Positions 1-64,000 of a DNA stretch of 64,000 bases are shown one piece after another. Made by a program: the position numbers and the translations under genes. Under the pieces are notes generated by a model. That model was not told where the DNA came from. It saw nothing but the letters and a program-made list of their open reading frames with translations, and ran no database searches. How positions within the stretch are numbered: position 1 is the first letter of the stretch; the number at the start of each line of letters is the position of its first letter. The DNA comes from Microlunatus capsulatus (GTDB lineage: Bacteria; Actinomycetota; Actinomycetes; Propionibacteriales; Propionibacteriaceae). The stretch lies in the NCBI RefSeq assembly GCF_017876495.1, contig NZ_JAGIOB010000001.1, forward strand, positions 3,720,001 through 3,784,000, read 5' to 3'.

Positions 1-50
1 GTCGCCGCGGCCGCGGCGATCGCCTGCTACGTGCTGGGCCAGGGCCCGCG
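1..50. other. window edge, unresolved sequence
   Basis: These bases follow the deformylase stop codon. The plus strand is open in frame 1 and would read an Ala-rich hydrophobic run (VAAAAAIACYVLGQG) that stays open until a stop at 112-114. It could be the end of a convergent membrane-protein gene lying mostly outside the window. Too little is visible to assign anything. Confidence 0.2.
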
Positions 51-653
51 TCAGTCCTCGTCGTCCTCGTCGTCGTCGCGCACCCGCGGCGAGACCGGCC
101 AGTCGTCGGGGTAGCCGTCGGCGCGGTCCTCGTGCAGCCGGTACAGCTTCTTGCGGGCGCGGCCCGAGAGCCGGTCCCCGAAGACCGTGCCGTTGAGGTG
201 GTCGGTCTCGTGCTGCAGGCAGCGCGACAGCAGCCCGGTGCCGGTGACCTCGACCGGGTTCCCCTCGACGTCCTGACCGCGGCAGACGGCGTGGTCGGGC
301 CGGGCCAGCTCGATGTAGGCGCCCGGCAGGGACAGGCAGCCCTCGTCGGCGGCCTCGAGCACGCGGTCCTTGCCCTCGGGCAGCTCGACGACCGGGTTGC
401 AGATGACCCCGGAGTGCCGGACGTGGTCGTCGTCGGGGCAGTCGAACACGAACACCGCCAGGTCGACGCCGACCTGGGTGGCGGCCAGCCCGACCCCCTC
501 CGCGGCGTACATGGTGGCGAACATGTCGGCCACCAGGCTCTGGAGGCGGTCGTCGAACTCGGTCACCGGCCGGGTGCGCGCGTGCATGACGGGCTCACCC
601 CACCGGGCGATCGGCAGCACGGTGCCGCCGGTCGTCACGTCGGTAGTGGTCAC
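51..653 (-). CDS. def: peptide deformylase
   Basis: This enzyme removes the N-formyl group from the initiator methionine of new proteins in the cytoplasm. All three family motifs are present: GVGLAATQVG (residues 53-62), EGCLSLPG (104-111, metal-ligand Cys106) and QHETDHLNG (metal ligands His148 and His152 around the motif-3 glutamate, Glu149). The length of 200 aa is normal for an actinobacterial type I enzyme. The tail is strongly acidic (DDDEDDED), which is unusual but probably not functional. The start is GTG at 653. There is no Shine-Dalgarno sequence; instead a TAACCT hexamer ends six bases upstream, which suggests a leaderless mRNA. The promoter hexamer overlaps the stop codon of the upstream lactonase gene on the same strand. 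Confidence 0.95.
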   Translation of the reverse strand: MTTTDVTTGGTVLPIARWGEPVMHARTRPVTEFDDRLQSLVADMFATMYAAEGVGLAATQVGVDLAVFVFDCPDDDHVRHSGVICNPVVELPEGKDRVLEAADEGCLSLPGAYIELARPDHAVCRGQDVEGNPVEVTGTGLLSRCLQHETDHLNGTVFGDRLSGRARKKLYRLHEDRADGYPDDWPVSPRVRDDDEDDED

Positions 654-665
654 CGGCCCAGGTTA
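654..665 (-). promoter_or_regulatory. putative -10 element for leaderless def mRNA
   Basis: On the minus strand TAACCT occupies 665-660 and is followed by six bases and then the GTG start of def. The same TANNNT-N6-start geometry appears ahead of several other first genes in this window. No clear -35 is seen. Confidence 0.45.
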
Positions 666-1745
666 TCCATCGACGCCCGCGGGTCCCAGCAGGATGCAGG
701 CCGGCGCCGGGGTGGCGAGGAGGAGGACCGGCTCGCCCTCGCCGTCCCCACCGCCGTCGCCCCCGCCGTCGTCACCGCCGCGGCGCAGCACGGTGACGAC
801 GTCGTCGGTCTGGTTCGCCACCCACAGCAGGTCGTCGCTGACGACGAGGTCCCGGGGCCAGCGGCCGCCGCCCGAGCGCTCCTCGAGCAGTCGCAGCGTG
901 CCGGCCTCGGCGTCCAGCGCGAACGTCGCGACGGTGCCCGGTCCGCGGTTGGCCACCAGCACGGTGTCGCCATCGGCGCGCAGGGCGGACGGGTAGAGCT
1001 CGCCGTCGCCGGTGGTGGCCGTGCAGGGCACCCGGTCCACCTCGGTCCAGCCGCCGTCGGAGGCGCGACGGCCCAGCCAGAGCTCCCCGCTGAGCTCGGT
1101 GGCGACGACGAGGTGGTCCCCGAGCACGACGAGGTGCCGAGGTCCCGAGCCGGCCGGCAGCGGCACGGCGGGGCCGGCCTCCTGGAGGTCGCCGTCGGCC
1201 CCGACGCGGAGCCGGAGGACCTGGTCGGTGCCGAGGTCGGCCACCAGCACCTCGTCGCCGTCGACGACGACCTGGTGCGCGTGCGGGCTCTCCTGCCGCT
1301 CGGCGTCGGGCCCGGAGCCCTCGGAGCGCCAGAAGCCGGTCCGCGCGGCGAGCCGGCCGTCGTCACCGACGGGGACGCAGCACACGGTGCCCGAGCCGTA
1401 GTCGGCCACCAGCACGTGCCGGCCGTCGGCGGTGAGGGCGACGTGGCAGCTCCCGCTGCCGCCGGTGGCCTGCGTGGAGAGCAGGGTCAGCCCGCCGTCG
1501 TCCTCCAGCCGCACGCTGCTCACCTGGCCGTCCTCGGCCTCGCCGACCACGAACAGCCAGGGCTGTTCGGGGTGGGCCACGAGGTAGGTGGGGCTCGGCA
1601 GCGCCAGGGAGCCGACGACGGCCAGCCCGTCGCCGTCCGGGCCGGGGCGCAGCGAGGTGAGCCCGACGGCGTCCCCGTCCGGCCCGGGGGTGTAGCCGCC
1701 GATGACGACCTGACCGGGGAGCGTGGTCCCCACCGCGGGCTGCAT
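663..1745 (-). CDS. lactonase-type seven-bladed beta-propeller protein
   Basis: The product is 360 aa and consists of repeated beta-propeller blades with motifs such as HVALTADGRHVLVADYGSG and SPHAHQVVVDGDEVLVADLG. It resembles the lactonase / 6-phosphogluconolactonase (Pgl) family (PF10282), which hydrolyses sugar lactones. Each blade carries the typical V-x-N/D-x-G pattern, and SPHAHQV matches the conserved histidine-bearing segment of the family. No signal peptide is visible, so it is probably cytoplasmic. I chose ATG at 1745 because the family domain begins at once; upstream sequence on this strand is antisense to other genes. TATCCA lies six bases before this ATG. It is not certain that a sugar phosphate lactone is the substrate. 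Confidence 0.8.
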   Translation of the reverse strand: MQPAVGTTLPGQVVIGGYTPGPDGDAVGLTSLRPGPDGDGLAVVGSLALPSPTYLVAHPEQPWLFVVGEAEDGQVSSVRLEDDGGLTLLSTQATGGSGSCHVALTADGRHVLVADYGSGTVCCVPVGDDGRLAARTGFWRSEGSGPDAERQESPHAHQVVVDGDEVLVADLGTDQVLRLRVGADGDLQEAGPAVPLPAGSGPRHLVVLGDHLVVATELSGELWLGRRASDGGWTEVDRVPCTATTGDGELYPSALRADGDTVLVANRGPGTVATFALDAEAGTLRLLEERSGGGRWPRDLVVSDDLLWVANQTDDVVTVLRRGGDDGGGDGGGDGEGEPVLLLATPAPACILLGPAGVDG

Positions 1746-1850
1746 CGCCCCTGGATACCACAGCTCCTGCGCCGCACCGGGGGTCGCGGGTCCGCAGGGA
1801 CGGGCGGAGTGGCGGCTTGCCCGGACCGGCGGGCCGGGCGAGGGTGAGAC

Positions 1851-2897
1851 GTGACCACCCAGGACCCGAGCGCCGCCGACGGCGAGGAGCCCCTGGGCGC
1901 CGGGTTCCGCGCGCTGGTGGAGGACTACGGCCGCCACCTGCGGCTGCAGCGCGAGCTGTCCGCGCACACCGTCCGCGCCTACACCGGCGACGTCACCGGG
2001 CTGCTGCGCCACCTCCAGCGGCTGGGGCTGACGTCCCTGGACGCCGTCACCGTCCGGTCGCTGCGCAGCTGGTTGGCCCGGGAGCAGACCCGCGGCCAGG
2101 CCCGGTCCACCCTGCAGCGGCGCTCGGCCGCCGTCCGGGTGTTCTTCACCTGGGCCCAGGGCACCGGACGGGTGCCGACCAACCCCGCCGCCGGCCTGCG
2201 GTCGCCCCGCAAGGAGCGGTCGCTGCCGCCCCACCTGGCCCGGGCCGAGGCCGCCGCGATGCTCGACGCCGCCCGGCCGCAGCCCACCCCGGCCGCGCCG
2301 GACCCGCCCACCGCGACCACCGCCGCCGCGGACCCCGAGACCCCACCGCCGGGCCCCGCCGACGCCGCCCCGCCGCGGACGGATGACCCGGCGCTCGGGC
2401 TGCGCGACCTCGCCCTGCTCGAGGTGCTGTACGCGACAGGGGTGCGGGTCGCCGAGCTGTGCGGGCTGGACCTGGACGACGTCGACACCGAGCGGCGGCT
2501 GGTCCGGGTCGTAGGGAAGGGTGACAAGGAGCGTTCCGTGCCCGTCGGCCTGCCCGCCCTGCGGGCCGTCGAGCGCTACCTCGCCGAGGGCCGCCCGGCG
2601 CTGGCCACCCCTGCCTCGGGACCGGCCGTGTTCCTGGGCAGCCGGGGCGGCCGGGTGGACCCCCGCGTCGTCCGCCGGGTGGTGCACACCGCCCTCGGCC
2701 GGGTGGACGGCGCCCCCGACCTCGGCCCCCACGGCCTGCGGCACGCCATGGCCACCCACCTGCTGGAGGGCGGGGCCGACCTGCGCAGCGTCCAGGAGAT
2801 GCTGGGCCACGCCTCGCTGGCGACGACGCAGATCTACACCCACGTCACCGACGAGCGGCTGCGCGAGGCCTTCGCCCGTGCCCACCCCCGCGCCTGA
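1851..2897 (+). CDS. xerC: tyrosine recombinase XerC
   Basis: A tyrosine site-specific recombinase that resolves chromosome dimers at dif together with a partner recombinase and FtsK. The N-terminal SAM-like DNA-binding domain covers about residues 16-120 and the catalytic domain about 182-345. The catalytic set is complete: Arg199 (ATGVRVAEL), Lys223 (GKGDKERS), His294 and Arg297 (HGLRHAMATH), His320 (LGHASLATT) and nucleophile Tyr329 (IYTHV). At 348 aa it is some 40 residues longer than usual because a Pro/Ala/Thr-rich insert (about 143-182) separates the two domains. The GTG start at 1851 gives the full N-terminal domain. The gene ends 17 bases before the convergent M23 gene. Confidence 0.93.
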   Translation: MTTQDPSAADGEEPLGAGFRALVEDYGRHLRLQRELSAHTVRAYTGDVTGLLRHLQRLGLTSLDAVTVRSLRSWLAREQTRGQARSTLQRRSAAVRVFFTWAQGTGRVPTNPAAGLRSPRKERSLPPHLARAEAAAMLDAARPQPTPAAPDPPTATTAAADPETPPPGPADAAPPRTDDPALGLRDLALLEVLYATGVRVAELCGLDLDDVDTERRLVRVVGKGDKERSVPVGLPALRAVERYLAEGRPALATPASGPAVFLGSRGGRVDPRVVRRVVHTALGRVDGAPDLGPHGLRHAMATHLLEGGADLRSVQEMLGHASLATTQIYTHVTDERLREAFARAHPRA

Positions 2898-2914
2898 GCC
2901 GCGGCGTCCTGCCG

Positions 2915-3931
2915 TCACAGGGTGAACCACCGGCGCGGGTCGGCGAGCCGGCCGCCGAGCCAGACCTGCAGGTGCAGGTGGCACCCCGTGGAGTAGCCGG
3001 TGCTGCCGACCTGGCCCAGCAGCTGCCCCCGCACCACCCGCTGGCCGGGCCGCACGACGTAGCGCGACGCGTGGTTGTACCCGGTCCGCACGGCGACCCC
3101 GTCGACCCGGCCGTGCTCCAGCAGCAGCCGGTTCCCGTAGCCGCCGGCCGGCCCGACAGCCGTCACCACTCCGTCCGCGGGTGCCCGGACGGGGGAGCCG
3201 CAGGCGGCGCCCAGGTCGGTCCCGTCGTGCAGCTTCCACACGTGCAGCACGGGGTGCAGCCGCAGCCCGAACGGTGAGGTCACCGCGCCGGCCGCCGGCC
3301 GGGCGAAGCCGTGCGCGCCGCCGGGGAGGGCCACCCAGCCGGCCCCCAGCCCGGCCGTCGACGCCTCGCCCAGCCGGGCGCGCTCCGCCGCGGCCTCGGC
3401 CACGCCGGCTCGGCGGTCCGCCGCGACCAGGGCCACCCCGTCGCCGGCCCGCAGCGTCCGCAGCGGGTCCAGGTAGTCCTCGCCGCTGCGCAGGCCCCAG
3501 TGCAGGCACGGCTCCCGGCAGTGGGAGCCGGTGGTGAGGACACCGAGCGGGTCGCCGGCCGCCACCACGTCGCCGGCCACCACCTGGGCGGCGACCGGCT
3601 CGTAGGTGGTCCGCAGCCCGCCCGTGTCCACGCTGACGACGTCCCGCCCGGCCACGAGCCCGGCGAAGGCCACCCGCCCGGGCAGCGCCGCCAGGACCGG
3701 CGTGCCGACCCGGGCGGCGAGGTCGGCGCCCCGGTGCCCCGGTCCGTAGCGGTGGGCCGGGGCCTCGAACGGGCGCAGCACCCGCGGGGCACCCGCGAGC
3801 GGCCAGCCGCCGCCCGGCACCGCCGGCTCCCGCGGGGCGCCCGCCGCCGGCTGGGCGCGGCCCAGCAGGGCGGCCAGCACGAGCAGCACGGCGGTGACGA
3901 GAGCGGCCCGCCCGGCCGCGGTGGTCCTCAC
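2915..3931 (-). CDS. secreted M23 peptidase with two LytM domains
   Basis: The 338-aa product has an N-terminal signal peptide (about 1-32, hydrophobic core LVTAVLLVLAALL) and two lysostaphin-like M23 domains. The first (about 60-158) has HRGAD (His66, Asp70) but CLHWG where the second zinc motif is expected, as is common in the M23 proteins often found near rpsB. The second (about 215-332) has the full zinc set HDGTD (His235, Asp239) and HLHLQV (His318, His320). It therefore probably cuts peptidoglycan cross-bridges outside the membrane through the second domain, with the first acting in binding or weakly active. I chose GTG at 3931 because it opens the signal peptide and has GGGAGA upstream; a longer open frame to 4282 is antisense to the next gene. 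Confidence 0.85.
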   Translation of the reverse strand: MRTTAAGRAALVTAVLLVLAALLGRAQPAAGAPREPAVPGGGWPLAGAPRVLRPFEAPAHRYGPGHRGADLAARVGTPVLAALPGRVAFAGLVAGRDVVSVDTGGLRTTYEPVAAQVVAGDVVAAGDPLGVLTTGSHCREPCLHWGLRSGEDYLDPLRTLRAGDGVALVAADRRAGVAEAAAERARLGEASTAGLGAGWVALPGGAHGFARPAAGAVTSPFGLRLHPVLHVWKLHDGTDLGAACGSPVRAPADGVVTAVGPAGGYGNRLLLEHGRVDGVAVRTGYNHASRYVVRPGQRVVRGQLLGQVGSTGYSTGCHLHLQVWLGGRLADPRRWFTL

Positions 3932-4037
3932 GACGTCTCTCCCATGACGGCACCCTCCGGAGGCGGGACCGGTCCCGGCCGTCCAGGTCCGACCCTGTGG
4001 ACGACCGGCGGCGGCTCCCGCCGCCTGGGGACGGTCG

Positions 4038-4043
4038 TAGGGT
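4038..4043 (+). promoter_or_regulatory. putative -10 element for leaderless phosphoesterase mRNA
   Basis: TAGGGT is followed by six bases and the GTG at 4050, with no Shine-Dalgarno sequence. It sits in the 118-base divergent interval between the M23 peptidase gene and the phosphoesterase gene. Confidence 0.45.
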
Positions 4044-4049
4044 CGGGAC

Positions 4050-4802
4050 GTGCCTGCCAGCGTCGCCGTTCTGTCCGACGTGCACGGGGTGCTGCCCGTG
4101 CTCGACGCCGTGCTGGCCGAGCCGGACGTGCGCGCGGCCGACCGGGTGGTGGTGACCGGGGACCACGCCGCCGGCCCGATGCCGGTGGAGGTGCTCGACC
4201 GGCTCACCGGCCTCGGGTCGCGGGTCCTGCTGGTCCGCGGCAACGCCGACCGCGAGCTGGTCGCGCTGGCCCGCGGCGGCACCGCCCCCTACCCGGAGTC
4301 GGTCTGGGCGGCCGGGCAGCTCCGGCCCGACCAGGTGGAGCTCCTGGACGGCCTGCCGCACCCGGTGCGGCTCGAGGTGGACGGCTTCGGCCCCGTCGTG
4401 TTCTGCCACGGCACCCCCCGCGACGACGAGGAGGTCGTCCTCGTCGACACCCGGCTCGAGCGCTGGGCGGAGGCCTTCGCCGGGCTGGCGGCCGACGAGC
4501 GGACCGTCGTCTGCGGCCACACCCACATGCCGTTCGTCCGCCTCGTCGACCGGCGGCTGGTGGTGAACCCGGGCAGCGTCGGCATGCCCTACGGGCGGCC
4601 CGGGGGTGCGTGGGCGCTGCTCCGCGGGGGACAGGTGAGCCTGCGGCACACCCCGGTGGACCTGGACGCGGCGGTGGCGGCGGTGGTGGCCGGCTCGAGC
4701 TACCCCGACCGGGCGGCCTGGGCCGCTGAGTACCTCCGGGCCACCGCCAGCGACGCCGACGCGCTCCGGGCCTTCGGACCGCGGGACGGCCGCCCCGTCT
4801 GA
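4050..4802 (+). CDS. metallophosphoesterase (calcineurin-like)
   Basis: A 250-aa cytoplasmic calcineurin-like phosphoesterase of the YfcE / protein-phosphatase-like type. The two-metal motifs occur in order: SDVHG near the N terminus, GDHAAGP, RGNADREL, FCHGTP and CGHTHMP, followed by NPGSVGMP. These supply the Asp, Asn and His ligands needed for phosphodiester or phosphomonoester hydrolysis. The C-terminal 60 residues form a mixed alpha tail often seen in actinobacterial members. The substrate cannot be read from sequence. It is transcribed alone, divergently from the M23 gene, and ends in a strong hairpin shared with the convergent GH43 gene. Confidence 0.85.
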   Translation: MPASVAVLSDVHGVLPVLDAVLAEPDVRAADRVVVTGDHAAGPMPVEVLDRLTGLGSRVLLVRGNADRELVALARGGTAPYPESVWAAGQLRPDQVELLDGLPHPVRLEVDGFGPVVFCHGTPRDDEEVVLVDTRLERWAEAFAGLAADERTVVCGHTHMPFVRLVDRRLVVNPGSVGMPYGRPGGAWALLRGGQVSLRHTPVDLDAAVAAVVAGSSYPDRAAWAAEYLRATASDADALRAFGPRDGRPV

Positions 4803-4843
4803 GCCGTGACCGGGGTGTTCGTCCGGCCCGCGGTCACGGCTCA
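4800..4843. terminator. bidirectional hairpin between convergent genes
   Basis: A perfect 13-bp inverted repeat (TGAGCCGTGACCG at 4800-4812 and its complement at 4831-4843) encloses an 18-base loop. Its left arm contains the phosphoesterase stop codon, and it lies 12 bases beyond the GH43 stop on the other strand. No T-tract follows, as is usual in actinobacteria. Confidence 0.7.
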
Positions 4844-4854
4844 GGCCGGACGGG

Positions 4855-5799
4855 TCACAGCGGGCGCGGCTGCTCGGTCCAGGTGGGACCGGGGGTGCGC
4901 GGCTCGCCGTCCTCCCACAGCAGGGGGTCGATGCAGAGGCAGCGGCGGGTCATCGTCTCGTCCCAGGCGTGGTAGACGAGCACGTCGTGCCCGGCCGGGG
5001 TGGTGACCACGCTGTTGTGCCCCGGCCCGCGCACGTGCCCGGGCACCGTGGCCAGCAGCCGCCCCGCACCCGCGGGCTCGGTCCAGGGCCCGAGGGGGTG
5101 GTCGGCGTGCGCCCAGGCCACGCCGTAGCCCTCGCCGAGGTAGGAGCCGCCGGAGTAGAGCAGGTGGTAGCGCCCGTCGTGGCGGCGGACGACCGGCCCC
5201 TCGAGGGTGTGCCAGTCGCTGACCCGGCCGTGCAGGGAGCGCTGCCGCTGGAAGATCTGCCAGTCCGCCGTCGGCTCCAGCACGGACCGCCCGGGCCCGG
5301 CCAGCGCGGTCATCCCGTCCAGCTCCGCCACCGCGAGGTGGGTGCCGACCCGGGCGGCGTCCAGCACGTCGCGGGCGTAGTAGAGGTACCAGCGGCCGTC
5401 GACGTCGCGGAAGGGGTGCGGGTCGATGGCGAACACCTCGTCGGGGGTGAGGTCGACGCCGCAGTCGACGAAGGGCCCCAGCGGGGACCCGGCCGAGGCC
5501 ACCCGCAGCGAGTGCCCGCGGTCCTCGAAGCCGACGGAGTAGTACATCCACCAGCGGCCCTCCGCGGCGACGACCTCTGGCGCCCAGTAGTCGCTGCCCT
5601 GCTCCGGCGGCAGCGGCTGCAGGGCCCCGCCGACGGAGGACCAGCTGACCAGGTCGGTGGACGTCAGCACCCGGAAGGCGCGGCCGTCGACCCAGGGGCC
5701 CGTGCCGTAGGCGACGTAGCGGTCCTCCCAGCGCAGCACGAAGGGGTCGGCGAAGTACTCGGGCCACACCGGGTTGGTGTAGGTCCGCCGCCGCGTCAC
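4855..5799 (-). CDS. glycoside hydrolase family 43 (arabinofuranosidase/arabinanase/xylosidase)
   Basis: The 314-aa product is a single five-bladed GH43 propeller. The catalytic residues are visible: base Asp18 in YFADPFVL, the pKa-modulating Asp126 in FAIDPHPF, and general acid Glu200 in HTLEGPVV. WYLYYARD and YHLLYSGG are typical blade motifs. No signal peptide is present, so it probably trims imported arabino- or xylo-oligosaccharides in the cytoplasm. It is the last gene of the ABC sugar cluster and is separated from the upstream permease by a 119-base gap with a strong hairpin. GTG at 5799 has CCGGAG about seven bases upstream. The exact bond cleaved cannot be set from sequence; the GH51 partner favours arabinose-containing substrates. 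Confidence 0.85.
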   Translation of the reverse strand: MTRRRTYTNPVWPEYFADPFVLRWEDRYVAYGTGPWVDGRAFRVLTSTDLVSWSSVGGALQPLPPEQGSDYWAPEVVAAEGRWWMYYSVGFEDRGHSLRVASAGSPLGPFVDCGVDLTPDEVFAIDPHPFRDVDGRWYLYYARDVLDAARVGTHLAVAELDGMTALAGPGRSVLEPTADWQIFQRQRSLHGRVSDWHTLEGPVVRRHDGRYHLLYSGGSYLGEGYGVAWAHADHPLGPWTEPAGAGRLLATVPGHVRGPGHNSVVTTPAGHDVLVYHAWDETMTRRCLCIDPLLWEDGEPRTPGPTWTEQPRPL

Positions 5800-5863
5800 G
5801 GCTGCTCCGGGGGAGCGGGTGGGGTGGCGCCCATCGGGGCCTCCGTCGGGGTCGGGGAGCAGC

Positions 5864-5895
5864 GGACCGCCGGCCCCGTGGGGAGCCGGCGGTCC
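5864..5895 (-). terminator. intercistronic hairpin between permease and GH43
   Basis: An 11-bp perfect stem (GGACCGCCGGC at 5864-5874 pairing with 5885-5895) closes a 10-base loop in the gap between two co-directional genes. It could be a partial terminator or an mRNA 3'-end stabiliser that lowers GH43 expression relative to the transporter. Confidence 0.55.
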
Positions 5896-5918
5896 GGTGC
5901 TGCAGGTGGGGTGGTGGG

Positions 5919-6818
5919 TCAGCCCTTGAGGCCGCTGGTGGCGACGCCCTCGATGACGTAGCGCTGCACGAAGATGTACAGGATCATCACCGGGATCGAG
6001 GCGATGGTCGCGCCCGCCATCACCACGGGGTAGTCGATGTTGTACGACCCCTGGAGGGTGGCCAGCCCGGCCGGCAGGGTGAGCCGTTCCGGGGAGAACA
6101 GCACGAACACCGGCCAGATGAAGTCGTTCCAGTTGCCGAGGAACGTCAGCGTGCCCAGCGTCACCAGCGCCGGCTTGGAGATCGGCAGCACGATCCGGGT
6201 GAGGATGTGCCACGTGTTGGCCCCGTCGATCAGGGCGCTCTCCTCGAGCTCCTTCGGCATGGCCAGGAAGAACTGGCGCAGGAAGAAGACGCTGAACGCC
6301 CCGGCCGCGCCCGGCACGATCAGGGCCAGCAGCGTGTCCAGCCAGCCCAGCCGGCTCATCAGCAGGTAGTTGGGCATCAGGAAGATGAAGGACGGGACCA
6401 GCAGCGTCGCGATGATGACGCTGAAGATCAGGTTCCGCCCGCGGAACTCCATCCGGGCCAGCGGGTAGGCCGCCAGCGCCGCCACGACGATGACCAGGAA
6501 CGCGTGCGCCGTGGCCGCCAGCAGGGAGTTCAGCGCCCACTGGAGCACCGGGTTCTCGGCGTCGGCGAAGATCAGCTCGTAGGCCCGCAGTGTGAACCGC
6601 TCCGGGATGATCGAGATCGGGATCCGCCGGGCGTCGTCCACCGGGCGCACCGAGGTCAGGTACATCCACAGGATGGGGACGACGAAGACCAGGGCGAGCA
6701 GCACGATCCCGACCCAGAAGATCGGCCCGTTGCGGTGCTGGTTGTAGGCCTTGCGGTGCTTGCGGTCCTCGGTCTTCGGGGCGTCGACGTCGACGGCCGG
6801 GTCCTGCAGGGTCGTCAC
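5919..6818 (-). CDS. carbohydrate ABC transporter permease (MalG type)
   Basis: A 299-aa inner-membrane permease of the CUT1 sugar family. A cytoplasmic N-terminal stretch of about 30 residues precedes six predicted membrane helices, the first being FWVGIVLLALVFVVPILW. The EAA loop that contacts the ATPase is seen as KELEESALIDGAN near residues 190-202. It pairs with the MalF-type permease encoded just upstream; its GTG start overlaps that gene's stop by four bases (GTGA), so translation is probably coupled. No ATPase gene is present in this cluster, as is common for actinobacterial CUT1 systems that share a single MsiK-type ATPase. Confidence 0.92.
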   Translation of the reverse strand: MTTLQDPAVDVDAPKTEDRKHRKAYNQHRNGPIFWVGIVLLALVFVVPILWMYLTSVRPVDDARRIPISIIPERFTLRAYELIFADAENPVLQWALNSLLAATAHAFLVIVVAALAAYPLARMEFRGRNLIFSVIIATLLVPSFIFLMPNYLLMSRLGWLDTLLALIVPGAAGAFSVFFLRQFFLAMPKELEESALIDGANTWHILTRIVLPISKPALVTLGTLTFLGNWNDFIWPVFVLFSPERLTLPAGLATLQGSYNIDYPVVMAGATIASIPVMILYIFVQRYVIEGVATSGLKG

Positions 6819-7777
6819 TTCGGGTTCCTCTCGCGCAGCGCCAGGAAGATGATCACGGAGACGAGACCGAGGAAGACCGCGAGCACGTAGCTCATGGCCG
6901 AGGCGGTCCCCATCTTGAAGTTCCGCAGGCCCTCCTCGGTCATCACCATGATCGCGGTGCGGGTGCTGTCACCCGGTCCGCCCTTGGTCACCAGGTAGGA
7001 CTGGCCGAACATGTTGGCGCTGGCCAGCACCGTCGTGGTGATCGTGAAGACGAGCACGTTGCGCAGCCCGGGGATCGTGATGTGCACGAACTTCCCCCAG
7101 CCGCCCGCGCCGTCCAGCGAGGCCGCCTCGTAGTTCTGCTGCGGGATCTCCTGCAGCCCGGCGAGGTAGATGACGGTGTTGAAGCCGAGCGTCCACCACA
7201 CCGTCATGCCGACCAGCGCCACCCAGGCCCAGGGCTGGGTCTGCGCCCAGCCGACCGGCGGGATGCCGAAGAGCCCGAGGAACCCGTTGACCAGGCCGAA
7301 CTGCGCGTCCAGCAGGTAGGTGAACAGCACGCCGATGACGGCGATGCCCAGCACGAACGGCGCGAAAATCACCGCCCGGAAGAACGAGCGGCCCTTGAAC
7401 CGCCGGTTCAGCATGATCGCGATGCCGAGCGGGATCAGCACCAGGAACGGCACGCTGGCCACGGTGAAGATCGCCGTCGCCCGCATGCCGTGCCAGAAGT
7501 CCTGGAAGATCACCGACGACGGGTCGGTCAGGTCGACGTAGTTCTGCAGGCCGACGAAGGGCTTCTGCGGCAGCATGAAGTCCCAGTCGTGCAGGCTGAT
7601 CCAGATGCCGTAGACCGCCGGGCCCAGCACGAACATGCACAGCAGGATCAGGTACGGGGCGCACATCACGTACGGCGTCAGCGGGTGGTGCAACCGCAGC
7701 TTCCCGGCGCCGCGGGCACCACCCGCCCCCGGCAACGACGCGGTCGTCGCCGGGGCCGGAGTGGTGGTGGTGCTCAT
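6815..7777 (-). CDS. carbohydrate ABC transporter permease (MalF type)
   Basis: A 320-aa inner-membrane permease of the CUT1 family with six predicted helices, starting with YVMCAPYLILLCMFVLGPAVY. The EAA motif is QQNYEAASLDGAGGW, in the expected place between helices four and five. The first 30 residues are a Thr/Ala/Gly-rich cytoplasmic leader. ATG at 7777 overlaps the last base of the binding-protein stop codon (TGATG), which fixes the start and indicates coupling. It forms the heterodimeric channel with the MalG-type protein downstream. Confidence 0.93.
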   Translation of the reverse strand: MSTTTTPAPATTASLPGAGGARGAGKLRLHHPLTPYVMCAPYLILLCMFVLGPAVYGIWISLHDWDFMLPQKPFVGLQNYVDLTDPSSVIFQDFWHGMRATAIFTVASVPFLVLIPLGIAIMLNRRFKGRSFFRAVIFAPFVLGIAVIGVLFTYLLDAQFGLVNGFLGLFGIPPVGWAQTQPWAWVALVGMTVWWTLGFNTVIYLAGLQEIPQQNYEAASLDGAGGWGKFVHITIPGLRNVLVFTITTTVLASANMFGQSYLVTKGGPGDSTRTAIMVMTEEGLRNFKMGTASAMSYVLAVFLGLVSVIIFLALRERNPK

Positions 7778-9150
7778 CAGCCGTACTTCTTCTTGTTGGC
7801 GGCCAGGATCTTGTTCGCCCGCTCGGCCGCCTGGCCCAGGGCGTCGGCGACGGGCTGCTTGCCCAGCATCGCGCTGCTGACCGCCTGGTTGTACTCGGTG
7901 AAGACGTCGGTGACGCCGGGGACCGAGGGCACGAAGCGGATGTAGTCGAGCTCCTTGGCGAACTCGGTGACGGGGCCCTTCGAAGCGAACTCGGGGGACT
8001 CGCGCACCTCGTTGCGAGCGGGCACCATGCCGGCGTCGGCCCAGCCCAGCGACTGCTGGGAGATCCAGTTGACGAAGACACGGCTGGCGATGGCCTTGTT
8101 CTCGTCGGCCTTGATCTGGCGGGGGAGCACGAACTGGTGCGAGCCGGCCCAGGTGACCTGCTGGCCGCCGACGTTCGGCACCGGCGAGGCGCCCCACTCC
8201 AGGCCCTTGACCGCGTCCATCGGCGTCGTCATCCAGGGGCCGTTGAACATGAAGGCCGACTTGCCGTTGCTGATGGAGACGAAGTCCCCGTCGCCGGCGG
8301 CGTTCTTCGGGCTGTAGCCCTGGTCGATGAGGTCCTTGAACCACTGGATGGCCTTGACGCCCGGCTCCTCGGCCCAGCCGACGGTGAGGCCGTCGTCGTT
8401 GACCATCTTGCCGCCGAACTGGTAGGTCAGCATGTGCGCGGTCGGGCCGTTGTAGACGCTGAGCGCCGAGGTCCACATGCCCTGGATGCCCTTGGACTTC
8501 AGGGTCTCCAGCTGGGTCATCAGCTCGTCGCCGGTGGTCGGCGGCTTCGTCGGGTCGAGGCCCGCTTTCTCCATCACGGTCTTGTTGTAGAAGAAGCCGG
8601 CGGGGTGGATGTCCAGCGGGATGCCGTAGCGCTGGCCGTTGTAGAGGCCGCCGTTCCAGGCGAGCGGGGCGAAGTCGGCCTCGGTCAGGTTGAGCGCCGT
8701 CGCGACGTCGTCGAGGGGGTCGATGACCCGGCGGGCGGCGTTCGTGCCCAGGTCGTCGTTGTGCATGATGCCGATGTTCGGCGCCTTGCCGTTGCTGACC
8801 GCCGCCGGCACCTTCTGGAAGAACTCCGCCCACGCGATCGCGGTCATGGTGACCTTGATGTTGGGGTGCTCCTTGTTGAAGTTGGAGACCAGCTTCCGCA
8901 TGATCGGCCCGTCACCGCCGGTGAGGCCGTTCCAGTAGGCCAGCTCGACGTTGGGGCCGTCGTAGCCCTGCGACCCGCCGCCGCCGGCGACCGACTGCTG
9001 GGTACCGGGGGCACCCGCCGAGCCGGGGCTGCAGCCCGCGAGGCCGGCGGCCACGGCCGTGCCGAGTGCTCCGCCGAGGAGTCCTCGTCGGGTGATGGCG
9101 CTCCCCGCGAAGGAGCCTCCGGTACCTGCTGCGCTGAACGTCTTTGTCAT
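7777..9150 (-). CDS. extracellular sugar-binding lipoprotein of ABC transporter
   Basis: The 457-aa product is a family 1 solute-binding protein that would capture oligosaccharide outside the membrane for the two permeases. Its N terminus has a twin-arginine motif (ITRRGLLGG) followed by a hydrophobic stretch and a lipobox LAGC near residue 40, so it is probably exported by Tat and lipid-anchored. The body shows family features such as VELAYWNGLTGGDG and NKEHPNIKVTMTAIAW. ATG at 9150 has GGAAGGA about nine bases upstream. It lies downstream of the GH51 gene, separated by 186 bases that contain a palindromic site, so it may have its own promoter. Confidence 0.92.
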   Translation of the reverse strand: MTKTFSAAGTGGSFAGSAITRRGLLGGALGTAVAAGLAGCSPGSAGAPGTQQSVAGGGGSQGYDGPNVELAYWNGLTGGDGPIMRKLVSNFNKEHPNIKVTMTAIAWAEFFQKVPAAVSNGKAPNIGIMHNDDLGTNAARRVIDPLDDVATALNLTEADFAPLAWNGGLYNGQRYGIPLDIHPAGFFYNKTVMEKAGLDPTKPPTTGDELMTQLETLKSKGIQGMWTSALSVYNGPTAHMLTYQFGGKMVNDDGLTVGWAEEPGVKAIQWFKDLIDQGYSPKNAAGDGDFVSISNGKSAFMFNGPWMTTPMDAVKGLEWGASPVPNVGGQQVTWAGSHQFVLPRQIKADENKAIASRVFVNWISQQSLGWADAGMVPARNEVRESPEFASKGPVTEFAKELDYIRFVPSVPGVTDVFTEYNQAVSSAMLGKQPVADALGQAAERANKILAANKKKYG

Positions 9151-9267
9151 GGCGTGGTCCTTCCGGTGTGGTGGGTGGTGAGCGCCTGCCGGTGCCCGCC
9201 TCGCGGTGAGGACGGGTCGCCCGGGCAGGGGTCGAGCGGGATGGTGCGGTCAGTCGGGCGGACGTGG

Positions 9268-9285
9268 GTGTGGCGATCGTCACAC
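9268..9285. promoter_or_regulatory. 18-bp palindrome upstream of binding-protein gene
   Basis: GTGTGGCGATCGTCACAC is an inverted repeat with one mismatched pair around a central CGATCG. It lies about 118 bases before the binding-protein start and 52 bases after the GH51 stop. Its shape is that of an operator for a dimeric regulator with a CG centre. It differs in the arms from the site upstream of the GH51 gene, so it may serve another factor. Confidence 0.4.
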
Positions 9286-9336
9286 ACGCCCGCCGTCCGC
9301 GGGAGGGAGGCTCGCCCCCGGGTCGTCGCCGACATC

Positions 9337-10866
9337 TCAGCCGCGGGCGGCGTCGAGCTCGAAGACGGTCCAGGACAGCGCCGGGAGGGTCGCGGTGAGC
9401 CGGCCGGCGTCGACCGCGTGGTCGTCGAAGGCCACCGGGGCGACGGCCCCGTGGTCCTCGAGGTTGGTGGTGTGGCGGTCCTGGTCGCCGCGGGCGTGCA
9501 GGGTGGTGGCGGCCAGCACGCGGGTGCTGCCCAGGCCCCGGAGGTCCACGTCGAGCGTGGCGCTCTCGGTCAGGCTGCGGTTGGCGACGAAGAGCGCCGC
9601 GCGGCCGGTCTCGGCGTCGTGGGTGGCGGCCGCGTCGACGACCGGGACGTCGGTGTAGGTGGGGGAGTCGTAGAGGTCGCTGCTGGCGACGACCTGGATG
9701 ATCTGCCCCGTCGCCAGCCGGCGGACCTGCTCGAAGGGGTGGGCGATGGTCTGCAGCCAGGCCTCCCCGCCCTCCTCGGAGCGGATCAGGCCGATGACGT
9801 TGACCAGCTGGGCCTGGTTGGCGATGGTGACGCGGTCGCCGTGCCGCAGCAGGGAGTTGAGCAGCGTGCCCACCACCACGGCGTCGGTGACGGTGTACTC
9901 GTCCTCGATCAGCCGCGGGTTCGCGCGCCACTCGGCCGTCTTCGGCTTGGGCCCGTCGCCGTTGAAGCGGCTCTGGTACCAGACGTTCCACTCGTCGAAG
10001 GAGAGGTTGAGCGTCTTCGTGTGCCGGCCGCGGGCCTTCACGGCGTCGGCGGTGGCGACCACGCTGTCGATGAAGTAGTCCATGTCCACCGCGGAGGCGA
10101 GGAAGCTCAGCGGGTCGTCGTCGCGCTCCTCGTAGTAGGCGTGGCAGGAGACGTAGTCGACCGTGTCGTAGCAGAGCTCGAGGACCTCGGACTCCCAGCG
10201 CCCGAAGGTCGGCATCCGGGAGTTGGACGAGCCGCAGGCCACCAGCTCGATCTCGGAGTCGATGAGCCGCATCGCCTTGCCGGTCTCGTTGGCGAGCCGG
10301 CCGTACTCGGCCGGGGTCTTGTGCCCGACCTGCCACGGCCCGTCCATCTCGTTGCCCAGGCACCACAGCTTGTAGTCGAAGGGCTGCTGCGCGCCGTTGG
10401 CGATCCGCCGGTCCGACCAGTAGGTGCCGCCGGGGTGGTTGGTGTACTCCAGGAGGTCGCAGGCCTCCTGGAGGCCGCGGGTGCCGAGGTTGACCGCCAT
10501 CATCACCTCGGTGCCGGCCTTCTGGGCCCAGGCGTCGAACTCGTGCAGGCCGAACTGGTTGGTCTCGACCGAGTGCCAGGCGAGGTCGAGCCGGCGGGGC
10601 CGGTCCTCGCGGGGCCCGATGCCGTCCTCCCAGCGGTAGTTGGAGACGAAGTTGCCACCGGGGTAGCGGACGACGGTGGGGCCGACCCGGCGGGTCAGCT
10701 CCAGGACGTCGGTGCGCAGGCCCTGGTCGTCGGCGCTCGGGTGGCCGGGTTCGTAGATCCCGGTGTAGACGCACCGGCCCATGTGCTCGACGAACGAGCC
10801 GAAGAGCCGGCGGGGGACGGGGGCGATGCTGAAGGCCGCGTCCAGGACGAGTCGTGCAGCGGGCAT
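9337..10866 (-). CDS. abfA: alpha-L-arabinofuranosidase, glycoside hydrolase family 51
   Basis: The 509-aa enzyme releases terminal arabinofuranose from arabinan or arabinoxylan oligosaccharides. It has a (beta/alpha)8 barrel with the family N-terminal motif LFGSFVEHMGR (about 21-31), RYPGGNF (about 67-73), acid/base Glu173 in CLGNEMDG and nucleophile Glu292 in LSFDEWNVW, then a C-terminal beta-domain. Length and motif spacing are normal. There is no signal peptide, so it acts on imported substrate. It heads the transport operon and has a good promoter and a LacI-type operator upstream. ATG at 10866 is preceded by GAGGAG, but at the rather long distance of about 12 bases. Confidence 0.94.
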   Translation of the reverse strand: MPAARLVLDAAFSIAPVPRRLFGSFVEHMGRCVYTGIYEPGHPSADDQGLRTDVLELTRRVGPTVVRYPGGNFVSNYRWEDGIGPREDRPRRLDLAWHSVETNQFGLHEFDAWAQKAGTEVMMAVNLGTRGLQEACDLLEYTNHPGGTYWSDRRIANGAQQPFDYKLWCLGNEMDGPWQVGHKTPAEYGRLANETGKAMRLIDSEIELVACGSSNSRMPTFGRWESEVLELCYDTVDYVSCHAYYEERDDDPLSFLASAVDMDYFIDSVVATADAVKARGRHTKTLNLSFDEWNVWYQSRFNGDGPKPKTAEWRANPRLIEDEYTVTDAVVVGTLLNSLLRHGDRVTIANQAQLVNVIGLIRSEEGGEAWLQTIAHPFEQVRRLATGQIIQVVASSDLYDSPTYTDVPVVDAAATHDAETGRAALFVANRSLTESATLDVDLRGLGSTRVLAATTLHARGDQDRHTTNLEDHGAVAPVAFDDHAVDAGRLTATLPALSWTVFELDAARG

Positions 10867-10962
10867 GAGGGGGCGTTTCTCCTCGGGTCGACGATGACGG
10901 AGGTGGAGCGTCGTGTGGTGCCAGCCGGCCGGTGCCCCTGGGGCCCCGGTGACGTGGGGAGG

Positions 10963-10991
10963 ACGTTACATCGTTGTACTAGCGCCGACAA
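10963..10991 (-). promoter_or_regulatory. promoter of abfA/transporter operon
   Basis: On the minus strand TTGTCG (10991-10986) and TAACGT (10968-10963) are separated by 17 bases, a good match to a housekeeping promoter. The spacer also contains TACAACGATGTA, a small inverted repeat. The operator-like palindrome at 10994-11011 abuts the -35. Confidence 0.65.
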
Positions 10992-10993
10992 GA

Positions 10994-11011
10994 GAAACGC
11001 TCGATCGTTTC
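10994..11011. promoter_or_regulatory. LacI-type operator
   Basis: GAAACGCTCGATCGTTTC is an 18-bp palindrome with perfect 6-bp arms (GAAACG/CGTTTC) and a TCGA centre, the layout typical of LacI/GalR operators. It lies two bases upstream of the -35 of the abfA promoter and 12 bases after the LacI-family gene. A further CGTTTC half-site is at 11017-11022, and another at 10874-10879 just ahead of the abfA start. Confidence 0.65.
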
Positions 11012-11022
11012 CCAGCCGTTTC

Positions 11023-12018
11023 TCAGCGTGCCCGGGTGCTCGCGCGGCGCACCACGCGGTGCGGCAGCACGGTGCTCGTGGCGGGGTGCCCGGGGTCGTT
11101 GATGCGCCGCGCCAGCAGGTCGAGCGCGGCCTCGGCCACCGCCCGCCTGTCGAAGTGCACGGTGGTCAGCGGGGGCACGGTGAACGCCGCCTCGGGGATG
11201 TCGTCGTAGCCGACCACCGAGACGTCGTCGGGCACCCGGTGGCCGTCGGCCCACAGGGCGCTGAGCACGCCCATCGCCAGGGTGTCGGTGCAGCAGACCA
11301 GCGCGTCGGGCAGCGGGTGCCGGGCCAGGTGGGCGCGCACGCCGTCGGCCCCGGCCGCGGAGGTCCACCCGTGCACCGGGATCTCCAGCTCCGGGTCCAG
11401 CGGCAGCCCCGCCTCCGTGAGCGCCTCGCGGTAGCCCTGCCGCCGCAGCTGGTAGCTGGCCGAGGGCATCCCGCCCAGCAGCGCGATCCGGCGGTGCCCC
11501 TCCTGGACGAGCAGCCCGGTCAGCTCGCGCAGCGCCGCCACGTTGTCGGTCCACAGGTGGTCGACGGCGGGCTGCTCGACCTCCCCGATCATCACCACCG
11601 GCGGCAGCGAGATCCCCGGCTGGACGGCGGAGGTCTCGCGCAGCACCGGGTTGAGCACGAGCCCGTCGATGAGGTGGGAGCGGGCGCGGGAGAGCAGCTG
11701 GGCCTCCCGCTCGACGCTGCCCGCCGACTCCTCGATCTGCACCGTCAACCCGCGGACGGCACCCGCCTGCACGAACGCACGGGTGATCGAGGCGGAGTAG
11801 GGGGTGCTGAGGTCCGGCAGCGCCACCGCGATGACCCCGGTCCGCCCGTTGCGCAGGCCGCGGGCCGACAGGTTCGGCACGTAGTCCAGCTCGCGCAGGG
11901 CGTCCTCGACCCGCTGACGGGTCTCCGGGCTGACCGGGAACGTCCCGTTGACGACGTTCGACACCGTCTTCGGCGAGACCTGGGCCCGGCGCGCGACGTC
12001 GCGGACCGTTGCTCGCAT
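11023..12018 (-). CDS. LacI-family transcriptional regulator
   Basis: The 331-aa protein has the LacI helix-turn-helix at the very N terminus (VRDVARRAQVSPKTVSNVVNG, the VSPKTVSNVVN recognition helix) followed by the hinge YVPNLSARGLRNGRTG and a periplasmic-binding-protein-like sugar sensor domain. VVGYDDIPEAAFTVPPLTTV is the usual C-lobe signature. It probably represses the arabinoside cluster until an arabino-oligosaccharide or arabinose binds. ATG at 12018 has no Shine-Dalgarno sequence but TAACCT lies exactly six bases upstream, with TTGCCG 18 bases further, so the mRNA is likely leaderless. Confidence 0.92.
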   Translation of the reverse strand: MRATVRDVARRAQVSPKTVSNVVNGTFPVSPETRQRVEDALRELDYVPNLSARGLRNGRTGVIAVALPDLSTPYSASITRAFVQAGAVRGLTVQIEESAGSVEREAQLLSRARSHLIDGLVLNPVLRETSAVQPGISLPPVVMIGEVEQPAVDHLWTDNVAALRELTGLLVQEGHRRIALLGGMPSASYQLRRQGYREALTEAGLPLDPELEIPVHGWTSAAGADGVRAHLARHPLPDALVCCTDTLAMGVLSALWADGHRVPDDVSVVGYDDIPEAAFTVPPLTTVHFDRRAVAEAALDLLARRINDPGHPATSTVLPHRVVRRASTRAR

Positions 12019-12054
12019 GGGCGGAGGTTAACCGCGCCCGACCCGGTGCGGCAA
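12019..12054 (-). promoter_or_regulatory. promoter of the LacI-family gene, leaderless
   Basis: TTGCCG (12054-12049), an 18-base spacer and TAACCT (12030-12025) are read on the minus strand. Six bases then separate the -10 from the ATG at 12018. The spacing predicts transcription starting at or next to the A of the ATG. Confidence 0.5.
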
Positions 12055-12079
12055 CGACGCTGCGCCGTGCGGCGCGCCC

Positions 12080-13924
12080 TCAGCGCGCCTCGTAGGCCGC
12101 CGCCCGGGTCTGGACGGCGTGCAGCCGCGGCGTGTCGAACTTCGGCCGGCGGCGCTCGTCGTAGATCCCGTTCTGCTCCTGGAAGGTGTCGGTGAGCTGG
12201 GTGTAGCAGTAGCCGAACATGCCCGGGTCGTCGAGCAGCGCGTCGACCAGGCCGGCGAAGCGGACGTAGAACGCCTCCTCGTCGCCCACCCGCTGGCCGT
12301 AGCCCCAGGAGGTCTCCCGGCCGAGCTGGACGGCGTCGGCCGCGGCCATCTCGGCGTTCCACCAGATGCCGCCGAACTCGCTGACGAAGTAGGGCTGGCC
12401 CCGGTGCGGCTGGGAGATCGTGGCGCCGTCGTGGACGTTGGTGTAGCCGCGGCCCTCCGCCAGCCCGCCGACCTGCTCGGCGAAGGCCGCCGGGTCCTGC
12501 TCGTAGTTGTGGCTGTCCCAGATGTCGGTCTCCAGCACCCGGTGGGAGTAGCCGGAGGCGTCCAGCACCGGCCGCGACGGGTCGGCGAGCTTGGTGGCCA
12601 GGAACATCGCGCGGGTGACGTCGTCGAGCTGGGTGACCCGGTCCCCGAGCGGCTGGTAGGTCTCGTTCAGCGGGCACCAGCCGATGATCGCCGGGTGGTT
12701 GTGGTCGCGCTGGAGCGCCTCGAGCCACTGGGTGACGAAGCTGGCCGTCGGCTGCTGGTGGTCGGTTGGCACGCCGTGGCCGCCGGCGCCCCAGTCGGCG
12801 AACTCGCCCCAGACCAGGTAGCCCAGCCGGTCGGCGTGGTGCAGGTAGCGCTCCTCGAAGACCTTCTGGTGCAGCCGGGCGCCGTTGAAGCCGGCCTCCT
12901 GCCCCAGCCGGATGTCGTCGACCAGGGCCTGGTCGCTGGGCGCGGTCATCAGGCTCTGCGGCCAGTAGCCCTGGTCGAGCACCAGGCGCTGGAAGACGTG
13001 CCGGCCGTTGAGCAGGACGGCGTCGCCGTCGAGGGCGACCGAGCGCAGGCCGGCGTAGCTCTGCAGCCGGTCCAGCTCGCCGTCGGGCCCGGTGAGCACC
13101 AGCTCGAGGTCGTAGAGGTGCGGGTCCTCCGGCGACCAGGTGCGCCGGCGGTCCTCCGGCACCGCCAGCACGAGGGAGGGCGCCAGGTCGAGGTCGGCGG
13201 CGACCTCGGCGCGGGCCACCTCGCCGTCCGCGTCGGAGAGCACCGCGGTGACCCGGCTGCCGGGCAGGTTCCGCGACAGCGGGGTGGTCACGGCGAAGCT
13301 GCTGCTGGCCAGCTGCGGGGTGACCCGCGGCCGGCGCAGGTGGACGGGGTGGACCGGCTCCATCCACACCGTCTGCCAGATGCCGGTGGTGCGGGTGTAG
13401 TGGCAGTCGCGGTTGGCGTAGCGGACCGACTGCTTGCCGCGCGCCTGCGGGCCCTCCTTGGGGTCGCGGGCGCGGACGACGACCGTCACCTCCTGGCCGC
13501 CGCGGGCCAGGCCGGTGAGGTCGGCGGTGACGGGGGTGAAGCCGCCGCGGTGCCGGACGACCTCGGTGCCGTCGACCCAGACGGTCGCGTCGTGGTCGAC
13601 GGCGCCGAGGTGCAGCAGCACCGACGCGTCGCCCCACTCCGCCGGCACCGCCACGGTCCGGCGGTACCAGACGGCGCCGAGGTAGTCGACGTCGCCGACG
13701 CCGGAGGCCTCCGACTCGGGGGCGAAGGGGACGGTGATCGCACCGGCGAGCGGGCGCTCGAGCAGGCCGCGCTCCAGGCCGGAGTCGGAGCGGTCCACCT
13801 CGAACTCCCAGCTCCCGTTGAGGCAGAGCCAGCGGGAGCGCACCATCTGGGGGCGCGGGTACTCCGGACGGGGGAGCGCGGGGTCGGTCGCGGGCGTCGT
13901 GGTCGGCGTCGTCGTCGTGGTCAC
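12080..13924 (-). CDS. glycoside hydrolase family 2 protein
   Basis: The roughly 614-aa product has the GH2 order: sugar-binding jelly-roll (about 28-195), immunoglobulin-like domain (about 198-300) and a TIM barrel. The acid/base Glu421 is in WCPLNETYQP and the nucleophile Glu516 in FVSEFGG. ARLHQKVFEERYL (about 349-361) is the barrel motif that normally reads R-x-S-H-Y-P in beta-galactosidases; here HQKVFEER replaces it, a variant found in distant GH2 members. It has no signal peptide. The substrate may be a galactoside, arabinoside or uronide; position next to the LacI gene ties it to plant-polysaccharide use. Two in-frame GTG codons (13924, 13942) could be the start, and neither has a strong ribosome site. 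Confidence 0.85.
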   Translation of the reverse strand: MTTTTTPTTTPATDPALPRPEYPRPQMVRSRWLCLNGSWEFEVDRSDSGLERGLLERPLAGAITVPFAPESEASGVGDVDYLGAVWYRRTVAVPAEWGDASVLLHLGAVDHDATVWVDGTEVVRHRGGFTPVTADLTGLARGGQEVTVVVRARDPKEGPQARGKQSVRYANRDCHYTRTTGIWQTVWMEPVHPVHLRRPRVTPQLASSSFAVTTPLSRNLPGSRVTAVLSDADGEVARAEVAADLDLAPSLVLAVPEDRRRTWSPEDPHLYDLELVLTGPDGELDRLQSYAGLRSVALDGDAVLLNGRHVFQRLVLDQGYWPQSLMTAPSDQALVDDIRLGQEAGFNGARLHQKVFEERYLHHADRLGYLVWGEFADWGAGGHGVPTDHQQPTASFVTQWLEALQRDHNHPAIIGWCPLNETYQPLGDRVTQLDDVTRAMFLATKLADPSRPVLDASGYSHRVLETDIWDSHNYEQDPAAFAEQVGGLAEGRGYTNVHDGATISQPHRGQPYFVSEFGGIWWNAEMAAADAVQLGRETSWGYGQRVGDEEAFYVRFAGLVDALLDDPGMFGYCYTQLTDTFQEQNGIYDERRRPKFDTPRLHAVQTRAAAYEAR

Positions 13925-14000
13925 GGACCCAGCCTGGCGCACCCGTTCCGAGCGGGTCCAGGCGGGGAGCGAGCGGGCCGGCCGGGCCGCCCGCCCGGTG

Positions 14001-14006
14001 TAGACT
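14001..14006 (+). promoter_or_regulatory. putative -10 of rpsB
   Basis: TAGACT lies in a very GC-rich stretch about 180 bases before rpsB. The first stem-loop of the leader begins nine bases downstream, so the transcript would start almost at the hairpin. Confidence 0.45.
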
Positions 14007-14014
14007 CGGGGCAG

Positions 14015-14187
14015 CAGCCCGCGAGGGCTGACTTCGCATGCCCGCGTCCCGCCACCGGTGGGGCGGCGCCTCCGGTCTCGGTCCGCCGAGCTGGTGCCGT
14101 GCCGGGCATCAGGGGTGCCGAAGAGCTCGGCACCGAGCCAACCGCACGCCGGCCCCAGCGGAGGCCGGTAAGGAAAGGAATACGGCC
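14015..14187 (+). promoter_or_regulatory. structured rpsB 5' leader
   Basis: Three clear stem-loops lie between the promoter-like hexamer and rpsB: CAGCCC-GCGA-GGGCTG (14015-14030), CTCGG-TCCG-CCGAG (14077-14090) and a perfect 8-bp stem GGTGCCGA/TCGGCACC with loop AGAGC (14114-14134). A long structured leader before rpsB fits autoregulation by ribosomal protein S2, as known in other bacteria. No leader ORF with a ribosome site was found in it. Confidence 0.5.
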
Positions 14188-15120
14188 ATGGCCGTCGTCA
14201 CCACCCGCCAGCTCCTCGAGAGCGGCGTCCACTTCGGGCACCAGACCCGTCGCTGGAACCCCAAGATGCGTCGCTTCATCTTCACCGAGCGCAACGGCAT
14301 CTACATCATCGACCTGCAGCAGTCGCTGACCTACATCGACAGCGCCTACGCGTTCGTCAAGGACGTCGTCGCCCGCGGCGGCCAGGTCATGTTCGTCGGC
14401 ACCAAGAAGCAGGCGCAGGAGACCATCGCCGAGCAGGCGACCCGGGTCGGGATGCCCTACGTCAACCAGCGTTGGCTCGGTGGCATGCTCACCAACTTCC
14501 AGACGGTCATCAAGCGCGTCCAGCGGCTCAAGGAGCTGGAGGGCATGGACTTCGACGACGTCGCCGGCTCCGGCTTCACCAAGAAGGAGCTGCTCGGCTT
14601 CCGTCGCGAGATGGAGAAGCTCGAGAAGACCCTGGGCGGCATCCGCGACATGGGCAAGACCCCGCAGGCGGTCTGGATCGTCGACACCAACAAGGAGCAC
14701 CTCGCCGTCGACGAGGCCCGCAAGCTGCGGATCCCGGTCATCGGCATCCTCGACACCAACTGCGACCCCGACCTGGTCGATTTCGCGATCCCGGGCAACG
14801 ACGACGCCATCCGCTCGGTCGCGCTGCTGACCCGCGTGCTGGCCGACGCCGTGGCCGAGGGCCTCGTGGCCCGCTCCGGCGCCCAGGGCGGCGGCGAGGC
14901 CGCGGCGACCAACCCGGCCGAGCCCATGCCCGACTGGGAGCGCGAGCTCCTGGGCGCCTCGCAGGAGACCGCCCCGGCGCAGCCCGACGCCACCCCGGCG
15001 GACGACGCCGCCCCGGTGCCCGCTTCCGAGCAGCCCGGCGAGGCGGCCGTCGAGGCCGAGGCCTCCGCCGACGCGCAGGTCGACGTCGAGCAGCAGGACG
15101 ACCAGCCCGTCGCCAACTGA
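14188..15120 (+). CDS. rpsB: 30S ribosomal protein S2
   Basis: A 310-aa protein of the small ribosomal subunit. The S2 signatures are clear: [19 protein letters not shown] at the N terminus, [10 protein letters not shown] in the middle, and [28 protein letters not shown] toward the end of the core. The core ends near residue 245 and is followed by an acidic Ala/Pro/Glu-rich tail of about 60 residues, longer than in E. coli but common in actinobacteria. ATG at 14188 follows GGTAAGGAAAGG. It opens the rpsB-tsf-pyrH-frr block. Confidence 0.98.
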
Positions 15121-15177
15121 GCGACCGGCCCGGACGTCCCCACCGCACCACACACGGAAGACGAGGAACGAGAACGC

Positions 15178-15999
15178 ATGGCAACCATTGCTGCCGCTGA
15201 CGTGAAGAAGCTCCGCGACGCCACCGGCGCCGGGATGATGGACTGCAAGAAGGCGCTCACCGAGAGCGACGGCGACTACGAGAAGGCCGTCGAGTTCCTG
15301 CGGGTGAACGGCCAGGCCAAGGCGGCCAAGCGGGGCGCCGAGCGCTCCGCCACCAACGGCCTGGTCGTCTCGGTCGACGGCGCGCTGCTCCAGCTGGGCG
15401 CCGAGACCGACTTCGTGGCCAAGAACGACGAGTTCCAGACCCTGGCCAACGCCGCGGTCCAGGCCGTCGCCGCCACCAAGGCCGACTCGGTCGACGCCGC
15501 CAACGCCGCCGCGCTGCCCTCGGGCCAGACCGTCGGCGACGCCGTCGGCGAGCTCGCCGTCAAGATCGGCGAGAAGCTCGAGGTCTCCAACGCTGCGTAC
15601 TTCGACGGCCAGACCGTCGTGTACCTGCACCGCCGGGCCTCCGACCTGCCGCCCCAGGTGGGCGTGCTCGTCGAGTACGAGGGCACCGACGAGTCCGCGG
15701 CCCGCGCCGCGGCGATGCAGATCGCCGCGATGCGCCCGCAGTACCTGAGCCGCGAGGAGGTCCCGGCGGACCTGGTGGAGAACGAGCGCCGCATCGCCGA
15801 GGCCACCGCCAAGGAGGAGGGCAAGCCCGAGCAGGCGCTGCCCAAGATCGTCGAGGGCCGGGTGAACGCGTTCTTCAAGGACGTCGTGCTGCTCGACCAG
15901 CCGTCGGTCACCGACAACAAGACCTCGGTCGGCAAGCAGCTCGCCGCCGCCGGGGTCACCCTGAAGCGCTTCGCGCGCTTCGAGGCCGCCGGCGCCTGA
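15178..15999 (+). CDS. tsf: elongation factor Ts
   Basis: EF-Ts recycles EF-Tu by releasing GDP. The 273-aa product has the N-terminal UBA-like domain with [19 protein letters not shown] and the core motif [11 protein letters not shown], which carries the TDF residues that contact EF-Tu. The length matches actinobacterial EF-Ts. It starts 57 bases after rpsB with GACGAGGAACGAG ahead of ATG 15178, so the two are almost certainly co-transcribed. A strong hairpin follows the gene. Confidence 0.98.
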
Positions 16000-16030
16000 C
16001 GCCCGCGGGAACCACCGCTGAGCACCGACC

Positions 16031-16060
16031 GGCGCCACGACTGCCCGCAGTCGTGGCGCC
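16031..16060 (+). terminator. hairpin terminator after tsf
   Basis: A perfect 13-bp stem (16031-16043 with 16048-16060) with a four-base loop CCCG lies 31 bases after the tsf stop. It probably ends or attenuates the rpsB-tsf transcript, leaving pyrH-frr-cdsA-rlmN partly on a separate promoter. Confidence 0.75.
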
Positions 16061-16097
16061 GTTCGCTGCCCCCGCCGCCGACCCGACCAGGAGACCC

Positions 16098-16850
16098 ATG
16101 ACCAGCCCCGCTCCCACGACCGACGCCGCGCCCGCGACGGCCGGCCCGTACAAGCGCGTGATGCTCAAGCTCTCCGGGGAGGTGTTCGGCGGCGGCCAGG
16201 TGGGCGTCGACCCGATCGTCGTCTCCTCCGTGGCCCGGCAGATCGCCACCGTCGTCCGCAGCGGCGTGCAGGTGGCGATCGTCGTCGGCGGGGGCAACTT
16301 CTTCCGCGGCGCCGAGCTGCAGCAGGGCGGCATGGACCGCGACCGCGCCGACTACATGGGCATGCTCGGCACCGTCATGAACTGCCTGGCGCTGCAGGAC
16401 TTCCTCGAGAAGGAGGGCGTCCAGACCCGCGTGCAGACCGCCATCACCATGGGCCAGGTCGCCGAGCCCTACATCCCCCGCCGGGCCGAGCGGCACCTGG
16501 AGAAGGGCCGCGTCGTCATCTTCGGCGCCGGCTCCGGGATGCCCTACTTCTCCACCGACACCGTCGCCGCCCAGCGCGCGCTGGAGATCGGCGCCGAGGT
16601 GCTGCTGATGGGCAAGCAGGGCGTCGACGGTGTCTACTCCGCCGACCCCAACCGGCACGAGGACGCCGTCAAGTTCGACGAGCTGACCTACGACGACTAC
16701 CTGGCGCGCGACCTCAAGGTCGCCGACGCGACGGCCATCAGCATGGCCCGCGACTACCGCCTGCCCCTGATCTTCTTCAGCCTGGACACCGACGGGACGA
16801 TCGTCAGCGTGTGCGCGGGTGAGAAGATCGGTACGACCGTCCACGCCTGA
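16098..16850 (+). CDS. pyrH: UMP kinase
   Basis: UMP kinase phosphorylates UMP to UDP in pyrimidine nucleotide synthesis. The amino-acid-kinase fold motifs are present: [10 protein letters not shown] near the N terminus, [23 protein letters not shown] and [13 protein letters not shown]. At 250 aa from the ATG at 16098 (preceded by CAGGAG) it has a short Thr/Ala/Pro-rich extension of about 18 residues before the catalytic core. An earlier in-frame start at 16053 would fall inside the upstream hairpin and is unlikely. Confidence 0.97.
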
Positions 16851-16923
16851 GCGCGGACGCCCCGCACGCCGCACGCCCGGGGACCCGCCGCCGGGTCCCG
16901 CCACGACCGAAGGAGCGAGACCC

Positions 16924-17481
16924 GTGATCTCCGACATCATCCGCGACGCCGAGACCAAGATGGCCAGCGCGGTCGAGTACGCCAAGGAGGAGTTCGCGGC
17001 CATCCGCACCGGTCGGGCCCACCCGGCGATGTTCGCCAAGCTGACGGCCGACTACTACGGCGCCCAGACCCCCCTGCAGCAGCTGGCCACCTTCCAGGTG
17101 CCCGAGGCGCGGGTCGTCCTCATCACCCCCTACGACCAGTCGTCGGTGAACGCCATCGAGAAGTCGATCCGCGACTCCGACCTCGGCGTCAACCCGTCGA
17201 ACGACGGCAAGACCATCCGCGTCACCCTGCCCCAGCTCACCGAACAGCGGCGCAAGGAGTACATCAAGCTGGCCAAGACCAAGGCCGAGGACGCCCGGAT
17301 CTCGGTCCGCGGCGCGCGCCGCACCGCCAAGGACGCCCTCGACAAGATGGTCAAGGACAAGGAGGTCGGCGAGGACGAGGTCGTGCGGGCCGAGAAGGTC
17401 CTCGACGCCTCGACCAAGAAGCACACCGACGCCGTCGACGACCTCTTCAAGCACAAGGAAGCCGACCTGCTCGCCGTCTGA
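16924..17481 (+). CDS. frr: ribosome recycling factor
   Basis: RRF splits post-termination ribosomes together with EF-G. The 185-aa product covers the whole family: three-helix domain with EFAAIRTGRAHP and KMVKDKEVGEDE, and the beta domain with YYGAQTPLQQLA and LITPYDQSSVNAIEK. GTG at 16924 is preceded by GAAGGAGCGAG and gives the usual length; a longer open frame from 16819 overlaps the end of pyrH and lacks family sequence. It sits 73 bases after pyrH. Confidence 0.97.
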   Translation: MISDIIRDAETKMASAVEYAKEEFAAIRTGRAHPAMFAKLTADYYGAQTPLQQLATFQVPEARVVLITPYDQSSVNAIEKSIRDSDLGVNPSNDGKTIRVTLPQLTEQRRKEYIKLAKTKAEDARISVRGARRTAKDALDKMVKDKEVGEDEVVRAEKVLDASTKKHTDAVDDLFKHKEADLLAV

Positions 17482-17522
17482 GCGCGCGTCGGACCTGATC
17501 TCGTGAACGGCAGCAGACCGCG

Positions 17523-18431
17523 GTGACCGGCACCCCGGCCCCGCCCCCCACCACCGGGGGCGGTGGCGGCGCACCCACCGCGCCCGGACACGGCCGGGCC
17601 GGGCGGAACCTGCCGCAGGCCCTCGCCGTCGGCCTGGGGCTGGGCGCCTACGTGGTGCTCACCCTGGTCTTCTGGCGCTTCGGGTTCGTCCTGCTGATCG
17701 CCCTGGCCCTGGCCCTGGCGTCGGTCGAGCTCTACAACGCGCTGCGCCGGGTCGGCATGCGGGCGGCCGTCGTGCCGATCGTCATCGGCAGCGTGGCCAT
17801 CGCCATCGGCTCCTACCTGGCGGGCCGGCAGAGCCCGGTCGTGTTCTCCACCACCAGCGTGCTGCTGGCCGCGCTGGCCCTGACGGTGATCGCGAGCCTG
17901 GTCTGGCGGATGCGCGGCGGGGCCGAGGGCTACGTCCGCGACACCGCCGCGAGCATGCTGATCATCGCCTACGTGCCGCTGCTCGGCTCGTTCGCCGCCC
18001 TCATCCTGGCCGCGCCCGAGGACGGCGTCGCCCGGATGATCCTCTTCCTGCTCGTCGTCGTGATGAACGACACCGGCGGCTACGTGGCCGGCGTGCTGTT
18101 CGGCAAGCACCCGATGGCGCCGCGGATCAGCCCCAAGAAGTCCTGGGAGGGCTTCGCCGGCTCGATGCTGTTCGGCATCGTCTCCGCCGTGCTGATGGCC
18201 GTCTACGGCCTCGAGGCCCCGGTCTGGGTGGGCGTGCTGCTCGGCGTCTGCCTGGTCGCGGTCGGCACCTGCGGCGACCTCGTCGAGTCCCTCATCAAGC
18301 GCGACCTCGGCATCAAGGACATGAGCTCGTTCCTGCCCGGTCACGGCGGGGTGATGGACCGCTTGGACTCGCTCCTCATCTCGGCCCCGGTAGCCTGGCT
18401 CATCATGTACGTACTGGTTCCCGGCGGATGA
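17523..18431 (+). CDS. cdsA: phosphatidate cytidylyltransferase
   Basis: CdsA makes CDP-diacylglycerol from phosphatidic acid and CTP in the membrane. The 302-aa product has about 35 residues of Pro/Gly-rich cytoplasmic leader and about eight membrane helices. The family signature S-x-x-KR-x4-KD is present as [20 protein letters not shown] near residues 258-277, along with [10 protein letters not shown] and [10 protein letters not shown]. The GTG start at 17523 follows a weak ribosome site. Its last four bases overlap the rlmN start. Confidence 0.95.
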
Positions 18432-19630
18432 GCACCCCGCCCCCCGCCGCGGGAGCCCCCGCTCCCGCCGCGTCCCCCGCACGCACCCTGCCGCTGGTCA
18501 TGACCGCGCCCCGCCGGGGCAAGCCCCCGGTCCACTGGGCCGACCTCACCCCCGCCGAGCGCCGCGAGTCGCTCGAGGCCGAGGGCCAGCGCGCCTACCG
18601 GGCCCGCCAGCTGTCCTCGCACTACTTCGAGGGCCTGCGGACCGACCCCGCCGAGTGGACCGACCTGCCGCCCGCCCTGCGCGAGCAGCTGGCCACCAAG
18701 TTCCTCCCGACGCTGCTCAACCCGGTCAAGACCTCCCTCGCCGACGCCGGCACCACCGTCAAGACGCTGTGGCGGCTGCACGACGGCGCCCTGGTGGAGA
18801 GCGTCCTCATGCGCTACCCCGACCGGGTGACGATGTGCGTCTCCAGCCAGGCCGGCTGCGGCATGGCCTGCCCCTTCTGCGCCACCGGCCAGGGCGGGCT
18901 GCAGCGCAACATGAGCACCGCCGAGATCGTCGAGCAGGTCGTCGACGGCGCCCGCCGCCTCGACCGCGGCGAGATCGCCGGCGGGCCGCCGCCCGGTGCC
19001 GACCCCGGTGCGCGCGACCGCGTGAGCAACGTCGTCTTCATGGGCATGGGCGAGCCGCTGGCCAACTACAAGGCCGTCGTCGGCGCCGTCCGCCAGCTCA
19101 CCACCCCGGCCCCCGACGGGCTGGGGATGAGCGCCCGTGGCATCACCATCTCCACCGTCGGCCTGGTGCCCCGGATGCAGCAGCTGGCCCAGGAGGGCGT
19201 CCCCGTCACGCTGGCGCTGTCGCTGCACGCGCCCGACGACGAGCTGCGCGACGAGCTGGTGCCGATCAACACCCGGTGGAACGTCGAGGAGGTCGTCGAC
19301 GCCGCCTGGGAGTACGCCCGGACGACCAAGCGCCGCGTCTCCATCGAGTACATCCTCATCCGCGACATCAACGACCAGGCCTTCCGCGCCGACCTGCTGG
19401 CCAAGGTGCTGCGCCGCCGGGGCAACTGGGGCTGGGTGCACGTCAACCTCATCCCCCTGAACCCGACGCCCGGCTCCAAGTGGACCGCCTCCCGTCGCCG
19501 CGACGAGGACGAGTTCGTCCGCCGGCTGGAGTCCAAGGGCGTCCCCGTCACCGTCCGCGACACCCGCGGTCGCGAGATCGACGGGGCCTGCGGGCAGCTG
19601 GCGGCGACCGAGGTGGATGAGGGTCTCTGA
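18428..19630 (+). CDS. rlmN: 23S rRNA (adenine2503-C2)/tRNA methyltransferase RlmN
   Basis: A radical-SAM enzyme that methylates A2503 of 23S rRNA and A37 of some tRNAs. The iron-sulfur motif CGMACPFC gives Cys144, Cys148 and Cys151, [13 protein letters not shown] follows, and the C-terminal catalytic Cys388 lies in GACGQLAA. The 400 aa include an N-terminal Ala/Pro extension of about 25 residues and a short Gly/Pro insert ([10 protein letters not shown]) before the MGEP motif. The ATG overlaps cdsA by four bases (ATGA), so the two are translationally coupled. Confidence 0.96.
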
Positions 19631-19803
19631 CCTCTGTGGTTGATGGACCTCGCTCCGCTCGGTCGCGCCCCTCGCTCTGATCGGGCGCCTTCCTCCCTCC
19701 GAGGCAGGACGAAGAGCGTGTCCTGCCCCTCCGGTCGTCCAGGCGCCGGCGCGAGGTGCTGCGTCGGTCGGGTGGGTGCCGACGTGGGCACCCGGGCCGA
19801 GTT

Positions 19804-19843
19804 GTCAGACGTGAGTTGACCTCTGGGTCAACGGGCGTCTGAC
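19804..19843. terminator. bidirectional terminator between rlmN and phosphoesterase
   Basis: An outer stem GTCAGACG/CGTCTGAC (19804-19811 with 19836-19843) encloses an inner stem TTGACC/GGTCAA (19816-19821 with 19826-19831). It lies between two convergent genes. The preceding 170 bases after rlmN show no gene. Confidence 0.7.
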
Positions 19844-19846
19844 AGG

Positions 19847-20338
19847 TCAGGGGAGGGCGACGATCTCCGCGTTCTGGATCTCGCCGTCGGCGAGGTCGAG
19901 GAGGCCCAGGGTGCGGTGGGGCTGGCGGCGCTTGTCGGTGGGGGAGCCGGGGTTGAAGACCCGGACGCCGTCGCCGGTGACGTCCATCGGGATGTGGGAG
20001 TGGCCGAAGACGACGAGGTCGGCGGTGGGGAAGCGGCGGCGCATCCGCGCCGTCCGGCGGTCCTTGGGGCCGCTGTCGTGGATCATCGCCACCTGCACCC
20101 CGGCCAGGTCCAGCTGCAGGGTCTCGGGGGCGCCCCAGGCCGCGATCTCGGCCCCGTCGTTGTTGCCCCGGACGACGTGCACCGGGGCGTAGCCCGCCAG
20201 CAGGTCCAGGACGTCGGGGGTGCAGACGTCGCCGGCGTGCAGGATGACGTCGGCGCCGGCCAGGTGCTCCGCGACCGCGGGCGGGCAGCCCTTCCAGAAC
20301 CGCGGCGCGTGGGTGTCCGACAGCACGACCACCCTCAC
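19847..20338 (-). CDS. YfcE-type phosphodiesterase
   Basis: A 163-aa compact metallophosphoesterase of the YfcE/MJ0936 group. Metal-binding motifs appear in order: LSDTHAPRF, LHAGDVCTPDVL, VRGNNDG, MIHDSG, FGHSHIPMD and VFNPGSPTDKR. Members hydrolyse model phosphodiesters; the natural substrate is unknown. The GTG start at 20338 overlaps the stop of the upstream EVE-like gene by four bases, so the two proteins are made together. It is cytoplasmic and unrelated in sequence length to the phosphoesterase at 4050. Confidence 0.88.
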   Translation of the reverse strand: MRVVVLSDTHAPRFWKGCPPAVAEHLAGADVILHAGDVCTPDVLDLLAGYAPVHVVRGNNDGAEIAAWGAPETLQLDLAGVQVAMIHDSGPKDRRTARMRRRFPTADLVVFGHSHIPMDVTGDGVRVFNPGSPTDKRRQPHRTLGLLDLADGEIQNAEIVALP

Positions 20339-20847
20339 CGCTCCACCGCCCCGGCACCGGTCGCGGGCACCGGCCAGTCGGGCAGCAGCTCGGCGAGCCG
20401 GGCCAGCTGGGCGGTGCTGACGAAGGACGGGTTGGCCGCGAACGGCTGGCGCTGCACCTCGAGGTCGAGGACCCCCGCGGCCCGCAGCGACGCGGCCGTC
20501 ACGGGCTCCTCGAGCAGCCGGACGTCGACCTCGACGCGCGCCCGGACGCCGTGCCGGGAGCCCTCGTCGGTCCAGAAGCCGCGCTCGGCGTCGTGCCAGG
20601 GCTCGGCCGGGGCCAGCACCGCGCCCAGCCCCCAGATGCCGCGCTCGAAGCCGCTGCGCCCGTCGCCGGACACCCAGAAGACCACCCGGTCGTCCGGCCG
20701 CATGAGCGCGCTGCGGTAGCCCGGCCGGACGGCCCAGGAGGTGAGCCGTCGCTCCCCGGCGTCCAGGAAGCCGCGCAGGTCCCAGACGGCCGGGTTGGCC
20801 TTGAGCAGCCAGGCCCCCAGGTCGTCGCGGTCCACAGCAGGTCGCAC
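20335..20847 (-). CDS. EVE/PUA-like domain protein
   Basis: The 170-aa product begins with DRDDLGAWLLKANPAVWD and continues LTSWAVRPGYRSAL and DRVVFWVSGDG, which resemble the EVE domain, a PUA-like fold implicated in binding modified bases in DNA or RNA. I infer the family from this pattern; the match is moderate. GTG at 20847 has GAGAGGGGG upstream; an ATG nine codons earlier (20874) is possible but less well placed. It is coupled to a YfcE-type phosphodiesterase, which hints at a nucleotide or nucleic acid role for both. Confidence 0.65.
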   Translation of the reverse strand: MRPAVDRDDLGAWLLKANPAVWDLRGFLDAGERRLTSWAVRPGYRSALMRPDDRVVFWVSGDGRSGFERGIWGLGAVLAPAEPWHDAERGFWTDEGSRHGVRARVEVDVRLLEEPVTAASLRAAGVLDLEVQRQPFAANPSFVSTAQLARLAELLPDWPVPATGAGAVER

Positions 20848-20985
20848 GCCTGCCCCCTCTCTCGTCGGGACCATCGTCCCAGGGCACCGGGACCTGGTGC
20901 CGGGGCCCTTCGGGTTGTTATTCCTGAGACCGCAGAAATGATCACTAATTCGGAGAAGAAAGTAATTTAGAAGGCCCTTTTCTGC

Positions 20986-21015
20986 TTGGTTTCGCGAGGA
21001 ATTCCCGCCTAGCAT
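20986..21015 (+). promoter_or_regulatory. promoter of the SipW-type operon
   Basis: TTGGTT (20986-20991), an 18-base spacer and TAGCAT (21010-21015) form a good promoter. They lie at the edge of a patch (about 20917-21003) that is strikingly AT-rich for this genome. The leader to the first gene is about 75 bases. Confidence 0.6.
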
Positions 21016-21097
21016 TCCCACTGCACGCGGGAGCCGCGCGCCGTCGGCCCGGCCGGCACTCGGGGATCGACCAGCACGACGACCTCCGAGGAGACCC

Positions 21098-21628
21098 ATG
21101 AACAAGACCGCCAAGGGCGCGGCCGCGCTCGCCGCCGCCGCCGCCCTGCTGCTCGGCGGAGCCGGCACCTACGCCCTGTGGAACGACACCGAGTCCCTCG
21201 ACGGCGGGGCCGTCGCCTCCGGCGAGCTCAAGATCACCGGAGCCACGGCCGGCGTCTGGCGCGACGTCTCCGCGGGCGGCGCGGGCACGGTCATCACCGA
21301 CATCGCGGGCTTCCTGGTCGTCCCCGGGGACACCCTGACCTACACCGTCGGCGCCACCGTGCTGGCCAAGGGCGACAACCTCAGCGCGACCCTCACCGCC
21401 GACCCCACCTCGGTCACCGGCGACGCCGAGCTGCTCGCCGACATGGCCATCACCACGGCCGTGCGGGTGGGCGGCGCGCTCGTGCCGACCATCACGGAGG
21501 CGAACGACGGGCAGACGGTCCAGACCGTGGTCACCCTCGCCTTCGACGAGGCCTCGACCAACGTGACCCAGCTCCAGGACCTCGACCTCGCCGACCTCGA
21601 GCTGGTCCTGCAGCAGAGCCCGCGCTGA
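21098..21628 (+). CDS. secreted protein with alternate-type (SipW-dependent) signal peptide
   Basis: The 176-aa product has a signal sequence of the TasA/camelysin kind: MNKTAKGAAA, a hydrophobic core, then GGAGTYALWNDTESLDGG. In that group the cut falls before the aromatic-Asn/Thr-Asp segment and is made by an ER-type signal peptidase. The mature part (about 150 residues) is rich in Thr, Val and Asp and predicts as beta sandwich, like TasA fibre subunits. ATG at 21098 follows GAGGAGACC. It is the first gene of an operon that also encodes two such peptidases. It is a likely major extracellular subunit; fibre formation is inference. Confidence 0.8.
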   Translation: MNKTAKGAAALAAAAALLLGGAGTYALWNDTESLDGGAVASGELKITGATAGVWRDVSAGGAGTVITDIAGFLVVPGDTLTYTVGATVLAKGDNLSATLTADPTSVTGDAELLADMAITTAVRVGGALVPTITEANDGQTVQTVVTLAFDEASTNVTQLQDLDLADLELVLQQSPR

Positions 21629-21635
21629 CCCGACC

Positions 21636-22205
21636 GTGCGCCGGGTCCGCCTCCTGGTCGTCGTCGCCGCGACCGCCCTCCTCGTCGTGACCGGGTGGTC
21701 GACGGCGGGGACGGGCGCGTCCTGGGTGGACAGCGCCGACCTCGACGGCGGGGTCGTGCGCAGCGGCGAGCTCTCCCTGCTGACCGGGGACGCCGTGACG
21801 CAGGTGTCGGCGTACCGGTTCGACCAGCTGCAGGCCGGCCGGCTCCGGCCGGGCCACCACGGCCAGGCGCCGCTGGTGCTCGCCAACGCCGGGTCGGTGC
21901 CCCTGCGGCACGTGCTGGCCGGCGCCACCGCCAGCGAGCCGCGGCTGGGGGCGGCGCTCCGGCTCGTCCTCACCCCCGTCCCCACCACCGCGGCCTGCCC
22001 GTCGGGCCCCGACGCGGCGGCCCCGGCCTGGACCCCGCTCGTCGACGCCCCGCTGGGCTCCGCCGCCCCGAGCGCGCCTCGGGTGCTGGCGCCGGGCGCG
22101 CGGGAGGTCGTCTGCGTCCGCGTCGGCCTGGCGGCACAGGCGCCGTCGACCCTGCAGGCCCTGACCAGCACCGTCGTCCTCACCTTCCGGGCGGAGGTCG
22201 CGTGA
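21636..22205 (+). CDS. secreted TasA-like accessory protein
   Basis: The 189-aa product has an N-terminal hydrophobic segment (LLVVVAATALLVVTGW) followed by TGASWVDSADLDGGVVRSGEL. This closely parallels the mature start of the preceding protein (LWNDTESLDGGAVASGEL), so both appear to use the same alternate-type signal and export route. Two cysteines in the second half (AACPSG, EVVCVRV) could form a disulfide. GTG at 21636 follows the upstream stop by seven bases, and its own stop overlaps the peptidase start by four. The role is unknown; an anchor or minor subunit is a reasonable guess. Confidence 0.75.
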   Translation: MRRVRLLVVVAATALLVVTGWSTAGTGASWVDSADLDGGVVRSGELSLLTGDAVTQVSAYRFDQLQAGRLRPGHHGQAPLVLANAGSVPLRHVLAGATASEPRLGAALRLVLTPVPTTAACPSGPDAAAPAWTPLVDAPLGSAAPSAPRVLAPGAREVVCVRVGLAAQAPSTLQALTSTVVLTFRAEVA

Positions 22206-22768
22206 GCCGCACGGCGGCGGCCACCCGCCCCGGCTGGTGGTCGTTCCTCGGCGCCGTCCTCGGCTGGTGCGCGCTGCTGCTCCTGCTGGCCGTCCTCGCC
22301 GTCGCCGTCGTCGTGCCGCGGCTGCTCGGCGGCCAGGCCTGGAGCGTCCTCACCGGTTCCATGCGCCCGGGCTACCCGCCGGGGTCGCTCGTGGTCACCC
22401 GCCCCGTCGACCCGGAGGCCATCGGGCTGGGCAGCGTCATCACCTACCAGGTGGCCTCGGGCCGCAGCGCCGTCGTCACCCACCGGGTCGTCGCGGTCGG
22501 CACCAGCACCCGGGGCGAGCGCACCTTCACCACCCGCGGCGACGCGAACGGCGCCGACGACCGGGAGCCGGTGCGGGCCGTGCAGGTCCGCGGCGAGGTC
22601 GTCTACGGCGTCCCGTGGCTGGGGCACGTGAACGGCTGGCTGGCTGGCGACCGGCGGCTGGTCGCCGTCGGGGCCGGCGCAGGGCTGCTCGTCCTCTACG
22701 CCCTCGTGATGTTCGCCGGGGAGCTGCGCGACGGCGCCCGCCGCCGGGCGGCGGAGGGAGCGTCGTGA
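22202..22768 (+). CDS. S26B signal peptidase (SipW type)
   Basis: The 188-aa membrane protein has an N-terminal helix (FLGAVLGWCALLLLLAVLAVA), the catalytic serine motif LTGSMRPGYPPGSLVV, then VVTHRVVAV with the histidine that replaces lysine in ER/SipW-type peptidases, and RGDANGADDREPV. A second helix lies near the C terminus. This set defines the S26B family, which processes alternate-type signal peptides such as those encoded on both sides. GTG start at 22202 overlaps the previous gene by four bases. Confidence 0.9.
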   Translation: MSRTAAATRPGWWSFLGAVLGWCALLLLLAVLAVAVVVPRLLGGQAWSVLTGSMRPGYPPGSLVVTRPVDPEAIGLGSVITYQVASGRSAVVTHRVVAVGTSTRGERTFTTRGDANGADDREPVRAVQVRGEVVYGVPWLGHVNGWLAGDRRLVAVGAGAGLLVLYALVMFAGELRDGARRRAAEGAS

Positions 22769-23541
22769 CCGCGGGCGGTGCCCGCCGGGTGCTGGCCCTG
22801 CTGGCGCTGGCGGCGGTGCTGGTGGCCGCGACGCCGGTGCCGTCGGCCTCGGCGTCCGGCCCCGGGCTGGAGCTCAGCGAGGACGGCCGCCGGTGGTCGG
22901 CCACGCTGCGCCGGCCGCTGCTGGACCCGGCGCGGCTCTGGGTGCCGGGGGACCGGGTGGACGCCCGCTTCTGGGCCCGCAACCAGAGCACCGAGCCCGC
23001 CCGGCTCGACCTCGCGGTCACCGGCGCGGGGGACGACCTGCTGCTCGGCGGGCTGGTCACCTCCACGGCGGTCGAGGGCCGGGCCGTCCCGGCGGGCGCC
23101 GCGACCCTGCTGCCGCCGGGCCGGGCCGTCCCCGTGCGGGTCCGGGTCGAGCTGCCCGCGAGCACCGGCAACGACCAGCAGCTGCTCGCCGCCCGGCTCG
23201 TGCTGCACGTGCGGCTGGCCGCCACCGCCGGCGTCGGGGGAGAGGGGGCCGAGCAGCCCCCGGAACCCGGCGGTCCCGATCCCGCGGCGCCGGAGCCCGA
23301 CGCGCCCGCCGACCGCGGCGGTCCCGCCGACCCGGGCGGGCCGGGCGACCGCACCGACCAGGGGCGCCCCGCCGACCGGCCCGACGCCGACCCCGCCCCG
23401 TCGCGTGGGGCGGCCGGCGGTCTCGCCACCACCGGCGGGGCCCCGCTGGCCGCCGTCCTGCTCGCCCTGCTCACCGTCTCGCTGGGCGGCTGGGCCGTCC
23501 GGCACCGTCCCGATCCTGGAGGTCACGACCATGAGAGCTGA
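22765..23541 (+). CDS. LATTG-type cell-wall-anchored surface protein
   Basis: The 258-aa product has a Sec signal peptide (about 1-30, ending PSASA) and an extracellular part of about 150 residues with NQSTEPARLDLAV and VRVRVELPAS, probably beta-sheet. A Pro/Gly/Asp-rich stalk (about 155-215) leads to LATTG (220-224), a hydrophobic helix and a short RHRP tail, the layout of a class E sortase substrate. No sortase gene is in the window. The start overlaps the peptidase stop by four bases, and its own end overlaps the next gene by 11. It may attach the secreted subunits to the wall. Confidence 0.8.
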   Translation: MTAGGARRVLALLALAAVLVAATPVPSASASGPGLELSEDGRRWSATLRRPLLDPARLWVPGDRVDARFWARNQSTEPARLDLAVTGAGDDLLLGGLVTSTAVEGRAVPAGAATLLPPGRAVPVRVRVELPASTGNDQQLLAARLVLHVRLAATAGVGGEGAEQPPEPGGPDPAAPEPDAPADRGGPADPGGPGDRTDQGRPADRPDADPAPSRGAAGGLATTGGAPLAAVLLALLTVSLGGWAVRHRPDPGGHDHES

Positions 23542-24094
23542 CACCCCACCCCGGACCCGTGACCGGGTCCGCGTGCTGCTGGCGGCCGGCGGCGTCCTCG
23601 GGCTCGGGGCCGTGGGCACGCTGGCCGCCTGGACCGACGACTCGACGGCGACGAGCGGTCCCTTCAGCACCGGCTCGATCGACATCCGGCTGGGCGCGAG
23701 CGGGAGCTCGACGGGCACGGACGCCTTCGGCTTCAGCACCTTCACCGCGACGTCCCTCAAGCCCGGCTCGACCGTCGACGGGACCCTCAAGGTGTACAAC
23801 GCCGGCACCCTGCCCTTCACCTACACGCTCTCCAGCGCGACCGTCGCCGGCAGCTCGGCGACGCTCGGCCCCGCCCTCGGACTGGTGGTGCACGAGGCCA
23901 CCTGCGGCACCGGGGCCACGGTATCGGCCGCCGGGTCCACCGTCGCGAGCGCCAGCCTGGCCAGCCCCCGCACCCTCGCCGCCGGCGCCAGCGAGGCCCT
24001 CTGCTTCCGGGCGACCCTGCCGGCGAGCGCGGGCACGGGCCTGCAGTCCCAGACCGGCAGCTACACCTTCACCTTCAGCGCCACCAACACCTGA
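23531..24094 (+). CDS. secreted protein with alternate-type signal peptide
   Basis: The 187-aa product starts with a charged segment, a hydrophobic core (LLAAGGVLGLGAVGTLA) and AWTDDSTATSGPFSTG, the SipW-dependent signal pattern. The mature domain (about 150 residues) is Thr/Ser/Gly-rich with DGTLKVYNAGTLPFTYTL and two cysteines (EATCGTG, EALCFRA) in positions like those of the protein at 21636. ATG at 23531 overlaps the end of the LATTG gene and has GGAGGTCACG upstream. It is followed within seven bases by the second signal peptidase. Confidence 0.78.
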   Translation: MRADTPPRTRDRVRVLLAAGGVLGLGAVGTLAAWTDDSTATSGPFSTGSIDIRLGASGSSTGTDAFGFSTFTATSLKPGSTVDGTLKVYNAGTLPFTYTLSSATVAGSSATLGPALGLVVHEATCGTGATVSAAGSTVASASLASPRTLAAGASEALCFRATLPASAGTGLQSQTGSYTFTFSATNT

Positions 24095-24100
24095 GCCGCC

Positions 24101-25216
24101 GTGGTCCTCCCCGCTCCCGCACCCCCGTCCCGACGGCTCACCGCCGCCGCGCGGGAGAGCGCGCTCACGCTCGGGGCCGTCGCGGGCGTGCTCTGCGTGC
24201 TCGTCGTGCTGGCCGGCGCGGTGCTCGACCTGCGCCCGCTGGTCTTCCGGTCCGGCTCGATGGGGCCCGAGATCCCGACGGGGTCCCTGGCCCTGGCCCG
24301 GACGGTGCCGGCGACCGCGCTCGCGGTGGGCGACGTGGTGAGCGTGACCGACGCCGCCGGACGGCGGGTGACCCACCGGGTCGTCGGGCTCAGCCGGGCC
24401 GGTGACACGGCCGTGCTGCGGCTGCGCGGGGACGCCAACGACGTCGAGGACGCCCAGGCCTACCCGGTGACCGAGGCCGACCGGGTCATCGCCTCGGTCC
24501 CGCGGGCGGGCTACGTCGTCGCCTGGCTGAGCAGCCGGCCCGCCACCTTCCTCGGCGGTCTCCTCGTGGGCGTCGGGGCGGCCTGGGCCTTCCGCGGCGC
24601 GCGCTCGCCGGCCGACGCCGGGACCGGGTCGTCCGCTCGCGCGGTGCCCCGGGTCCGGGCGGGCCGTGGCGCCCGTCGCGCCGCCGCCCCGACGGCGGCC
24701 CGGCGCCGGGCCGACCCGGCCCCGCCCGCCCCGTCGGGCCGCTCTCCGGAGGCCCGCTCGGGCGCGGTCGAGCGCCGCGGGTCGGCCGGGCCCCCGTTCG
24801 CCGTCCTGCTGGTCGGGCTGGTGCTGCTGCCCGCGCTCCGGCCCGCCGACACCGCCGCGGCCTTCACCGACGCCGCGCCGGCCACCAGCGCGAGCCTGAC
24901 CTCCTACACCGTGCCGCCGCCGCCGGCGCTCAGCTGCACGGGCGGTCTCGGCACGGTCACCTTCACCTGGCCCACGGGCAGCGGGGCGCTGGACCTGGTC
25001 TTCGTCGCGGGCACCCGGACCGCCACCGTGTCCGTGCCGGCCACGCAGACCTCTTACGTCCTGACGCCCGGGCTGCTCGGCACCGGCTCGGGCACCGCCG
25101 TGCTGCAGCGCCGCGAGTCCTTCCCCGCTCTCGCCCCCGAGACGACCTGGACGTCGCTGAGCAGTCCCTCGCGCACCTTTACCGTGCTGCTGGGCCTGCT
25201 CTCCGGCTGCAGCTGA
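24101..25216 (+). CDS. S26B signal peptidase fused to a substrate-like secreted domain
   Basis: The 371-aa product begins as a SipW-type peptidase: membrane helix, FRSGSMGPEIPTGSLALAR with the catalytic serine, VTHRVVGLSR with the histidine, RGDANDVEDAQAY, and a second helix near residues 147-165. It then continues through an Arg/Ala/Pro-rich linker into another hydrophobic helix (FAVLLVGLVLLPAL, about 230-243) directly followed by AAAFTDAAPATSASL, which looks like an alternate-type signal cleavage region, and a C-terminal domain of about 110 residues. A peptidase joined to its own possible substrate is unusual. GTG at 24101 lies seven bases after the previous stop. Confidence 0.8.
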   Translation: MVLPAPAPPSRRLTAAARESALTLGAVAGVLCVLVVLAGAVLDLRPLVFRSGSMGPEIPTGSLALARTVPATALAVGDVVSVTDAAGRRVTHRVVGLSRAGDTAVLRLRGDANDVEDAQAYPVTEADRVIASVPRAGYVVAWLSSRPATFLGGLLVGVGAAWAFRGARSPADAGTGSSARAVPRVRAGRGARRAAAPTAARRRADPAPPAPSGRSPEARSGAVERRGSAGPPFAVLLVGLVLLPALRPADTAAAFTDAAPATSASLTSYTVPPPPALSCTGGLGTVTFTWPTGSGALDLVFVAGTRTATVSVPATQTSYVLTPGLLGTGSGTAVLQRRESFPALAPETTWTSLSSPSRTFTVLLGLLSGCS

Positions 25217-25279
25217 GCCGTCGGCCGACGCGCCGCCGCCCGGACGCAGCCCGCGGCCGGCACCCGCGAGGATGGAGCC

Positions 25280-27415
25280 ATGGCCGATCACGACGCGACC
25301 CCCGACCCGACGCTGCACGCCCTCGCCGAGGCCTTCGCCATCGCCACCGAGTACTGGGACTGGCAGGGCCGGCACGTCACGGTGGCCCCGGCGACGCTGG
25401 TGGCGGTGCTGGCCGCGCTCGGCGTCGACGCCGGCACGCCGGAGGCCGCGGCCGCCGCCCTGGCCGCGCAGGAGGTCGCGCCGTGGCGACGGGTGCTGCC
25501 CGCCTGCCGGGCGCTGCGCGAGGGCGAGCCGGCGACGGTGGCCGTGCACGTGCCGGAGGGCGGGACGCTCGACCTCTGGCTCGAGCTGGAGGCCGGGGAC
25601 CGCCGCGACCTGCCCCTCCCGCCCCAGTCCGGGGCGACCCGGCAGGTGGACGGCCGCCCCGTCGTCGAGCTCGAGGTCGCGCTGCCCGTCGACCTGCCGC
25701 TGGGCTACCACCGGCTCTGCGCCCGCACGGGGAGCGCCCCGTCCGCCATGACGCTGATCGTGACCCCGCGCCGCCTCGAGCTGCCCGCCCGGCTGGCCGG
25801 GCAGGGCTGGGGCGTCGCGGCGCAGCTCTACAGCGTCCGCTCGGCGCAGTCGTGGGGCGTCGGCGACCTGGCCGACCTCGAGGACCTCGCCGTCTGGGCG
25901 GCGGCCGAGCACGGCGCCGACTACGTGCTGGTCAACCCCCTGCACGCCGCCGAGCCCGTGGCGCCGCTGGAGCCCTCGCCGTACCTGCCCACCACGCGCC
26001 GCTTCACCAACCCGCTTTACCTGCGGGTGGAGCGGATCCCCGAGTACGCGGCCGCGGACGAGGACGTCCGCCGCCGCGTCGACGCGCTGCGGGCCGAGGC
26101 CGCCCCGGCCGTCGATGGCGGGGGACCGGCGCCGATCGACCGCGACCGGTCGTGGACGGCCAAGCGCGCGGCGCTCGAGCTGGTCTTCGACGTGCCCCGG
26201 ACACCGGGCCGAGAGCTCGCCTTCCAGGCCTACCGCCGCCGCGAGGGCCGCGGCCTGCAGGACTTCGCGACCTGGGCCGTCCTGTCGGAGCAGCTCGGCG
26301 CCACCGTCGACGGCTGGCCCGAGCGCTACCGGCACCCCAGCTCGCCGGCCGTCCAGGAGTTCGCCGCCGAGCACGCCCGCGCCGTCGAGCTGCAGTGCTG
26401 GCTGCAGTGGCAGCTGGACGAGCAGCTCGCCGCCGCGCAGCAGGCCGGGCTGCGGGCCGGGATGGCGCTGGGCGTCATGCACGACCTCGCCGTCGGCGTG
26501 CACCCGGCCGGGGCGGACGCCTGGAGCCTGCAGGACGACTACGCCCGCGGCATCACCGTGGGCGCCCCGCCCGACCCCTACAACCAGAACGGCCAGAACT
26601 GGAGCCAGCCGCCCTGGCGCCCGGACCGGCTGGCCGAGACGGCCTACGCGCCCTTCCGGGCGATGGTGTCGACGATCCTGCGGCACGCGGGCGGGATCCG
26701 CGTCGACCACGTCATCGGGCTGTTCCGGCTGTGGTGGATCCCCGCCGGCCTCGGCCCGACCGAGGGCACCTACGTGCGCTACGACCACGAGGCGATGATC
26801 GGGATCCTCGCGCTGGAGGCGCACCGCGCCGAGGCCCTGGTGGTCGGGGAGGACCTCGGCACCGTCGAGCCCTGGGTCCGGGACCACCTGAGCGCCCGGG
26901 GCATCCTCGGCACGTCGATCCTGTGGTTCGAGTTCGACTGGGAGGGCGACGGGAAGCCGCTGCCCCCGCAGCGCTGGCGCGAGCTGTGCCTGGCCTCGGT
27001 CACCACCCACGACCTGCCCCCGACGGCGGCCTACCTGGCCGGGGACCACGTCCGGCTGCGCGACCGGCTCGGCGTGCTCACCCGGCCGCTGGAGGAGGAG
27101 CTGGCCGCGGCGACGGAGGAGCGGCGGGCCTGGTCCGAGGCGCTGGTCCGGACGGGGCTGATGACCGAGGGGGCGGGGGAGGAGGAGATGATCGAGGCCC
27201 TCCACCGCTTCCTCACCCTGACCCCGGCGCGGCTGCTCTGCGTCGCCCTCACCGACCTGGTCGGCGACCGGCAGGCGCAGAACCAGCCCGGGACGACGGA
27301 CGAGTACCCCAACTGGCGGGTCCCGCTGACGGGTCCGACGGGTGAGCCGCTCAGCCTGGAGGACGTCCTGGCCAGCCCCCGGGCGGCCGCCCTGGCCGCG
27401 GTCTTCGAGGGCTGA
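25280..27415 (+). CDS. malQ: 4-alpha-glucanotransferase (amylomaltase)
   Basis: A GH77 enzyme that transfers maltosyl units between glucans in maltose and glycogen metabolism. The 711-aa length and an N-terminal domain of about 170 residues before the barrel are typical of actinobacterial MalQ. The nucleophile Asp476 is in GIRVDHVIGLF and the acid/base Glu524 in VGEDLGTVEP, followed by TTHDLPPTAAYLAGDH. QLYSVRSAQSWGVGDL and DPYNQNGQNW are further family motifs. ATG at 25280 follows GGATGGAG. It is single and ends in a strong hairpin. Confidence 0.96.
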   Translation: MADHDATPDPTLHALAEAFAIATEYWDWQGRHVTVAPATLVAVLAALGVDAGTPEAAAAALAAQEVAPWRRVLPACRALREGEPATVAVHVPEGGTLDLWLELEAGDRRDLPLPPQSGATRQVDGRPVVELEVALPVDLPLGYHRLCARTGSAPSAMTLIVTPRRLELPARLAGQGWGVAAQLYSVRSAQSWGVGDLADLEDLAVWAAAEHGADYVLVNPLHAAEPVAPLEPSPYLPTTRRFTNPLYLRVERIPEYAAADEDVRRRVDALRAEAAPAVDGGGPAPIDRDRSWTAKRAALELVFDVPRTPGRELAFQAYRRREGRGLQDFATWAVLSEQLGATVDGWPERYRHPSSPAVQEFAAEHARAVELQCWLQWQLDEQLAAAQQAGLRAGMALGVMHDLAVGVHPAGADAWSLQDDYARGITVGAPPDPYNQNGQNWSQPPWRPDRLAETAYAPFRAMVSTILRHAGGIRVDHVIGLFRLWWIPAGLGPTEGTYVRYDHEAMIGILALEAHRAEALVVGEDLGTVEPWVRDHLSARGILGTSILWFEFDWEGDGKPLPPQRWRELCLASVTTHDLPPTAAYLAGDHVRLRDRLGVLTRPLEEELAAATEERRAWSEALVRTGLMTEGAGEEEMIEALHRFLTLTPARLLCVALTDLVGDRQAQNQPGTTDEYPNWRVPLTGPTGEPLSLEDVLASPRAAALAAVFEG

Positions 27416-27425
27416 CCCTGAGAAC

Positions 27426-27483
27426 GCAGACGCAGTGGACCAAGAGGCCCCGTCCGGGGCCCTCGGAGCCCCACTGCGTCTGC
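27426..27483. terminator. large bidirectional terminator
   Basis: A perfect 13-bp outer stem (GCAGACGCAGTGG at 27426-27438 with 27471-27483) encloses a second hairpin GGCCCC-GTCC-GGGGCC (27446-27461). It lies between malQ and the convergent secreted-protein gene. Confidence 0.75.
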
Positions 27484-27499
27484 AGAACCAGGGCGGGGG

Positions 27500-28054
27500 T
27501 CAGCGCCCGACGTGCACGATCCCCGCGTCGGCGGCCTTCTGCACGGCGTCCGCCTCGGCCTGGGTGAGGGTCCCGGCCGTGACCGCCTCCGCCAGCCTGT
27601 CGGCGACCGCCTTCTCGCGCGCGGCGTCGCGCTCGCCGCGGAGGTCGGCGAGGGCCTTCGTGACGTCGGCCTCGGGCTTGTCGAGGGCCTTCGCGAGCGC
27701 CTTCGCCAGGGCGGCGTCGTCCGGCGCGGCCGGCTTCGTGCCCGGCTCGGGCGGGGTCGTCGGGCGGTTGGCCTCGCGGTAGTCCTGCAGCGCGGTCTCG
27801 ACCGCGGACTGCTCGACCCCCAGCTTCCCGGCCAGCCCCGAGGCCAGGCCGTCGCGGTCGCCGTGCCGCCCGCCCGGGCCGCCGCGGTGGTCGCCCGGCG
27901 TCCCGGACGTGCCGGTCGAGGGCGAGCTGCTGGCGGACGGGCTGGCGGACGGGGTGGGCGTCGGGGCGGCGGAGGCGAGGCCGGCGACCCCCAGGCCCAC
28001 GCCGAGGGCGAGGGCTCCGGTGGCGGCGGCGACGGTCCTGCGGACTCCGGGCAT
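27500..28054 (-). CDS. small secreted helical protein
   Basis: The 184-aa product has a Sec signal peptide (about 1-33, ending GLASAAP), a Pro/Thr/Ser stretch (PTPTPSASPSASSSP), a Gly/His/Asp-rich segment, and a helical part with repeats of the kind LAGKLGVEQSAVETALQDY and LAKALDKPEADVTKALADL. Such repeats occur in many uncharacterised actinobacterial secreted proteins. ATG at 28054 has GAAGGAGCCACC directly upstream, a strong ribosome site. The function is unknown. Confidence 0.75.
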   Translation of the reverse strand: MPGVRRTVAAATGALALGVGLGVAGLASAAPTPTPSASPSASSSPSTGTSGTPGDHRGGPGGRHGDRDGLASGLAGKLGVEQSAVETALQDYREANRPTTPPEPGTKPAAPDDAALAKALAKALDKPEADVTKALADLRGERDAAREKAVADRLAEAVTAGTLTQAEADAVQKAADAGIVHVGR

Positions 28055-28220
28055 GGTGGCTCCTTCGTGTCGCGGCACCCGTGGGGCGCGACGTCGGTGG
28101 TGGTGAGCCCGTAGCCTCGCCGCCGGACCTGGGCCGGGACTGGGACGGACCTGGCAGGAGGCTGTCAACCACCGCCGGCACCTTTCGCCGGACTGCCGAC
28201 GAGGGGTTCAGGAGCATCGT

Positions 28221-28226
28221 TAGGCT
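28221..28226 (+). promoter_or_regulatory. putative -10 element for leaderless CDF transporter mRNA
   Basis: TAGGCT is followed by six bases and the GTG at 28233, with no Shine-Dalgarno sequence between them. Confidence 0.45.
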
Positions 28227-28232
28227 CGGCAC

Positions 28233-29216
28233 GTGCAGGAGCAGACGTCCCCCGTCGGGGTGACCGGGACCGACCCCGCCGCGGCGCCAGCTGGCGGTGA
28301 GAGCCTGCGGACGGTGGTCATCGCCTTCCTGGCCAACCTGCTCATCGCGGTCGCCAAGTCCTTCGCCGCCGTGGTCACCGGCTCGGCGTCGATGCTGGCC
28401 GAGGCGGCCCACTCCTGGGCCGACACGGGCAACGAGATCTTCCTGCTGGTGGCCGACCGGCGCTCCGGGCGCGGCCGCGACGCCCGGCACCCGATGGGGT
28501 ACGGCCGCGAGGCCTACGTGTGGTCGATGTTCGCCGCCTTCGGGCTCTTCACCGCCGGCGCGGTCGTCTCGGTCTTCCACGGGATCACCGAGCTCCGGAA
28601 CCCCGAGGAGGCGTCCGACTTCGCCGTCGCCTACGTGGTGCTGGCGCTGTCCTTCGTGCTGGAGGGCGTCTCGTTCACCCAGGCGGTGGTGCAGACCCGG
28701 CGGGGCGCCCGCCGGCTGCACCGCGGCTTCGCCGACCACGTCCTCAACACCTCCGTGCCGACGCTGCGGGCCGTCTTCTTCGAGGACGCGGCGGCGCTGC
28801 TCGGCATCCTCATCGCCGGCACCGGCGTGGTGCTGCACCAGGTGACGGGCTCGCCCGTCCCGGACGCCGTCGGCTCGATCCTCGTCGGGCTGCTGCTGGG
28901 CGTGGTCGCAGTCGTGCTCATCGACCGCAACCGCCGCTTCCTCGTGGGCCAGGCCGTCCGGCCCGAGGTGCGCACCCACGTCCTCGAGCAGCTGCTGCAG
29001 CGCGACGACGTCGACCGGGTCACCTACCTCCACCTGGAGTTCCTCGGCCCGGGCCGGCTCTACCTGGTGGCGGCGGTCGACATGGCGGGTGACGACGTCG
29101 AGCACCACCTCGCCGTGCGGCTGCGCCGGCTCGAGGGCCTGCTGGAGGAGGACGAGCTGGTCGAGGAGGCCGTCCTCACCCTGGCGACGCCGGAGGAGAA
29201 GGCCCTCCGGCCCTGA
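28233..29216 (+). CDS. cation diffusion facilitator metal exporter
   Basis: The 327-aa membrane protein is a CDF transporter, exchanging divalent metal for protons. About six helices are predicted. The intramembrane metal site is visible as AEAAHSWADTGNE (helix II, HxxxD) and FFEDAAALLG (helix V, D in place of the more usual HxxxD first residue, here E-D-xxx). The cytoplasmic C-terminal domain follows with HHLAVRLRRLEG. Because helix V reads FEDAA rather than HxxxD, the metal may not be zinc; iron or manganese are possible. It is transcribed alone. Confidence 0.88.
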   Translation: MQEQTSPVGVTGTDPAAAPAGGESLRTVVIAFLANLLIAVAKSFAAVVTGSASMLAEAAHSWADTGNEIFLLVADRRSGRGRDARHPMGYGREAYVWSMFAAFGLFTAGAVVSVFHGITELRNPEEASDFAVAYVVLALSFVLEGVSFTQAVVQTRRGARRLHRGFADHVLNTSVPTLRAVFFEDAAALLGILIAGTGVVLHQVTGSPVPDAVGSILVGLLLGVVAVVLIDRNRRFLVGQAVRPEVRTHVLEQLLQRDDVDRVTYLHLEFLGPGRLYLVAAVDMAGDDVEHHLAVRLRRLEGLLEEDELVEEAVLTLATPEEKALRP

Positions 29217-29430
29217 TCGCGAGCGCCGCCGTGACCGCACGGTGATCTTCTGACCTCGGCAGCGTGAGAGGGGTCACAAAGCAATCTGCTGCGGGGTGCC
29301 CGAATTCTCGGTATTCCGCTCCCCGCCCGGCCCCCCGGGCCATAGTGGTCACGCGTCCCGCACCGGTGCCTGCTCCTCAGGCCACGGCGGGAACCGCAGA
29401 CGCTGCGCTGGCGAAATCGGGGGATGAGGC
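29217..29430 (+). promoter_or_regulatory. upstream region of the plus-arm polysaccharide genes
   Basis: This 214-base interval is less GC-rich than its surroundings (for instance CACAAAGCAATCTGC and CGAATTCTCGGTATTCC). CATAGT at 29341 is a weak -10 candidate without a convincing -35. It probably carries the promoter of the genes that follow. Confidence 0.35.
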
Positions 29431-30012
29431 ATGCGCGCCACAGGGGGGATCTCTGCCGTCTTCGTGCACCCGGCCGGGTTGTGCGAGAGCGAGCACGTCG
29501 GCGACGGCACGAGGGTCTGGGCCTTCGCCCACGTCCTGCCCGGCGCCCGCGTCGGCCGCGACTGCAACGTCGGCGGCGGGGCCTTCGTCGAGGGCGGCGC
29601 GGTCATCGGCGACCGCGTCACCGTCAAGAACCAGGTGATGGTCTTCGACGGCGTGACCGTCGAGGACGACGTCTTCCTCGGCCCCGGCGTCATCTTCACC
29701 AACGACCTCCGCCCCCGGGCGCACATCACCCGCACCGGCGACGCGCTGGCCCCGACGCTGGTGCGCGAGGGCGCGACGCTGGGGGCGGGCGTCGTCGTCG
29801 TCTGCGGGGTCACGGTGGGCCGGCACGCCTTCGTCGGCGCCGGCGCCGTGGTCACCCGGGACGTGCCCGACCACGGCTTCGTCGTCGGCAATCCCGGCCG
29901 GGTGATCGGCTGGGCCTGCACCTGCGGGGAGCGGCTGCCCGCCGACCTGCGCTGCGGCTGCGGCCGGGCGTGGACCGCGGCGCCCGGCGGCCTGCGCCCG
30001 GTGCAGGGGTAG
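29431..30012 (+). CDS. hexapeptide-repeat N-acetyltransferase (WbpD/WlbB-like)
   Basis: The 193-aa product is a left-handed beta-helix acetyltransferase resembling WlbB/WbpD, which acetylate the 3-amino group of UDP-2-acetamido-3-amino uronic acid. Family motifs include GTRVWAFAHVLPGARVG, VKNQVMVFDGVTVEDDVF and FLGPGVIFTNDLRPRA. The tail adds a Cys-rich segment CTCGERLPADLRCGCG that looks like a small zinc ribbon. The remaining enzymes of such a pathway are in this locus: dehydrogenase at 33966, oxidoreductase at 57056 and DegT aminotransferases. ATG at 29431 is preceded by GGGGGATGAGG. Confidence 0.8.
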   Translation: MRATGGISAVFVHPAGLCESEHVGDGTRVWAFAHVLPGARVGRDCNVGGGAFVEGGAVIGDRVTVKNQVMVFDGVTVEDDVFLGPGVIFTNDLRPRAHITRTGDALAPTLVREGATLGAGVVVVCGVTVGRHAFVGAGAVVTRDVPDHGFVVGNPGRVIGWACTCGERLPADLRCGCGRAWTAAPGGLRPVQG

Positions 30013-30018
30013 GCGCCC

Positions 30019-31323
30019 GTGTACGTCACCGTCCGGGGGGTCCCCGGCAGCACGGCGAGCGCTCCGGCCTCCTCCGCGCCCGAGCCGGGCGGGCCGGGGG
30101 AGCCGTCGCGCCGCCTCGTCCGCGGGGTGCCCGCCACGGTGCTCGCGCTCGGCGTGGTCAGCTTCTTCACCGACATCTCCTCCGAGGCCGTCGTCGCGGT
30201 CCTGCCGCTCTACGTCACCGCCGTGCTCGGCCTGAGCCCGGTGGCCTACGGCTTCCTCGACGGCGTGCACCAGGGGGTCTCGGCGGCCGTCCGGATCCTC
30301 GGCGGGTGGTGGGCCGACCGCAGCCGGCAGCCCAAGTGGGTCGCCGTCACCGGCTACGGCGTCTCCGCCCTGTCCCGCTTCCTGCTGCTGCCGGTGACCG
30401 GCTTCGCCGCCCTCACCGGGGTGGTGGCGCTGGACCGGCTGGGCAAGGGCCTGCGGACCGGGCCGCGGGACGCGATGATCGCCGACGCCAGCGACCCCTC
30501 CCGGCTGGGGCGCGACTTCGGGGTGCACCGGGCCATGGACACCGCGGGCGCGCTGGTCGGCCCGCTGCTGGCCTTCGCCGTGCTGGTCGCCATCCCCGTC
30601 GGGGTCGGCGGCTACCGCTCGGTCTTCGTGCTCAGCGCCGCCGCCGCGGTGATCGGGCTCGCGGTGCTGGTCATCGCCGTGCCCCAGCGGCGCCGCGCCG
30701 ACCCGGCCGTCGCCGCGGCCGCCGTCGCCGCACCGCGGATGCGCTGGCGGGACCTCACCGACCGCCGGCTCCGCCGCGTGCTCGTCGCGGCGGGCCTCCT
30801 GGGCCTGCTCACGGTGGGCGACGGCTTCCTCTACCTCGTGCTGGCCGCCTCCGGCAGCTTCGGCGCCAGCTGGTTCCCGCTGCTCATGGTGGGCACGAAC
30901 GCGGCCTACCTGCTGGCCGCGGTCCCGCTCGGCCGGCTGGCCGACCGGGTGGGTCGGGGACGGGTGTTCCTGGCCGGGCACGTGCTGCTCGTGGCGGCCT
31001 ACGCGCTGACGGCGACCCGGCCGGGCGGGGCGGTGGCCGTCGTCGCCGTCCTCCTGCTGCTCGGCGTCTTCTACGCCGCGACCGACGGGGTGCTGGCCGC
31101 GCTGACCAGTCGGCTGGTGCCCGCCGCCAGCCGGGCCAGCGGGATCGCCGCCGCCCAGACCGTCGTCGCCCTCAGCCGCTTCGGCGCCTCCGTCGGCTTC
31201 GGCCTGCTCTGGCAGCTGACGGGCCGCTCGACCGCGCTGCTCGTCGTCGGCGTCGGGATGACGCTGGTGCTGCCGGTCGCCGCCGCGCTGCTCCGCGCCC
31301 CGCGGACGGCGGTGACGAGGTGA
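30019..31323 (+). CDS. MFS transporter
   Basis: The 434-aa membrane protein has about 12 helices in two halves and the loop motif GGWWADRSRQPKW between helices two and three, typical of major facilitator transporters. VSFFTDISSEAVVAVLPLY at the N terminus is characteristic of a subgroup of uncharacterised MFS proteins. It lies seven bases after the acetyltransferase gene and overlaps the next gene by four bases, so it belongs to the polysaccharide operon. A role in exporting a small product or a precursor is a guess; MFS proteins are not standard parts of Wzx/Wzy systems. Confidence 0.85.
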   Translation: MYVTVRGVPGSTASAPASSAPEPGGPGEPSRRLVRGVPATVLALGVVSFFTDISSEAVVAVLPLYVTAVLGLSPVAYGFLDGVHQGVSAAVRILGGWWADRSRQPKWVAVTGYGVSALSRFLLLPVTGFAALTGVVALDRLGKGLRTGPRDAMIADASDPSRLGRDFGVHRAMDTAGALVGPLLAFAVLVAIPVGVGGYRSVFVLSAAAAVIGLAVLVIAVPQRRRADPAVAAAAVAAPRMRWRDLTDRRLRRVLVAAGLLGLLTVGDGFLYLVLAASGSFGASWFPLLMVGTNAAYLLAAVPLGRLADRVGRGRVFLAGHVLLVAAYALTATRPGGAVAVVAVLLLLGVFYAATDGVLAALTSRLVPAASRASGIAAAQTVVALSRFGASVGFGLLWQLTGRSTALLVVGVGMTLVLPVAAALLRAPRTAVTR

Positions 31324-32330
31324 CCCGGACCCGCGTCGGGCTGCTGGTCCTCGTCCTGGTGGCCAGCCTGGCCGTGGCCTCGGGGTACTTCCTCGACGCC
31401 CGCCAGCAGGCCAGCGCCACCGGTCCCGCGGTCGCCACGCTGCCCGTCGCCGCCGTGCTGGCCGGGCCGCGGATCGTCTTCCGCAACGCGGCGCTGGGCG
31501 CCGACTACTCCCGGCTGGCCCTGGTCCCGCTCGCCGACCCCGGGGGACCGCGGGCGGTCACCGACGTCAGCTGCGAGCGGCTCTACGCGACCGCGACGGA
31601 CGGCGTCTGCGTGACCGCGACCCGCGGGATGGCCGCCAGCTACGGCGTCTCGGCGCTGGGCCCGGACCTGCGGCCGACGTCGTCGACCGCGCTGGTCGGC
31701 CAGCCCAGCCGGGCCCGGATGTCGCGCGACGGCCGGCTGGTGTCCACCACCACCTTCGTCACCGGCCACTCCTACGCCTCCACCTCGTTCTCCACCGAGA
31801 CGGTGGTCCGCCGCGACGGCGAGAGCCTGGGCAGCCTCGAGGGCTGGCGCACCACGCTGCCGGACGGCCAGCGGCTCGACGCCGTCGACCGCAACTACTG
31901 GGGCGTCACCTTCGCCCCCGACGACGACACCTTCTACGCCACGGCCGCCTCGGGCGGCACCACGTGGCTGGTCCGCGGCAGCCTCGCGGACCGGTCCATG
32001 ACGGCGCTCCGCACCAACGCCGAGTGCCCGTCCCTCTCACCCGACGGCCTCCGGGTCGCCTACAAGACCCGCCCCGACGACGCCCGCCCGGGGGTGTGGC
32101 GGCTCGCCGTCCTCGACCTCGCCTCGGGCACCGAGACGCTGCTGGCCGAGACCCGCAGCGTCGACGACCAGGTGGAGTGGCTGGACGACAGCTCGCTCCT
32201 CTACGCCCTGCCCCGCGAGGGGACCGAGGCCACCACCACCGACGTCTGGAGCGTCCCCGCCGACGGCGGGGGCACGCCGGTCGTGCTCATCCCGCAGGCC
32301 TCCTCCCCGGCGGTGGTCCGCACCGGCTGA
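31320..32330 (+). CDS. membrane-anchored TolB-like beta-propeller protein
   Basis: The 336-aa product has an N-terminal membrane anchor (VGLLVLVLVASLAVASGYFL) and an extracytoplasmic part with TolB/PD40 blade motifs such as CPSLSPDGLRVAYKTRP and QVEWLDDSSLLYALP. It may bind or sense a surface polymer or protein partner. The GTG start overlaps the MFS stop by four bases. No catalytic residues can be recognised, and the function is unknown. Confidence 0.78.
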   Translation: MTRTRVGLLVLVLVASLAVASGYFLDARQQASATGPAVATLPVAAVLAGPRIVFRNAALGADYSRLALVPLADPGGPRAVTDVSCERLYATATDGVCVTATRGMAASYGVSALGPDLRPTSSTALVGQPSRARMSRDGRLVSTTTFVTGHSYASTSFSTETVVRRDGESLGSLEGWRTTLPDGQRLDAVDRNYWGVTFAPDDDTFYATAASGGTTWLVRGSLADRSMTALRTNAECPSLSPDGLRVAYKTRPDDARPGVWRLAVLDLASGTETLLAETRSVDDQVEWLDDSSLLYALPREGTEATTTDVWSVPADGGGTPVVLIPQASSPAVVRTG

Positions 32331-32401
32331 CCGGCGACCCGCCCACCCCCGCGCACTCTCCTGCACCCCCACGGCTTGTCCCCACGAAGGAGCTGTCAAC
32401 G

Positions 32402-32554
32402 ATGACCACCACCGTGCACCACCGGATCGCCGGTCCCCACCCGGGTGACGCCGGCCCGGCGCTGCCGACCCTGCCCCAGGTCCCCGTCACCCGCAGCCTC
32501 CCGGCGTCGGCCGACCCCACCCCCGACACCGCCGCCGACCCGGGCCGGCGCTGA
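32402..32554 (+). CDS. small 50-residue protein upstream of glycosyltransferase
   Basis: ATG at 32402 follows a very good ribosome site (GAAGGAGCTGTCAACG) and the frame ends TGATG, overlapping the next start by one base. The product begins MTTTVHHRIAGPHPG and is otherwise Pro/Ala/Asp-rich with no fold I recognise. The strong ribosome site and coupling suggest it is translated, either as a small protein or to drive initiation of the glycosyltransferase gene. Confidence 0.55.
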   Translation: MTTTVHHRIAGPHPGDAGPALPTLPQVPVTRSLPASADPTPDTAADPGRR

Positions 32555-33969
32555 TGGCCAGCATGCTGAAGATGCGGCCCCGCAAGCCGAGCCGCCGCCA
32601 GCAGCGCGCCTGGGACAGCCGTCCCCACATCCTGGTCATCGTCCAGAACCTGCCGGTGCCGCTGGACCGCCGCGTCTGGCTGGAGTGCCAGACGCTGGCC
32701 GCCGCCGGCTACGCGGTCACCGTCATCTGCCCGAAGGGCCCCGGCGACCCCGGTCTCCAGGTCATCGACGGGATCACCATCCACAAGTACCGCCCGGCGC
32801 CGGAGGCCGGCGGCGTGGCCGGCTTCGTCCTGGAGTTCGCCTACAGCTGGCTCCGGACGGCCTGGCTCTCGACGCGGGTCTGGGCCGCGCAGCCGTTCCA
32901 GGTCATCCAGGCGTGCAACCCGCCGGACACCTACTGGCTGCTCGCCCGCCTCTGGCGCTCGCGGGGCGTCCGCTTCGTCTTCGACCAGCACGACCTCAAC
33001 CCCGAGCTGTTCCTGTCCCGCTTCGGCGAGCCGACGACGCCGTCGGCCCGGCTGCAGTACTGGGGTCTGTGCTGGCTGGAGCGGATGACCTACCGCACGG
33101 CGGAGATGGTCATCTCGACCAACGAGTCGTACCGGGCCGTCGCGATGGGCCGCGGCCACCGGCGGGGCGAGGACGTCGTCGTGGTGCGCAGCGGCCCCGA
33201 CACCAGCCGGATGCGGCCCGTCTACGCCGCCGACCCGGCGGCCGCCGACCGCCCGAAGACGCTGGTCTACCTGGGCGTGATGGGGCCCCAGGACGGGGTG
33301 GACGTCGTGCTCGACGTGATGGACGACCTCGTGCACCGCCGCGGTCGTCGTGACGTCCGGGCCGTCCTGATGGGCTTCGGGGACTGCTACGAGGAGCTGC
33401 GCGCCCGCTGCACCGAGCTGGGGCTGGACGACGTCGTCACCTTCACCGGCCGGGCCGACCTCGACGTCATCGCCGACCAGCTGAGCTCGGCGGACGTGGG
33501 CGTCTGCCCCGACCTCAAGTCGCCGCTGAACGACGTCTCCACGATGAACAAGACGATGGAGTACATGGCCTACGCGCTGCCCTCGGTGGCCTTCGACCTC
33601 ACCGAGACCCGGGTCTCCGGCGGGGACTGCGCGCTGTACGTCCCCTCGGGGGACGTGGGCGCCTTCGCCGACGCCGTCGCGTCGCTGCTGGACGACGACG
33701 ACCTGCGCTGCGCGATGGGCCGCAGCGCCCGCCGCCGCGTCCAGGAGGAGCTGGACTGGCGCACCCAGTCCACCGGCTACGTCGAGGTCTTCGACCGCGT
33801 GGCGGCCTGGTCGCCCGCCGAGCGCCGGGTGCCCGCCACCGTCATCGTCGACGCGGCCGCGGTGGCCGCCGAGCCGGTGGTCGAGCTCGACCACCGGGGC
33901 CGCCGCTACGTCGACCTCGGCGACGTCGCGGCGCTCGACCGCTTCATCCTGCAGCGGAGCTCCGCGTGA
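32554..33969 (+). CDS. glycosyltransferase family 4
   Basis: The 471-aa cytoplasmic glycosyltransferase has the two-lobed GT-B fold. The N-terminal lobe has HILVIVQNLPVPLDRRVW and the C-terminal lobe contains LVYLGVMGPQDGVDVVLD, VTFTGRADLDVIADQL and the donor-site region MNKTMEYMAYALPSVAFDL. The last glutamate of the usual E-x7-E appears as TETRVSGGDCALYV. About 60 residues follow the catalytic domain. It probably transfers a sugar onto the lipid-linked repeat unit. The start is coupled to the small upstream frame. Confidence 0.9.
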   Translation: MASMLKMRPRKPSRRQQRAWDSRPHILVIVQNLPVPLDRRVWLECQTLAAAGYAVTVICPKGPGDPGLQVIDGITIHKYRPAPEAGGVAGFVLEFAYSWLRTAWLSTRVWAAQPFQVIQACNPPDTYWLLARLWRSRGVRFVFDQHDLNPELFLSRFGEPTTPSARLQYWGLCWLERMTYRTAEMVISTNESYRAVAMGRGHRRGEDVVVVRSGPDTSRMRPVYAADPAAADRPKTLVYLGVMGPQDGVDVVLDVMDDLVHRRGRRDVRAVLMGFGDCYEELRARCTELGLDDVVTFTGRADLDVIADQLSSADVGVCPDLKSPLNDVSTMNKTMEYMAYALPSVAFDLTETRVSGGDCALYVPSGDVGAFADAVASLLDDDDLRCAMGRSARRRVQEELDWRTQSTGYVEVFDRVAAWSPAERRVPATVIVDAAAVAAEPVVELDHRGRRYVDLGDVAALDRFILQRSSA

Positions 33970-35363
33970 TCCCGGACTGGAGCACGTCCGACGACGGGGC
34001 GCTCGAGGACCGCCCCGCCGACCAGGAGGTCGGGGACCCCGGGGCCGCCGTCCGGATCTCGGTGATGGGCTGCGGCTACCTCGGCGCCGTGCACGCCGCG
34101 GCGATGGCCAGCCTCGGCCACGACGTCGTCGGCCTCGACGTGGACACGGCCAAGGTGGCCGACCTCGCGGCCGGCCGGGCGCCGTTCTTCGAGCCCGGGC
34201 TCGGCGAGCTGCTGGCCGAGGGCGCGCGCAGCGGCCAGCTGCACTTCTCCAGCGACGTCGCCGCGCTGACCGCGGCCGAGGTGCACTTCCTCTGCGTCGG
34301 CACCCCCCAGCGCCGCGGCGAGAACTCCGCGGACCTGCGGCACGTGGACGCCGCGGTGGCCCAGCTGCTGCCGCACCTCAAGCCCGGCGACCTCGTCGTC
34401 GGCAAGTCGACCGTGCCGGTGGGGACCGCCGAGCGGATCGCGGAGCAGGTGCGGGCCGTGGAGCCGGCGGCGACGCTGGTCTGGAACCCGGAGTTCCTGC
34501 GCGAGGGGCACGCCGTCGCGGACACCCTGGCCCCCGACCGGCTGGTCTACGGGGTCCCCGAGGGGCCGGCGGGGGAGCGGGCGGTGGCCGTGCTCAACCG
34601 CGTCTACGGCAAGGCGGTCGCGGAGGGCACCCCCGTCGTCGTGACCGACCTGACCACCGCCCAGCTGGTCAAGGTGGCGGCGAACTCCTTCCTGGCCACG
34701 AAGATCTCCTTCATCAACGCGATGGCCGAGCTGTGCGAGGCCACCGGCGGCGACGTCGTCCAGCTGGCCGAGGCGATCGGGTACGACGCCCGGATCGGCC
34801 GCCGCTTCCTCAACGCCGGGCTCGGCTTCGGCGGCGGCTGCCTGCCCAAGGACATCCGGGCCTTCATGGCCCGGGCCGGGGAGCTCGGCGTCGACCAGGC
34901 GCTGACGTTCCTCCGCGAGGTCGACGCGATCAACATGCGGCGCCGGGTGCGGATGGTCGACCTGGCCCGCGAGGAGTGCGGCGGCTCGCTGGCCGGCCGG
35001 CGGGTCGCCGTCCTCGGCGCGGCCTTCAAGCCCGACAGCGACGACGTCCGGGACTCCCCGGCGCTGAGCGTCGCGGCGCAGATGTCGCTGCAGGGCGCCG
35101 ACGTCGTGGTCACCGACCCGCAGGCGATCGCCAACGCGTCGGCGAAGTGGCCGGACCTGGTCTTCGCCGAGACCGTCGAGGAGACGGTGCGCGGGGCCGA
35201 GCTCGTGCTGCTGCTCACCGAGTGGCCCGAGTACGTCGCGCTCGACCCGGCCCGGGTCCGCACGCTGGTCCGCCGGCCGCGGGTGCTCGACGGCCGCAAC
35301 GCCCTCGACGCCGAGACCTGGCGGGCGGCCGGCTGGAGCTACCGGGCGCTGGGACGACGATGA
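33966..35363 (+). CDS. UDP-glucose/UDP-GlcNAc-type sugar dehydrogenase
   Basis: The 465-aa product is an NAD-dependent UDP-sugar 6-dehydrogenase that makes a UDP-uronic acid. After an acidic leader of about 28 residues come the NAD motif SVMGCGYLGAVHA, VGKSTVPVGT, WNPEFLREGHA, the catalytic cysteine Cys292 in GFGGGCLPKDI and the C-terminal KPDSDDVRDSPAL. Substrate choice between UDP-glucose and UDP-GlcNAc is not visible. With the acetyltransferase at 29431 and oxidoreductase at 57056, UDP-GlcNAc is a reasonable candidate. The start overlaps the previous gene by four bases. Confidence 0.9.
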   Translation: MIPDWSTSDDGALEDRPADQEVGDPGAAVRISVMGCGYLGAVHAAAMASLGHDVVGLDVDTAKVADLAAGRAPFFEPGLGELLAEGARSGQLHFSSDVAALTAAEVHFLCVGTPQRRGENSADLRHVDAAVAQLLPHLKPGDLVVGKSTVPVGTAERIAEQVRAVEPAATLVWNPEFLREGHAVADTLAPDRLVYGVPEGPAGERAVAVLNRVYGKAVAEGTPVVVTDLTTAQLVKVAANSFLATKISFINAMAELCEATGGDVVQLAEAIGYDARIGRRFLNAGLGFGGGCLPKDIRAFMARAGELGVDQALTFLREVDAINMRRRVRMVDLAREECGGSLAGRRVAVLGAAFKPDSDDVRDSPALSVAAQMSLQGADVVVTDPQAIANASAKWPDLVFAETVEETVRGAELVLLLTEWPEYVALDPARVRTLVRRPRVLDGRNALDAETWRAAGWSYRALGRR

Positions 35364-36964
35364 CGACGACCGTGAGGAGCGCCGCCGTGCGCACGAACCT
35401 GCACCACCTGCTCGAGCAGGCCGCGCACCGGCGACCGGACGCGCCCTGCCTGACCCACCGCACCCGCACCGCGACCTACGCCGACGTCTGGTCCGCCGTG
35501 CAGCGGGTGGCGGCCGGGCTCCAGGGCCTCGGGCTGCAGCGGGGCGACCGGGTCGCCGTCTTCGTCGACAAGCGGGTCGAGACCGTCGTCGCCCTGTTCG
35601 CCACGTCGGCGGCCGGCGGTGTCGTGGTGCCGGTCAACCACGTGCTCAAGGCGGCCCAGGCCACGTACATCCTGGGCAACTGCGGCGTCCGCGTCCTGGT
35701 CACCACCCGGGAGCGGCTGGCCCTGGTCCGCGAGGCCCTCGACGACCTGCCCGCGCTCGAGCAGGTCGTCCTGGTCGACGAGTCCGCCGACCAGGACGAC
35801 CTGCGTCCTGGCCGCGGGTTCGCGGTGCACCTCTGGGCCGACCTGCAGGGCGCGGACGCGCCGCTGGTGCCCCCGCCCGCCGTCGACGTCGACGTCGCCG
35901 CCATCTTCTACACCTCGGGCAGCACCGGCCGGCCCAAGGGCGTCGTGCTGTCCCACCGGAACCTGCTGGTCGGGGCCGAGAGCGTGAGCAGCTACCTGGC
36001 GAACACCGCGGACGACGTCATCCTCTCGGCGCTGCCGCTCAGCTTCGACGCCGGCTTCAGCCAGGTGACCACCGCGTTCGCGGTCGGCGCCCACGTGGTG
36101 CTGCACAACCACCTGGTGGCCGCCGACATCGTCAAGCTGGTCGCCGCGCACCGGGTGACGGGGCTGACCGGGGTGCCGCCGCTGTGGCTGCAGGTGGTCA
36201 GCGCCGCCTGGCCCGAGGGCGCCGGGGCGTCGCTGCGCTACTTCGCCAACACGGGCGGGCGGATGCCCAAGTCGACCCTGGAGCGGCTGCGGGCGCTCTT
36301 CCCTGCCGCGCAGCCCTTCCTCATGTACGGCCTGACCGAGGCGTTCAGGTCCACCTACCTCGACCCGGCGGAGGTTGACCGCCGCCCCGACTCCATCGGC
36401 AAGGCGATCCCGAACGCCGAGATCCTCGTCGTCCGACCCGACGGGACCCGCTGCGGTCCCGGCGAGGAGGGCGAGCTGGTGCACCGCGGCGCGCTGGTCG
36501 GGCTGGGCTACTGGGACGACCCGGTCAAGACGGCGGAGCGGTTCAAGCCGGTGCCCGGGGAGGCCGCCGCGTGGCGGACGCCCGAGGTGGCCGTCTGGTC
36601 GGGCGACCACGTCGTCGCCGACGAGGAGGGCTTCCTCTACTTCGTCGGCCGCACGGACGACATGATCAAGACCTCCGGGTACCGGGTGAGCCCGACCGAG
36701 GTCGAGGAGGTCGCCTACGACACCGGCCTGGTCCGCGACGCCGTCGCCCTCGGGGTGGAGGACGAGCGGCTGGGGCAGCGGATCGTCCTCGTGGCCACAC
36801 CGGTCAACGGCGACGAGCTGCGGCCCGACCAGCTGGTCGCCGCGTTCCGCAAGCAGCTGCCGCTGTACATGGTCCCCTCGACGGTGCTGGTGCGCGAGGA
36901 GCTGCCCCGCTCGCCGAACGGGAAGTACGACCGCAGCCTGATCCGGGCGGAGCTGACCGCGTGA
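35360..36964 (+). CDS. acyl-CoA ligase (AMP-forming), EPS-locus type
   Basis: The 534-aa adenylate-forming enzyme has the P-loop YTSGSTGRPKG (184-194), YGLTEAFRSTYL, the hinge region GFLYFVGRTDDMIKTSGYRV and the catalytic Lys522 in NGKYDRS. The YGLTEAFRS variant and its neighbours resemble the acyl-CoA ligases associated with proteobacterial exosortase/EPS loci. It probably activates a carboxylic acid, perhaps an amino acid, and loads it on the acyl carrier protein encoded downstream. ATG at 35360 overlaps the dehydrogenase stop (ATGA) and its stop overlaps the decarboxylase start. Confidence 0.87.
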   Translation: MTTTVRSAAVRTNLHHLLEQAAHRRPDAPCLTHRTRTATYADVWSAVQRVAAGLQGLGLQRGDRVAVFVDKRVETVVALFATSAAGGVVVPVNHVLKAAQATYILGNCGVRVLVTTRERLALVREALDDLPALEQVVLVDESADQDDLRPGRGFAVHLWADLQGADAPLVPPPAVDVDVAAIFYTSGSTGRPKGVVLSHRNLLVGAESVSSYLANTADDVILSALPLSFDAGFSQVTTAFAVGAHVVLHNHLVAADIVKLVAAHRVTGLTGVPPLWLQVVSAAWPEGAGASLRYFANTGGRMPKSTLERLRALFPAAQPFLMYGLTEAFRSTYLDPAEVDRRPDSIGKAIPNAEILVVRPDGTRCGPGEEGELVHRGALVGLGYWDDPVKTAERFKPVPGEAAAWRTPEVAVWSGDHVVADEEGFLYFVGRTDDMIKTSGYRVSPTEVEEVAYDTGLVRDAVALGVEDERLGQRIVLVATPVNGDELRPDQLVAAFRKQLPLYMVPSTVLVREELPRSPNGKYDRSLIRAELTA

Positions 36965-38187
36965 GCACCGAGAACCTGCTGCGCTCCTTCGGCACCGTCA
37001 AGGGGCAGCTGTCCGTCGGCGGCCTGCCGCTGGGCCTGCTGGCGGCGCGCGTCGGGTCGACGCCGTTCTTCGCCTACGACCGGCGGCTGATCACCGAGCG
37101 CGTGCAGCTGCTGCGCTCGGTGCTGCCCGAGCGGCTGCAGCTGACCTACGCCGTCAAGGCCAACCCGATGCCGGCGGTGGTGCAGCACCTCGCCGGGTTG
37201 GTGGACTCCCTCGACGTGGCCTCGGCCGGGGAGATGCTGGTCGCCCTGGACACCGGGGTGCCTGCTGAGCGCGTCAGCTTCGCCGGCCCCGGCAAGACCC
37301 CGGCCGAGATCCGGCGGGCCGTCGCGGCCGGGGTCGTGCTGGAGGTCGAGTCGGCCACCGAGGCACGCCGGGTGCTGGCGGCCGGCGACGCCCTGGGTGT
37401 GCGGGCGAGCGTCGCCGTCCGGGTGAACCCCGACTTCGCGGTCAAGGGGTCCGGCATGCGGATGGGCGGCGGGCCGCAGCAGTTCGGCGTGGACGCCGAG
37501 CAGGTGCCGGCCCTGCTGGGCGAGCTGGCGGGGGCGGACGTCGACATCCTGGGCTTCCACGTCTTCGCCGGCTCGCAGAACCTCCGCGCCGACATCCTCG
37601 CCGAGGCCCAGCGCCGGACCGTGGACCTGGTGCTGCAGCTGGCCGACCACCTGGCGTCGCCCCTGCGCTACCTCAACCTGGGTGGCGGCTTCGGCATCCC
37701 CTACTTCGCCGCGGACGAGGACCTCGACCTGGCCCGGGTGGCCGAGAACCTCCACGAGCTCGTCGACGGCGTCATCGCCGAGCGGTTCCCGCAGGCGCGC
37801 CCGGTCATCGAGCTGGGGCGCTACCTGGTGGGGGAGAGCGGGGTCTACGTCACCGAGGTGGTGGACCGGAAGGTCTCCCGCGGCAAGACCTACCTCGTCG
37901 TCGACGGCGGCATGCACCACCAGCTCGCCGCGTCGGGCAACTTCGGGCAGGTGATCCGGCGCAACTACCCGCTCGTCGTGGGCAGCCGGGCCGACGAGGC
38001 GCCCGCCGAGACGGTGTCGGTCGTCGGCTGCCTCTGCACCCCGCTGGACCTGCTCGGCAACGACGTCGAGCTGCCACCCGCCGAGGTCGGCGACCTCGTC
38101 GTCCTGTTCCAGGCGGGGGCCTACGGGCTCACCGCCAGCCCCACCGCGTTCCTCGGCCACCCGGCCCCGCTCGAAGTTCTCGTCTGA
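36961..38187 (+). CDS. PLP-dependent decarboxylase (DAP/ornithine decarboxylase fold)
   Basis: The 408-aa product has the alanine-racemase-like fold of group IV decarboxylases. Lys66 in TYAVKANPMP would hold PLP; GFHVFAGSQ, LGGGFGIPYF, ELGRYLVGESG and the active-site cysteine Cys359 in CLCTPLDLLGND complete the set. It resembles the exosortase-A-associated decarboxylases more than lysA by context, since it follows an acyl-CoA ligase and precedes an acyl carrier protein. It may decarboxylate a carrier-bound or free amino acid to give an amine. GTG start overlaps the ligase stop by four bases. Confidence 0.87.
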   Translation: MSTENLLRSFGTVKGQLSVGGLPLGLLAARVGSTPFFAYDRRLITERVQLLRSVLPERLQLTYAVKANPMPAVVQHLAGLVDSLDVASAGEMLVALDTGVPAERVSFAGPGKTPAEIRRAVAAGVVLEVESATEARRVLAAGDALGVRASVAVRVNPDFAVKGSGMRMGGGPQQFGVDAEQVPALLGELAGADVDILGFHVFAGSQNLRADILAEAQRRTVDLVLQLADHLASPLRYLNLGGGFGIPYFAADEDLDLARVAENLHELVDGVIAERFPQARPVIELGRYLVGESGVYVTEVVDRKVSRGKTYLVVDGGMHHQLAASGNFGQVIRRNYPLVVGSRADEAPAETVSVVGCLCTPLDLLGNDVELPPAEVGDLVVLFQAGAYGLTASPTAFLGHPAPLEVLV

Positions 38188-38281
38188 TGACCGGCGAAGG
38201 TCCGCCGGCCCGCTCCCGGCCTCGCATCCACTCCACCGGCCCGGCCGGTCGAGCCCACCGCACACCACAGGAGGACCACCC

Positions 38282-38545
38282 ATGGCCGATGACGCCACCG
38301 TCCAGCAGGTCAGCGCTCTCGTCGCCCGGACCCTCGGCATCGAGGACCGTCTGGCGGAGATGGACGCGAGCACGGGTCTCTTCGGGAGCCTTCCCGAGCT
38401 CGACTCCCTCGCCGTCCTCGAGCTCGTGCAGGCGCTCGAGGACGACCTCGGCCTCACCATCGAGGACGAGGAGTTCAGCGGCGAGCTGTTCGAGACGGTC
38501 GGGAGCCTTGCGGACTTCGTCGAGAGCAAGCGCCTCAGCGTCTGA
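38282..38545 (+). CDS. acyl carrier protein
   Basis: The 87-aa acidic helical protein has the phosphopantetheine site Ser42 in LPELDSLAVLEL, with helix II and III following normally. No fatty-acid synthase genes are nearby. It lies between the ligase/decarboxylase pair and the asparagine-synthetase-like gene, so it is probably a dedicated carrier for the activated compound. ATG at 38282 has GGAGGACC upstream, and 94 bases separate it from the previous stop. Confidence 0.92.
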   Translation: MADDATVQQVSALVARTLGIEDRLAEMDASTGLFGSLPELDSLAVLELVQALEDDLGLTIEDEEFSGELFETVGSLADFVESKRLSV

Positions 38546-38578
38546 GCAGCCGCTCCTGCTGCTGCGAGGGGGCGTTCG

Positions 38579-40318
38579 GTGATCCCGCCGGCAGGGCTCG
38601 TCGCCCTGACCGCTCCCGCCGGCCGTCGGGAGGAGCTGGAGCGACGCTGGGCGGGCTCCGGTGGGCCCGCTGAGGCGGACCTCGGATGGCACGGCTCAGC
38701 GCTGGTCGTCCGCTGGGGGTTGCCCGAGCCGGTCGCGACCGGGGTGCAGCCCCTGACGCTGACCGCCCGCACCCGTGAGGGATACCTGCACGGTGGCGAG
38801 CTCGGCACCGTGCTGGACGCGGGAGGCGTCGCGACCCTGCTCCCGCCCTTTGCGGTCCTGCGCTGCCTGCCGGACGGGGACCTCAGCGTCCAGGCGGACA
38901 GCATGGGGCTGCGGCAGCTGTACCAGGGTGAGCACGAGGGGGTGGCCGGGATCTCCACCTCGGCCGCACTCCTCGCCGCCTGTCTGGGCGTACGACCCGA
39001 CCCCGAGGGCGTCGCCGTGCAGGGCTGGTTGGGTTGGCAGCTCGGGCAGAGGACGCTCTGGGCGGGTGTGCAGAAGCTGGCGCCCGGCGTGGAGGCACGG
39101 CTGGGGCCAGCAGGGCTTCGGCTGCGGCCGGCCGCAGCTCATGCGGACGGGCCGATCCCCCTGGGGGAGGCCCTCGAGGGAGCGGCCGCGCTGCTGCGGA
39201 CCTCCCTGGCCCGCTTCCTCGACGAGCGTCCGGAGGGCGTCCTGCAGCTCACCGGCGGCCAGGACTCCCGGATCCTGCTGAGCGCGGTCGAGCCCGCGCG
39301 CCGTCGTGGCCTCGGCGCGATGACCCTGGGGCGACCGGGCGACCCCGACGTCGAGGTCGCCCGCTCGCTCGCCGCGCGGGTGGGACTTGAGCACGAGGTG
39401 CACGGTCTCGACGGCATCGAGGACCTGACCCCCGAGCAGGCGTGGGGACGGGTCGCGCGGGCCGCCGGGCAGCTGGACGGGATGGCCGACCCGCTCGCCA
39501 CCGCGGCTTTGGGGTGGGCGGAGGAGCGTTTCACCCCGTCGCCCCGGCTGTCGGGGCTCGGCGGCGAGGTCGCCCGGGGTTTCTACTACGACGCGTCGGG
39601 CCGCACCCGACCGGTGACCAGCGCCCGATCGCGACGGCTCGCGGGCTGGCGGCTCTTCGTCAACGAGGCCGTGGAGCGGGAGGCCCTGACGCCGGAGTTC
39701 GCCTCGTGGTCGCGCTCGACGGCAGAGCGTGCCGTCCACCGGGAGCTCGCGGCCTCCGGGCTGCCCTGGCTGCAGGCCACCGATGACCTCTACCTCCGGA
39801 ATCGGATGCAGCGCTGGGCGGGGGTGACCGAGACCGCCTGGTGCCTCGAGCGCGAGATCGTCAACCCGATGCTGGACCCGGAGTTCCTGGACCTCGTGGG
39901 ACGGCTCGACCCGCGGGACAAGCGTGGCTCCGTCTTCCTCGCGCGGCTGCAGATGACGTTGGACGACGGCCTCGGGCGGATCCCCCTCGACGGTCGGCCG
40001 CCTCCAGCCGTCTACGCCCAGCCCGGGGCCCGCACCGCCGGCGCGCGGGTGGGCAGCACCGGGCACAAGCTGGTCCGGAAGGCCGTGCAGAAGTTGCGTC
40101 GAGCCCAGCGACCCCCCGTGGGAGGTGAGGTGCTCGCCGCGCGGGTGCTCACCCACTGGCGGCAGAACCCGCAGCTCCTCGACGAGTCCCGGAAGACGGG
40201 GTTCCTGGACGAGCGGTGGGTGGACGATCTGGTGACGAAGGATGTCGCGGCGACGCCGAGCACTGTGGCGTTTCTCACATCGCTCGTCGTCACCTCAGGT
40301 CACAGCCGTCCCTCTTAG
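38579..40318 (+). CDS. asparagine-synthetase-like ligase lacking a glutaminase cysteine
   Basis: The 579-aa product has a PP-loop ATP-binding motif LTGGQDSR (224-231) and the AsnB C-terminal synthetase layout, including RMQRWAGVTE and the region FLARLQMTLDDGL. The N-terminal 200 residues resemble the beta-sandwich of class II amidotransferases, but the protein starts IPPAGLVAL, so the catalytic N-terminal cysteine is absent. It would need free ammonia or another amine as nucleophile, as in beta-lactam synthetase-type enzymes. It closes the ligase-decarboxylase-carrier group. GTG at 38579 follows GAGGGGGCG. Confidence 0.82.
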   Translation: MIPPAGLVALTAPAGRREELERRWAGSGGPAEADLGWHGSALVVRWGLPEPVATGVQPLTLTARTREGYLHGGELGTVLDAGGVATLLPPFAVLRCLPDGDLSVQADSMGLRQLYQGEHEGVAGISTSAALLAACLGVRPDPEGVAVQGWLGWQLGQRTLWAGVQKLAPGVEARLGPAGLRLRPAAAHADGPIPLGEALEGAAALLRTSLARFLDERPEGVLQLTGGQDSRILLSAVEPARRRGLGAMTLGRPGDPDVEVARSLAARVGLEHEVHGLDGIEDLTPEQAWGRVARAAGQLDGMADPLATAALGWAEERFTPSPRLSGLGGEVARGFYYDASGRTRPVTSARSRRLAGWRLFVNEAVEREALTPEFASWSRSTAERAVHRELAASGLPWLQATDDLYLRNRMQRWAGVTETAWCLEREIVNPMLDPEFLDLVGRLDPRDKRGSVFLARLQMTLDDGLGRIPLDGRPPPAVYAQPGARTAGARVGSTGHKLVRKAVQKLRRAQRPPVGGEVLAARVLTHWRQNPQLLDESRKTGFLDERWVDDLVTKDVAATPSTVAFLTSLVVTSGHSRPS

Positions 40319-40497
40319 CACAGCAGGGCGGTTAGCGCTGCCTTCTTGATTTCGTTTCTACAACGATCGCTCCCTACAGTGCGTGCGTCGACAGCCCCAT
40401 CGACACCCGCAGGACGCCGATCAGCCAGATCGTCAGCGGGACCCTGCCGCCTGAGCTACTGTTCCCCCTTGCTCGGGCGCATCGCTAGGAGATCTGC
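40319..40497 (+). promoter_or_regulatory. upstream region of DUF4082/beta-helix gene
   Basis: This 179-base interval is less GC-rich than its surroundings. TACAGT (40375-40380) is a likely -10, and TTGATT (40346-40351) lies too far upstream (23 bases) to be its ideal -35. AGGAG sits eight bases before the next ATG. I infer a separate promoter for the secreted protein. Confidence 0.4.
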
Positions 40498-42018
40498 ATG
40501 CCCGTTCGAGCCCCCCGTCCGCGCACCGGAACGGCCGCCCCGCCCTCCGCCGCCGCACGTCCCTCACCCCGCCCCGGAACCCTCCGTCGCGCCGTCGCCT
40601 TCCTGGCCGCCGCGTCGGCGGTGGTCGCCGGGATGACCGGTCTCGTCGGAGGACTGACCTCCCAGGCCGCGACCACGACCACGACCATGTGGTCGTCCAC
40701 GACGGTTCCGAAGGTGCCCGCCGACGCCGACCGCTCCTCGGTCGAGATCGGCACCGTGTTCTCCACCTCGACCGCCGGATCGGTCACCGCGCTCCGCTTC
40801 TACGGGACGAGCGCCAACGTCGGGCCGCACGTCGGAACGCTCTGGGACGCCCAGGGACGTGCCCTCGCGACGGCCACGTTCGCCACCACCACCAGCAGCG
40901 GGTGGCGGCAGGCCGCGCTGTCGAAGCCGGTCAACCTCGTCGTCGGCCAGGGCTACACCGTGTCCTACCGGGCCCCCCAGGGCCGCTACGCCGGAGACCA
41001 CGGCGTCTTCTCCTCCGGTCGCACCGTGCGCAACGGATCGCTCACCGCGTCCGCCGGCGTCTACACCTACGGCTCGGGCCGCCCCACCCAGACCTACCAG
41101 GGCTCGGCCTACTACGTCGACGTGGCGTTCAGCACGGGCACCCCGGTGGCGGCGCGGCCCACCACCGCCGCGCCCACGGCCACGCCGAAGCCGACCACCG
41201 CACCCACCACTCCGACCCCCACGACCGCCCCGGCCATGACGGGCTGGCCGACCGCGGCCAACACCGGGGTGCCGACAGGGACCACGCTGTCCCCCTACAC
41301 CGGTCCGTGCACCATCACCGCTGCCGGCACGGTGATCGACGCCAAGACCATCAGCTGCAGCCTCGACATCAGGGCCTCCGGGGTGAAGATCACCCGGTCC
41401 CTCATCAACGGCACGGTGGGTACCGGGGAGAACACCACCGGGTACTCCTTCAGCATCTCCGACTCCGAGGTCCGCATCGGTGCTCGTGAGGGCACCGGGG
41501 TCGGCGCGGTCAACTTCACCGCCACCCGGGTCCACGTCAACGGCGGCAACCGGTCCATGCACTGCTACCGCGACTGCGTCATCCAGGACTCCTACGTCCA
41601 CGGCCAGTACCGTGACGACACCGGCCGGATGCACGAGTCCGGCATCAGGATGGGATCGGGCGCGACGATCCGGCACAACTCCATCACCTGCGACGCGCCG
41701 GACGTGCCGCCGGACGCCGGCTGCTCGGCGGGCCTGACCGGCTACGGCGACTTCGCCCCGGTCCGGAACAACGTGGTCGAGAAGAACCTGTTCAAGGCCA
41801 CGACAGGCGGCTTCTGCGCCTACGGCGGGTCGTCGCAGGGCAAGCCCTACTCCTCGCAGACGTCCGGGATCGTGTTCCGCGACAACGTCTTCGAGCGTGG
41901 CCCCTCAGGTCGGTGCGGCTTCTACGGACCCATCACCTCGTTCGACACGCGGCTGAGCGGGAACATCTGGTCCGGCAACGTCTGGTCCGACGGCGGGACG
42001 GTCGCCGCCTCGAACTGA
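40498..42018 (+). CDS. secreted DUF4082 and right-handed beta-helix protein
   Basis: The 506-aa product has a long Arg/Pro-rich N region, a Sec signal helix (about 30-58), one DUF4082 domain (about 58-215, with VTALRFYGTS, GRYAGDHGVF and AYYVDVAFS), a Thr/Pro linker (about 216-246) and a parallel beta-helix (about 250-506). The beta-helix is closely similar to the protein encoded at 44633: both have VPPDAGCSAxLTGYGDF and GGFCAYGGSS. Such folds bind or cut polysaccharide, and DUF4082 is found in secreted carbohydrate-related proteins. ATG at 40498 follows AGGAGATCTGC. Confidence 0.85.
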   Translation: MPVRAPRPRTGTAAPPSAAARPSPRPGTLRRAVAFLAAASAVVAGMTGLVGGLTSQAATTTTTMWSSTTVPKVPADADRSSVEIGTVFSTSTAGSVTALRFYGTSANVGPHVGTLWDAQGRALATATFATTTSSGWRQAALSKPVNLVVGQGYTVSYRAPQGRYAGDHGVFSSGRTVRNGSLTASAGVYTYGSGRPTQTYQGSAYYVDVAFSTGTPVAARPTTAAPTATPKPTTAPTTPTPTTAPAMTGWPTAANTGVPTGTTLSPYTGPCTITAAGTVIDAKTISCSLDIRASGVKITRSLINGTVGTGENTTGYSFSISDSEVRIGAREGTGVGAVNFTATRVHVNGGNRSMHCYRDCVIQDSYVHGQYRDDTGRMHESGIRMGSGATIRHNSITCDAPDVPPDAGCSAGLTGYGDFAPVRNNVVEKNLFKATTGGFCAYGGSSQGKPYSSQTSGIVFRDNVFERGPSGRCGFYGPITSFDTRLSGNIWSGNVWSDGGTVAASN

Positions 42019-42072
42019 GGTCGGAACTGGCGGCGGGCGGGGCGGCTCTGGTCCTCCTCGCCCGTCGTCAGC

Positions 42073-42948
42073 TCACCAGGCGATCTGCGTGAGCTCGCTG
42101 TAGAGGTCGTCGACGTGTCGCTGCTCGACCGAGCTGCTGCGATAGAGCTTGGGCCGCCCTCCACCCCGCCACAGCGCACCGGGAGGACGTAGCCGGCTGA
42201 TCCGGTGCTCCACCAGCGCCAACGGTGCTCCGGTCCGGTGGAGGAGATGGGAGTGCAGGAGGCGCGAGCGGCGGGCGTAGAGCGTGGCGTTGCTGATGTG
42301 GAGCAGGCTCAGGAACAGCGGCAGCCCCTTCCGCCGGTCCCGCCGGACGATGACGTAGCAGCTCTGCGCCCCTTCCCGCAGGAGCACGTGCTGGACAGCC
42401 GGTGCATGCCGGTGGTCCTCGAAGAGCTCTCGCTGCTGCTCGGGGACGAGTCGCTCGATGGCCTGGACGTCGGACGTCACCCGGACCCCGGGGACCGGGG
42501 CCCAGGGCAGGTTCGGGACCAGGGACACCCGGGTGTCGAGATCGCGGAACCCTAGCCGTCGGTCCATGGCGACGACGTTGCCGCTCGGGGACAGGTCGGT
42601 GAAGGTCATCCCCCGTTGAGCGAGCACAGCCCTCACCAGCCGTAGCGCGTGGGTGCGGTAGGAGTCGAGGCAGCAGAGGGCGCCCAGGTTGCAGAAGCTC
42701 TCAGGACGCCCGTCGACGCACCGGGTGGAGTAGAACGCGAGGTTGGCTCCCACGACCTCTGAGTCGACGGTCAACATGTAGCCGTGGTTGGGTGCTCCGG
42801 CCATCCAGGAGGGTTGCATCCCGCGAACCCAGTCAGCAGCGGCGACCCGGGGGTTCAGCTCGCGGTGCAGGAAGGCGGCCACCCGCCCCACGTCGGAGGG
42901 GTGGATGGCGGACAGGGCGACTCCGTGTCCTGAGACGGGCGCGTCCAT
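42073..42948 (-). CDS. GNAT-type acyltransferase
   Basis: The 291-aa product has features of a GNAT domain in its first half (SAIHPSDVGRVAAFLHREL, YMLTVDSEVVGANLAFY) and a second half with SLLHISNATLYARRSRLL. It resembles N-acyltransferases found in exopolysaccharide clusters, which acylate sugar amines. It is divergent from the GT2 gene at 43097. The ATG at 42948 lacks a Shine-Dalgarno sequence, but TACGTT ends six bases upstream, so leaderless translation is likely. An in-frame extension up to 43278 runs antisense to that GT2 gene and is unlikely to be used. Confidence 0.7.
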   Translation of the reverse strand: MDAPVSGHGVALSAIHPSDVGRVAAFLHRELNPRVAAADWVRGMQPSWMAGAPNHGYMLTVDSEVVGANLAFYSTRCVDGRPESFCNLGALCCLDSYRTHALRLVRAVLAQRGMTFTDLSPSGNVVAMDRRLGFRDLDTRVSLVPNLPWAPVPGVRVTSDVQAIERLVPEQQRELFEDHRHAPAVQHVLLREGAQSCYVIVRRDRRKGLPLFLSLLHISNATLYARRSRLLHSHLLHRTGAPLALVEHRISRLRPPGALWRGGGRPKLYRSSSVEQRHVDDLYSELTQIAW

Positions 42949-42960
42949 GGCCGTAACGTA
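42949..42960 (-). promoter_or_regulatory. putative -10 element for leaderless GNAT mRNA
   Basis: TACGTT (42960-42955 on the minus strand) is followed by six bases and ATG. A divergent -10-like TAGGTT for the plus-strand glycosyltransferase lies at 43023-43028. Confidence 0.45.
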
Positions 42961-43064
42961 CGGCAGTCCGCCGGTCCGGGGGCAACTGCAGCCAAACGCC
43001 CCGCGGATGCTTCCTGCTGTCCTAGGTTGATCTCGGGAGCGAGCCGCGAGGACCCGGGGGGACC

Positions 43065-43100
43065 ATGGACGTGACGTCCGGCCAGCAGGACCAGCGGTGA
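43065..43100 (+). CDS. possible 11-codon leader peptide
   Basis: ATG at 43065 opens the frame MDVTSGQQDQR, whose TGA overlaps the GTG start of the next gene by four bases. GAGGACC lies upstream. It may couple translation to the glycosyltransferase, or it may be an accident of sequence. Confidence 0.3.
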   Translation: MDVTSGQQDQR

Positions 43101-43960
43101 CGTCTGTCGTCATCGCCGCCCACGACGAGGCGGCGGTCATCGAGAGGTGCCTGGAGGGTCTCCGTGCGAACGGGCCGGGGCTCGATGTCGTCGTCGTGGC
43201 GAACGGCTGCGCGGACGACACGGCCGACCGGGCGCGCAGGGCCGGTGCACGCGTGCTCGAGCTCGCGGCCCCGGGCAAGGCCGCGGCACTCGACGCGGGG
43301 GACGCGGTCGCCTCCTCCTTCCCACGCCTCTACCTCGACGCGGACATCGTCGTCCCCTCCGGCGGGGTGGCCGCCCTGGTCGCAGCGCTCGGGCAGCCGG
43401 ACGGCGTCCTGGCCGCCGTGCCGTCCCGACGGGTCGACGTGAGCGGGCGACCCCTGCTCGTGCGGGCCTATTTCGCCGTCAACGGTCGGCTCCCCGCCTA
43501 CCGCGATGGATTGTTCGGCCGTGGGCTCATCGCTGTCTCCGACCGTGGTCGCAGCCGTTTCACCGGCTTTCCCCGCATGGTGGCCGACGACCTGTTCCTC
43601 GACTCGCTCTTCGGTCCCGAGGAGAAGCGCACGGTGACCTCGGTCGTGGTGGTCGTGGAGGCACCTCGTCGCTCGCGCGATCTCCTCCGCCGCCTTGTAC
43701 GCGTGCGCCGGGGCAACGCGGCGATGCGCCGCGCCGGCGTCAAGGGCCTGGTGACGGCGACGATCCGACCCGCGGACCGGTGGGCCTGGTGGGGCGTGGT
43801 GCGGACGCGACCTCAGCTCTGGCCCTCAGCAGCGGTCTACGTCGGGATCACGACCGCCGCTGCTCTCTGGGCGCGCATGACGCCGGGGGCGAAGGGCTGG
43901 GCCCGTGACGACAGCACACGGGGGTCGAGTCCGGGCTCGGCGGCGGAGGAGGCGGCATGA
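43097..43960 (+). CDS. glycosyltransferase family 2
   Basis: The 287-aa product is a GT-A glycosyltransferase with SVVIAAHDEAAVIERCL at the N terminus and the metal-binding DxD in LYLDADIVVP. GFPRMVADDLFLDSLF supplies the acceptor-side acidic residues. A hydrophobic stretch near residues 245-262 (LWPSAAVYVGITTAAALW) may anchor it to the membrane. It overlaps the downstream deacetylase by four bases. Base use at third codon positions looks less extreme than in the flanking genes, which may mean later acquisition. Confidence 0.88.
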   Translation: MTSVVIAAHDEAAVIERCLEGLRANGPGLDVVVVANGCADDTADRARRAGARVLELAAPGKAAALDAGDAVASSFPRLYLDADIVVPSGGVAALVAALGQPDGVLAAVPSRRVDVSGRPLLVRAYFAVNGRLPAYRDGLFGRGLIAVSDRGRSRFTGFPRMVADDLFLDSLFGPEEKRTVTSVVVVVEAPRRSRDLLRRLVRVRRGNAAMRRAGVKGLVTATIRPADRWAWWGVVRTRPQLWPSAAVYVGITTAAALWARMTPGAKGWARDDSTRGSSPGSAAEEAA

Positions 43961-44619
43961 GAGGCCCGCAGTTCAACATCTGCTTCCACGGGATCGGGAA
44001 CCCCGAGCGTCAGCTCGAGCCGGGCGAGGAGGCCTACTGGATCACGCCCCAGCTTTTCTCGGAGGTCCTCGACGAGGTGGTCGGCCGCGAGGACGTGGCC
44101 CTGAGCTTCGACGACGGCAACCGGTCGGACGTGACCCACGGGCTGCCGGGTCTGAGCGAGCGGGGCCTGGTGGCGACGTTCTTCGCACTGGCCGGGCGGC
44201 TGGAGCAGCCCGGGAGCCTCGGGGAGGTGGAGCTGCGGGCACTCCGAGCAGCCGGCATGACGGTGGGCAGCCACGGGTTCGACCACCGCCCGTGGCGGCA
44301 CCTGGACGAGGACCAACAACGGCGGGAGTTCGTCGAGGCGCGTCGCCTGCTCGTCGAGGCCTCGGGTGGAGCGGTCGACGAGGCGGCCCTGCCGCTCGGC
44401 CGTTACGACCGACAGGTGCTGGGCAGGCTTCGAGCGGAGGGGTACGACCACGTCTACTCCAGCGACCGGGCGCCGGCGCGACGCTCGAGCTGGTTGCAGC
44501 CGCGCTACAGCATCCGGGCCGGTGACAGCGGCGCGACGGTCCGCGCCATCCTGCTCCGTCCCGATGGCGTTCACCGGACGTTGCAGAGGGCGAGGATGAC
44601 CGTCAAGCGGTGGCGATGA
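43957..44619 (+). CDS. NodB-type polysaccharide deacetylase
   Basis: The 220-aa product has the NodB fold: LSFDDGNRSD with catalytic and metal-binding Asp residues, and VGSHGFDHRPW with the His pair. The third motif is degenerate (LPLGRYDRQ where R-P-x-G is usual). No signal peptide is visible, so it would act in the cytoplasm on a lipid-linked or nucleotide sugar, removing N- or O-acetyl groups. It is coupled to the GT2 gene and ends 13 bases before the convergent beta-helix gene. Confidence 0.83.
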   Translation: MRGPQFNICFHGIGNPERQLEPGEEAYWITPQLFSEVLDEVVGREDVALSFDDGNRSDVTHGLPGLSERGLVATFFALAGRLEQPGSLGEVELRALRAAGMTVGSHGFDHRPWRHLDEDQQRREFVEARRLLVEASGGAVDEAALPLGRYDRQVLGRLRAEGYDHVYSSDRAPARRSSWLQPRYSIRAGDSGATVRAILLRPDGVHRTLQRARMTVKRWR

Positions 44620-44632
44620 GGATCCCGATCTC

Positions 44633-45610
44633 CTAGGGCTCGAGGGGTCGTCCGTCGTCCCAGGTGTTCCCCGACCAGTCGTTGCCGGGCCGGCTCGGGT
44701 CGAAGTCCGTGACCGGTCCCCAGTGCCCGCACACCGGCTCGCCGTGGTCTCCCGGCTGGGTGCCGCGTTCCCAGACGTTGTCGACGAAGCGGATCCCGGA
44801 GGCGTCGGCGCCGAACGGCTTGGAGCCGTCGGCGCCGGACGACCCCCCGTAGGCGCAGAACCCTCCGCTGCCGTGCCGGAAGAGGTTTCCCTGGACGAGG
44901 TTGTCCTGTACCGGCTCGAAGTCGCCGTACCCGGTCAGGGCCGCAGAGCACCCGGCGTCAGGAGGTACGTCGGGCGCATCGCAGGCGATGGTGTTGAACC
45001 GGATGACGGAACGTTGGGACATCCGGATCCCGGACTCGTGCGCGACGCCGGTCCTGTCGGTGGCTTGGCCGTGCACGTAGCTGTACTCGACGAGGCAGTC
45101 GGAGCCGCAGAGGATGCTGCGATTGCCTCCGGTGACCTGCACCCGGGTGGCGACGAAGTTCAGGGAGCCGATTCCCGTCACCATGAGCGGGCCGGCGTCC
45201 ACGGTCGAGTCCGTGATGGTGAACGAGGCTGAGGCGAGCTCGTTGCTGACCGTTCCGAGGATGTGGCTCCTCGTGATGCGGATGTCGGGGGCGGCGATGA
45301 CCACGTTCCCGCGGATCGTGCGGGCGTCGATGGTGGCCCCGGGCTCGTCCAGGACGAGAGGGCCGCTGTAGTCCGAGAGAACGGTGCCGGCGGGAACCCC
45401 GGTGTTCGTGTCGTCCGGCATCGACGCCGGTGGTTGTCCGGCGCTCGCCGCGGGCCGGCCGACCGGCGGCTGGTTCGTCGCGCCCCCGAGTGCTCGCGCC
45501 GCCAGCGCTGCTGCCAGGCCGAGGACGAGGAGTGCGATCAGCACCGCGACGACCGCGAGGAAGCCTCGGCGAGGTCGAGGACGGGCGCCGGGACGCGTGG
45601 CCGAGCTCAT
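44633..45610 (-). CDS. membrane-anchored right-handed beta-helix protein
   Basis: The 325-aa product has an Arg/Pro-rich start, one N-terminal membrane helix (FLAVVAVLIALLVLGLAAALAA) and a parallel beta-helix without a DUF4082 domain. It is a paralogue of the C-terminal half of the protein at 40498, sharing TGVPAGTVLSDYSGP, HESGIRM, CDAPDVPPDAGCSA and GGFCAYGGSS. Conserved cysteines suggest disulfides outside the cell. It could be an epimerase, lyase or binding protein for the polymer. It is the last gene of the minus-strand operon, and its ATG overlaps the acyltransferase stop by four bases. Confidence 0.83.
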   Translation of the reverse strand: MSSATRPGARPRPRRGFLAVVAVLIALLVLGLAAALAARALGGATNQPPVGRPAASAGQPPASMPDDTNTGVPAGTVLSDYSGPLVLDEPGATIDARTIRGNVVIAAPDIRITRSHILGTVSNELASASFTITDSTVDAGPLMVTGIGSLNFVATRVQVTGGNRSILCGSDCLVEYSYVHGQATDRTGVAHESGIRMSQRSVIRFNTIACDAPDVPPDAGCSAALTGYGDFEPVQDNLVQGNLFRHGSGGFCAYGGSSGADGSKPFGADASGIRFVDNVWERGTQPGDHGEPVCGHWGPVTDFDPSRPGNDWSGNTWDDGRPLEP

Positions 45611-46125
45611 GGCCCGGTCTCGCGGTCCTCCGGGCCGAGCACCCGGATCTTGCGGGCCGGGACGCCTGCGTAGAGGGTGTCCGGGTCGCAGGTCCCCGTG
45701 ACGACGGAACCGGCGGCCACGACTGATCCTCGCCCCACGACGGCACCGGGCATCAGCACCGCTCTCGCCCCGATCCAGGCCCCGTCCTCGATGACGACGG
45801 GAGCCGCGCTCAGGGCTCCTGCCCGGCAGTCGGGTCCGCCGATGCTGTGCGAGCCGGTGAGGATCATCACCTCCATGCCCAGGTGCACCCGCTTCCCCAC
45901 CCGGATCGGACCGATGCCGTCGAAGAACACCCCACGGTTGACGTAGGCGCTCCGACCGATCGTCACGTCCCGGCTGCCGAACCAGCACCTCGCCCCGACC
46001 GAGGCCCGCTCGAGCCGGACGCCGTAGGCCTTGAGCAGTGCCCACCGCAGGTGCCGCGGGGTCAGCACCGAGGCCCCCCAGGTGTTGACGAGGGCGTCAC
46101 GCACCAGCTCACCGGCCGATCTCAT
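45607..46125 (-). CDS. WcaF-type hexapeptide acyltransferase
   Basis: The 172-aa product has a left-handed beta-helix with FFDGIGPIRVGKRVHLG, GSHSIGGPDC and VVIEDGAWIGARAVLMPGA, matching the CoA-dependent O-acetyltransferases of polysaccharide loci. The histidine in GSHSIG is the probable catalytic base. It is coupled to both neighbours by 4-base overlaps. It probably O-acetylates a sugar of the repeat unit. Confidence 0.88.
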   Translation of the reverse strand: MRSAGELVRDALVNTWGASVLTPRHLRWALLKAYGVRLERASVGARCWFGSRDVTIGRSAYVNRGVFFDGIGPIRVGKRVHLGMEVMILTGSHSIGGPDCRAGALSAAPVVIEDGAWIGARAVLMPGAVVGRGSVVAAGSVVTGTCDPDTLYAGVPARKIRVLGPEDRETGP

Positions 46126-47075
46126 CGGGACGCCGGGTGGAGCAGGGACCGGCCGTGCCCGGGCTCGAGCGACCAGGGACCCGCCGGCTCGCGCAGGCGT
46201 CGTGGGTCGAGGAGGAAGGCGAGAGCCGCTCGACTCGTCGGCCGGCCGAGGCAGGCGCGCGAGAGCTCGCGCAGCACGACGGCTGACCAGAAGGCGAGTG
46301 CCGCGACGCGACCGTTCCTCTTGCGGTGCAGGCGGACCCGGTTCACCTGCAGCAGGGCCCAGAGCGGGGGCGAGCCGGCCGAACCACCCTCCAGGTGGGT
46401 CGCGCGGGCGTCCGGCACGTAGCGGGTGCTGTACCCGAGGTCGCCCGCCCGCAGGTCGAAATCCGCCTCCTCGGAGTAGAGGAAGAAGCTCTCGTCCCAC
46501 GGGCCGCACGCTTCCCAGCACGCGTGGCTGACGAGCTGGGTCGAGCCCTCCGCCCAGGGGGTCGACGTCGACCGGTCGTACCGACGAGGGTCGCTGACCA
46601 CCTCGCCGAGCGTCCCGATGCGCCCTGCGCGCTCAGCACCGAGAGCAAGATCGGCCAGCACCCGCACCACAGTGGGCTCGCGGCGCATGGACAGGATGAG
46701 CTGGCCCAGGCCATCGCTGAGCCGCGGGACGGCGATGCCGACGCCGGGCTGGTCGAGCGCGTCGAGCAGTCCCTCGACGCACCCCGCGTGCAGACGCACG
46801 TCCGGGTTGAGCACCAGGTAGGCGTCACGGCGTCCCGCTGCGAGCACGGCGGCATTGATGCCCGCTGCGTACCCGGCGTTGCGGCCCATCTGCACCACGT
46901 CGGCGGCGGGAGCCTGGGCGCGGACCTCCTGGACGGTGCCGTCCATCGAGTCGTTGTCGGCGACCACCAGATGCCAGGTGAAGGCTTCGCTCGTCGGCAG
47001 CGAGGCCACGAGGTCGGCGACGAGGCCCGCGCTGTTGAACGTGACGACGACGATGGCGATGTCGGGTCGGGTCAC
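46122..47075 (-). CDS. glycosyltransferase family 2 (rhamnosyltransferase-like)
   Basis: The 317-aa product starts IAIVVVTFNSAGLVADLV and has VVADNDSMDGT, GRNAGYAAGIN and the DxD-like LVLNPDVRL. WEACGPWDESFFLYSEEADF is typical of WbbL-type rhamnosyltransferases. A weak C-terminal hydrophobic segment may contact the membrane. The GTG start overlaps the polymerase stop by four bases. Confidence 0.9.
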   Translation of the reverse strand: MTRPDIAIVVVTFNSAGLVADLVASLPTSEAFTWHLVVADNDSMDGTVQEVRAQAPAADVVQMGRNAGYAAGINAAVLAAGRRDAYLVLNPDVRLHAGCVEGLLDALDQPGVGIAVPRLSDGLGQLILSMRREPTVVRVLADLALGAERAGRIGTLGEVVSDPRRYDRSTSTPWAEGSTQLVSHACWEACGPWDESFFLYSEEADFDLRAGDLGYSTRYVPDARATHLEGGSAGSPPLWALLQVNRVRLHRKRNGRVAALAFWSAVVLRELSRACLGRPTSRAALAFLLDPRRLREPAGPWSLEPGHGRSLLHPASR

Positions 47076-48559
47076 GACGGACCTCCTACCGGTGCGGCGG
47101 GCGACGGGAGACGCGCGTCGACCGCTCCGAGCGGCGGCTCGAGGCTGAGGCGGTGGGCTGCGCCGGCCAGCCCGACGAGGAGGAAGGTCGAGCCGGCCAC
47201 CATCGGGAAGCCCCAGGCGTCGAACGTCAGGTAGCTGAGCACGACGCCGACGAGCGACGCCGAGAGCACGAGCGCCAGGTGCCGTTCACGCTCGGAGGTC
47301 AGCCGACGCCGGGCCGCCCTGGCCAGGTAGACCCCGGTCCCCAGGAAGACCAGCGTGGCCGCGAGGCCGATCGCCCCGAGCTCGACGAGCGTCATCAGCA
47401 TCTGGTTGTCGAGGATGCGGTAGTAGCGGGGGACGAAGGTGAAGAGGCCGCGTCCGAGGAGCGGGTGCTCGGTGTAGAGGCCCAGGACAGCGCTGTAGTC
47501 AGCGGTGCGCCCGGTCACGCTGGGGTCGTCGCCGAGGTTGCCGAAGAGCGAGCGGATCGTGCCGACCAGGCCGGGGGCCACGAGACGCATGCCGACGACG
47601 GCCAGCGGGGCCAGCAGCAACCCCCGGATCCGCCAGCGAGCGGGCCAGCCGACGAAGACCACGGCGCAGGCGAGCGCGAGGGCGAGGATCGCCGACCGAG
47701 ACACCGACATGGGGAGCGCGGTGCCGATGACGAGCGTGGGAAGCCACCGCAGGATCCACGACCGGTTGGCGGCGAACAGGCTCCGGTGCAGCGCGAGGAG
47801 GAAAACCCCGGCGAGCAGTACCCCGAACTCGATCGGGTGGACTGCTGTGCTCGAGACGCGGTTGAGGACCGAGCGGGAGACGACCTCGCCGAAGTCGGAG
47901 TTGGCGCTCAGGCCGGGGATGGTGAACAGTGCCGCGATGTCGTAGGCGGTGAAGTACTGGACGATCCCCAGGGCGGCGACGAAGGTGCCGAAGCCCACCA
48001 CCCATCCGACCACCCGCTCCAGCTCGTGGCTGGTCCGCAGTCCTTCGCTGGCCAGCAGCACGACACCGGCCCAGCCGGCGACCGAGAGCAACCCGCGGTC
48101 AGCCGCGCTGATCATCGTGGCGTTGAGCTGGTCCGCTGGCACCGCGACCAGCGTCCAGAGCTCGTCGGTGGACTGGCGGATGTCCGCCGGGGAGTACCAG
48201 CCGGCGGCGTTGCCGGCCACGTAGCTCGCGAGCACGGCCCCGACCAGGAGCCCGACGCTCACGCGGGTGGGGGTGAAGCCCCGGACCGGGTTGCGGCCAC
48301 CGAGCGTGGCGAGCAGCCACCAGAGGAGCGCCAGGATCCCCCACAGGTTCGCCGGGGTGCCGGGGGCGCCCAGCGGCCGGATGACGAGCTGGGAGGGGAT
48401 GCAGAACAGCAGGAAGACGTACACGACCACGAACACGCGGGCCGGGATGCTCAGAGAGCCGTCCTTCCAGGAGCGCACCAGGCCCGCCCGACGCGCCGCC
48501 GCCCAGGAGACGGTGGCGCCGAGGGGACCGGACCCCTCCGTCCGGAGAGCGTCGGTCAC
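47072..48559 (-). CDS. O-antigen polymerase/ligase (Wzy/WaaL-like)
   Basis: The roughly 495-aa integral membrane protein has about 11 helices and a large outer loop near residues 330-370 ending in GLYTEHPLLGRGLFTFVPRYY, typical of O-antigen ligase-domain polymerases (PF04932). It would join lipid-linked repeat units outside the membrane. I prefer GTG at 48559, which overlaps the Wzz stop by four bases as elsewhere in this operon; an upstream GTG at 48571 is also open. Confidence 0.85.
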   Translation of the reverse strand: MTDALRTEGSGPLGATVSWAAARRAGLVRSWKDGSLSIPARVFVVVYVFLLFCIPSQLVIRPLGAPGTPANLWGILALLWWLLATLGGRNPVRGFTPTRVSVGLLVGAVLASYVAGNAAGWYSPADIRQSTDELWTLVAVPADQLNATMISAADRGLLSVAGWAGVVLLASEGLRTSHELERVVGWVVGFGTFVAALGIVQYFTAYDIAALFTIPGLSANSDFGEVVSRSVLNRVSSTAVHPIEFGVLLAGVFLLALHRSLFAANRSWILRWLPTLVIGTALPMSVSRSAILALALACAVVFVGWPARWRIRGLLLAPLAVVGMRLVAPGLVGTIRSLFGNLGDDPSVTGRTADYSAVLGLYTEHPLLGRGLFTFVPRYYRILDNQMLMTLVELGAIGLAATLVFLGTGVYLARAARRRLTSERERHLALVLSASLVGVVLSYLTFDAWGFPMVAGSTFLLVGLAGAAHRLSLEPPLGAVDARLPSPAAPVGGPS

Positions 48560-49320
48560 GAGTCCCACCACCGGGCTGCGGCTGATGCGCTCACCCGCTC
48601 CCGCGGGCGGTCCTCGGCGGGGCGCAGCCGTTCCCCGGCGTCAGGTCGCACCCGCTCGTCCGCGCGGGAGCGCGGCGTCGCGCGCGGCGTCGGCGCGGCC
48701 GCCCGGACCTCCTCCCGATCCTCCTCCGGCCGCCGCCGGTCACGGATGAAAGCCACGAGGAGGGTGGTGACCACCCCCACGCCGCCGATGACGGCGAGGG
48801 CACGGATCTTGCTCCCCGGCAGCGGCTCCGCCACCGACGGCGCGCTGTTGGGTCGGGCGTCGATCAGCTGACGCTGCGGAGCGTTGACGGCTGACTGGAT
48901 CCGCGCGAGCTCCACCTGCAGCCTGCGGATGACCTCGTCCCGCGTCCGCACGGCCATGGCGCCGTCGGTGTCCTCCGTGCTGATCACCAGGACGGGGCCG
49001 GCGTCGGGACTGAGGCCGATGGCGTAGTCGGAGGTGAAGCCCGCAGCCTCGAGGCTGCGGGCCGAGTCCTTGGTGCTCAGCGTCGAGGCGATCAGGGAGG
49101 CCGTGACCGTCAACCCGGGCTCGAGGTTGAGGTAGGGGTTCGTCGGGGTCGCGGCGCCCGTCGCCTGGGGCGGGAGGAGCATCACCAACTGGCCGGTGGC
49201 CTGGTACTGGGTCGGCACGAGCGCGACGGCGGCGGCGGCCGCGGCGAGCACCACGGCGGCACCTACGGCCATCACCCGCCAGCGTCGCAGCAGCACCCTC
49301 AGGGCGTCGATGAAGTCCAC
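48556..49320 (-). CDS. Wzz-like chain-length protein
   Basis: The 254-aa product has the co-polymerase layout: N-terminal helix (VMAVGAAVVLAAAAAAVAL), an outer domain with YQATGQLVML and TASLIASTLSTKDSARSLE, and a C-terminal helix (ALAVIGGVGVVTTLLVAFI, about 172-190). A basic, Pro-rich cytoplasmic tail of about 60 residues follows and has no kinase domain or Tyr cluster. It probably sets polymer length with the neighbouring polymerase. Confidence 0.82.
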   Translation of the reverse strand: MDFIDALRVLLRRWRVMAVGAAVVLAAAAAAVALVPTQYQATGQLVMLLPPQATGAATPTNPYLNLEPGLTVTASLIASTLSTKDSARSLEAAGFTSDYAIGLSPDAGPVLVISTEDTDGAMAVRTRDEVIRRLQVELARIQSAVNAPQRQLIDARPNSAPSVAEPLPGSKIRALAVIGGVGVVTTLLVAFIRDRRRPEEDREEVRAAAPTPRATPRSRADERVRPDAGERLRPAEDRPRERVSASAAARWWDS

Positions 49321-49321
49321 G

Positions 49322-50593
49322 TCAGCTCGCTCCTGCCGGTGCGTGCACCGGCTCCTGCAGGCGGGCGAAGCAGTGGTGTTCCACTGCTTCCACCACCTGT
49401 CCGGCAGTGGTGGCCCAGCTTCCTCGCGTCGGCGACGACGCGGTGGCCCGGCGGTCCAGGGTGGCGCCGCTGGACACCGTGGCGCCCAAGGCGTCGGCGA
49501 GGGCGGACGGCGTTCCGGCGGCCCACACCACCGAGGGGTTGGTCAGGCACGCGCGGGGTTCCGGGGCGTCGTTCACGACCGGGACCACGCCGGCGCTCAA
49601 CATCTCCTCCGCCACCAGCGAGACGTTGGTGAAGGAGAGGGCGAGCCCGGCGACGGAACGGTTGTAGAGGTCGTTGAGCTCGGCCGGTGTCAACCGGGGG
49701 TAGATCTCGGCCGGGAAGGGGAGGTTGCGCAGGTGAGCACCGTAGATCCGGATCGGCACGTCCGGGTGACGCCGGTGGAAGCGCGTCAGGCTCAGCTCCG
49801 CCATGGCCCAGCCCCGTCGCGGGTTCCCGGGGCGCGCGTAGCAGACGACCCCGGTGCGCTCGGCCGGCGGCGACTTGACGAAGTAGGTCGTGGTGTCCGA
49901 GCCGAAGTCCACCACGGTGGAGGGGACCCCGAGCTGGCTGCGGAGGCAGTCCGCCACCATCGAACCGAGGGCGAGGACGTGGAAGCCGAAGCGGTAGCTG
50001 TCCTCCGCCAGGGCGTACTCGGTGCCCCTCGGGTAGAAGTACGGCTCGTAGTCCTGCACGAAGTAGAAGCGCTGCATGGGAGCCGCACCGAGGGTGGCCA
50101 GCACGTGCGCCGACTCCCACGAGGTGGCGATGCAGGCGTCCAGGGGCCTGCCGCCCGTCGGGCGGCTCCCTCCCGGGAGCGCGTCGCTGGAGAGCACCTC
50201 GGCCCGCACTCCGGGCCATCCCTCCCGGACGGTGCGCCGCTGCGCCTCCAGGTCCCCGTCGTGCCGGTCGTAGAGGTAGAGGCGGCAGCGGTGCCCGGCC
50301 CGCTCGAGGCCCTCGACCATGCGGAACATCGTCGTGTGACCGCCGGAGCCGAGTGTGGGTGGTGTGCAGATCCATCCGATGGTCAGGGGCTGGTCAGCGG
50401 CGGCGGGATGGGTGGGCCACCGCAGCTGCAGCTCGGTCGAGTCCGCGACCAGGTGCTCGTGGAGCGTCAGCTCGTTGCCGGCACCCCAGCGCTGAGCCGT
50501 CACCGTGACGGCCTTGCGTGCAACTGCACGAGGTCCCTGACGCCTCAGCACACGCGCGCCCCGGGTGAGCAGGTGTCGGACGCCCTCAGCCAC
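49322..50593 (-). CDS. glycosyltransferase, WsaF-like (GT4 type)
   Basis: The 423-aa product has the motifs of rhamnan-type transferases like WsaF: IGWICTPPTLGSGGHTTMF, RFYFVQDYEPYFYPRG and FVAEEMLS-type donor region VSLVAEEMLSAGVVPVV. I set GTG at 50593, preceded by CGGAGG and overlapping the aminotransferase gene by eight bases. A longer open frame to 50836 would be antisense-like sequence inside that gene. Confidence 0.85.
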   Translation of the reverse strand: MAEGVRHLLTRGARVLRRQGPRAVARKAVTVTAQRWGAGNELTLHEHLVADSTELQLRWPTHPAAADQPLTIGWICTPPTLGSGGHTTMFRMVEGLERAGHRCRLYLYDRHDGDLEAQRRTVREGWPGVRAEVLSSDALPGGSRPTGGRPLDACIATSWESAHVLATLGAAPMQRFYFVQDYEPYFYPRGTEYALAEDSYRFGFHVLALGSMVADCLRSQLGVPSTVVDFGSDTTTYFVKSPPAERTGVVCYARPGNPRRGWAMAELSLTRFHRRHPDVPIRIYGAHLRNLPFPAEIYPRLTPAELNDLYNRSVAGLALSFTNVSLVAEEMLSAGVVPVVNDAPEPRACLTNPSVVWAAGTPSALADALGATVSSGATLDRRATASSPTRGSWATTAGQVVEAVEHHCFARLQEPVHAPAGAS

Positions 50594-51758
50594 GAGGCAC
50601 CTCCGACGTGCCCCCGATGGCCCCGCGCAGCTCGTGCGCCACGCGCTCGACCTGCGCGGTGGTGATGCCCGGGTAGAGCGGGAGGGACAGGATCTCCCCG
50701 GCGTACCGCTCGGACCGGGTGAGCCCTCGACTGCTGGCCAGGAGCCCTGCGAACGCGGGCAGCCTGTGCACAGGAGCGGGGTAGTGGATGGCCGCCCCGA
50801 TGCCCGCGGCCTGCAGCCGAGCGGCCACCCGGTCACGGTCCGCCACCCGGACGACGAACAGGTGCCACACGTGCTCGTTGTCCTCCAGGGTCCGGGGCAG
50901 GACCACGGTCTCCAGGTCGCCGAGCAGGTGGGTGTACAGGGCAGCTGCCGCCCGTCGCTCGTCGTTCCACTCCGGGAGGTGCCGCAGCTTCACCCGGAGG
51001 ACCGCCGCCTGGAGCGAGTCGAGCCGCGAGTTGGTCCCCAGGTGGGTGTGCTCGTACCGGCGCAGACCGCCGTGCGAGCGGAGCGCTCGGATCCGCTCCG
51101 CGGTCTCCCTGTCCTGGGTGACCACGGCTCCGGCGTCGCCGTAGGCGCCGAGGTTCTTCCCGGGGTAGAAGCTCGTCGCCGCTGCCGTGCCGAACGAGCC
51201 GGCCACCCGGCCGGCACGTGTGGCTCCCTGGGACTGGGCGGCGTCCTCGAGGACCAGGACGTCCGGGCCGACCGCCTCACTGATGCGCTCGATCTCGGCC
51301 ACCTGGCCGTAGAGGTCGACCGCGATGACGGCCCGCGTCCGGGACGTCACCCGGTGGGCGAGGTCCTCGGGGTCGAGCAGGTAGTGCTCGTCGCAGTCCG
51401 CGAGGACCGGGACGGCGCCTGCGCGGACCACGGCCTCGGCCGTCGCGACGAAGGTGTTGGCCGGGATGAGCACCTCGTCGCCCGATCCGATGCCGGCGCC
51501 CCGCAGCGCGAGCTCGATGGCGTCGGTCCCGTTGCCGACGCCGACGCAGTGCGCCGCCCCGCAGAACGCCGCGTACTCCTGCTCGAAGGCGGTCACCTCG
51601 GGCCCGAGGACGAACGCCGTGGTGTCCATGACGGCGTCCATGGCCGGCCGGACCTCCGCGGCGATGCGCCGGTGCTGCAGCCCCAGGTCGACCAGCGGCA
51701 CGGGGGCGGCGGGCCCGTCATCGTGCCGGGCGGCGTCGGCCAGCGTCGTGGTGGTCAT
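50586..51758 (-). CDS. DegT/DnrJ/EryC1 sugar aminotransferase
   Basis: The 390-aa PLP enzyme transfers an amino group to a nucleotide keto-sugar. VPLVDLGLQHRRI at the start, VGVGNGTDAIELAL, VLEDAAQSQGAT and the PLP lysine in FYPGKNLGAYGDAG are clear. The N-terminal sequence resembles WlbC/WbpE and FdtB-type enzymes, which work on 3-keto sugars. Its ATG overlaps the flippase stop by four bases. Confidence 0.92.
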   Translation of the reverse strand: MTTTTLADAARHDDGPAAPVPLVDLGLQHRRIAAEVRPAMDAVMDTTAFVLGPEVTAFEQEYAAFCGAAHCVGVGNGTDAIELALRGAGIGSGDEVLIPANTFVATAEAVVRAGAVPVLADCDEHYLLDPEDLAHRVTSRTRAVIAVDLYGQVAEIERISEAVGPDVLVLEDAAQSQGATRAGRVAGSFGTAAATSFYPGKNLGAYGDAGAVVTQDRETAERIRALRSHGGLRRYEHTHLGTNSRLDSLQAAVLRVKLRHLPEWNDERRAAAALYTHLLGDLETVVLPRTLEDNEHVWHLFVVRVADRDRVAARLQAAGIGAAIHYPAPVHRLPAFAGLLASSRGLTRSERYAGEILSLPLYPGITTAQVERVAHELRGAIGGTSEVPRG

Positions 51759-53218
51759 GAGTTCCCCGTTCCTTCGGTGGTGAGGTGTTCGGCGGCCCGC
51801 AGCTGGTGCACGCGACGTGTCCACCAGCGGGCCATCGGGAGGACGTAGAGGGTGAGCGCGAGGCCGCCGGAGACGGCGACGGCGCCCAGCGGGGACCCGA
51901 TCCGCTCGTTGGCGAACCAGGAGGCCAGCGCGAACGGCAGCACGGCGGCGGCGGGCACGACGGCCGTGCGCAGGACGGCGGCCGGCCTGATCCCGAGCCG
52001 TCGGAGGCACACGAGGTAGGCGGGCAGCGTCACCGCGAGCGCGACGACGAGGTGGGTCCAGCCGGCGCCGGCCAGGCCGAAGACCAGGATGCCCGCAGCC
52101 ATCGCCGGCACCATGGCGAGCAGCCACACCGCCTGCACCACCAGCACGGGTCGGGTCTGGCCGGCCGCGATCAGGTAGGTGGCCAGGAGGTCGAAGACGA
52201 CGCGGACGCCCCCGAAGACGGCGAGCCCGGCCAGCGCGGCGCCGGCGGCGGCCCAGCGGTCGCCGTAGAGCAGGCGCACCACGGCGCCGGCGCTGGTGGC
52301 CAACCCGGCGCCGAGCAGCAGGGCCACCGCCCACAGGGGTGCCAGCACCAGCAGCAGGGTGTCGTTGCGGCGCCGTCCCTCGTCCAGCCGCGCGAAGGCG
52401 GGCAGCGCGACCACCCGGACGGCCTGCCCGACGGCGCTCATGGGCCAGGACGACACGTTGAAGGCCAGCACGTAGAGACCGAGCTGCACCGGGCTCAGGA
52501 GCCGTGCCACCAGCAGGTTGTCCACGCTCAGCAGCACCCACGAGAGCAGGTTGGCGGCGGCGAGCGGGAGGCAGAACCGGATGGACTCGGCGGCGATCGT
52601 GCGGTCGAAGCCGAGGCGGACCGGCACGCGTGCCGCCAGGTGCTGCCCGACGACGGAGACGACCTGGGTGACGATCTGCCCGACGGCCAGGGCCACCGGC
52701 CCGGCGCCGGCGAGGGCGAGCGCCGCCATCGTCGCGGTCGAGAGGACCAGGGCCGTGCCGTTGACGGCGAACAGCGCCTTCTGCCGGAACGCCCGCTGGA
52801 GCAGCGCCGCGGGTGCGATCGACAGCCCGAAGACCGCCATGGCGACCGCCATCAGCCGGAGCACCCCCGTCGAGTCCGGGCTCTCGAACGCCCGCGCGAT
52901 CAGCGGTGCGGCGATGACCATCGACAGCGCCAGGGTGCCACTGGTCAGCAGGCCCAGGGTGGTCACCGTCGGGATCCGGCGCTGGACGTCGGCGGCCCGG
53001 ACCAGGTCCGTCCCGAGACCGAACTCGGCCAGCGTCCCGAGCACGGCCCAGACCGTCAGCGCCACCGCGAAGACGCCGAACTCCTCAGGAGCGATCAGCC
53101 GCGCCATGATGATGCTGACGCCGAAGTTCCCGATCCGCAGCATCAGGTTGCCCGCGGTCACCCAGCCGAGGCTCCGACCCACGCGTCCCGTGGTGGGCTC
53201 GACCGCGACGGCGGTCAT
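51755..53218 (-). CDS. polysaccharide flippase (Wzx type)
   Basis: The 487-aa membrane protein has about 12-14 helices of the MOP superfamily. The N terminus GWVTAGNLMLRIGNFGVSII and MARLIAPEEFGVFAVAL are typical of Wzx/RfbX flippases. It would move the lipid-linked repeat unit across the membrane for polymerisation. It overlaps genes on both sides by four bases. Confidence 0.92.
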   Translation of the reverse strand: MTAVAVEPTTGRVGRSLGWVTAGNLMLRIGNFGVSIIMARLIAPEEFGVFAVALTVWAVLGTLAEFGLGTDLVRAADVQRRIPTVTTLGLLTSGTLALSMVIAAPLIARAFESPDSTGVLRLMAVAMAVFGLSIAPAALLQRAFRQKALFAVNGTALVLSTATMAALALAGAGPVALAVGQIVTQVVSVVGQHLAARVPVRLGFDRTIAAESIRFCLPLAAANLLSWVLLSVDNLLVARLLSPVQLGLYVLAFNVSSWPMSAVGQAVRVVALPAFARLDEGRRRNDTLLLVLAPLWAVALLLGAGLATSAGAVVRLLYGDRWAAAGAALAGLAVFGGVRVVFDLLATYLIAAGQTRPVLVVQAVWLLAMVPAMAAGILVFGLAGAGWTHLVVALAVTLPAYLVCLRRLGIRPAAVLRTAVVPAAAVLPFALASWFANERIGSPLGAVAVSGGLALTLYVLPMARWWTRRVHQLRAAEHLTTEGTGNS

Positions 53219-54267
53219 ATCCCGTACCGCCGTTCACGGCGCCAGGCCAGGTGGTGGGTCACGCGGGACGCGAAGCGGCGCGACGACGCCGCCGGCCAAC
53301 GCCCTCCACGACCCGGCCCGAGGTCGAAGGCGCGACCCCAGACGGTCCGGCCGATCCCGGCGTCCGTCTCGAGCGCGAAACGCCGGTAGTCCGCGACGGC
53401 CTCCGCGTCGCCACCGTCGCGGTGCGTCCGCAGCCCTCGGCGGAGGGCCTCGACGGCCAGCCGCCGCATGACCACGGGCCGCAGCGCAGCCACCTCCGCC
53501 CGCCCGGTGGCGTGCTCGTCGAACAGCAGCCCGAACGTCGTGCGGCGCTCCACCAGGTCGGTGAGCCAGCCGTTGTAGGTCGTCAGGTGCATGTTCGCCT
53601 CGTGCACGCGGTACAGCGCCTGGTCGGGGCCGTTGACGCGTCCGACGTCCCAGTGCAGGGCCGTGCGCAGCCAGAGGTCGAGGTCGCCGGAGTGGGGCAG
53701 CCGGGGGTCGTAGAGACCGACCTGGTCGAGGGCTGCGCGGCGCATCACCACTTCCGGGCTGGAGATGAAGCACCGCGCCTGCCGGGCCGAGCTGCGCAGC
53801 CAGCTGGAGCCGCTCCAGACCGTCCAGTTGCGGACCGTGGCCGCCGGTGCGGGCGCCTCCCCGCTGAACGAGCGGGCGTAGCCGTAGACGAGCCCGACCG
53901 ACGGGTGGGCCTCCATCAGGGCGACCGCGCGGGTCAGCGCGCCCGGGGGGAGCAGGTCGTCGGCGGAGAGCAGGGCGACGTAGTCACCGCGGACCTGCTC
54001 GAGGCCGTCGTTGTAGGTGCGGATGTGCCCGCGGTTCACCGGGTGCCGCAGCACCGAGACGGAGGGGTGCCGAGCGGCGAGCTCCTCGGCCACCTCGCCG
54101 CTGCCGTCCGGGGAGGCGTCGTCCACGACGAGGACGTCCACGACGACCTGGGGCTGGTCGAGCAGGCCCTGCACCAGGGCAGGCAGGTAGCGGCCGTAGT
54201 TGTAGCAGGGGACGACGACGCTGACGGTCGGCGTGCTGCGCAGCGGCTGGGGGCGCACGAACCTCAT
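53215..54267 (-). CDS. glycosyltransferase family 2
   Basis: The 350-aa product is a GT-A enzyme with SVVVPCYNYGRYLPALVQG, VVDDASPDGSG and the metal site LLSADDLLPPGAL. HSGDLDLWLRTAL carries acidic residues for catalysis. The C-terminal 100 residues are Arg-rich and may contact the membrane. The start at ATG 54267 overlaps the acetyltransferase stop by four bases. Confidence 0.9.
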   Translation of the reverse strand: MRFVRPQPLRSTPTVSVVVPCYNYGRYLPALVQGLLDQPQVVVDVLVVDDASPDGSGEVAEELAARHPSVSVLRHPVNRGHIRTYNDGLEQVRGDYVALLSADDLLPPGALTRAVALMEAHPSVGLVYGYARSFSGEAPAPAATVRNWTVWSGSSWLRSSARQARCFISSPEVVMRRAALDQVGLYDPRLPHSGDLDLWLRTALHWDVGRVNGPDQALYRVHEANMHLTTYNGWLTDLVERRTTFGLLFDEHATGRAEVAALRPVVMRRLAVEALRRGLRTHRDGGDAEAVADYRRFALETDAGIGRTVWGRAFDLGPGRGGRWPAASSRRFASRVTHHLAWRRERRYGI

Positions 54268-54908
54268 CCGGCGGCATCCCGGAGAGATCGGGCCGGCACG
54301 CCGGCCCAGGTCTGGCCCGCGGGGAGATCCTGGAGCAGGACGGCGCCCATGCCGAGGGTGGCGCCGGCCCCCACCTCGACGCCCTGGCGCACGCTGCTGC
54401 TCATCCCCAGGTAGGCGGCGGAGCCGACACGGACGCCGCCACCCAGGCGGACCCCCGCGCAGAGGGTCGCGTAGTCCTCGACCTCGTCGTCGTGCGTCAG
54501 CGTCACCTGCGGCATGACGACCACGTGCCGGCCCACGACCACGTCCGACGTCAGCACCACGCCCGCGAGCAGCACGCTGCCGCTCCCGACCCGGCACGAG
54601 TCCGGCACCCGGACCGAGGGGTCGACGACCGTCGCCCACCGGTCGGCCGAGACGCCGTCCCGGGCCAGCCGCTCGGCCAGGGCGCGGCGGCCCTGCCCGC
54701 GGCCGGCGCACAGCACCAGCAGCGCCTCCGAGTGGTCGTGCAGGGCCTCCGTGCCACCCAGCACGGGGTGTCCTCCGACCGTCGTGCCGTGCCGAACCGG
54801 GTCGTCGTCGACCAGGCCGACGACCTTCAGGTCGGTGCTGGTCTCGAGCGCGGCGACGACCTCGCGGGCGAGGCCTCCCGCCGCGACGAGGATGACGCTG
54901 TCGGACAC
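54264..54908 (-). CDS. sugar O/N-acetyltransferase (NeuD/PglD-like)
   Basis: The 214-aa product has an N-terminal nucleotide-binding region (LVAAGGLAREVVAALE) followed by hexapeptide repeats (VVVGRHVVVMPQVTLTHDDEV, the histidine being the likely base). This matches NeuD/PglD-type enzymes that acetylate amino sugars. With the aminotransferase encoded one base upstream it forms a usual pair for making an acetamido sugar. Confidence 0.88.
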   Translation of the reverse strand: MSDSVILVAAGGLAREVVAALETSTDLKVVGLVDDDPVRHGTTVGGHPVLGGTEALHDHSEALLVLCAGRGQGRRALAERLARDGVSADRWATVVDPSVRVPDSCRVGSGSVLLAGVVLTSDVVVGRHVVVMPQVTLTHDDEVEDYATLCAGVRLGGGVRVGSAAYLGMSSSVRQGVEVGAGATLGMGAVLLQDLPAGQTWAGVPARSLRDAAG

Positions 54909-54909
54909 C

Positions 54910-56046
54910 TCAGTCCGTCCCGACCGACACGAGGACGTCGATGACCCGGCCCTGCTGCGTCTCGTCCATCTGGTGGAACAGGGGGAGGATCAGGGTGCCG
55001 TCGGTCAGCCGTTCGGTGACCGGCAGCGAGCCCGGGACGGCCAGGTGAGCGTGCGGTGGCTGACGGTGGGTGGACATGATCCCGCGGCGGGCCGAGATGT
55101 CGGCCTCCGCCAGCCGGACCAGCAACTCGTCCCGTCCCACGGGGGAGGTGGGATGGACCTCGACCCAGTAGGACTGGAAGTTGCTCGTCCCCCAGGGGGG
55201 GTCAGCCACCGCACGCAGCTCGGGGATCTCCTCGAGGTGCTTGGCGTAGGTGGCGGCCAGCGCGCGGCGGCGCTCGACGATCCCGGGCAGCCGCTGGAGC
55301 TGGACCAGCCCCACCGCCGCCTGGAGGTCGGTCATCCGGTAGTTGAAGCCGACCTCGTCGTAGCTCTCGGCCGGGGCGAGCACCTGGCCGTGCCGGTCCG
55401 CAGCGGAGACGCTCATGGCGTGCTCGCGCAGGGTGCGGGCGCGGGCCGCCCAGGCCGGGACCGAGGTCGTCAGCATCCCGCCCTCACCGGTGGTGAGGAT
55501 CTTGCGCGGGTGGAAGGACCAGGCCGCGATCTCGGCGCCGGCGCCCACCGGCCGGCCGCGGTAGGTCGAGCCGGCCCCGCAGGCCGCGTCCTCGACGACG
55601 GTGACGCCGCGGGGGTCGCAGACGGCCCGGATGGCGTCGAGGTCGACGGGGACGCCGCCCTGGTCCACGACGATGACAGCCCGGGTCCGCGCGGTCAGGA
55701 CCCCGGCCACCGTCTCGGCGGTCAGGTTGCCGGTGGTCAGGTCGACGTCGGCGAACACCGGCGTCGCGCCTTGGTAGACGACGGCGTTGGTGGTGGCGAT
55801 GAAGGAGAAGGAGGGCACGACGACCTCGTCGCCGGCCCGGACCCCGACCACCTCGAGGGCCAGGTGCAGCGCCGTCGTGCAGGAGGAGACGGCGACGGCG
55901 TGCTCGGCCTGCATGGCCGTCGCAAAGGCGCTCTCGAAGGCCGCGACCCGCGGGCCCTGGGCCACCCAGCCCGAGCGGAGGACCTCGGTGACCGCCTCGA
56001 TCTCCTCCTCGCCGAGGTAGGGGAGCATGACGTTGACGCGGCTCAT
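54910..56046 (-). CDS. DegT/DnrJ/EryC1 sugar aminotransferase
   Basis: The 378-aa PLP enzyme has VMLPYLGEEEIEAVTEVL, VSSCTTALHLALEV, VEDAACGAGS and the PLP lysine in WSFHPRKILTTGEGG. It is of the group that includes PglE and PseC-type 4-keto-sugar aminotransferases. Together with the epimerase upstream and NeuD-like protein downstream it could form an acetamido sugar. Its start is coupled to the epimerase stop. Confidence 0.92.
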   Translation of the reverse strand: MSRVNVMLPYLGEEEIEAVTEVLRSGWVAQGPRVAAFESAFATAMQAEHAVAVSSCTTALHLALEVVGVRAGDEVVVPSFSFIATTNAVVYQGATPVFADVDLTTGNLTAETVAGVLTARTRAVIVVDQGGVPVDLDAIRAVCDPRGVTVVEDAACGAGSTYRGRPVGAGAEIAAWSFHPRKILTTGEGGMLTTSVPAWAARARTLREHAMSVSAADRHGQVLAPAESYDEVGFNYRMTDLQAAVGLVQLQRLPGIVERRRALAATYAKHLEEIPELRAVADPPWGTSNFQSYWVEVHPTSPVGRDELLVRLAEADISARRGIMSTHRQPPHAHLAVPGSLPVTERLTDGTLILPLFHQMDETQQGRVIDVLVSVGTD

Positions 56047-57059
56047 GCCGGAGCCCCGACCGGTTCGCGCCCGGCCGCCTCGGCGGCGTCGCGCTCGCGC
56101 TCGCCGCGCCACCAGGCCACGAGCTCGCGCAGGCCGTCGGTCAGGCCGACCGTTGCGGTGAAGCCCAGGTCGCGGCTGGCCGCCTCGGTGCTGGCCAGCC
56201 GGCGGGTGACCCCGTTGACCGGGCGGTCCGGGCCGTGCTCGACGCCCAGGTCGGAGTCCATGGCCGCGAGCAGCGCCTCCGCGAGGCCCGTCAGCGAGGT
56301 CTCGACGCCGCTGGCGATGTTGTACGTGCCCTCGGCCACCGGGCTGGTCGCGGCGAGCAGGTTCGCCCGGGCGATGTCGGTCGTCTGGACGAAGTCCATC
56401 GTCTGCTTCCCGTCGCCGAAGATCAGCGGCGGCTGGCCGGCGGTGATCCGCTCCATCCAGCGGATCAGGACCTCGGTGTAGAGGCCGTGGATGTCCATCC
56501 GCGGCCCGTAGACGTTGAAGTAGCGCAGCGCCACGTAGTCGAGGCCGCTCATGGCCCGGAAGCTGCGCAGCATGCCCTCGTTGAAGGTCTTGGCGGCGCC
56601 GTAGAAGGTGTCGTTGGCGTAGGGGTGGTGGTCCTCGCGGGTCGGGAACTCCTCCGCCAGCCCGTAGACCGAGGCCGACGACGCCGCGACCAGCTTCGTC
56701 ACCCGGTGCTCGGCGGCGGCCTCGATGACGTTGAACGTCCCGTCGACCAGCACCTCCAGGGCCAGCCGGGGCTCGGAGGCGCACTGGGTGATCCGGATCG
56801 CGGCCTGGTGGAGCACCAGGTCCGCGCCTCGGGTGAGGTCGTGCACGAGGTCGCGGTCGCGGAGGTCGCCCACCACCAGTCGGAGCCGCGGGTCGTCGAG
56901 CACCTCGCGCAGGTTGGCCCGGCGGCCGCGGACGAGGTTGTCGAGCACGCGCACCTCGGCCACCTCGGCGGCCAGCAGCTGGTCGACGATCGTCGAGCCG
57001 ATGGTTCCGGCACCGCCCGTCACCAGGACGGTGGCCCCGCGGAGGTCGACGACGCTCAC
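56043..57059 (-). CDS. NAD-dependent nucleotide-sugar epimerase/dehydratase
   Basis: The 338-aa short-chain dehydrogenase has VLVTGGAGTIGSTIV for NAD binding, AASSASVYG, the catalytic FYGAAK (Y-x3-K) and RYFNVYGPRMD. It resembles UDP-glucose 4-epimerase-like proteins; a dehydratase activity is less likely but not excluded. It is coupled at both ends by 4-base overlaps. Confidence 0.9.
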   Translation of the reverse strand: MSVVDLRGATVLVTGGAGTIGSTIVDQLLAAEVAEVRVLDNLVRGRRANLREVLDDPRLRLVVGDLRDRDLVHDLTRGADLVLHQAAIRITQCASEPRLALEVLVDGTFNVIEAAAEHRVTKLVAASSASVYGLAEEFPTREDHHPYANDTFYGAAKTFNEGMLRSFRAMSGLDYVALRYFNVYGPRMDIHGLYTEVLIRWMERITAGQPPLIFGDGKQTMDFVQTTDIARANLLAATSPVAEGTYNIASGVETSLTGLAEALLAAMDSDLGVEHGPDRPVNGVTRRLASTEAASRDLGFTATVGLTDGLRELVAWWRGERERDAAEAAGREPVGAPA

Positions 57060-58114
57060 GCCACCAGCTCCTTCTCGTCGGCGCCGGCGTGGTCCACCGG
57101 GCTCACCGCGCCACCGGTGGCCAGGCTCGTGCTGACGGCCTCGAGCACCGAGAGCACGCGCAGCCCGGCACGGCCGTCGGTCCGCGGGGCCCGGCGCTCC
57201 TCGATGGCGGCGGCGAACTCGGCGGCCATCCCCGCCAGCGCCTCGGTCTCGGGCAGGGCGGGGACGGTGATGTCACCCATCCGGTAGGACACCGTCACCG
57301 CGGCCCGCTGCTGGGCGTCGGCGGCCTGGGTGCCGAGGTCGACGCCGCGGTCGTGGACCGAGATCCGCTGCTGCGGGTTGAGGTCGTCCCAGACCAGGGT
57401 GCGGCGGCTGCCGCCCACCACCATCTGGCGGATCTTGGTGGGGGAGAGCCAGTTGACGTTGATGTGGGCGATGCCGCCGGAGGCCAGCGGCATGGTGAGG
57501 TACCCGACGCAGGCCTTGCCGGCGCCCAGGGGGTCGGCGCCGTTCGCGCTCACCGTCAGCGGGTCCAGCCCGCCGGGCAGGATGAAGTCGAGGATCGACA
57601 GGTCGTGCGGGGCCAGGTCCCAGAAGACGTCGACGTCGGGCTGCACCAGGCCGAGGTTGATCCGGGTGGAGTCGACGTAGAGGATCTCGCCCAGCTCGCC
57701 GGAGGCGACCACCTGCTGGATGTGGCGGACCGCCGGGGTGTAGCAGTAGGTGTGGTCGATCATCAGCACCCGGTCGGCCGCCTCGGCCGCCGCCACCATG
57801 AGCGCGGCGGTCTCGGCGTTGTCGGCCAGCGGCTTCTCGACCAGCACGTGCTTGCCCGCCTCGAAGGCGGCGAGGGCCAGCGGTGCGTGCGTGCGGGCGG
57901 GGGTGGCGATGGCGACGGCGTCGACGTCGTCGCGGGCCAGCAACCGCTCGACGGAGGTCTCGACCTCGACGGTGGACCGGGCCCCGACGACCTTGCGGGC
58001 GCGCGCCTCGTCGAGGTCGCAGACCGCTACGAGGTCCCAGGCCGGGCTGTTGCGGAAGTTCCGGACGAGGTTGGGGCCCCAGTAACCGGCTCCGATGACG
58101 GCGATCGAACGCAT
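57056..58114 (-). CDS. Gfo/Idh/MocA sugar-nucleotide oxidoreductase
   Basis: The 352-aa product has IAVIGAGYWGPNLVRNF for NAD binding, VEKPLADNAETA with the conserved EKP, and FWDLAPHDLSILDFIL with the active-site histidine. The Gfo/Idh/MocA group in polysaccharide loci includes WlbA/WbpB, which oxidise C3 of UDP-GlcNAcA. It follows the giant secreted-protein gene by 44 bases and begins the coupled run of biosynthesis genes. Confidence 0.9.
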   Translation of the reverse strand: MRSIAVIGAGYWGPNLVRNFRNSPAWDLVAVCDLDEARARKVVGARSTVEVETSVERLLARDDVDAVAIATPARTHAPLALAAFEAGKHVLVEKPLADNAETAALMVAAAEAADRVLMIDHTYCYTPAVRHIQQVVASGELGEILYVDSTRINLGLVQPDVDVFWDLAPHDLSILDFILPGGLDPLTVSANGADPLGAGKACVGYLTMPLASGGIAHINVNWLSPTKIRQMVVGGSRRTLVWDDLNPQQRISVHDRGVDLGTQAADAQQRAAVTVSYRMGDITVPALPETEALAGMAAEFAAAIEERRAPRTDGRAGLRVLSVLEAVSTSLATGGAVSPVDHAGADEKELVA

Positions 58115-58158
58115 GGCTGTTGTTCTTCCTGTGAGGACGAGAGGTCGTGTGCTGGCGC

Positions 58159-61100
58159 TCAGACGAGCACGAGCACGTCGACCCAGAAGTTGGTCGAGCT
58201 GGGGTTGGCCGGGAACACGTCACCGTTGGCGGTCCGGCCACCGGAGACCGGGACGCTCAGCGGGCCGGAGGCGTAGGTGCTGCCGTAGCCGGACGACGTG
58301 GTCGACCACCGCCCGACCGGGGCGTGGTAGGACGCGACGTAGCTCGTGCCGGCGGTGATCGCCACCGGCGTCGTGAAGGTGGCCGTCCGCCAACCGGTGC
58401 CGGTCTGGGCGGTGGAGGCGGTGGCCAGCACGCTGGTGCCGTTGGCGTTCCAGAGCTTGACGGTGCGACCGGTGTTGAGCGACGAGGCGTAGTAGCGGAT
58501 CGCTGTCACCTGGCCGGCGCGGCTCGAGGAGAAGGAGACGCCGAGTGTGGTCGGCACGCTCGAGGCGCTGGTGGCACTGGGTAACCGCGTCGTGGCGTAG
58601 AGGCTCACGCTCTGCGCCGCCGTCGTGAAGGACCAGGTCGCCGCCGCGGGCATCACGACGCCCGTGGCGCTCCGGGCGCTGACCGAGGCCGTGTAGGTGG
58701 TCGAGCTGGTCAGCGCCGCCGTCGGACGGAAGGTGACCGTCCGCGTCGTGGTGCTGTAGGTGGTGGTCCCGGCCACCGAGGCGCCCGCCGCCGTCCGCAG
58801 TGTCAAGGTCGCGGACCCCGTGGTGATCGCGCGGGCGAAGGTGGCCGTCACCGTGGTCGTGGCGGCGACGCCGGCGGTGCCGTCGGCCGGCGAGCGGCCG
58901 GTGAGCACGGGCGGATCGACGTCAGCCGTGGTGAACGACCAGGTGCGCGGTGCCGCCATCGGCACGCCGGAGGTGTTGTTGGCCGTCACGCTGACGGTGT
59001 AGGTGGTCGCACCCGCCAGGGCCGAGGACGGGGTGAACGTGGCGACGCGGCTGGCCGAGTAGCTCGTGGCCCCGGCGACGACGACGCCGGCCCGCGTCAC
59101 CCGGACCTGAACCGACGCCGGGTCGACGTCCCGCGCGAAGGTGGCCGTGACGGCAGCAGTCACCGCGACGCCGGTGGCTCCGGCCGCCGGGCTCGTGGAG
59201 GTGGTGGTCGGGGCGGTCGGATCGGCCGTCGTGAAGCTCCAGCTGCGCGGCGCGGCCATGGCGACGCCGCTCGGGGTGCTGGCCGTGGCGGTGGCCGTGT
59301 ACCGGGTGTAGCCGGTCAACGGTGCGGCCGGGGTGAACACCGCCCGGCGGGCGGCGGCGTCGTAGGTGGTCGTCCCGCCGACCGCGACCCCTGCCGGCGT
59401 CCTGAGCGTCAACGCCACCGAGGCGGGGGCGACGTCACCGGTGAAGGTCGCGGTGACGGTGGAGGCGGGCGGGACGTTGACCGCCGCGTCGGCCGGCGTG
59501 ACACCCGTGACGGTCGGCGTCGTCGACGCCGTGCTGAACGTCCACGTGCGCGCCCTCGGCATGGACACCCCGGACGAGCTGTCGGCGGCGGCCGAGGCGG
59601 TGTAGGTGCTGCCTGCGACGAGAGGTGCGGCGGGCAGGAAGGTCGCTCGACGACTCGTCTCGTCGTAGGACACCTGCCCGCCGATGAGCTGGCCCGCCGC
59701 GTCGGCGACCGTCACGGCCAGGGAGCTCTCCGTGATCGCGCGGTCGAAGACGGCGGTGACCGAGGAGTCAGCCGGGACTGCGGCCGCACCTGCGGCGGGA
59801 GCGACCGTGGTGACCACGGGCGGGTCGTCGTCGGCCGTGGTGAAGACCACGTCGACGTAGTAGTTCGAGCTCAGGTAGCTCTGGACGGGGCGGTTGTCGC
59901 CGAGCGCGTACACCCCGCCGTCGACGGGGGCCACCAAGGGCACGTTGGTGACGGGTGCGTTGAAGTAGCCGTTCGCCGCCGAGTAGTGGCCCCGCGGTGC
60001 GTAGTAGCCGGCGGTGTAGCTGCGACCGGCTACCACCGGCACGGGCGCGGCGAAGGTGGCGGTCTGCCACCCGGGGTCGCGGTCGACGAAGGTGAGGCTC
60101 GCGATCTCGGCTCCGTCCGGTCCCCAGAGGCGTCCCGTGTGGGTCCCGGTGTTCGCGGCGTCGCGGTAGTAGCGCAGGCCCTTGACGAACCCGCTCACGG
60201 TCGGGCTGAAGGTGAGGCCCAGCGTGACGGCGCTGGTGTCACCGGAGTCGCTGAGCGCCGGCGTCGTCGAGGTGTCCATCAGCGAGCACGGGCAGGCGGC
60301 GGCGCCGGAGGTGGTGAAGGTGCTGGTGAAGGGGGTCGTCATCGCGGTGCCCGCGGCCGACGCGGCACCGGTGACCGTCACCGTGTACCGGGTGCCCGCG
60401 TCGAGGGGGCCGGCCGGGGTGAAGGAGGCGGTCGTGCCGGCCGTCTCGTTGGCCATGTTGCCCGTGACCGGCTGTCCGTCCGCGCTGCGCTTGACCGCGA
60501 TCTGCGCCGTCCCTGGCTGGATGCTGCCGTTGAAGACGGCGGTCACCTGGGCCGACACCGGTACCGAGGTCGCGCCGGTCCCCGGGCTGCTGTCGACCAC
60601 CTCCGGCGGCTGACCCGGGGCCACGTTGAAGACGGGGTCGACGAAGTAGTTGGCCGAGGAGGCGTTGAGCGGCGCACCCGTGGAGCTGTAGACGTAGCGT
60701 CCGCCGTTCGCCAGGGTGGAGAGCGGTCCACGGGTGATCTTGGCCGCGAGGCCGCCACCGGCGGCGGAGTAGCGGCCCTGGGGTGCCAGGTAGGACGCGA
60801 TGTAGGTGGCGCCGGCGGCCACGGCCACCGGAGCGTCGAAGTCTGCCTGCTGCCAGCCGGTCGTGCTCTCCGACAAGACCGGGGCGGTCGCGAGCCGGCG
60901 ACCGGTGCGGTCGTACAGGCTGACGGTGTGGGCACCTCCGTTGCCAGGGCCCTTGTAGAAGCGGATGCCGCTGATGGTGCCGGCCTCGCTGCTCGTGAAG
61001 GCCATGCCGAGCTGCAGGGTCGAGGTCTCGGTCTCCGGGGGGTTCGTCGGGTGGTCGCCGTCGTCGAAGACGGTGCAGGGGCAGACGCCGTCGGGCGAGG

Positions 61101-63789
61101 GTGCCCTGGCTGAGGTGAAGGACCACTGGTGAGGGGCGGGCATGCCGCCGCCGGAGGTGGCGACACCGGTGACGTAGACGGTGTAGCGGGTGGCGCTGGT
61201 GAGCGACTGCGCGGGGTTGAAGGTCGCGGTCCGGGTGGCGTCGTCGTAGGTGGTCGTGCCCGGCACGGCCACGTCGTCGCCGTCGACGACGGTGAATCCC
61301 AGGCTGCTCGGGGTCACCGACCGGGTGAAGGTCGCCGCGATCGAGGAGGTCACCGGGACCGAGGTCGCCTCCGCTGGAGGCGTGGTCGTGGTGACGGCCA
61401 GCGGTGTGGTGTCCGTCGGGCTCCAGACCGCGTCGACGTAGTAGTTCGTCTGACGGAAGCTGTCACCGGGTCGCTGGCTGTTGTAGGCGAACACCCCGTT
61501 GGCGGTGCTGTTGCCGCCGGGGGTGCTCAGCCGCCCGGAGGAGTACCCGCGGTAGGAGAAGAAGAGGCTGTCCGCGGCGTAGTGCCCGTTCGGCGCGTAG
61601 TAGGAGGCGAGGTAGGTGGCGCCCCCCTGCACGGGCACGGCGCTCGGGAAGTTGGCGGTCTGCCAGCCCGCCGCGGTCTCGTTGGCGAAGGTGGCGGTGG
61701 CCAGGGTGGCACCGCTGCTGTCGTAGAGCGTGGCGGTGTGCGTCCCGGTGTTGCCGGACCCCTTGTAGAAACGGATCCCGCTGATGAAGCCGTCGGCGGC
61801 CGGCACGATCTTGGTGCCGAGCGTCATCGCGCCGCCGTCGGCGATGGCCGTGGTGGTGGGCGTCATGGCGCCGAAGACCGAGCAGGGGCAGCTGGTGGTG
61901 ACCGCGACCCTGGTCGGCGTGGTCTGAATGTTGCCGGAGTCGTCGACGGCACGGACCTGGATGGCGTCCGGTCCGGTGCCGGTCTGGACGGAGGTGTAGC
62001 GGAAGCCCCGCCGGCCCTCGGCGGCGTGGAAGGTCGCCCCGCCGTCGACCGAGACCTCCACGGCGGCGACGGTGCCGCCGACGTCGCTGGCCGTGCCGGT
62101 GACGGTCACGAGGTCTCCAGCGCCGACGCTCGAGCCCGACGCGGGCGAGGTGATGGTGCTGGTCGGCGCCGTCGTGTCGGTGGTCTGCACCGCCGGGGCC
62201 AGGTCGCCGGCCCGGGTGGTCGCCTGCGCGCCCATGTCGGCGAGCAGGTTCAGCGTGGCCTGGCGGATCCGCGGGTCGGGTGGCTGGATGTCGAGGCCGT
62301 CGTGGTTGCTGTCGAGGCCCCACGCCCACTGCACGCTGCCGCTGGAGAACACGAGGGCCCCGCTCGGAGCCCGGTACTGGGTCAGGTGGTGGGTCGTGGT
62401 CCCCGCGACGACGGTGTTGCCGAAGTCGGTGAGCAGCTCTGCGGTCGGACCGGTGGTGGTGGACAGACGCATCAGCCCGGCCGGTCGGAAGCCGTTGTCG
62501 ACGTCCTCGTCCGACTCGTAGCCGACGGTGTGGGCGGCCAGGGTGGCGGTATCACCCGCCGGCAGCGAGGCGAGGCTGGTGCTCCGCCACAGCCGGAGCT
62601 TCCCCTCCTCGGCGCTGACCTTGATGGCGAGGTCGACGGAGTTGGCCTGGTACTGCGTGCCGAGCAGGCTGTTCTCCGGGCCGCCGCCCAGGTCGCCGAA
62701 GCGCGGGTCCCGCCAGGTGGCGGTCGGTGTCACCGGGTCCAGTGCGGTGACCGGACCGTTGTCCTTGTTGGCCCAGGTGTCCTTGTAGCAGACGAGCGTG
62801 CGGTTCGGCGTGGCGCTCCCGTCCTGCGACGGCTCCCAGCGGGTCTTCCAGTAGACGTTGTTGCCGCCGAAGAAGGCGAGGTTCACCTTGGCGTCACGGG
62901 CGTTCTCGACGTTCTTGCGCTGGTCCGCTGACCAGTACTCGTCGTGCCCGACTGAGAGGAACACCTTGTGCTTGGGGATCAGGGCCGGGTCGACGGAGGT
63001 GTCCTGGCCGGAGACGTAGGAGACGTCGAAACCGTTCTGCTCCAGGTAGCGGATCGTCGGGTACTCGTTGGAGAAGAGGAAGTCCCGGCCGGCGCCGACG
63101 TCCCGCGTGCTGAACGGACGGTTGTAGCTCGCCTTGAACGACCGGCCGTTGGGGCCGCCGTAGTAGAAGTTCGAGCCGCCGTAGGTGTTGTAGGCCTGCC
63201 AGGTCGGGTCGGAGGTCTGGAAGAGCACCTGCGAGGTGTTCCCGTCCTTGCGCACGATGAAGGGGATGTGCGAGCTGCCCCGGCTGCCGTCGGCCCGGAC
63301 GAGGTGGGCGATGTACACCCCGGACACAGCGCTGGTCGGCACGTTCCAGGTGGCCGACACGGCCCACGTGCCGCAGTCGTAGACCTGCGTGGCGTCGTTC
63401 GTGGCGCAGGCGACCTGGTTCTGGGGCAGCGGTGCCGAGGGCCGGATGGTGTCGACGAGTCGGGCGCCCTTGCCCTGGTAGTAGCCCAACCGGTAGATCG
63501 AGATGGAGTAGTCGCGGGAGTCGGTGTCGATCTTGAACTGGACGGGGGAGCCGACGTTGACGCTGATCCTCGTCGCGAAGCCCTGGATCGAGTCGTCGCC
63601 GCGGCCGTCGACGTCCCAGATCTCGCGGTCGGTGCCCAGCTGCTCGTTCTCGCACACGACGACGTTGCCGGTGCAGGCGGCCTGCGCCGTCGACGGCACG
63701 GCGACCAGGGCGGCGGCGAGCAGCGCGAGCCCGATCATCGCGACCAGGAAACGGCGCGATGCGGCCTGCAGGTGCAGCTGTGCGGTCAT
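58159..63789 (-). CDS. giant secreted multidomain protein (DMFase-like, DUF4082 x4, Ig-like x6)
   Basis: The 1876-aa product has a Sec signal peptide (about 1-37, ending TAQAAC). Next comes a domain like the C-terminal part of the N,N-dimethylformamidase large subunit (about 45-520, with NTYGGSNFYYGG and SVGHDEYWSADQR), then a Ig/Fn3-like domain (about 525-625). Four DUF4082 domains lie near 635-790, 902-1055, 1165-1320 and 1727-1876; the first three start with a CPC motif. Six SbsA/Big_5-type Ig-like domains fill the gaps. ATG at 63789 has GGGGGAA upstream. It is probably a surface adhesin or polymer-modifying protein and opens the 14-gene operon. Confidence 0.88.
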   Translation of the reverse strand: MTAQLHLQAASRRFLVAMIGLALLAAALVAVPSTAQAACTGNVVVCENEQLGTDREIWDVDGRGDDSIQGFATRISVNVGSPVQFKIDTDSRDYSISIYRLGYYQGKGARLVDTIRPSAPLPQNQVACATNDATQVYDCGTWAVSATWNVPTSAVSGVYIAHLVRADGSRGSSHIPFIVRKDGNTSQVLFQTSDPTWQAYNTYGGSNFYYGGPNGRSFKASYNRPFSTRDVGAGRDFLFSNEYPTIRYLEQNGFDVSYVSGQDTSVDPALIPKHKVFLSVGHDEYWSADQRKNVENARDAKVNLAFFGGNNVYWKTRWEPSQDGSATPNRTLVCYKDTWANKDNGPVTALDPVTPTATWRDPRFGDLGGGPENSLLGTQYQANSVDLAIKVSAEEGKLRLWRSTSLASLPAGDTATLAAHTVGYESDEDVDNGFRPAGLMRLSTTTGPTAELLTDFGNTVVAGTTTHHLTQYRAPSGALVFSSGSVQWAWGLDSNHDGLDIQPPDPRIRQATLNLLADMGAQATTRAGDLAPAVQTTDTTAPTSTITSPASGSSVGAGDLVTVTGTASDVGGTVAAVEVSVDGGATFHAAEGRRGFRYTSVQTGTGPDAIQVRAVDDSGNIQTTPTRVAVTTSCPCSVFGAMTPTTTAIADGGAMTLGTKIVPAADGFISGIRFYKGSGNTGTHTATLYDSSGATLATATFANETAAGWQTANFPSAVPVQGGATYLASYYAPNGHYAADSLFFSYRGYSSGRLSTPGGNSTANGVFAYNSQRPGDSFRQTNYYVDAVWSPTDTTPLAVTTTTPPAEATSVPVTSSIAATFTRSVTPSSLGFTVVDGDDVAVPGTTTYDDATRTATFNPAQSLTSATRYTVYVTGVATSGGGMPAPHQWSFTSARAPSPDGVCPCTVFDDGDHPTNPPETETSTLQLGMAFTSSEAGTISGIRFYKGPGNGGAHTVSLYDRTGRRLATAPVLSESTTGWQQADFDAPVAVAAGATYIASYLAPQGRYSAAGGGLAAKITRGPLSTLANGGRYVYSSTGAPLNASSANYFVDPVFNVAPGQPPEVVDSSPGTGATSVPVSAQVTAVFNGSIQPGTAQIAVKRSADGQPVTGNMANETAGTTASFTPAGPLDAGTRYTVTVTGAASAAGTAMTTPFTSTFTTSGAAACPCSLMDTSTTPALSDSGDTSAVTLGLTFSPTVSGFVKGLRYYRDAANTGTHTGRLWGPDGAEIASLTFVDRDPGWQTATFAAPVPVVAGRSYTAGYYAPRGHYSAANGYFNAPVTNVPLVAPVDGGVYALGDNRPVQSYLSSNYYVDVVFTTADDDPPVVTTVAPAAGAAAVPADSSVTAVFDRAITESSLAVTVADAAGQLIGGQVSYDETSRRATFLPAAPLVAGSTYTASAAADSSSGVSMPRARTWTFSTASTTPTVTGVTPADAAVNVPPASTVTATFTGDVAPASVALTLRTPAGVAVGGTTTYDAAARRAVFTPAAPLTGYTRYTATATASTPSGVAMAAPRSWSFTTADPTAPTTTSTSPAAGATGVAVTAAVTATFARDVDPASVQVRVTRAGVVVAGATSYSASRVATFTPSSALAGATTYTVSVTANNTSGVPMAAPRTWSFTTADVDPPVLTGRSPADGTAGVAATTTVTATFARAITTGSATLTLRTAAGASVAGTTTYSTTTRTVTFRPTAALTSSTTYTASVSARSATGVVMPAAATWSFTTAAQSVSLYATTRLPSATSASSVPTTLGVSFSSSRAGQVTAIRYYASSLNTGRTVKLWNANGTSVLATASTAQTGTGWRTATFTTPVAITAGTSYVASYHAPVGRWSTTSSGYGSTYASGPLSVPVSGGRTANGDVFPANPSSTNFWVDVLVLV

Positions 63790-63950
63790 GCTTCCCCCGA
63801 ACTGGTTCCCCGAGGCGGGGAGTGCGGTGGTCCGGACCGACCGGACCGCCGTCGAACCTGGCGTTGCCGCCGGCACCCGGGGGTGCCGTCAGCGGTGAGC
63901 ACGGACGCGTCGTGGAGGCGGTCCGGCCCCTGTGGAGCCGTCGAGCGAGG
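63790..63950 (-). promoter_or_regulatory. upstream region of the minus-arm operon
   Basis: This 161-base interval should hold the promoter of the minus-arm operon. It contains a perfect hairpin CGGCACCC/GGGTGCCG (63871-63888), which may instead terminate the upstream gene, and smaller repeats such as CCCCG-AGG-CGGGG. No confident -10/-35 pair was found. Confidence 0.4.
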
Positions 63951-64000
63951 TCAGGCAGCCAAGGTGATCTGGACCGCGTCCGAGGTGGTCTGCTTCGTGT
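63951..64000 (-). CDS. C-terminal end of a gene cut by the window edge
   Basis: Reading the minus strand, a TGA at 63953-63951 is preceded by the frame TKQTTSDAVQITLAA, open to the window edge. The alternating Thr/Val/Ile pattern looks like the last strand of a secreted beta protein. Only 15 residues are visible, so neither identity nor reality is certain. Confidence 0.35.
   Translation of the reverse strand, partial: TKQTTSDAVQITLAA

Follow-up and report, generated by a model that had tools for sequence, protein, structure and literature searches.

A candidate beta-alanine tailoring module in a surface polysaccharide locus of Microlunatus capsulatus

An AMP-forming ligase, a PLP decarboxylase and a free carrier protein of Microlunatus capsulatus, together with a tandem-GNAT acyltransferase encoded nearby, may constitute a beta-alanine tailoring module for a surface polysaccharide, a reading whose chances we consider evenly balanced. 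The window analysed is a stretch of 64,000 nucleotides (contig NZ_JAGIOB010000001.1, positions 3,720,001 to 3,784,000). The original prediction had described four consecutive genes between 35360 and 40318, coding for a ligase, a decarboxylase, a carrier with Ser42 and an AsnB-like protein, and all four ORFs were present there (Table 1). The genes of the UDP-glucose dehydrogenase and the ligase, and those of the ligase and the decarboxylase, overlap from stop to start by four bases each. AGGAGG is found upstream of the carrier gene, and the carrier and AsnB-like genes are separated by 33 bp. These module limits proved too narrow: the constant fourth partner is the tandem-GNAT acyltransferase, not the AsnB-like protein, and its gene (42073-42948) lies outside the operon, on the opposite strand, about 1.8 kb past the AsnB-like gene.

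In the proposed pathway the ligase would adenylate the side-chain carboxylate of L-aspartate and load it onto the phosphopantetheine of Ser42 of the carrier, then the decarboxylase would strip the alpha-carboxylate off the bound aspartate to yield beta-alanyl-S-carrier. Both steps are probable, given the resemblance, in single residues and in family, to enzymes characterised in vitro. The tandem GNAT would use the beta-alanyl thioester as acyl donor to N-acylate a sugar amine, which could be supplied by the NodB-family deacetylase or the DegT aminotransferases, and a beta-alanyl group would become attached to the polysaccharide of the locus or to a precursor of it. The fold, co-occurrence and gene order suggest this transfer, for which we put the chances just under even. 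The logic would be that of NodB/NodA in Nod factor synthesis, with beta-alanine replacing the fatty acid.

Table 1. Features of the module and the surrounding polysaccharide locus (window positions)
Feature	Coordinates	Strand	Basis or remark
Nucleotide-sugar/UDP-glucose dehydrogenase	33966..35363	+	TIGR03026, 402 bits (cut-off 189.8); context gene
VinN-like AMP-forming ligase, 534 aa	35360..36964	+	TIGR03098; VinN pocket match
PLP decarboxylase, 408 aa	36961..38187	+	TIGR03099; BtrK is best PDB match
Free acyl/peptidyl carrier protein, 87 aa	38282..38545	+	PF00550; phosphopantetheine site Ser42
AsnB-fold ligase, 579 aa, optional accessory	38579..40318	+	Fold matches
Tandem-GNAT acyltransferase	42073..42948	-	GNAT fold (model); start codon uncertain
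Family 2 glycosyltransferase	43097..43960	+	PF00535, 44.5 bits; divergent from GNAT gene
NodB-family polysaccharide deacetylase	43957..44619	+	PF01522, 70.1 bits
Remaining polysaccharide locus	46122..58114	-	Pfam: glycosyltransferases, epimerase, Gfo/Idh oxidoreductase and the genes below
Wzy-like	47072-48571	-	Pfam, polysaccharide locus
Wzx-like	51755-53218	-	Pfam, polysaccharide locus
DegT aminotransferase, first	50586-51782	-	Pfam, polysaccharide locus
DegT aminotransferase, second	54910-56052	-	Pfam, polysaccharide locus
Hexapeptide acyltransferase	54264-54908	-	Pfam, polysaccharide locus

The ligase scored 751.4 bits against TIGR03098 (cut-off 592.35). VinN was the top PDB match of its pocket fragment and its best single-domain solved relative. 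In VinN, the amino group and the alpha-carboxylate of the substrate are proposed to be held by Asp230, Ser299 and Arg331 (available text of PMC7756342). When the pocket residues were placed by alignment to VinN, Asp230 (amine) and Arg331 (alpha-carboxylate) corresponded to D230 and R330, and Ser299 to Thr298, a conservative change; D230, T298, R330 and K522 were kept in all 75 aligned rows. The exosortase-linked Sphingomonas ligase and a Burkholderia ligase also exceeded the TIGR03098 cut-off and kept the pocket D and R, with Ser at the third place in the former and Thr in the latter (locus L026, where Arg324 to Lys515 spans 191 residues). The loci L103, L122 and L123 encode a different adenylation-type protein without the pocket Thr and Arg, and therefore their substrate may differ. 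For the window ligase, loading of the carrier with L-aspartate through the side-chain carboxylate is predicted.

The decarboxylase scored 584.7 bits against TIGR03099 (cut-off 478.45) and 238.2 bits against the lysA model TIGR01048, below its cut-off of 297.9. A separate, true lysA was found elsewhere in the genome, at about 619 kb (TIGR01048, 436.2 bits). On these scores a LysA reading was rejected, and the concern raised in the original prediction, that this could be the only lysA of the genome, does not apply. The top PDB match was BtrK with 272.7 bits, 117 bits above the top LysA (155.7). K66 and the motif CTPLD, which replaces the LysA-type CETGD, were found in 81 of 81 rows; CTPxD also occurs in PDB 6knh, labelled as a probable diaminopimelate decarboxylase, and is not unique to carrier-bound substrates. 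The enzyme is predicted to act on carrier-bound aspartate. It is the combination of VinN-type pocket residues with BtrK-type similarity that leads to the proposed conversion of aspartate to beta-alanyl-S-carrier; the original prediction had named no substrate.

The carrier matched PF00550 with 35 bits (cut-off 20.8), and D41-S42 was present in 79 of 79 rows. The AsnB-like protein matched no Pfam family at E 0.001 and remained far below the cut-offs of NF033561 (33.7 bits against 300) and TIGR01536 (26.7 against 267.1). Its fold matches were carbapenam synthetase and TsnB9, and TGGxDSR was invariant across 15 rows. A glutamine-hydrolysing asparagine synthetase was rejected because of the low TIGR01536 score and because the N-terminus of the window protein, MIPPAG, is without the glutaminase cysteine (Cys2). 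One of 14 relatives, whose starts are approximate, was flagged for an N-terminal Cys, through an internal VCG.

Conservation was assessed in the loci of the best 80 of 412 relatives listed, and the counts out of 80 are valid for these closest relatives alone. The decarboxylase was encoded in all 80 loci, the carrier in 78, the ligase in 75 and the tandem GNAT in 67. Thus three of the four genes originally expected to stay together did so, but the AsnB-like gene did not: it was found in 14 of the 80 loci and in 4 of 13 other actinobacterial loci with a decarboxylase above the cut-off, and was rejected as a core member, as was the UDP-glucose dehydrogenase (7 of 80). The earlier reading therefore held in outline, as a carrier-bound amino acid converted to an amine-bearing unit, but not in composition, the AsnB-like protein being variable and the GNAT having been missed. 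Polysaccharide genes stood beside the module in both Actinomycetota and Rhizobiales: the NodB-family deacetylase in 51 of the 80 loci, two glycosyltransferases in 50 and 46, an O-antigen ligase in 42 and the family 2 glycosyltransferase next to the GNAT gene in 32.

In the host class the GNAT profile matched 13 of 393 genomes, and all 13 were among the 14 genomes with a decarboxylase above the cut-off. The 80 loci included 13 without a GNAT match, 8 of them full-flank. Of 58 full-flank loci with GNAT, 46 had the deacetylase close to the module, against none of these 8 and none of 20 control regions, which were taken at round, non-random positions and are not other polysaccharide loci. The class search also gave seven decarboxylase matches below the cut-off, six of which were compared (L041-L046). 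Four showed the decarboxylase alone, L043 and L046 had in addition a carrier and a ligase of low identity (27% and 34%, respectively), and GNAT was absent from all six; these loci were treated as other pathways.

The GNAT protein had no Pfam match at E 0.05, and no curated family identified it as NodA in that search. Its structure model (pLDDT 93.6, pTM 0.90) had GNAT folds as top PDB matches, many of them acetyl-CoA enzymes, and on this model the product is classed as a tandem GNAT-fold acyltransferase. With NodB/NodA it would share the logic of a deacetylase plus a carrier-dependent N-acyltransferase (available text of PMC5080398); it differs from NodA in being without a Pfam match and in its predicted acyl group, beta-alanyl. 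The [ST]FDDG motif of the deacetylase was present in 47 of 52 rows; the second NodB motif, found in 14 of 52 by a poor regular expression, was not relied on. No signal peptide was seen by eye. The deacetylase is a possible source of the acceptor amine.

BtrK of the butirosin pathway, the best solved relative of the decarboxylase, likewise acts on a carrier-bound amino acid, but this is glutamate, whereas aspartate is predicted here. Butirosin biosynthesis uses a different type of ligase. AfcQ/AfcK/AfcP (AFC-BC11, Burkholderia) and BolO/BolC/BolN (bolagladin), as far as the available descriptions go, likewise combine a VinN-type ligase, a free carrier and a PLP decarboxylase to convert L-Asp to beta-alanyl-S-carrier. 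AfcQ loads L-Asp onto AfcK and AfcP decarboxylates the product in vitro (PMC12186527, in part); the Bol proteins were assigned through gene deletion and homology. There the unit enters a lipopeptide, whereas the genes studied here, likened by description and not by sequence, sit among polysaccharide genes, with a tandem GNAT beside them and no sign of a KAS III-like acyltransferase. In vicenistatin biosynthesis, VinN/VinL/VinO attach an acid of the aspartate type to a free carrier before decarboxylating it (PMC11284099, in part). VinN D230 and R331 are kept here and S299 is Thr, but the preferred acid of VinN is 3-methylaspartate, and a polyketide synthase is primed with the product.

Loading and decarboxylation could take place as proposed and the GNAT could instead cap the amine of beta-alanyl-S-carrier from an acyl-CoA, with the product released by a further enzyme, for which the AsnB-like protein and a glycosyltransferase are candidates. 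Carrier-bound beta-amines are indeed acylated in known systems, by VinM with L-Ala (PMC11284099, in part) and by AfcA with myristate (PMC12186527, in part), and acetyl-CoA enzymes are numerous among the GNAT fold matches. However, no constant second transferase was apparent among the window proteins across the best 80 of 412 loci, the AsnB-like protein being encoded in 14, and we regard this course as unlikely. Distinctly unlikely is a different diacid, 3-methylaspartate, glutamate or diaminopimelate, giving another amine-bearing acyl group. The preference of VinN (PMC11284099, in part), the bound glutamate of BtrK and the 238-bit, below-cut-off match to the lysA model speak for these substrates in turn; against them stand the use of L-Asp by AfcQ, which has the same Arg (PMC12186527, in part), and CTPLD in place of CETGD in every decarboxylase row, and no glutamate mutase stood out among the annotated genes of the window, on inspection and not on a dedicated search.

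It is also conceivable, at a low probability, that the genes make a small diffusible natural product and lie in a polysaccharide locus by coincidence, with no polymer decorated. All characterised triad relatives found serve natural products, and L112, L115 and L120 (streptomycete/Saccharothrix), among the best 80 of 412, carry none of the tested polysaccharide genes. The recurrence of deacetylase, glycosyltransferase and O-antigen ligase genes in the 80 loci argues against it, and these three exceptions branch outside the group of other actinobacterial and rhizobial rows in the decarboxylase tree (98/98, midpoint root). The backbone of this tree is uncertain, it was rooted at the midpoint, and of its two long outgroup branches that of L026 falls inside the main group; no direction of transfer is claimed from it.

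The preferred reading, beta-alanine tailoring of a polysaccharide, also bears on exosortase A (XrtA) EPS loci. The kinship to exosortase/EPS gene sets noted in the original prediction was borne out by the models: XrtA loci encode members, above the cut-off, of the same families TIGR03098 and TIGR03099 to which the window ligase and decarboxylase belong. Both are curated NCBI families of the type hypoth_equivalog, named 'exosortase A system-associated', with no assigned chemistry. XrtA loci contain an exosortase, but PF09721 had no match in the whole M. capsulatus genome, as had been anticipated for the locus, and an exosortase partner was rejected for this genome. Among 40 decarboxylase-carrying genomes PF09721 gave three matches at E 0.001, one of them above the cut-off. 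In L027, the single XrtA locus inspected, no tandem GNAT was found.

We tentatively suggest, at somewhat less than even chances, an exosortase-free polysaccharide modification common to Actinomycetota and Rhizobiales, in which a sugar amine would be exposed and re-acylated with beta-alanine, or with a short oligomer of it should the ligase iterate like AfcQ, by means of a dedicated carrier and an undescribed tandem-GNAT family; the ligase/decarboxylase pair of exosortase A loci would then perform the same chemistry. Should the pair make beta-alanyl-S-carrier, a testable substituent would be gained for EPS loci, whether or not they have an exosortase. Chemistry known from polyketides and peptides would extend to surface polysaccharides, a new acyltransferase family would be defined, and two enzyme families so far named after exosortase would have a concrete role. 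In the open-access literature, which leaves most subscription journals outside its scope, no paper was found linking TIGR03098/TIGR03099 to beta-alanyl-carrier chemistry; the words 'ligase' and 'decarboxylase' are absent from the 2006 PEP-CTERM/EpsH paper, and 'exosortase' and 'polysaccharide' from the available text of the AFC-BC11 paper.

The genes around the Burkholderia locus L026 (acyl-CoA dehydrogenases, KAS III-like proteins, LuxR/LuxI) do not identify it as the AFC-BC11 cluster, and L026 is used just as a family member outside the EPS context. Among the 40 plasmid records listed of 54 there was one from Burkholderia, and it is the record that carries L026.

Open reading frames for the ligase, decarboxylase, carrier and AsnB-like protein were present where they had been predicted. 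In the window, which lies on a single contig of 4.41 Mb, the UDP-glucose dehydrogenase and ligase genes, and likewise the ligase and decarboxylase genes, overlap by 4 bases, an AGGAGG site precedes the carrier gene, and 33 bp separate the carrier from the AsnB-like gene. Judged from this spacing, the genes from the dehydrogenase through the AsnB-like protein are likely to share a single transcript.

The best 80 of at least 412 decarboxylase relatives (66-82% identity; nearest among the matches listed, Microlunatus flavus, 82%) defined 80 loci, which were searched with the window proteins (blastp, 1e-6, at least half of the query covered). The original prediction had treated the four genes as one module. 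Ligase, decarboxylase and carrier did stay together, but the AsnB-like gene was found in a minority of the loci (Table). The constant partner is a predicted acyltransferase encoded at 42073-42948, outside the operon in the window. Among the 66 full-flank loci 58 carried it: in 35 the order was acyltransferase-ligase-decarboxylase-carrier with the acyltransferase at most 400 bp from another of them, 13 more had it equally close but in a different gene order, and the last 10 had it at a greater distance. It was not found in 13 of the 80 loci, 8 of them full-flank. Twenty arbitrary 20-kb regions (5 of the same genomes) gave no match to ligase, decarboxylase, carrier, acyltransferase or deacetylase.

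Table. Positions of the features and their occurrence in the 80 loci (blastp); window positions unless a locus is named
Feature	Position	Strand	Loci	Remark
UDP-glucose dehydrogenase			7/80	
Ligase	35360-36964	+	75/80	
Decarboxylase	36961-38187	+	80/80	
Carrier	38282-38545	+	78/80	
AsnB-like	38579-40318	+	14/80	
GNAT	42073-42948	-	67/80	
Polysaccharide deacetylase	43957-44619	+	51/80	
O-antigen ligase			42/80	
Beta-helix-like protein 1	40498-42018	+		
Beta-helix-like protein 2	44633-46045	-		
DegT-containing cluster	50586-58114	-		
1905-aa protein	58159-63876	-		
SipW-like cluster (by eye)	21098-25216	+		
Replacement adenylation-type protein	L103 11183-12889			weak TIGR01733 match, below cut-off
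Replacement adenylation-type protein	L122 11515-13209	-		weak TIGR01733 match, below cut-off
Replacement adenylation-type protein	L123 7593-9080			weak TIGR01733 match, below cut-off

The loci came from Actinomycetota and Rhizobiales, plus one contig labelled Stenotrophomonas maltophilia (L071), whose decarboxylase falls among Microbacterium sequences in the tree; this may be assembly contamination or recent transfer. On Sinorhizobium meliloti pSymB and an Aureimonas plasmid the acyltransferase, ligase, decarboxylase and carrier lie inside annotated polysaccharide loci, with no exosortase among the annotated genes listed (25-29 kb, gene table incomplete).

In an independent survey of 393 genomes of the class, TIGR03099 matched at E<=1e-100 in 21 and above cut-off in 14. 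A profile of the acyltransferase family matched 13 genomes of 4 genera, all within these 14; the remaining 379 gave no match (Fisher p 2e-23, kinship ignored). In the 13 over-cut-off loci besides the window (20 kb compared), acyltransferase, ligase and carrier were each found in 12 and AsnB in 4.

Pfam gave no match for the acyltransferase at E 0.05. For its structure model (36 sequences; mean pLDDT 93.6, pTM 0.90), the 50 Foldseek matches listed from the PDB were GNAT-type enzymes, with E down to 1.7e-9, prob 1.00 and query TM-scores of 0.34-0.58; a tandem-repeat GNAT, Eis proteins and N-myristoyltransferases were among them. On the strength of this model and these matches the protein is named a tandem-GNAT acyltransferase, a predicted activity.

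Ligase and decarboxylase scored above the curated thresholds of their respective families, TIGR03098 and TIGR03099, both 'exosortase A system-associated', in line with the predicted likeness. Also in agreement with the prediction, the exosortase profile search gave no match across the M. capsulatus genome. Of 14 named control genomes it matched one, that of Methanocaldococcus jannaschii. Among 40 decarboxylase-bearing genomes (the 14 over-cut-off genomes of the class and 26 of the 80-locus set), 3 had a match at E<=0.001, one of which, a partial match of 27.6 bits, was above cut-off. The decarboxylase is not the sole lysA, a second, true diaminopimelate decarboxylase being encoded elsewhere in the genome.

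The best solved relative of the decarboxylase was BtrK, whose substrate is carrier-bound glutamate (272.7 bits versus 155.7 for the best LysA). All 81 aligned decarboxylases have CTPLD, where BtrK has CTPED and the LysA shown CETGD. CTPxD also occurs in PDB entry 6knh, so a carrier-bound substrate does not follow from the motif by itself. Action on a carrier-bound aspartate-type substrate is reported for AfcP (PMC12186527), VinO (PMC11284099) and, by gene deletion, BolN.

The ligase pocket fragment matched VinN best in the PDB. With the whole ligase VinN was the top-scoring single-domain chain, under multi-domain peptide synthetases, which score higher because their domain scores are summed. 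AfcQ, reported to load L-Asp on the carrier AfcK in vitro (PMC12186527), is a precedent for an aspartate-type ligase. The VinN pocket residues Asp230, Ser299 and Arg331, for which PMC7756342 proposes contacts with the amino and alpha-carboxyl groups, were located in the alignment with one chain offset, 16, fitting all three. In the window ligase these positions are Asp230, Thr298 and Arg330; they and the catalytic lysine, Lys522, are conserved in 75/75 sequences (window and 74 loci). The ligases of S. meliloti, Aureimonas and Burkholderia likewise keep the pocket Asp and Arg, as does an exosortase-linked one from Sphingomonas, where Ser replaces Thr, and the same ligase chemistry may therefore extend to exosortase A loci. 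Three loci (L103, L122, L123) have GNAT, decarboxylase and carrier but no ligase orthologue; a different adenylation-type protein without the Thr and Arg (TIGR01733, 97-124 bits) replaces it. In a Burkholderia cenocepacia plasmid record (L026), TIGR03098/TIGR03099 members lie by acyl-CoA dehydrogenases, three KAS III-like proteins and LuxR/LuxI.

Ligase/decarboxylase/carrier triads have been described before; combining one with a tandem GNAT inside polysaccharide loci makes a variant that appears to be new. We propose that aspartate would be loaded onto the carrier and decarboxylated while bound, and that the GNAT would move the beta-alanyl group off the carrier; we infer decoration of a polysaccharide. 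Against this proposal speak the three loci with a replacement adenylation-type protein, the 13 loci in which no GNAT was found, and the position of the GNAT gene outside the operon in the window. A NodB-family deacetylase was found near the module in 46 of the 58 full-flank loci with GNAT versus none of the 8 without. This suggested, by analogy, the NodB/NodA logic, in which a deacetylase exposes an amine and carrier-dependent N-acylation follows (for NodA, N-acylation from a carrier is described in PMC5080398). Here the deacetylase would expose the acceptor amine, to be N-acylated from the carrier. Alternatively, DegT aminotransferases might provide the amine. The locus encodes two of these, at 50586-58114, along with an epimerase, a hexapeptide acyltransferase and a Gfo/Idh oxidoreductase; these genes resemble an amino-sugar pathway and could supply the acceptor amine.

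In its structure model (pLDDT 85.4) the AsnB-like protein shows the fold of AsnB and carbapenam synthetase; it has an invariant TGGxDSR loop and lacks the N-terminal glutaminase cysteine. Our guess is that it forms an amide bond between two substrates, adding one more decoration that is optional.

On either side of the GNAT, glycosyltransferase and deacetylase genes, a right-handed beta-helix-like protein is encoded, and the two are related. Protein 1 contains DUF4082 (PF13313) and has relatives in 38/80 loci; protein 2 had no Pfam match. The 1905-aa protein looks secreted, and by eye its repeats resemble the DUF4082 region of protein 1. At 21098-25216, proteins that by eye resemble SipW-type signal peptidases alternate with small secreted-looking proteins.
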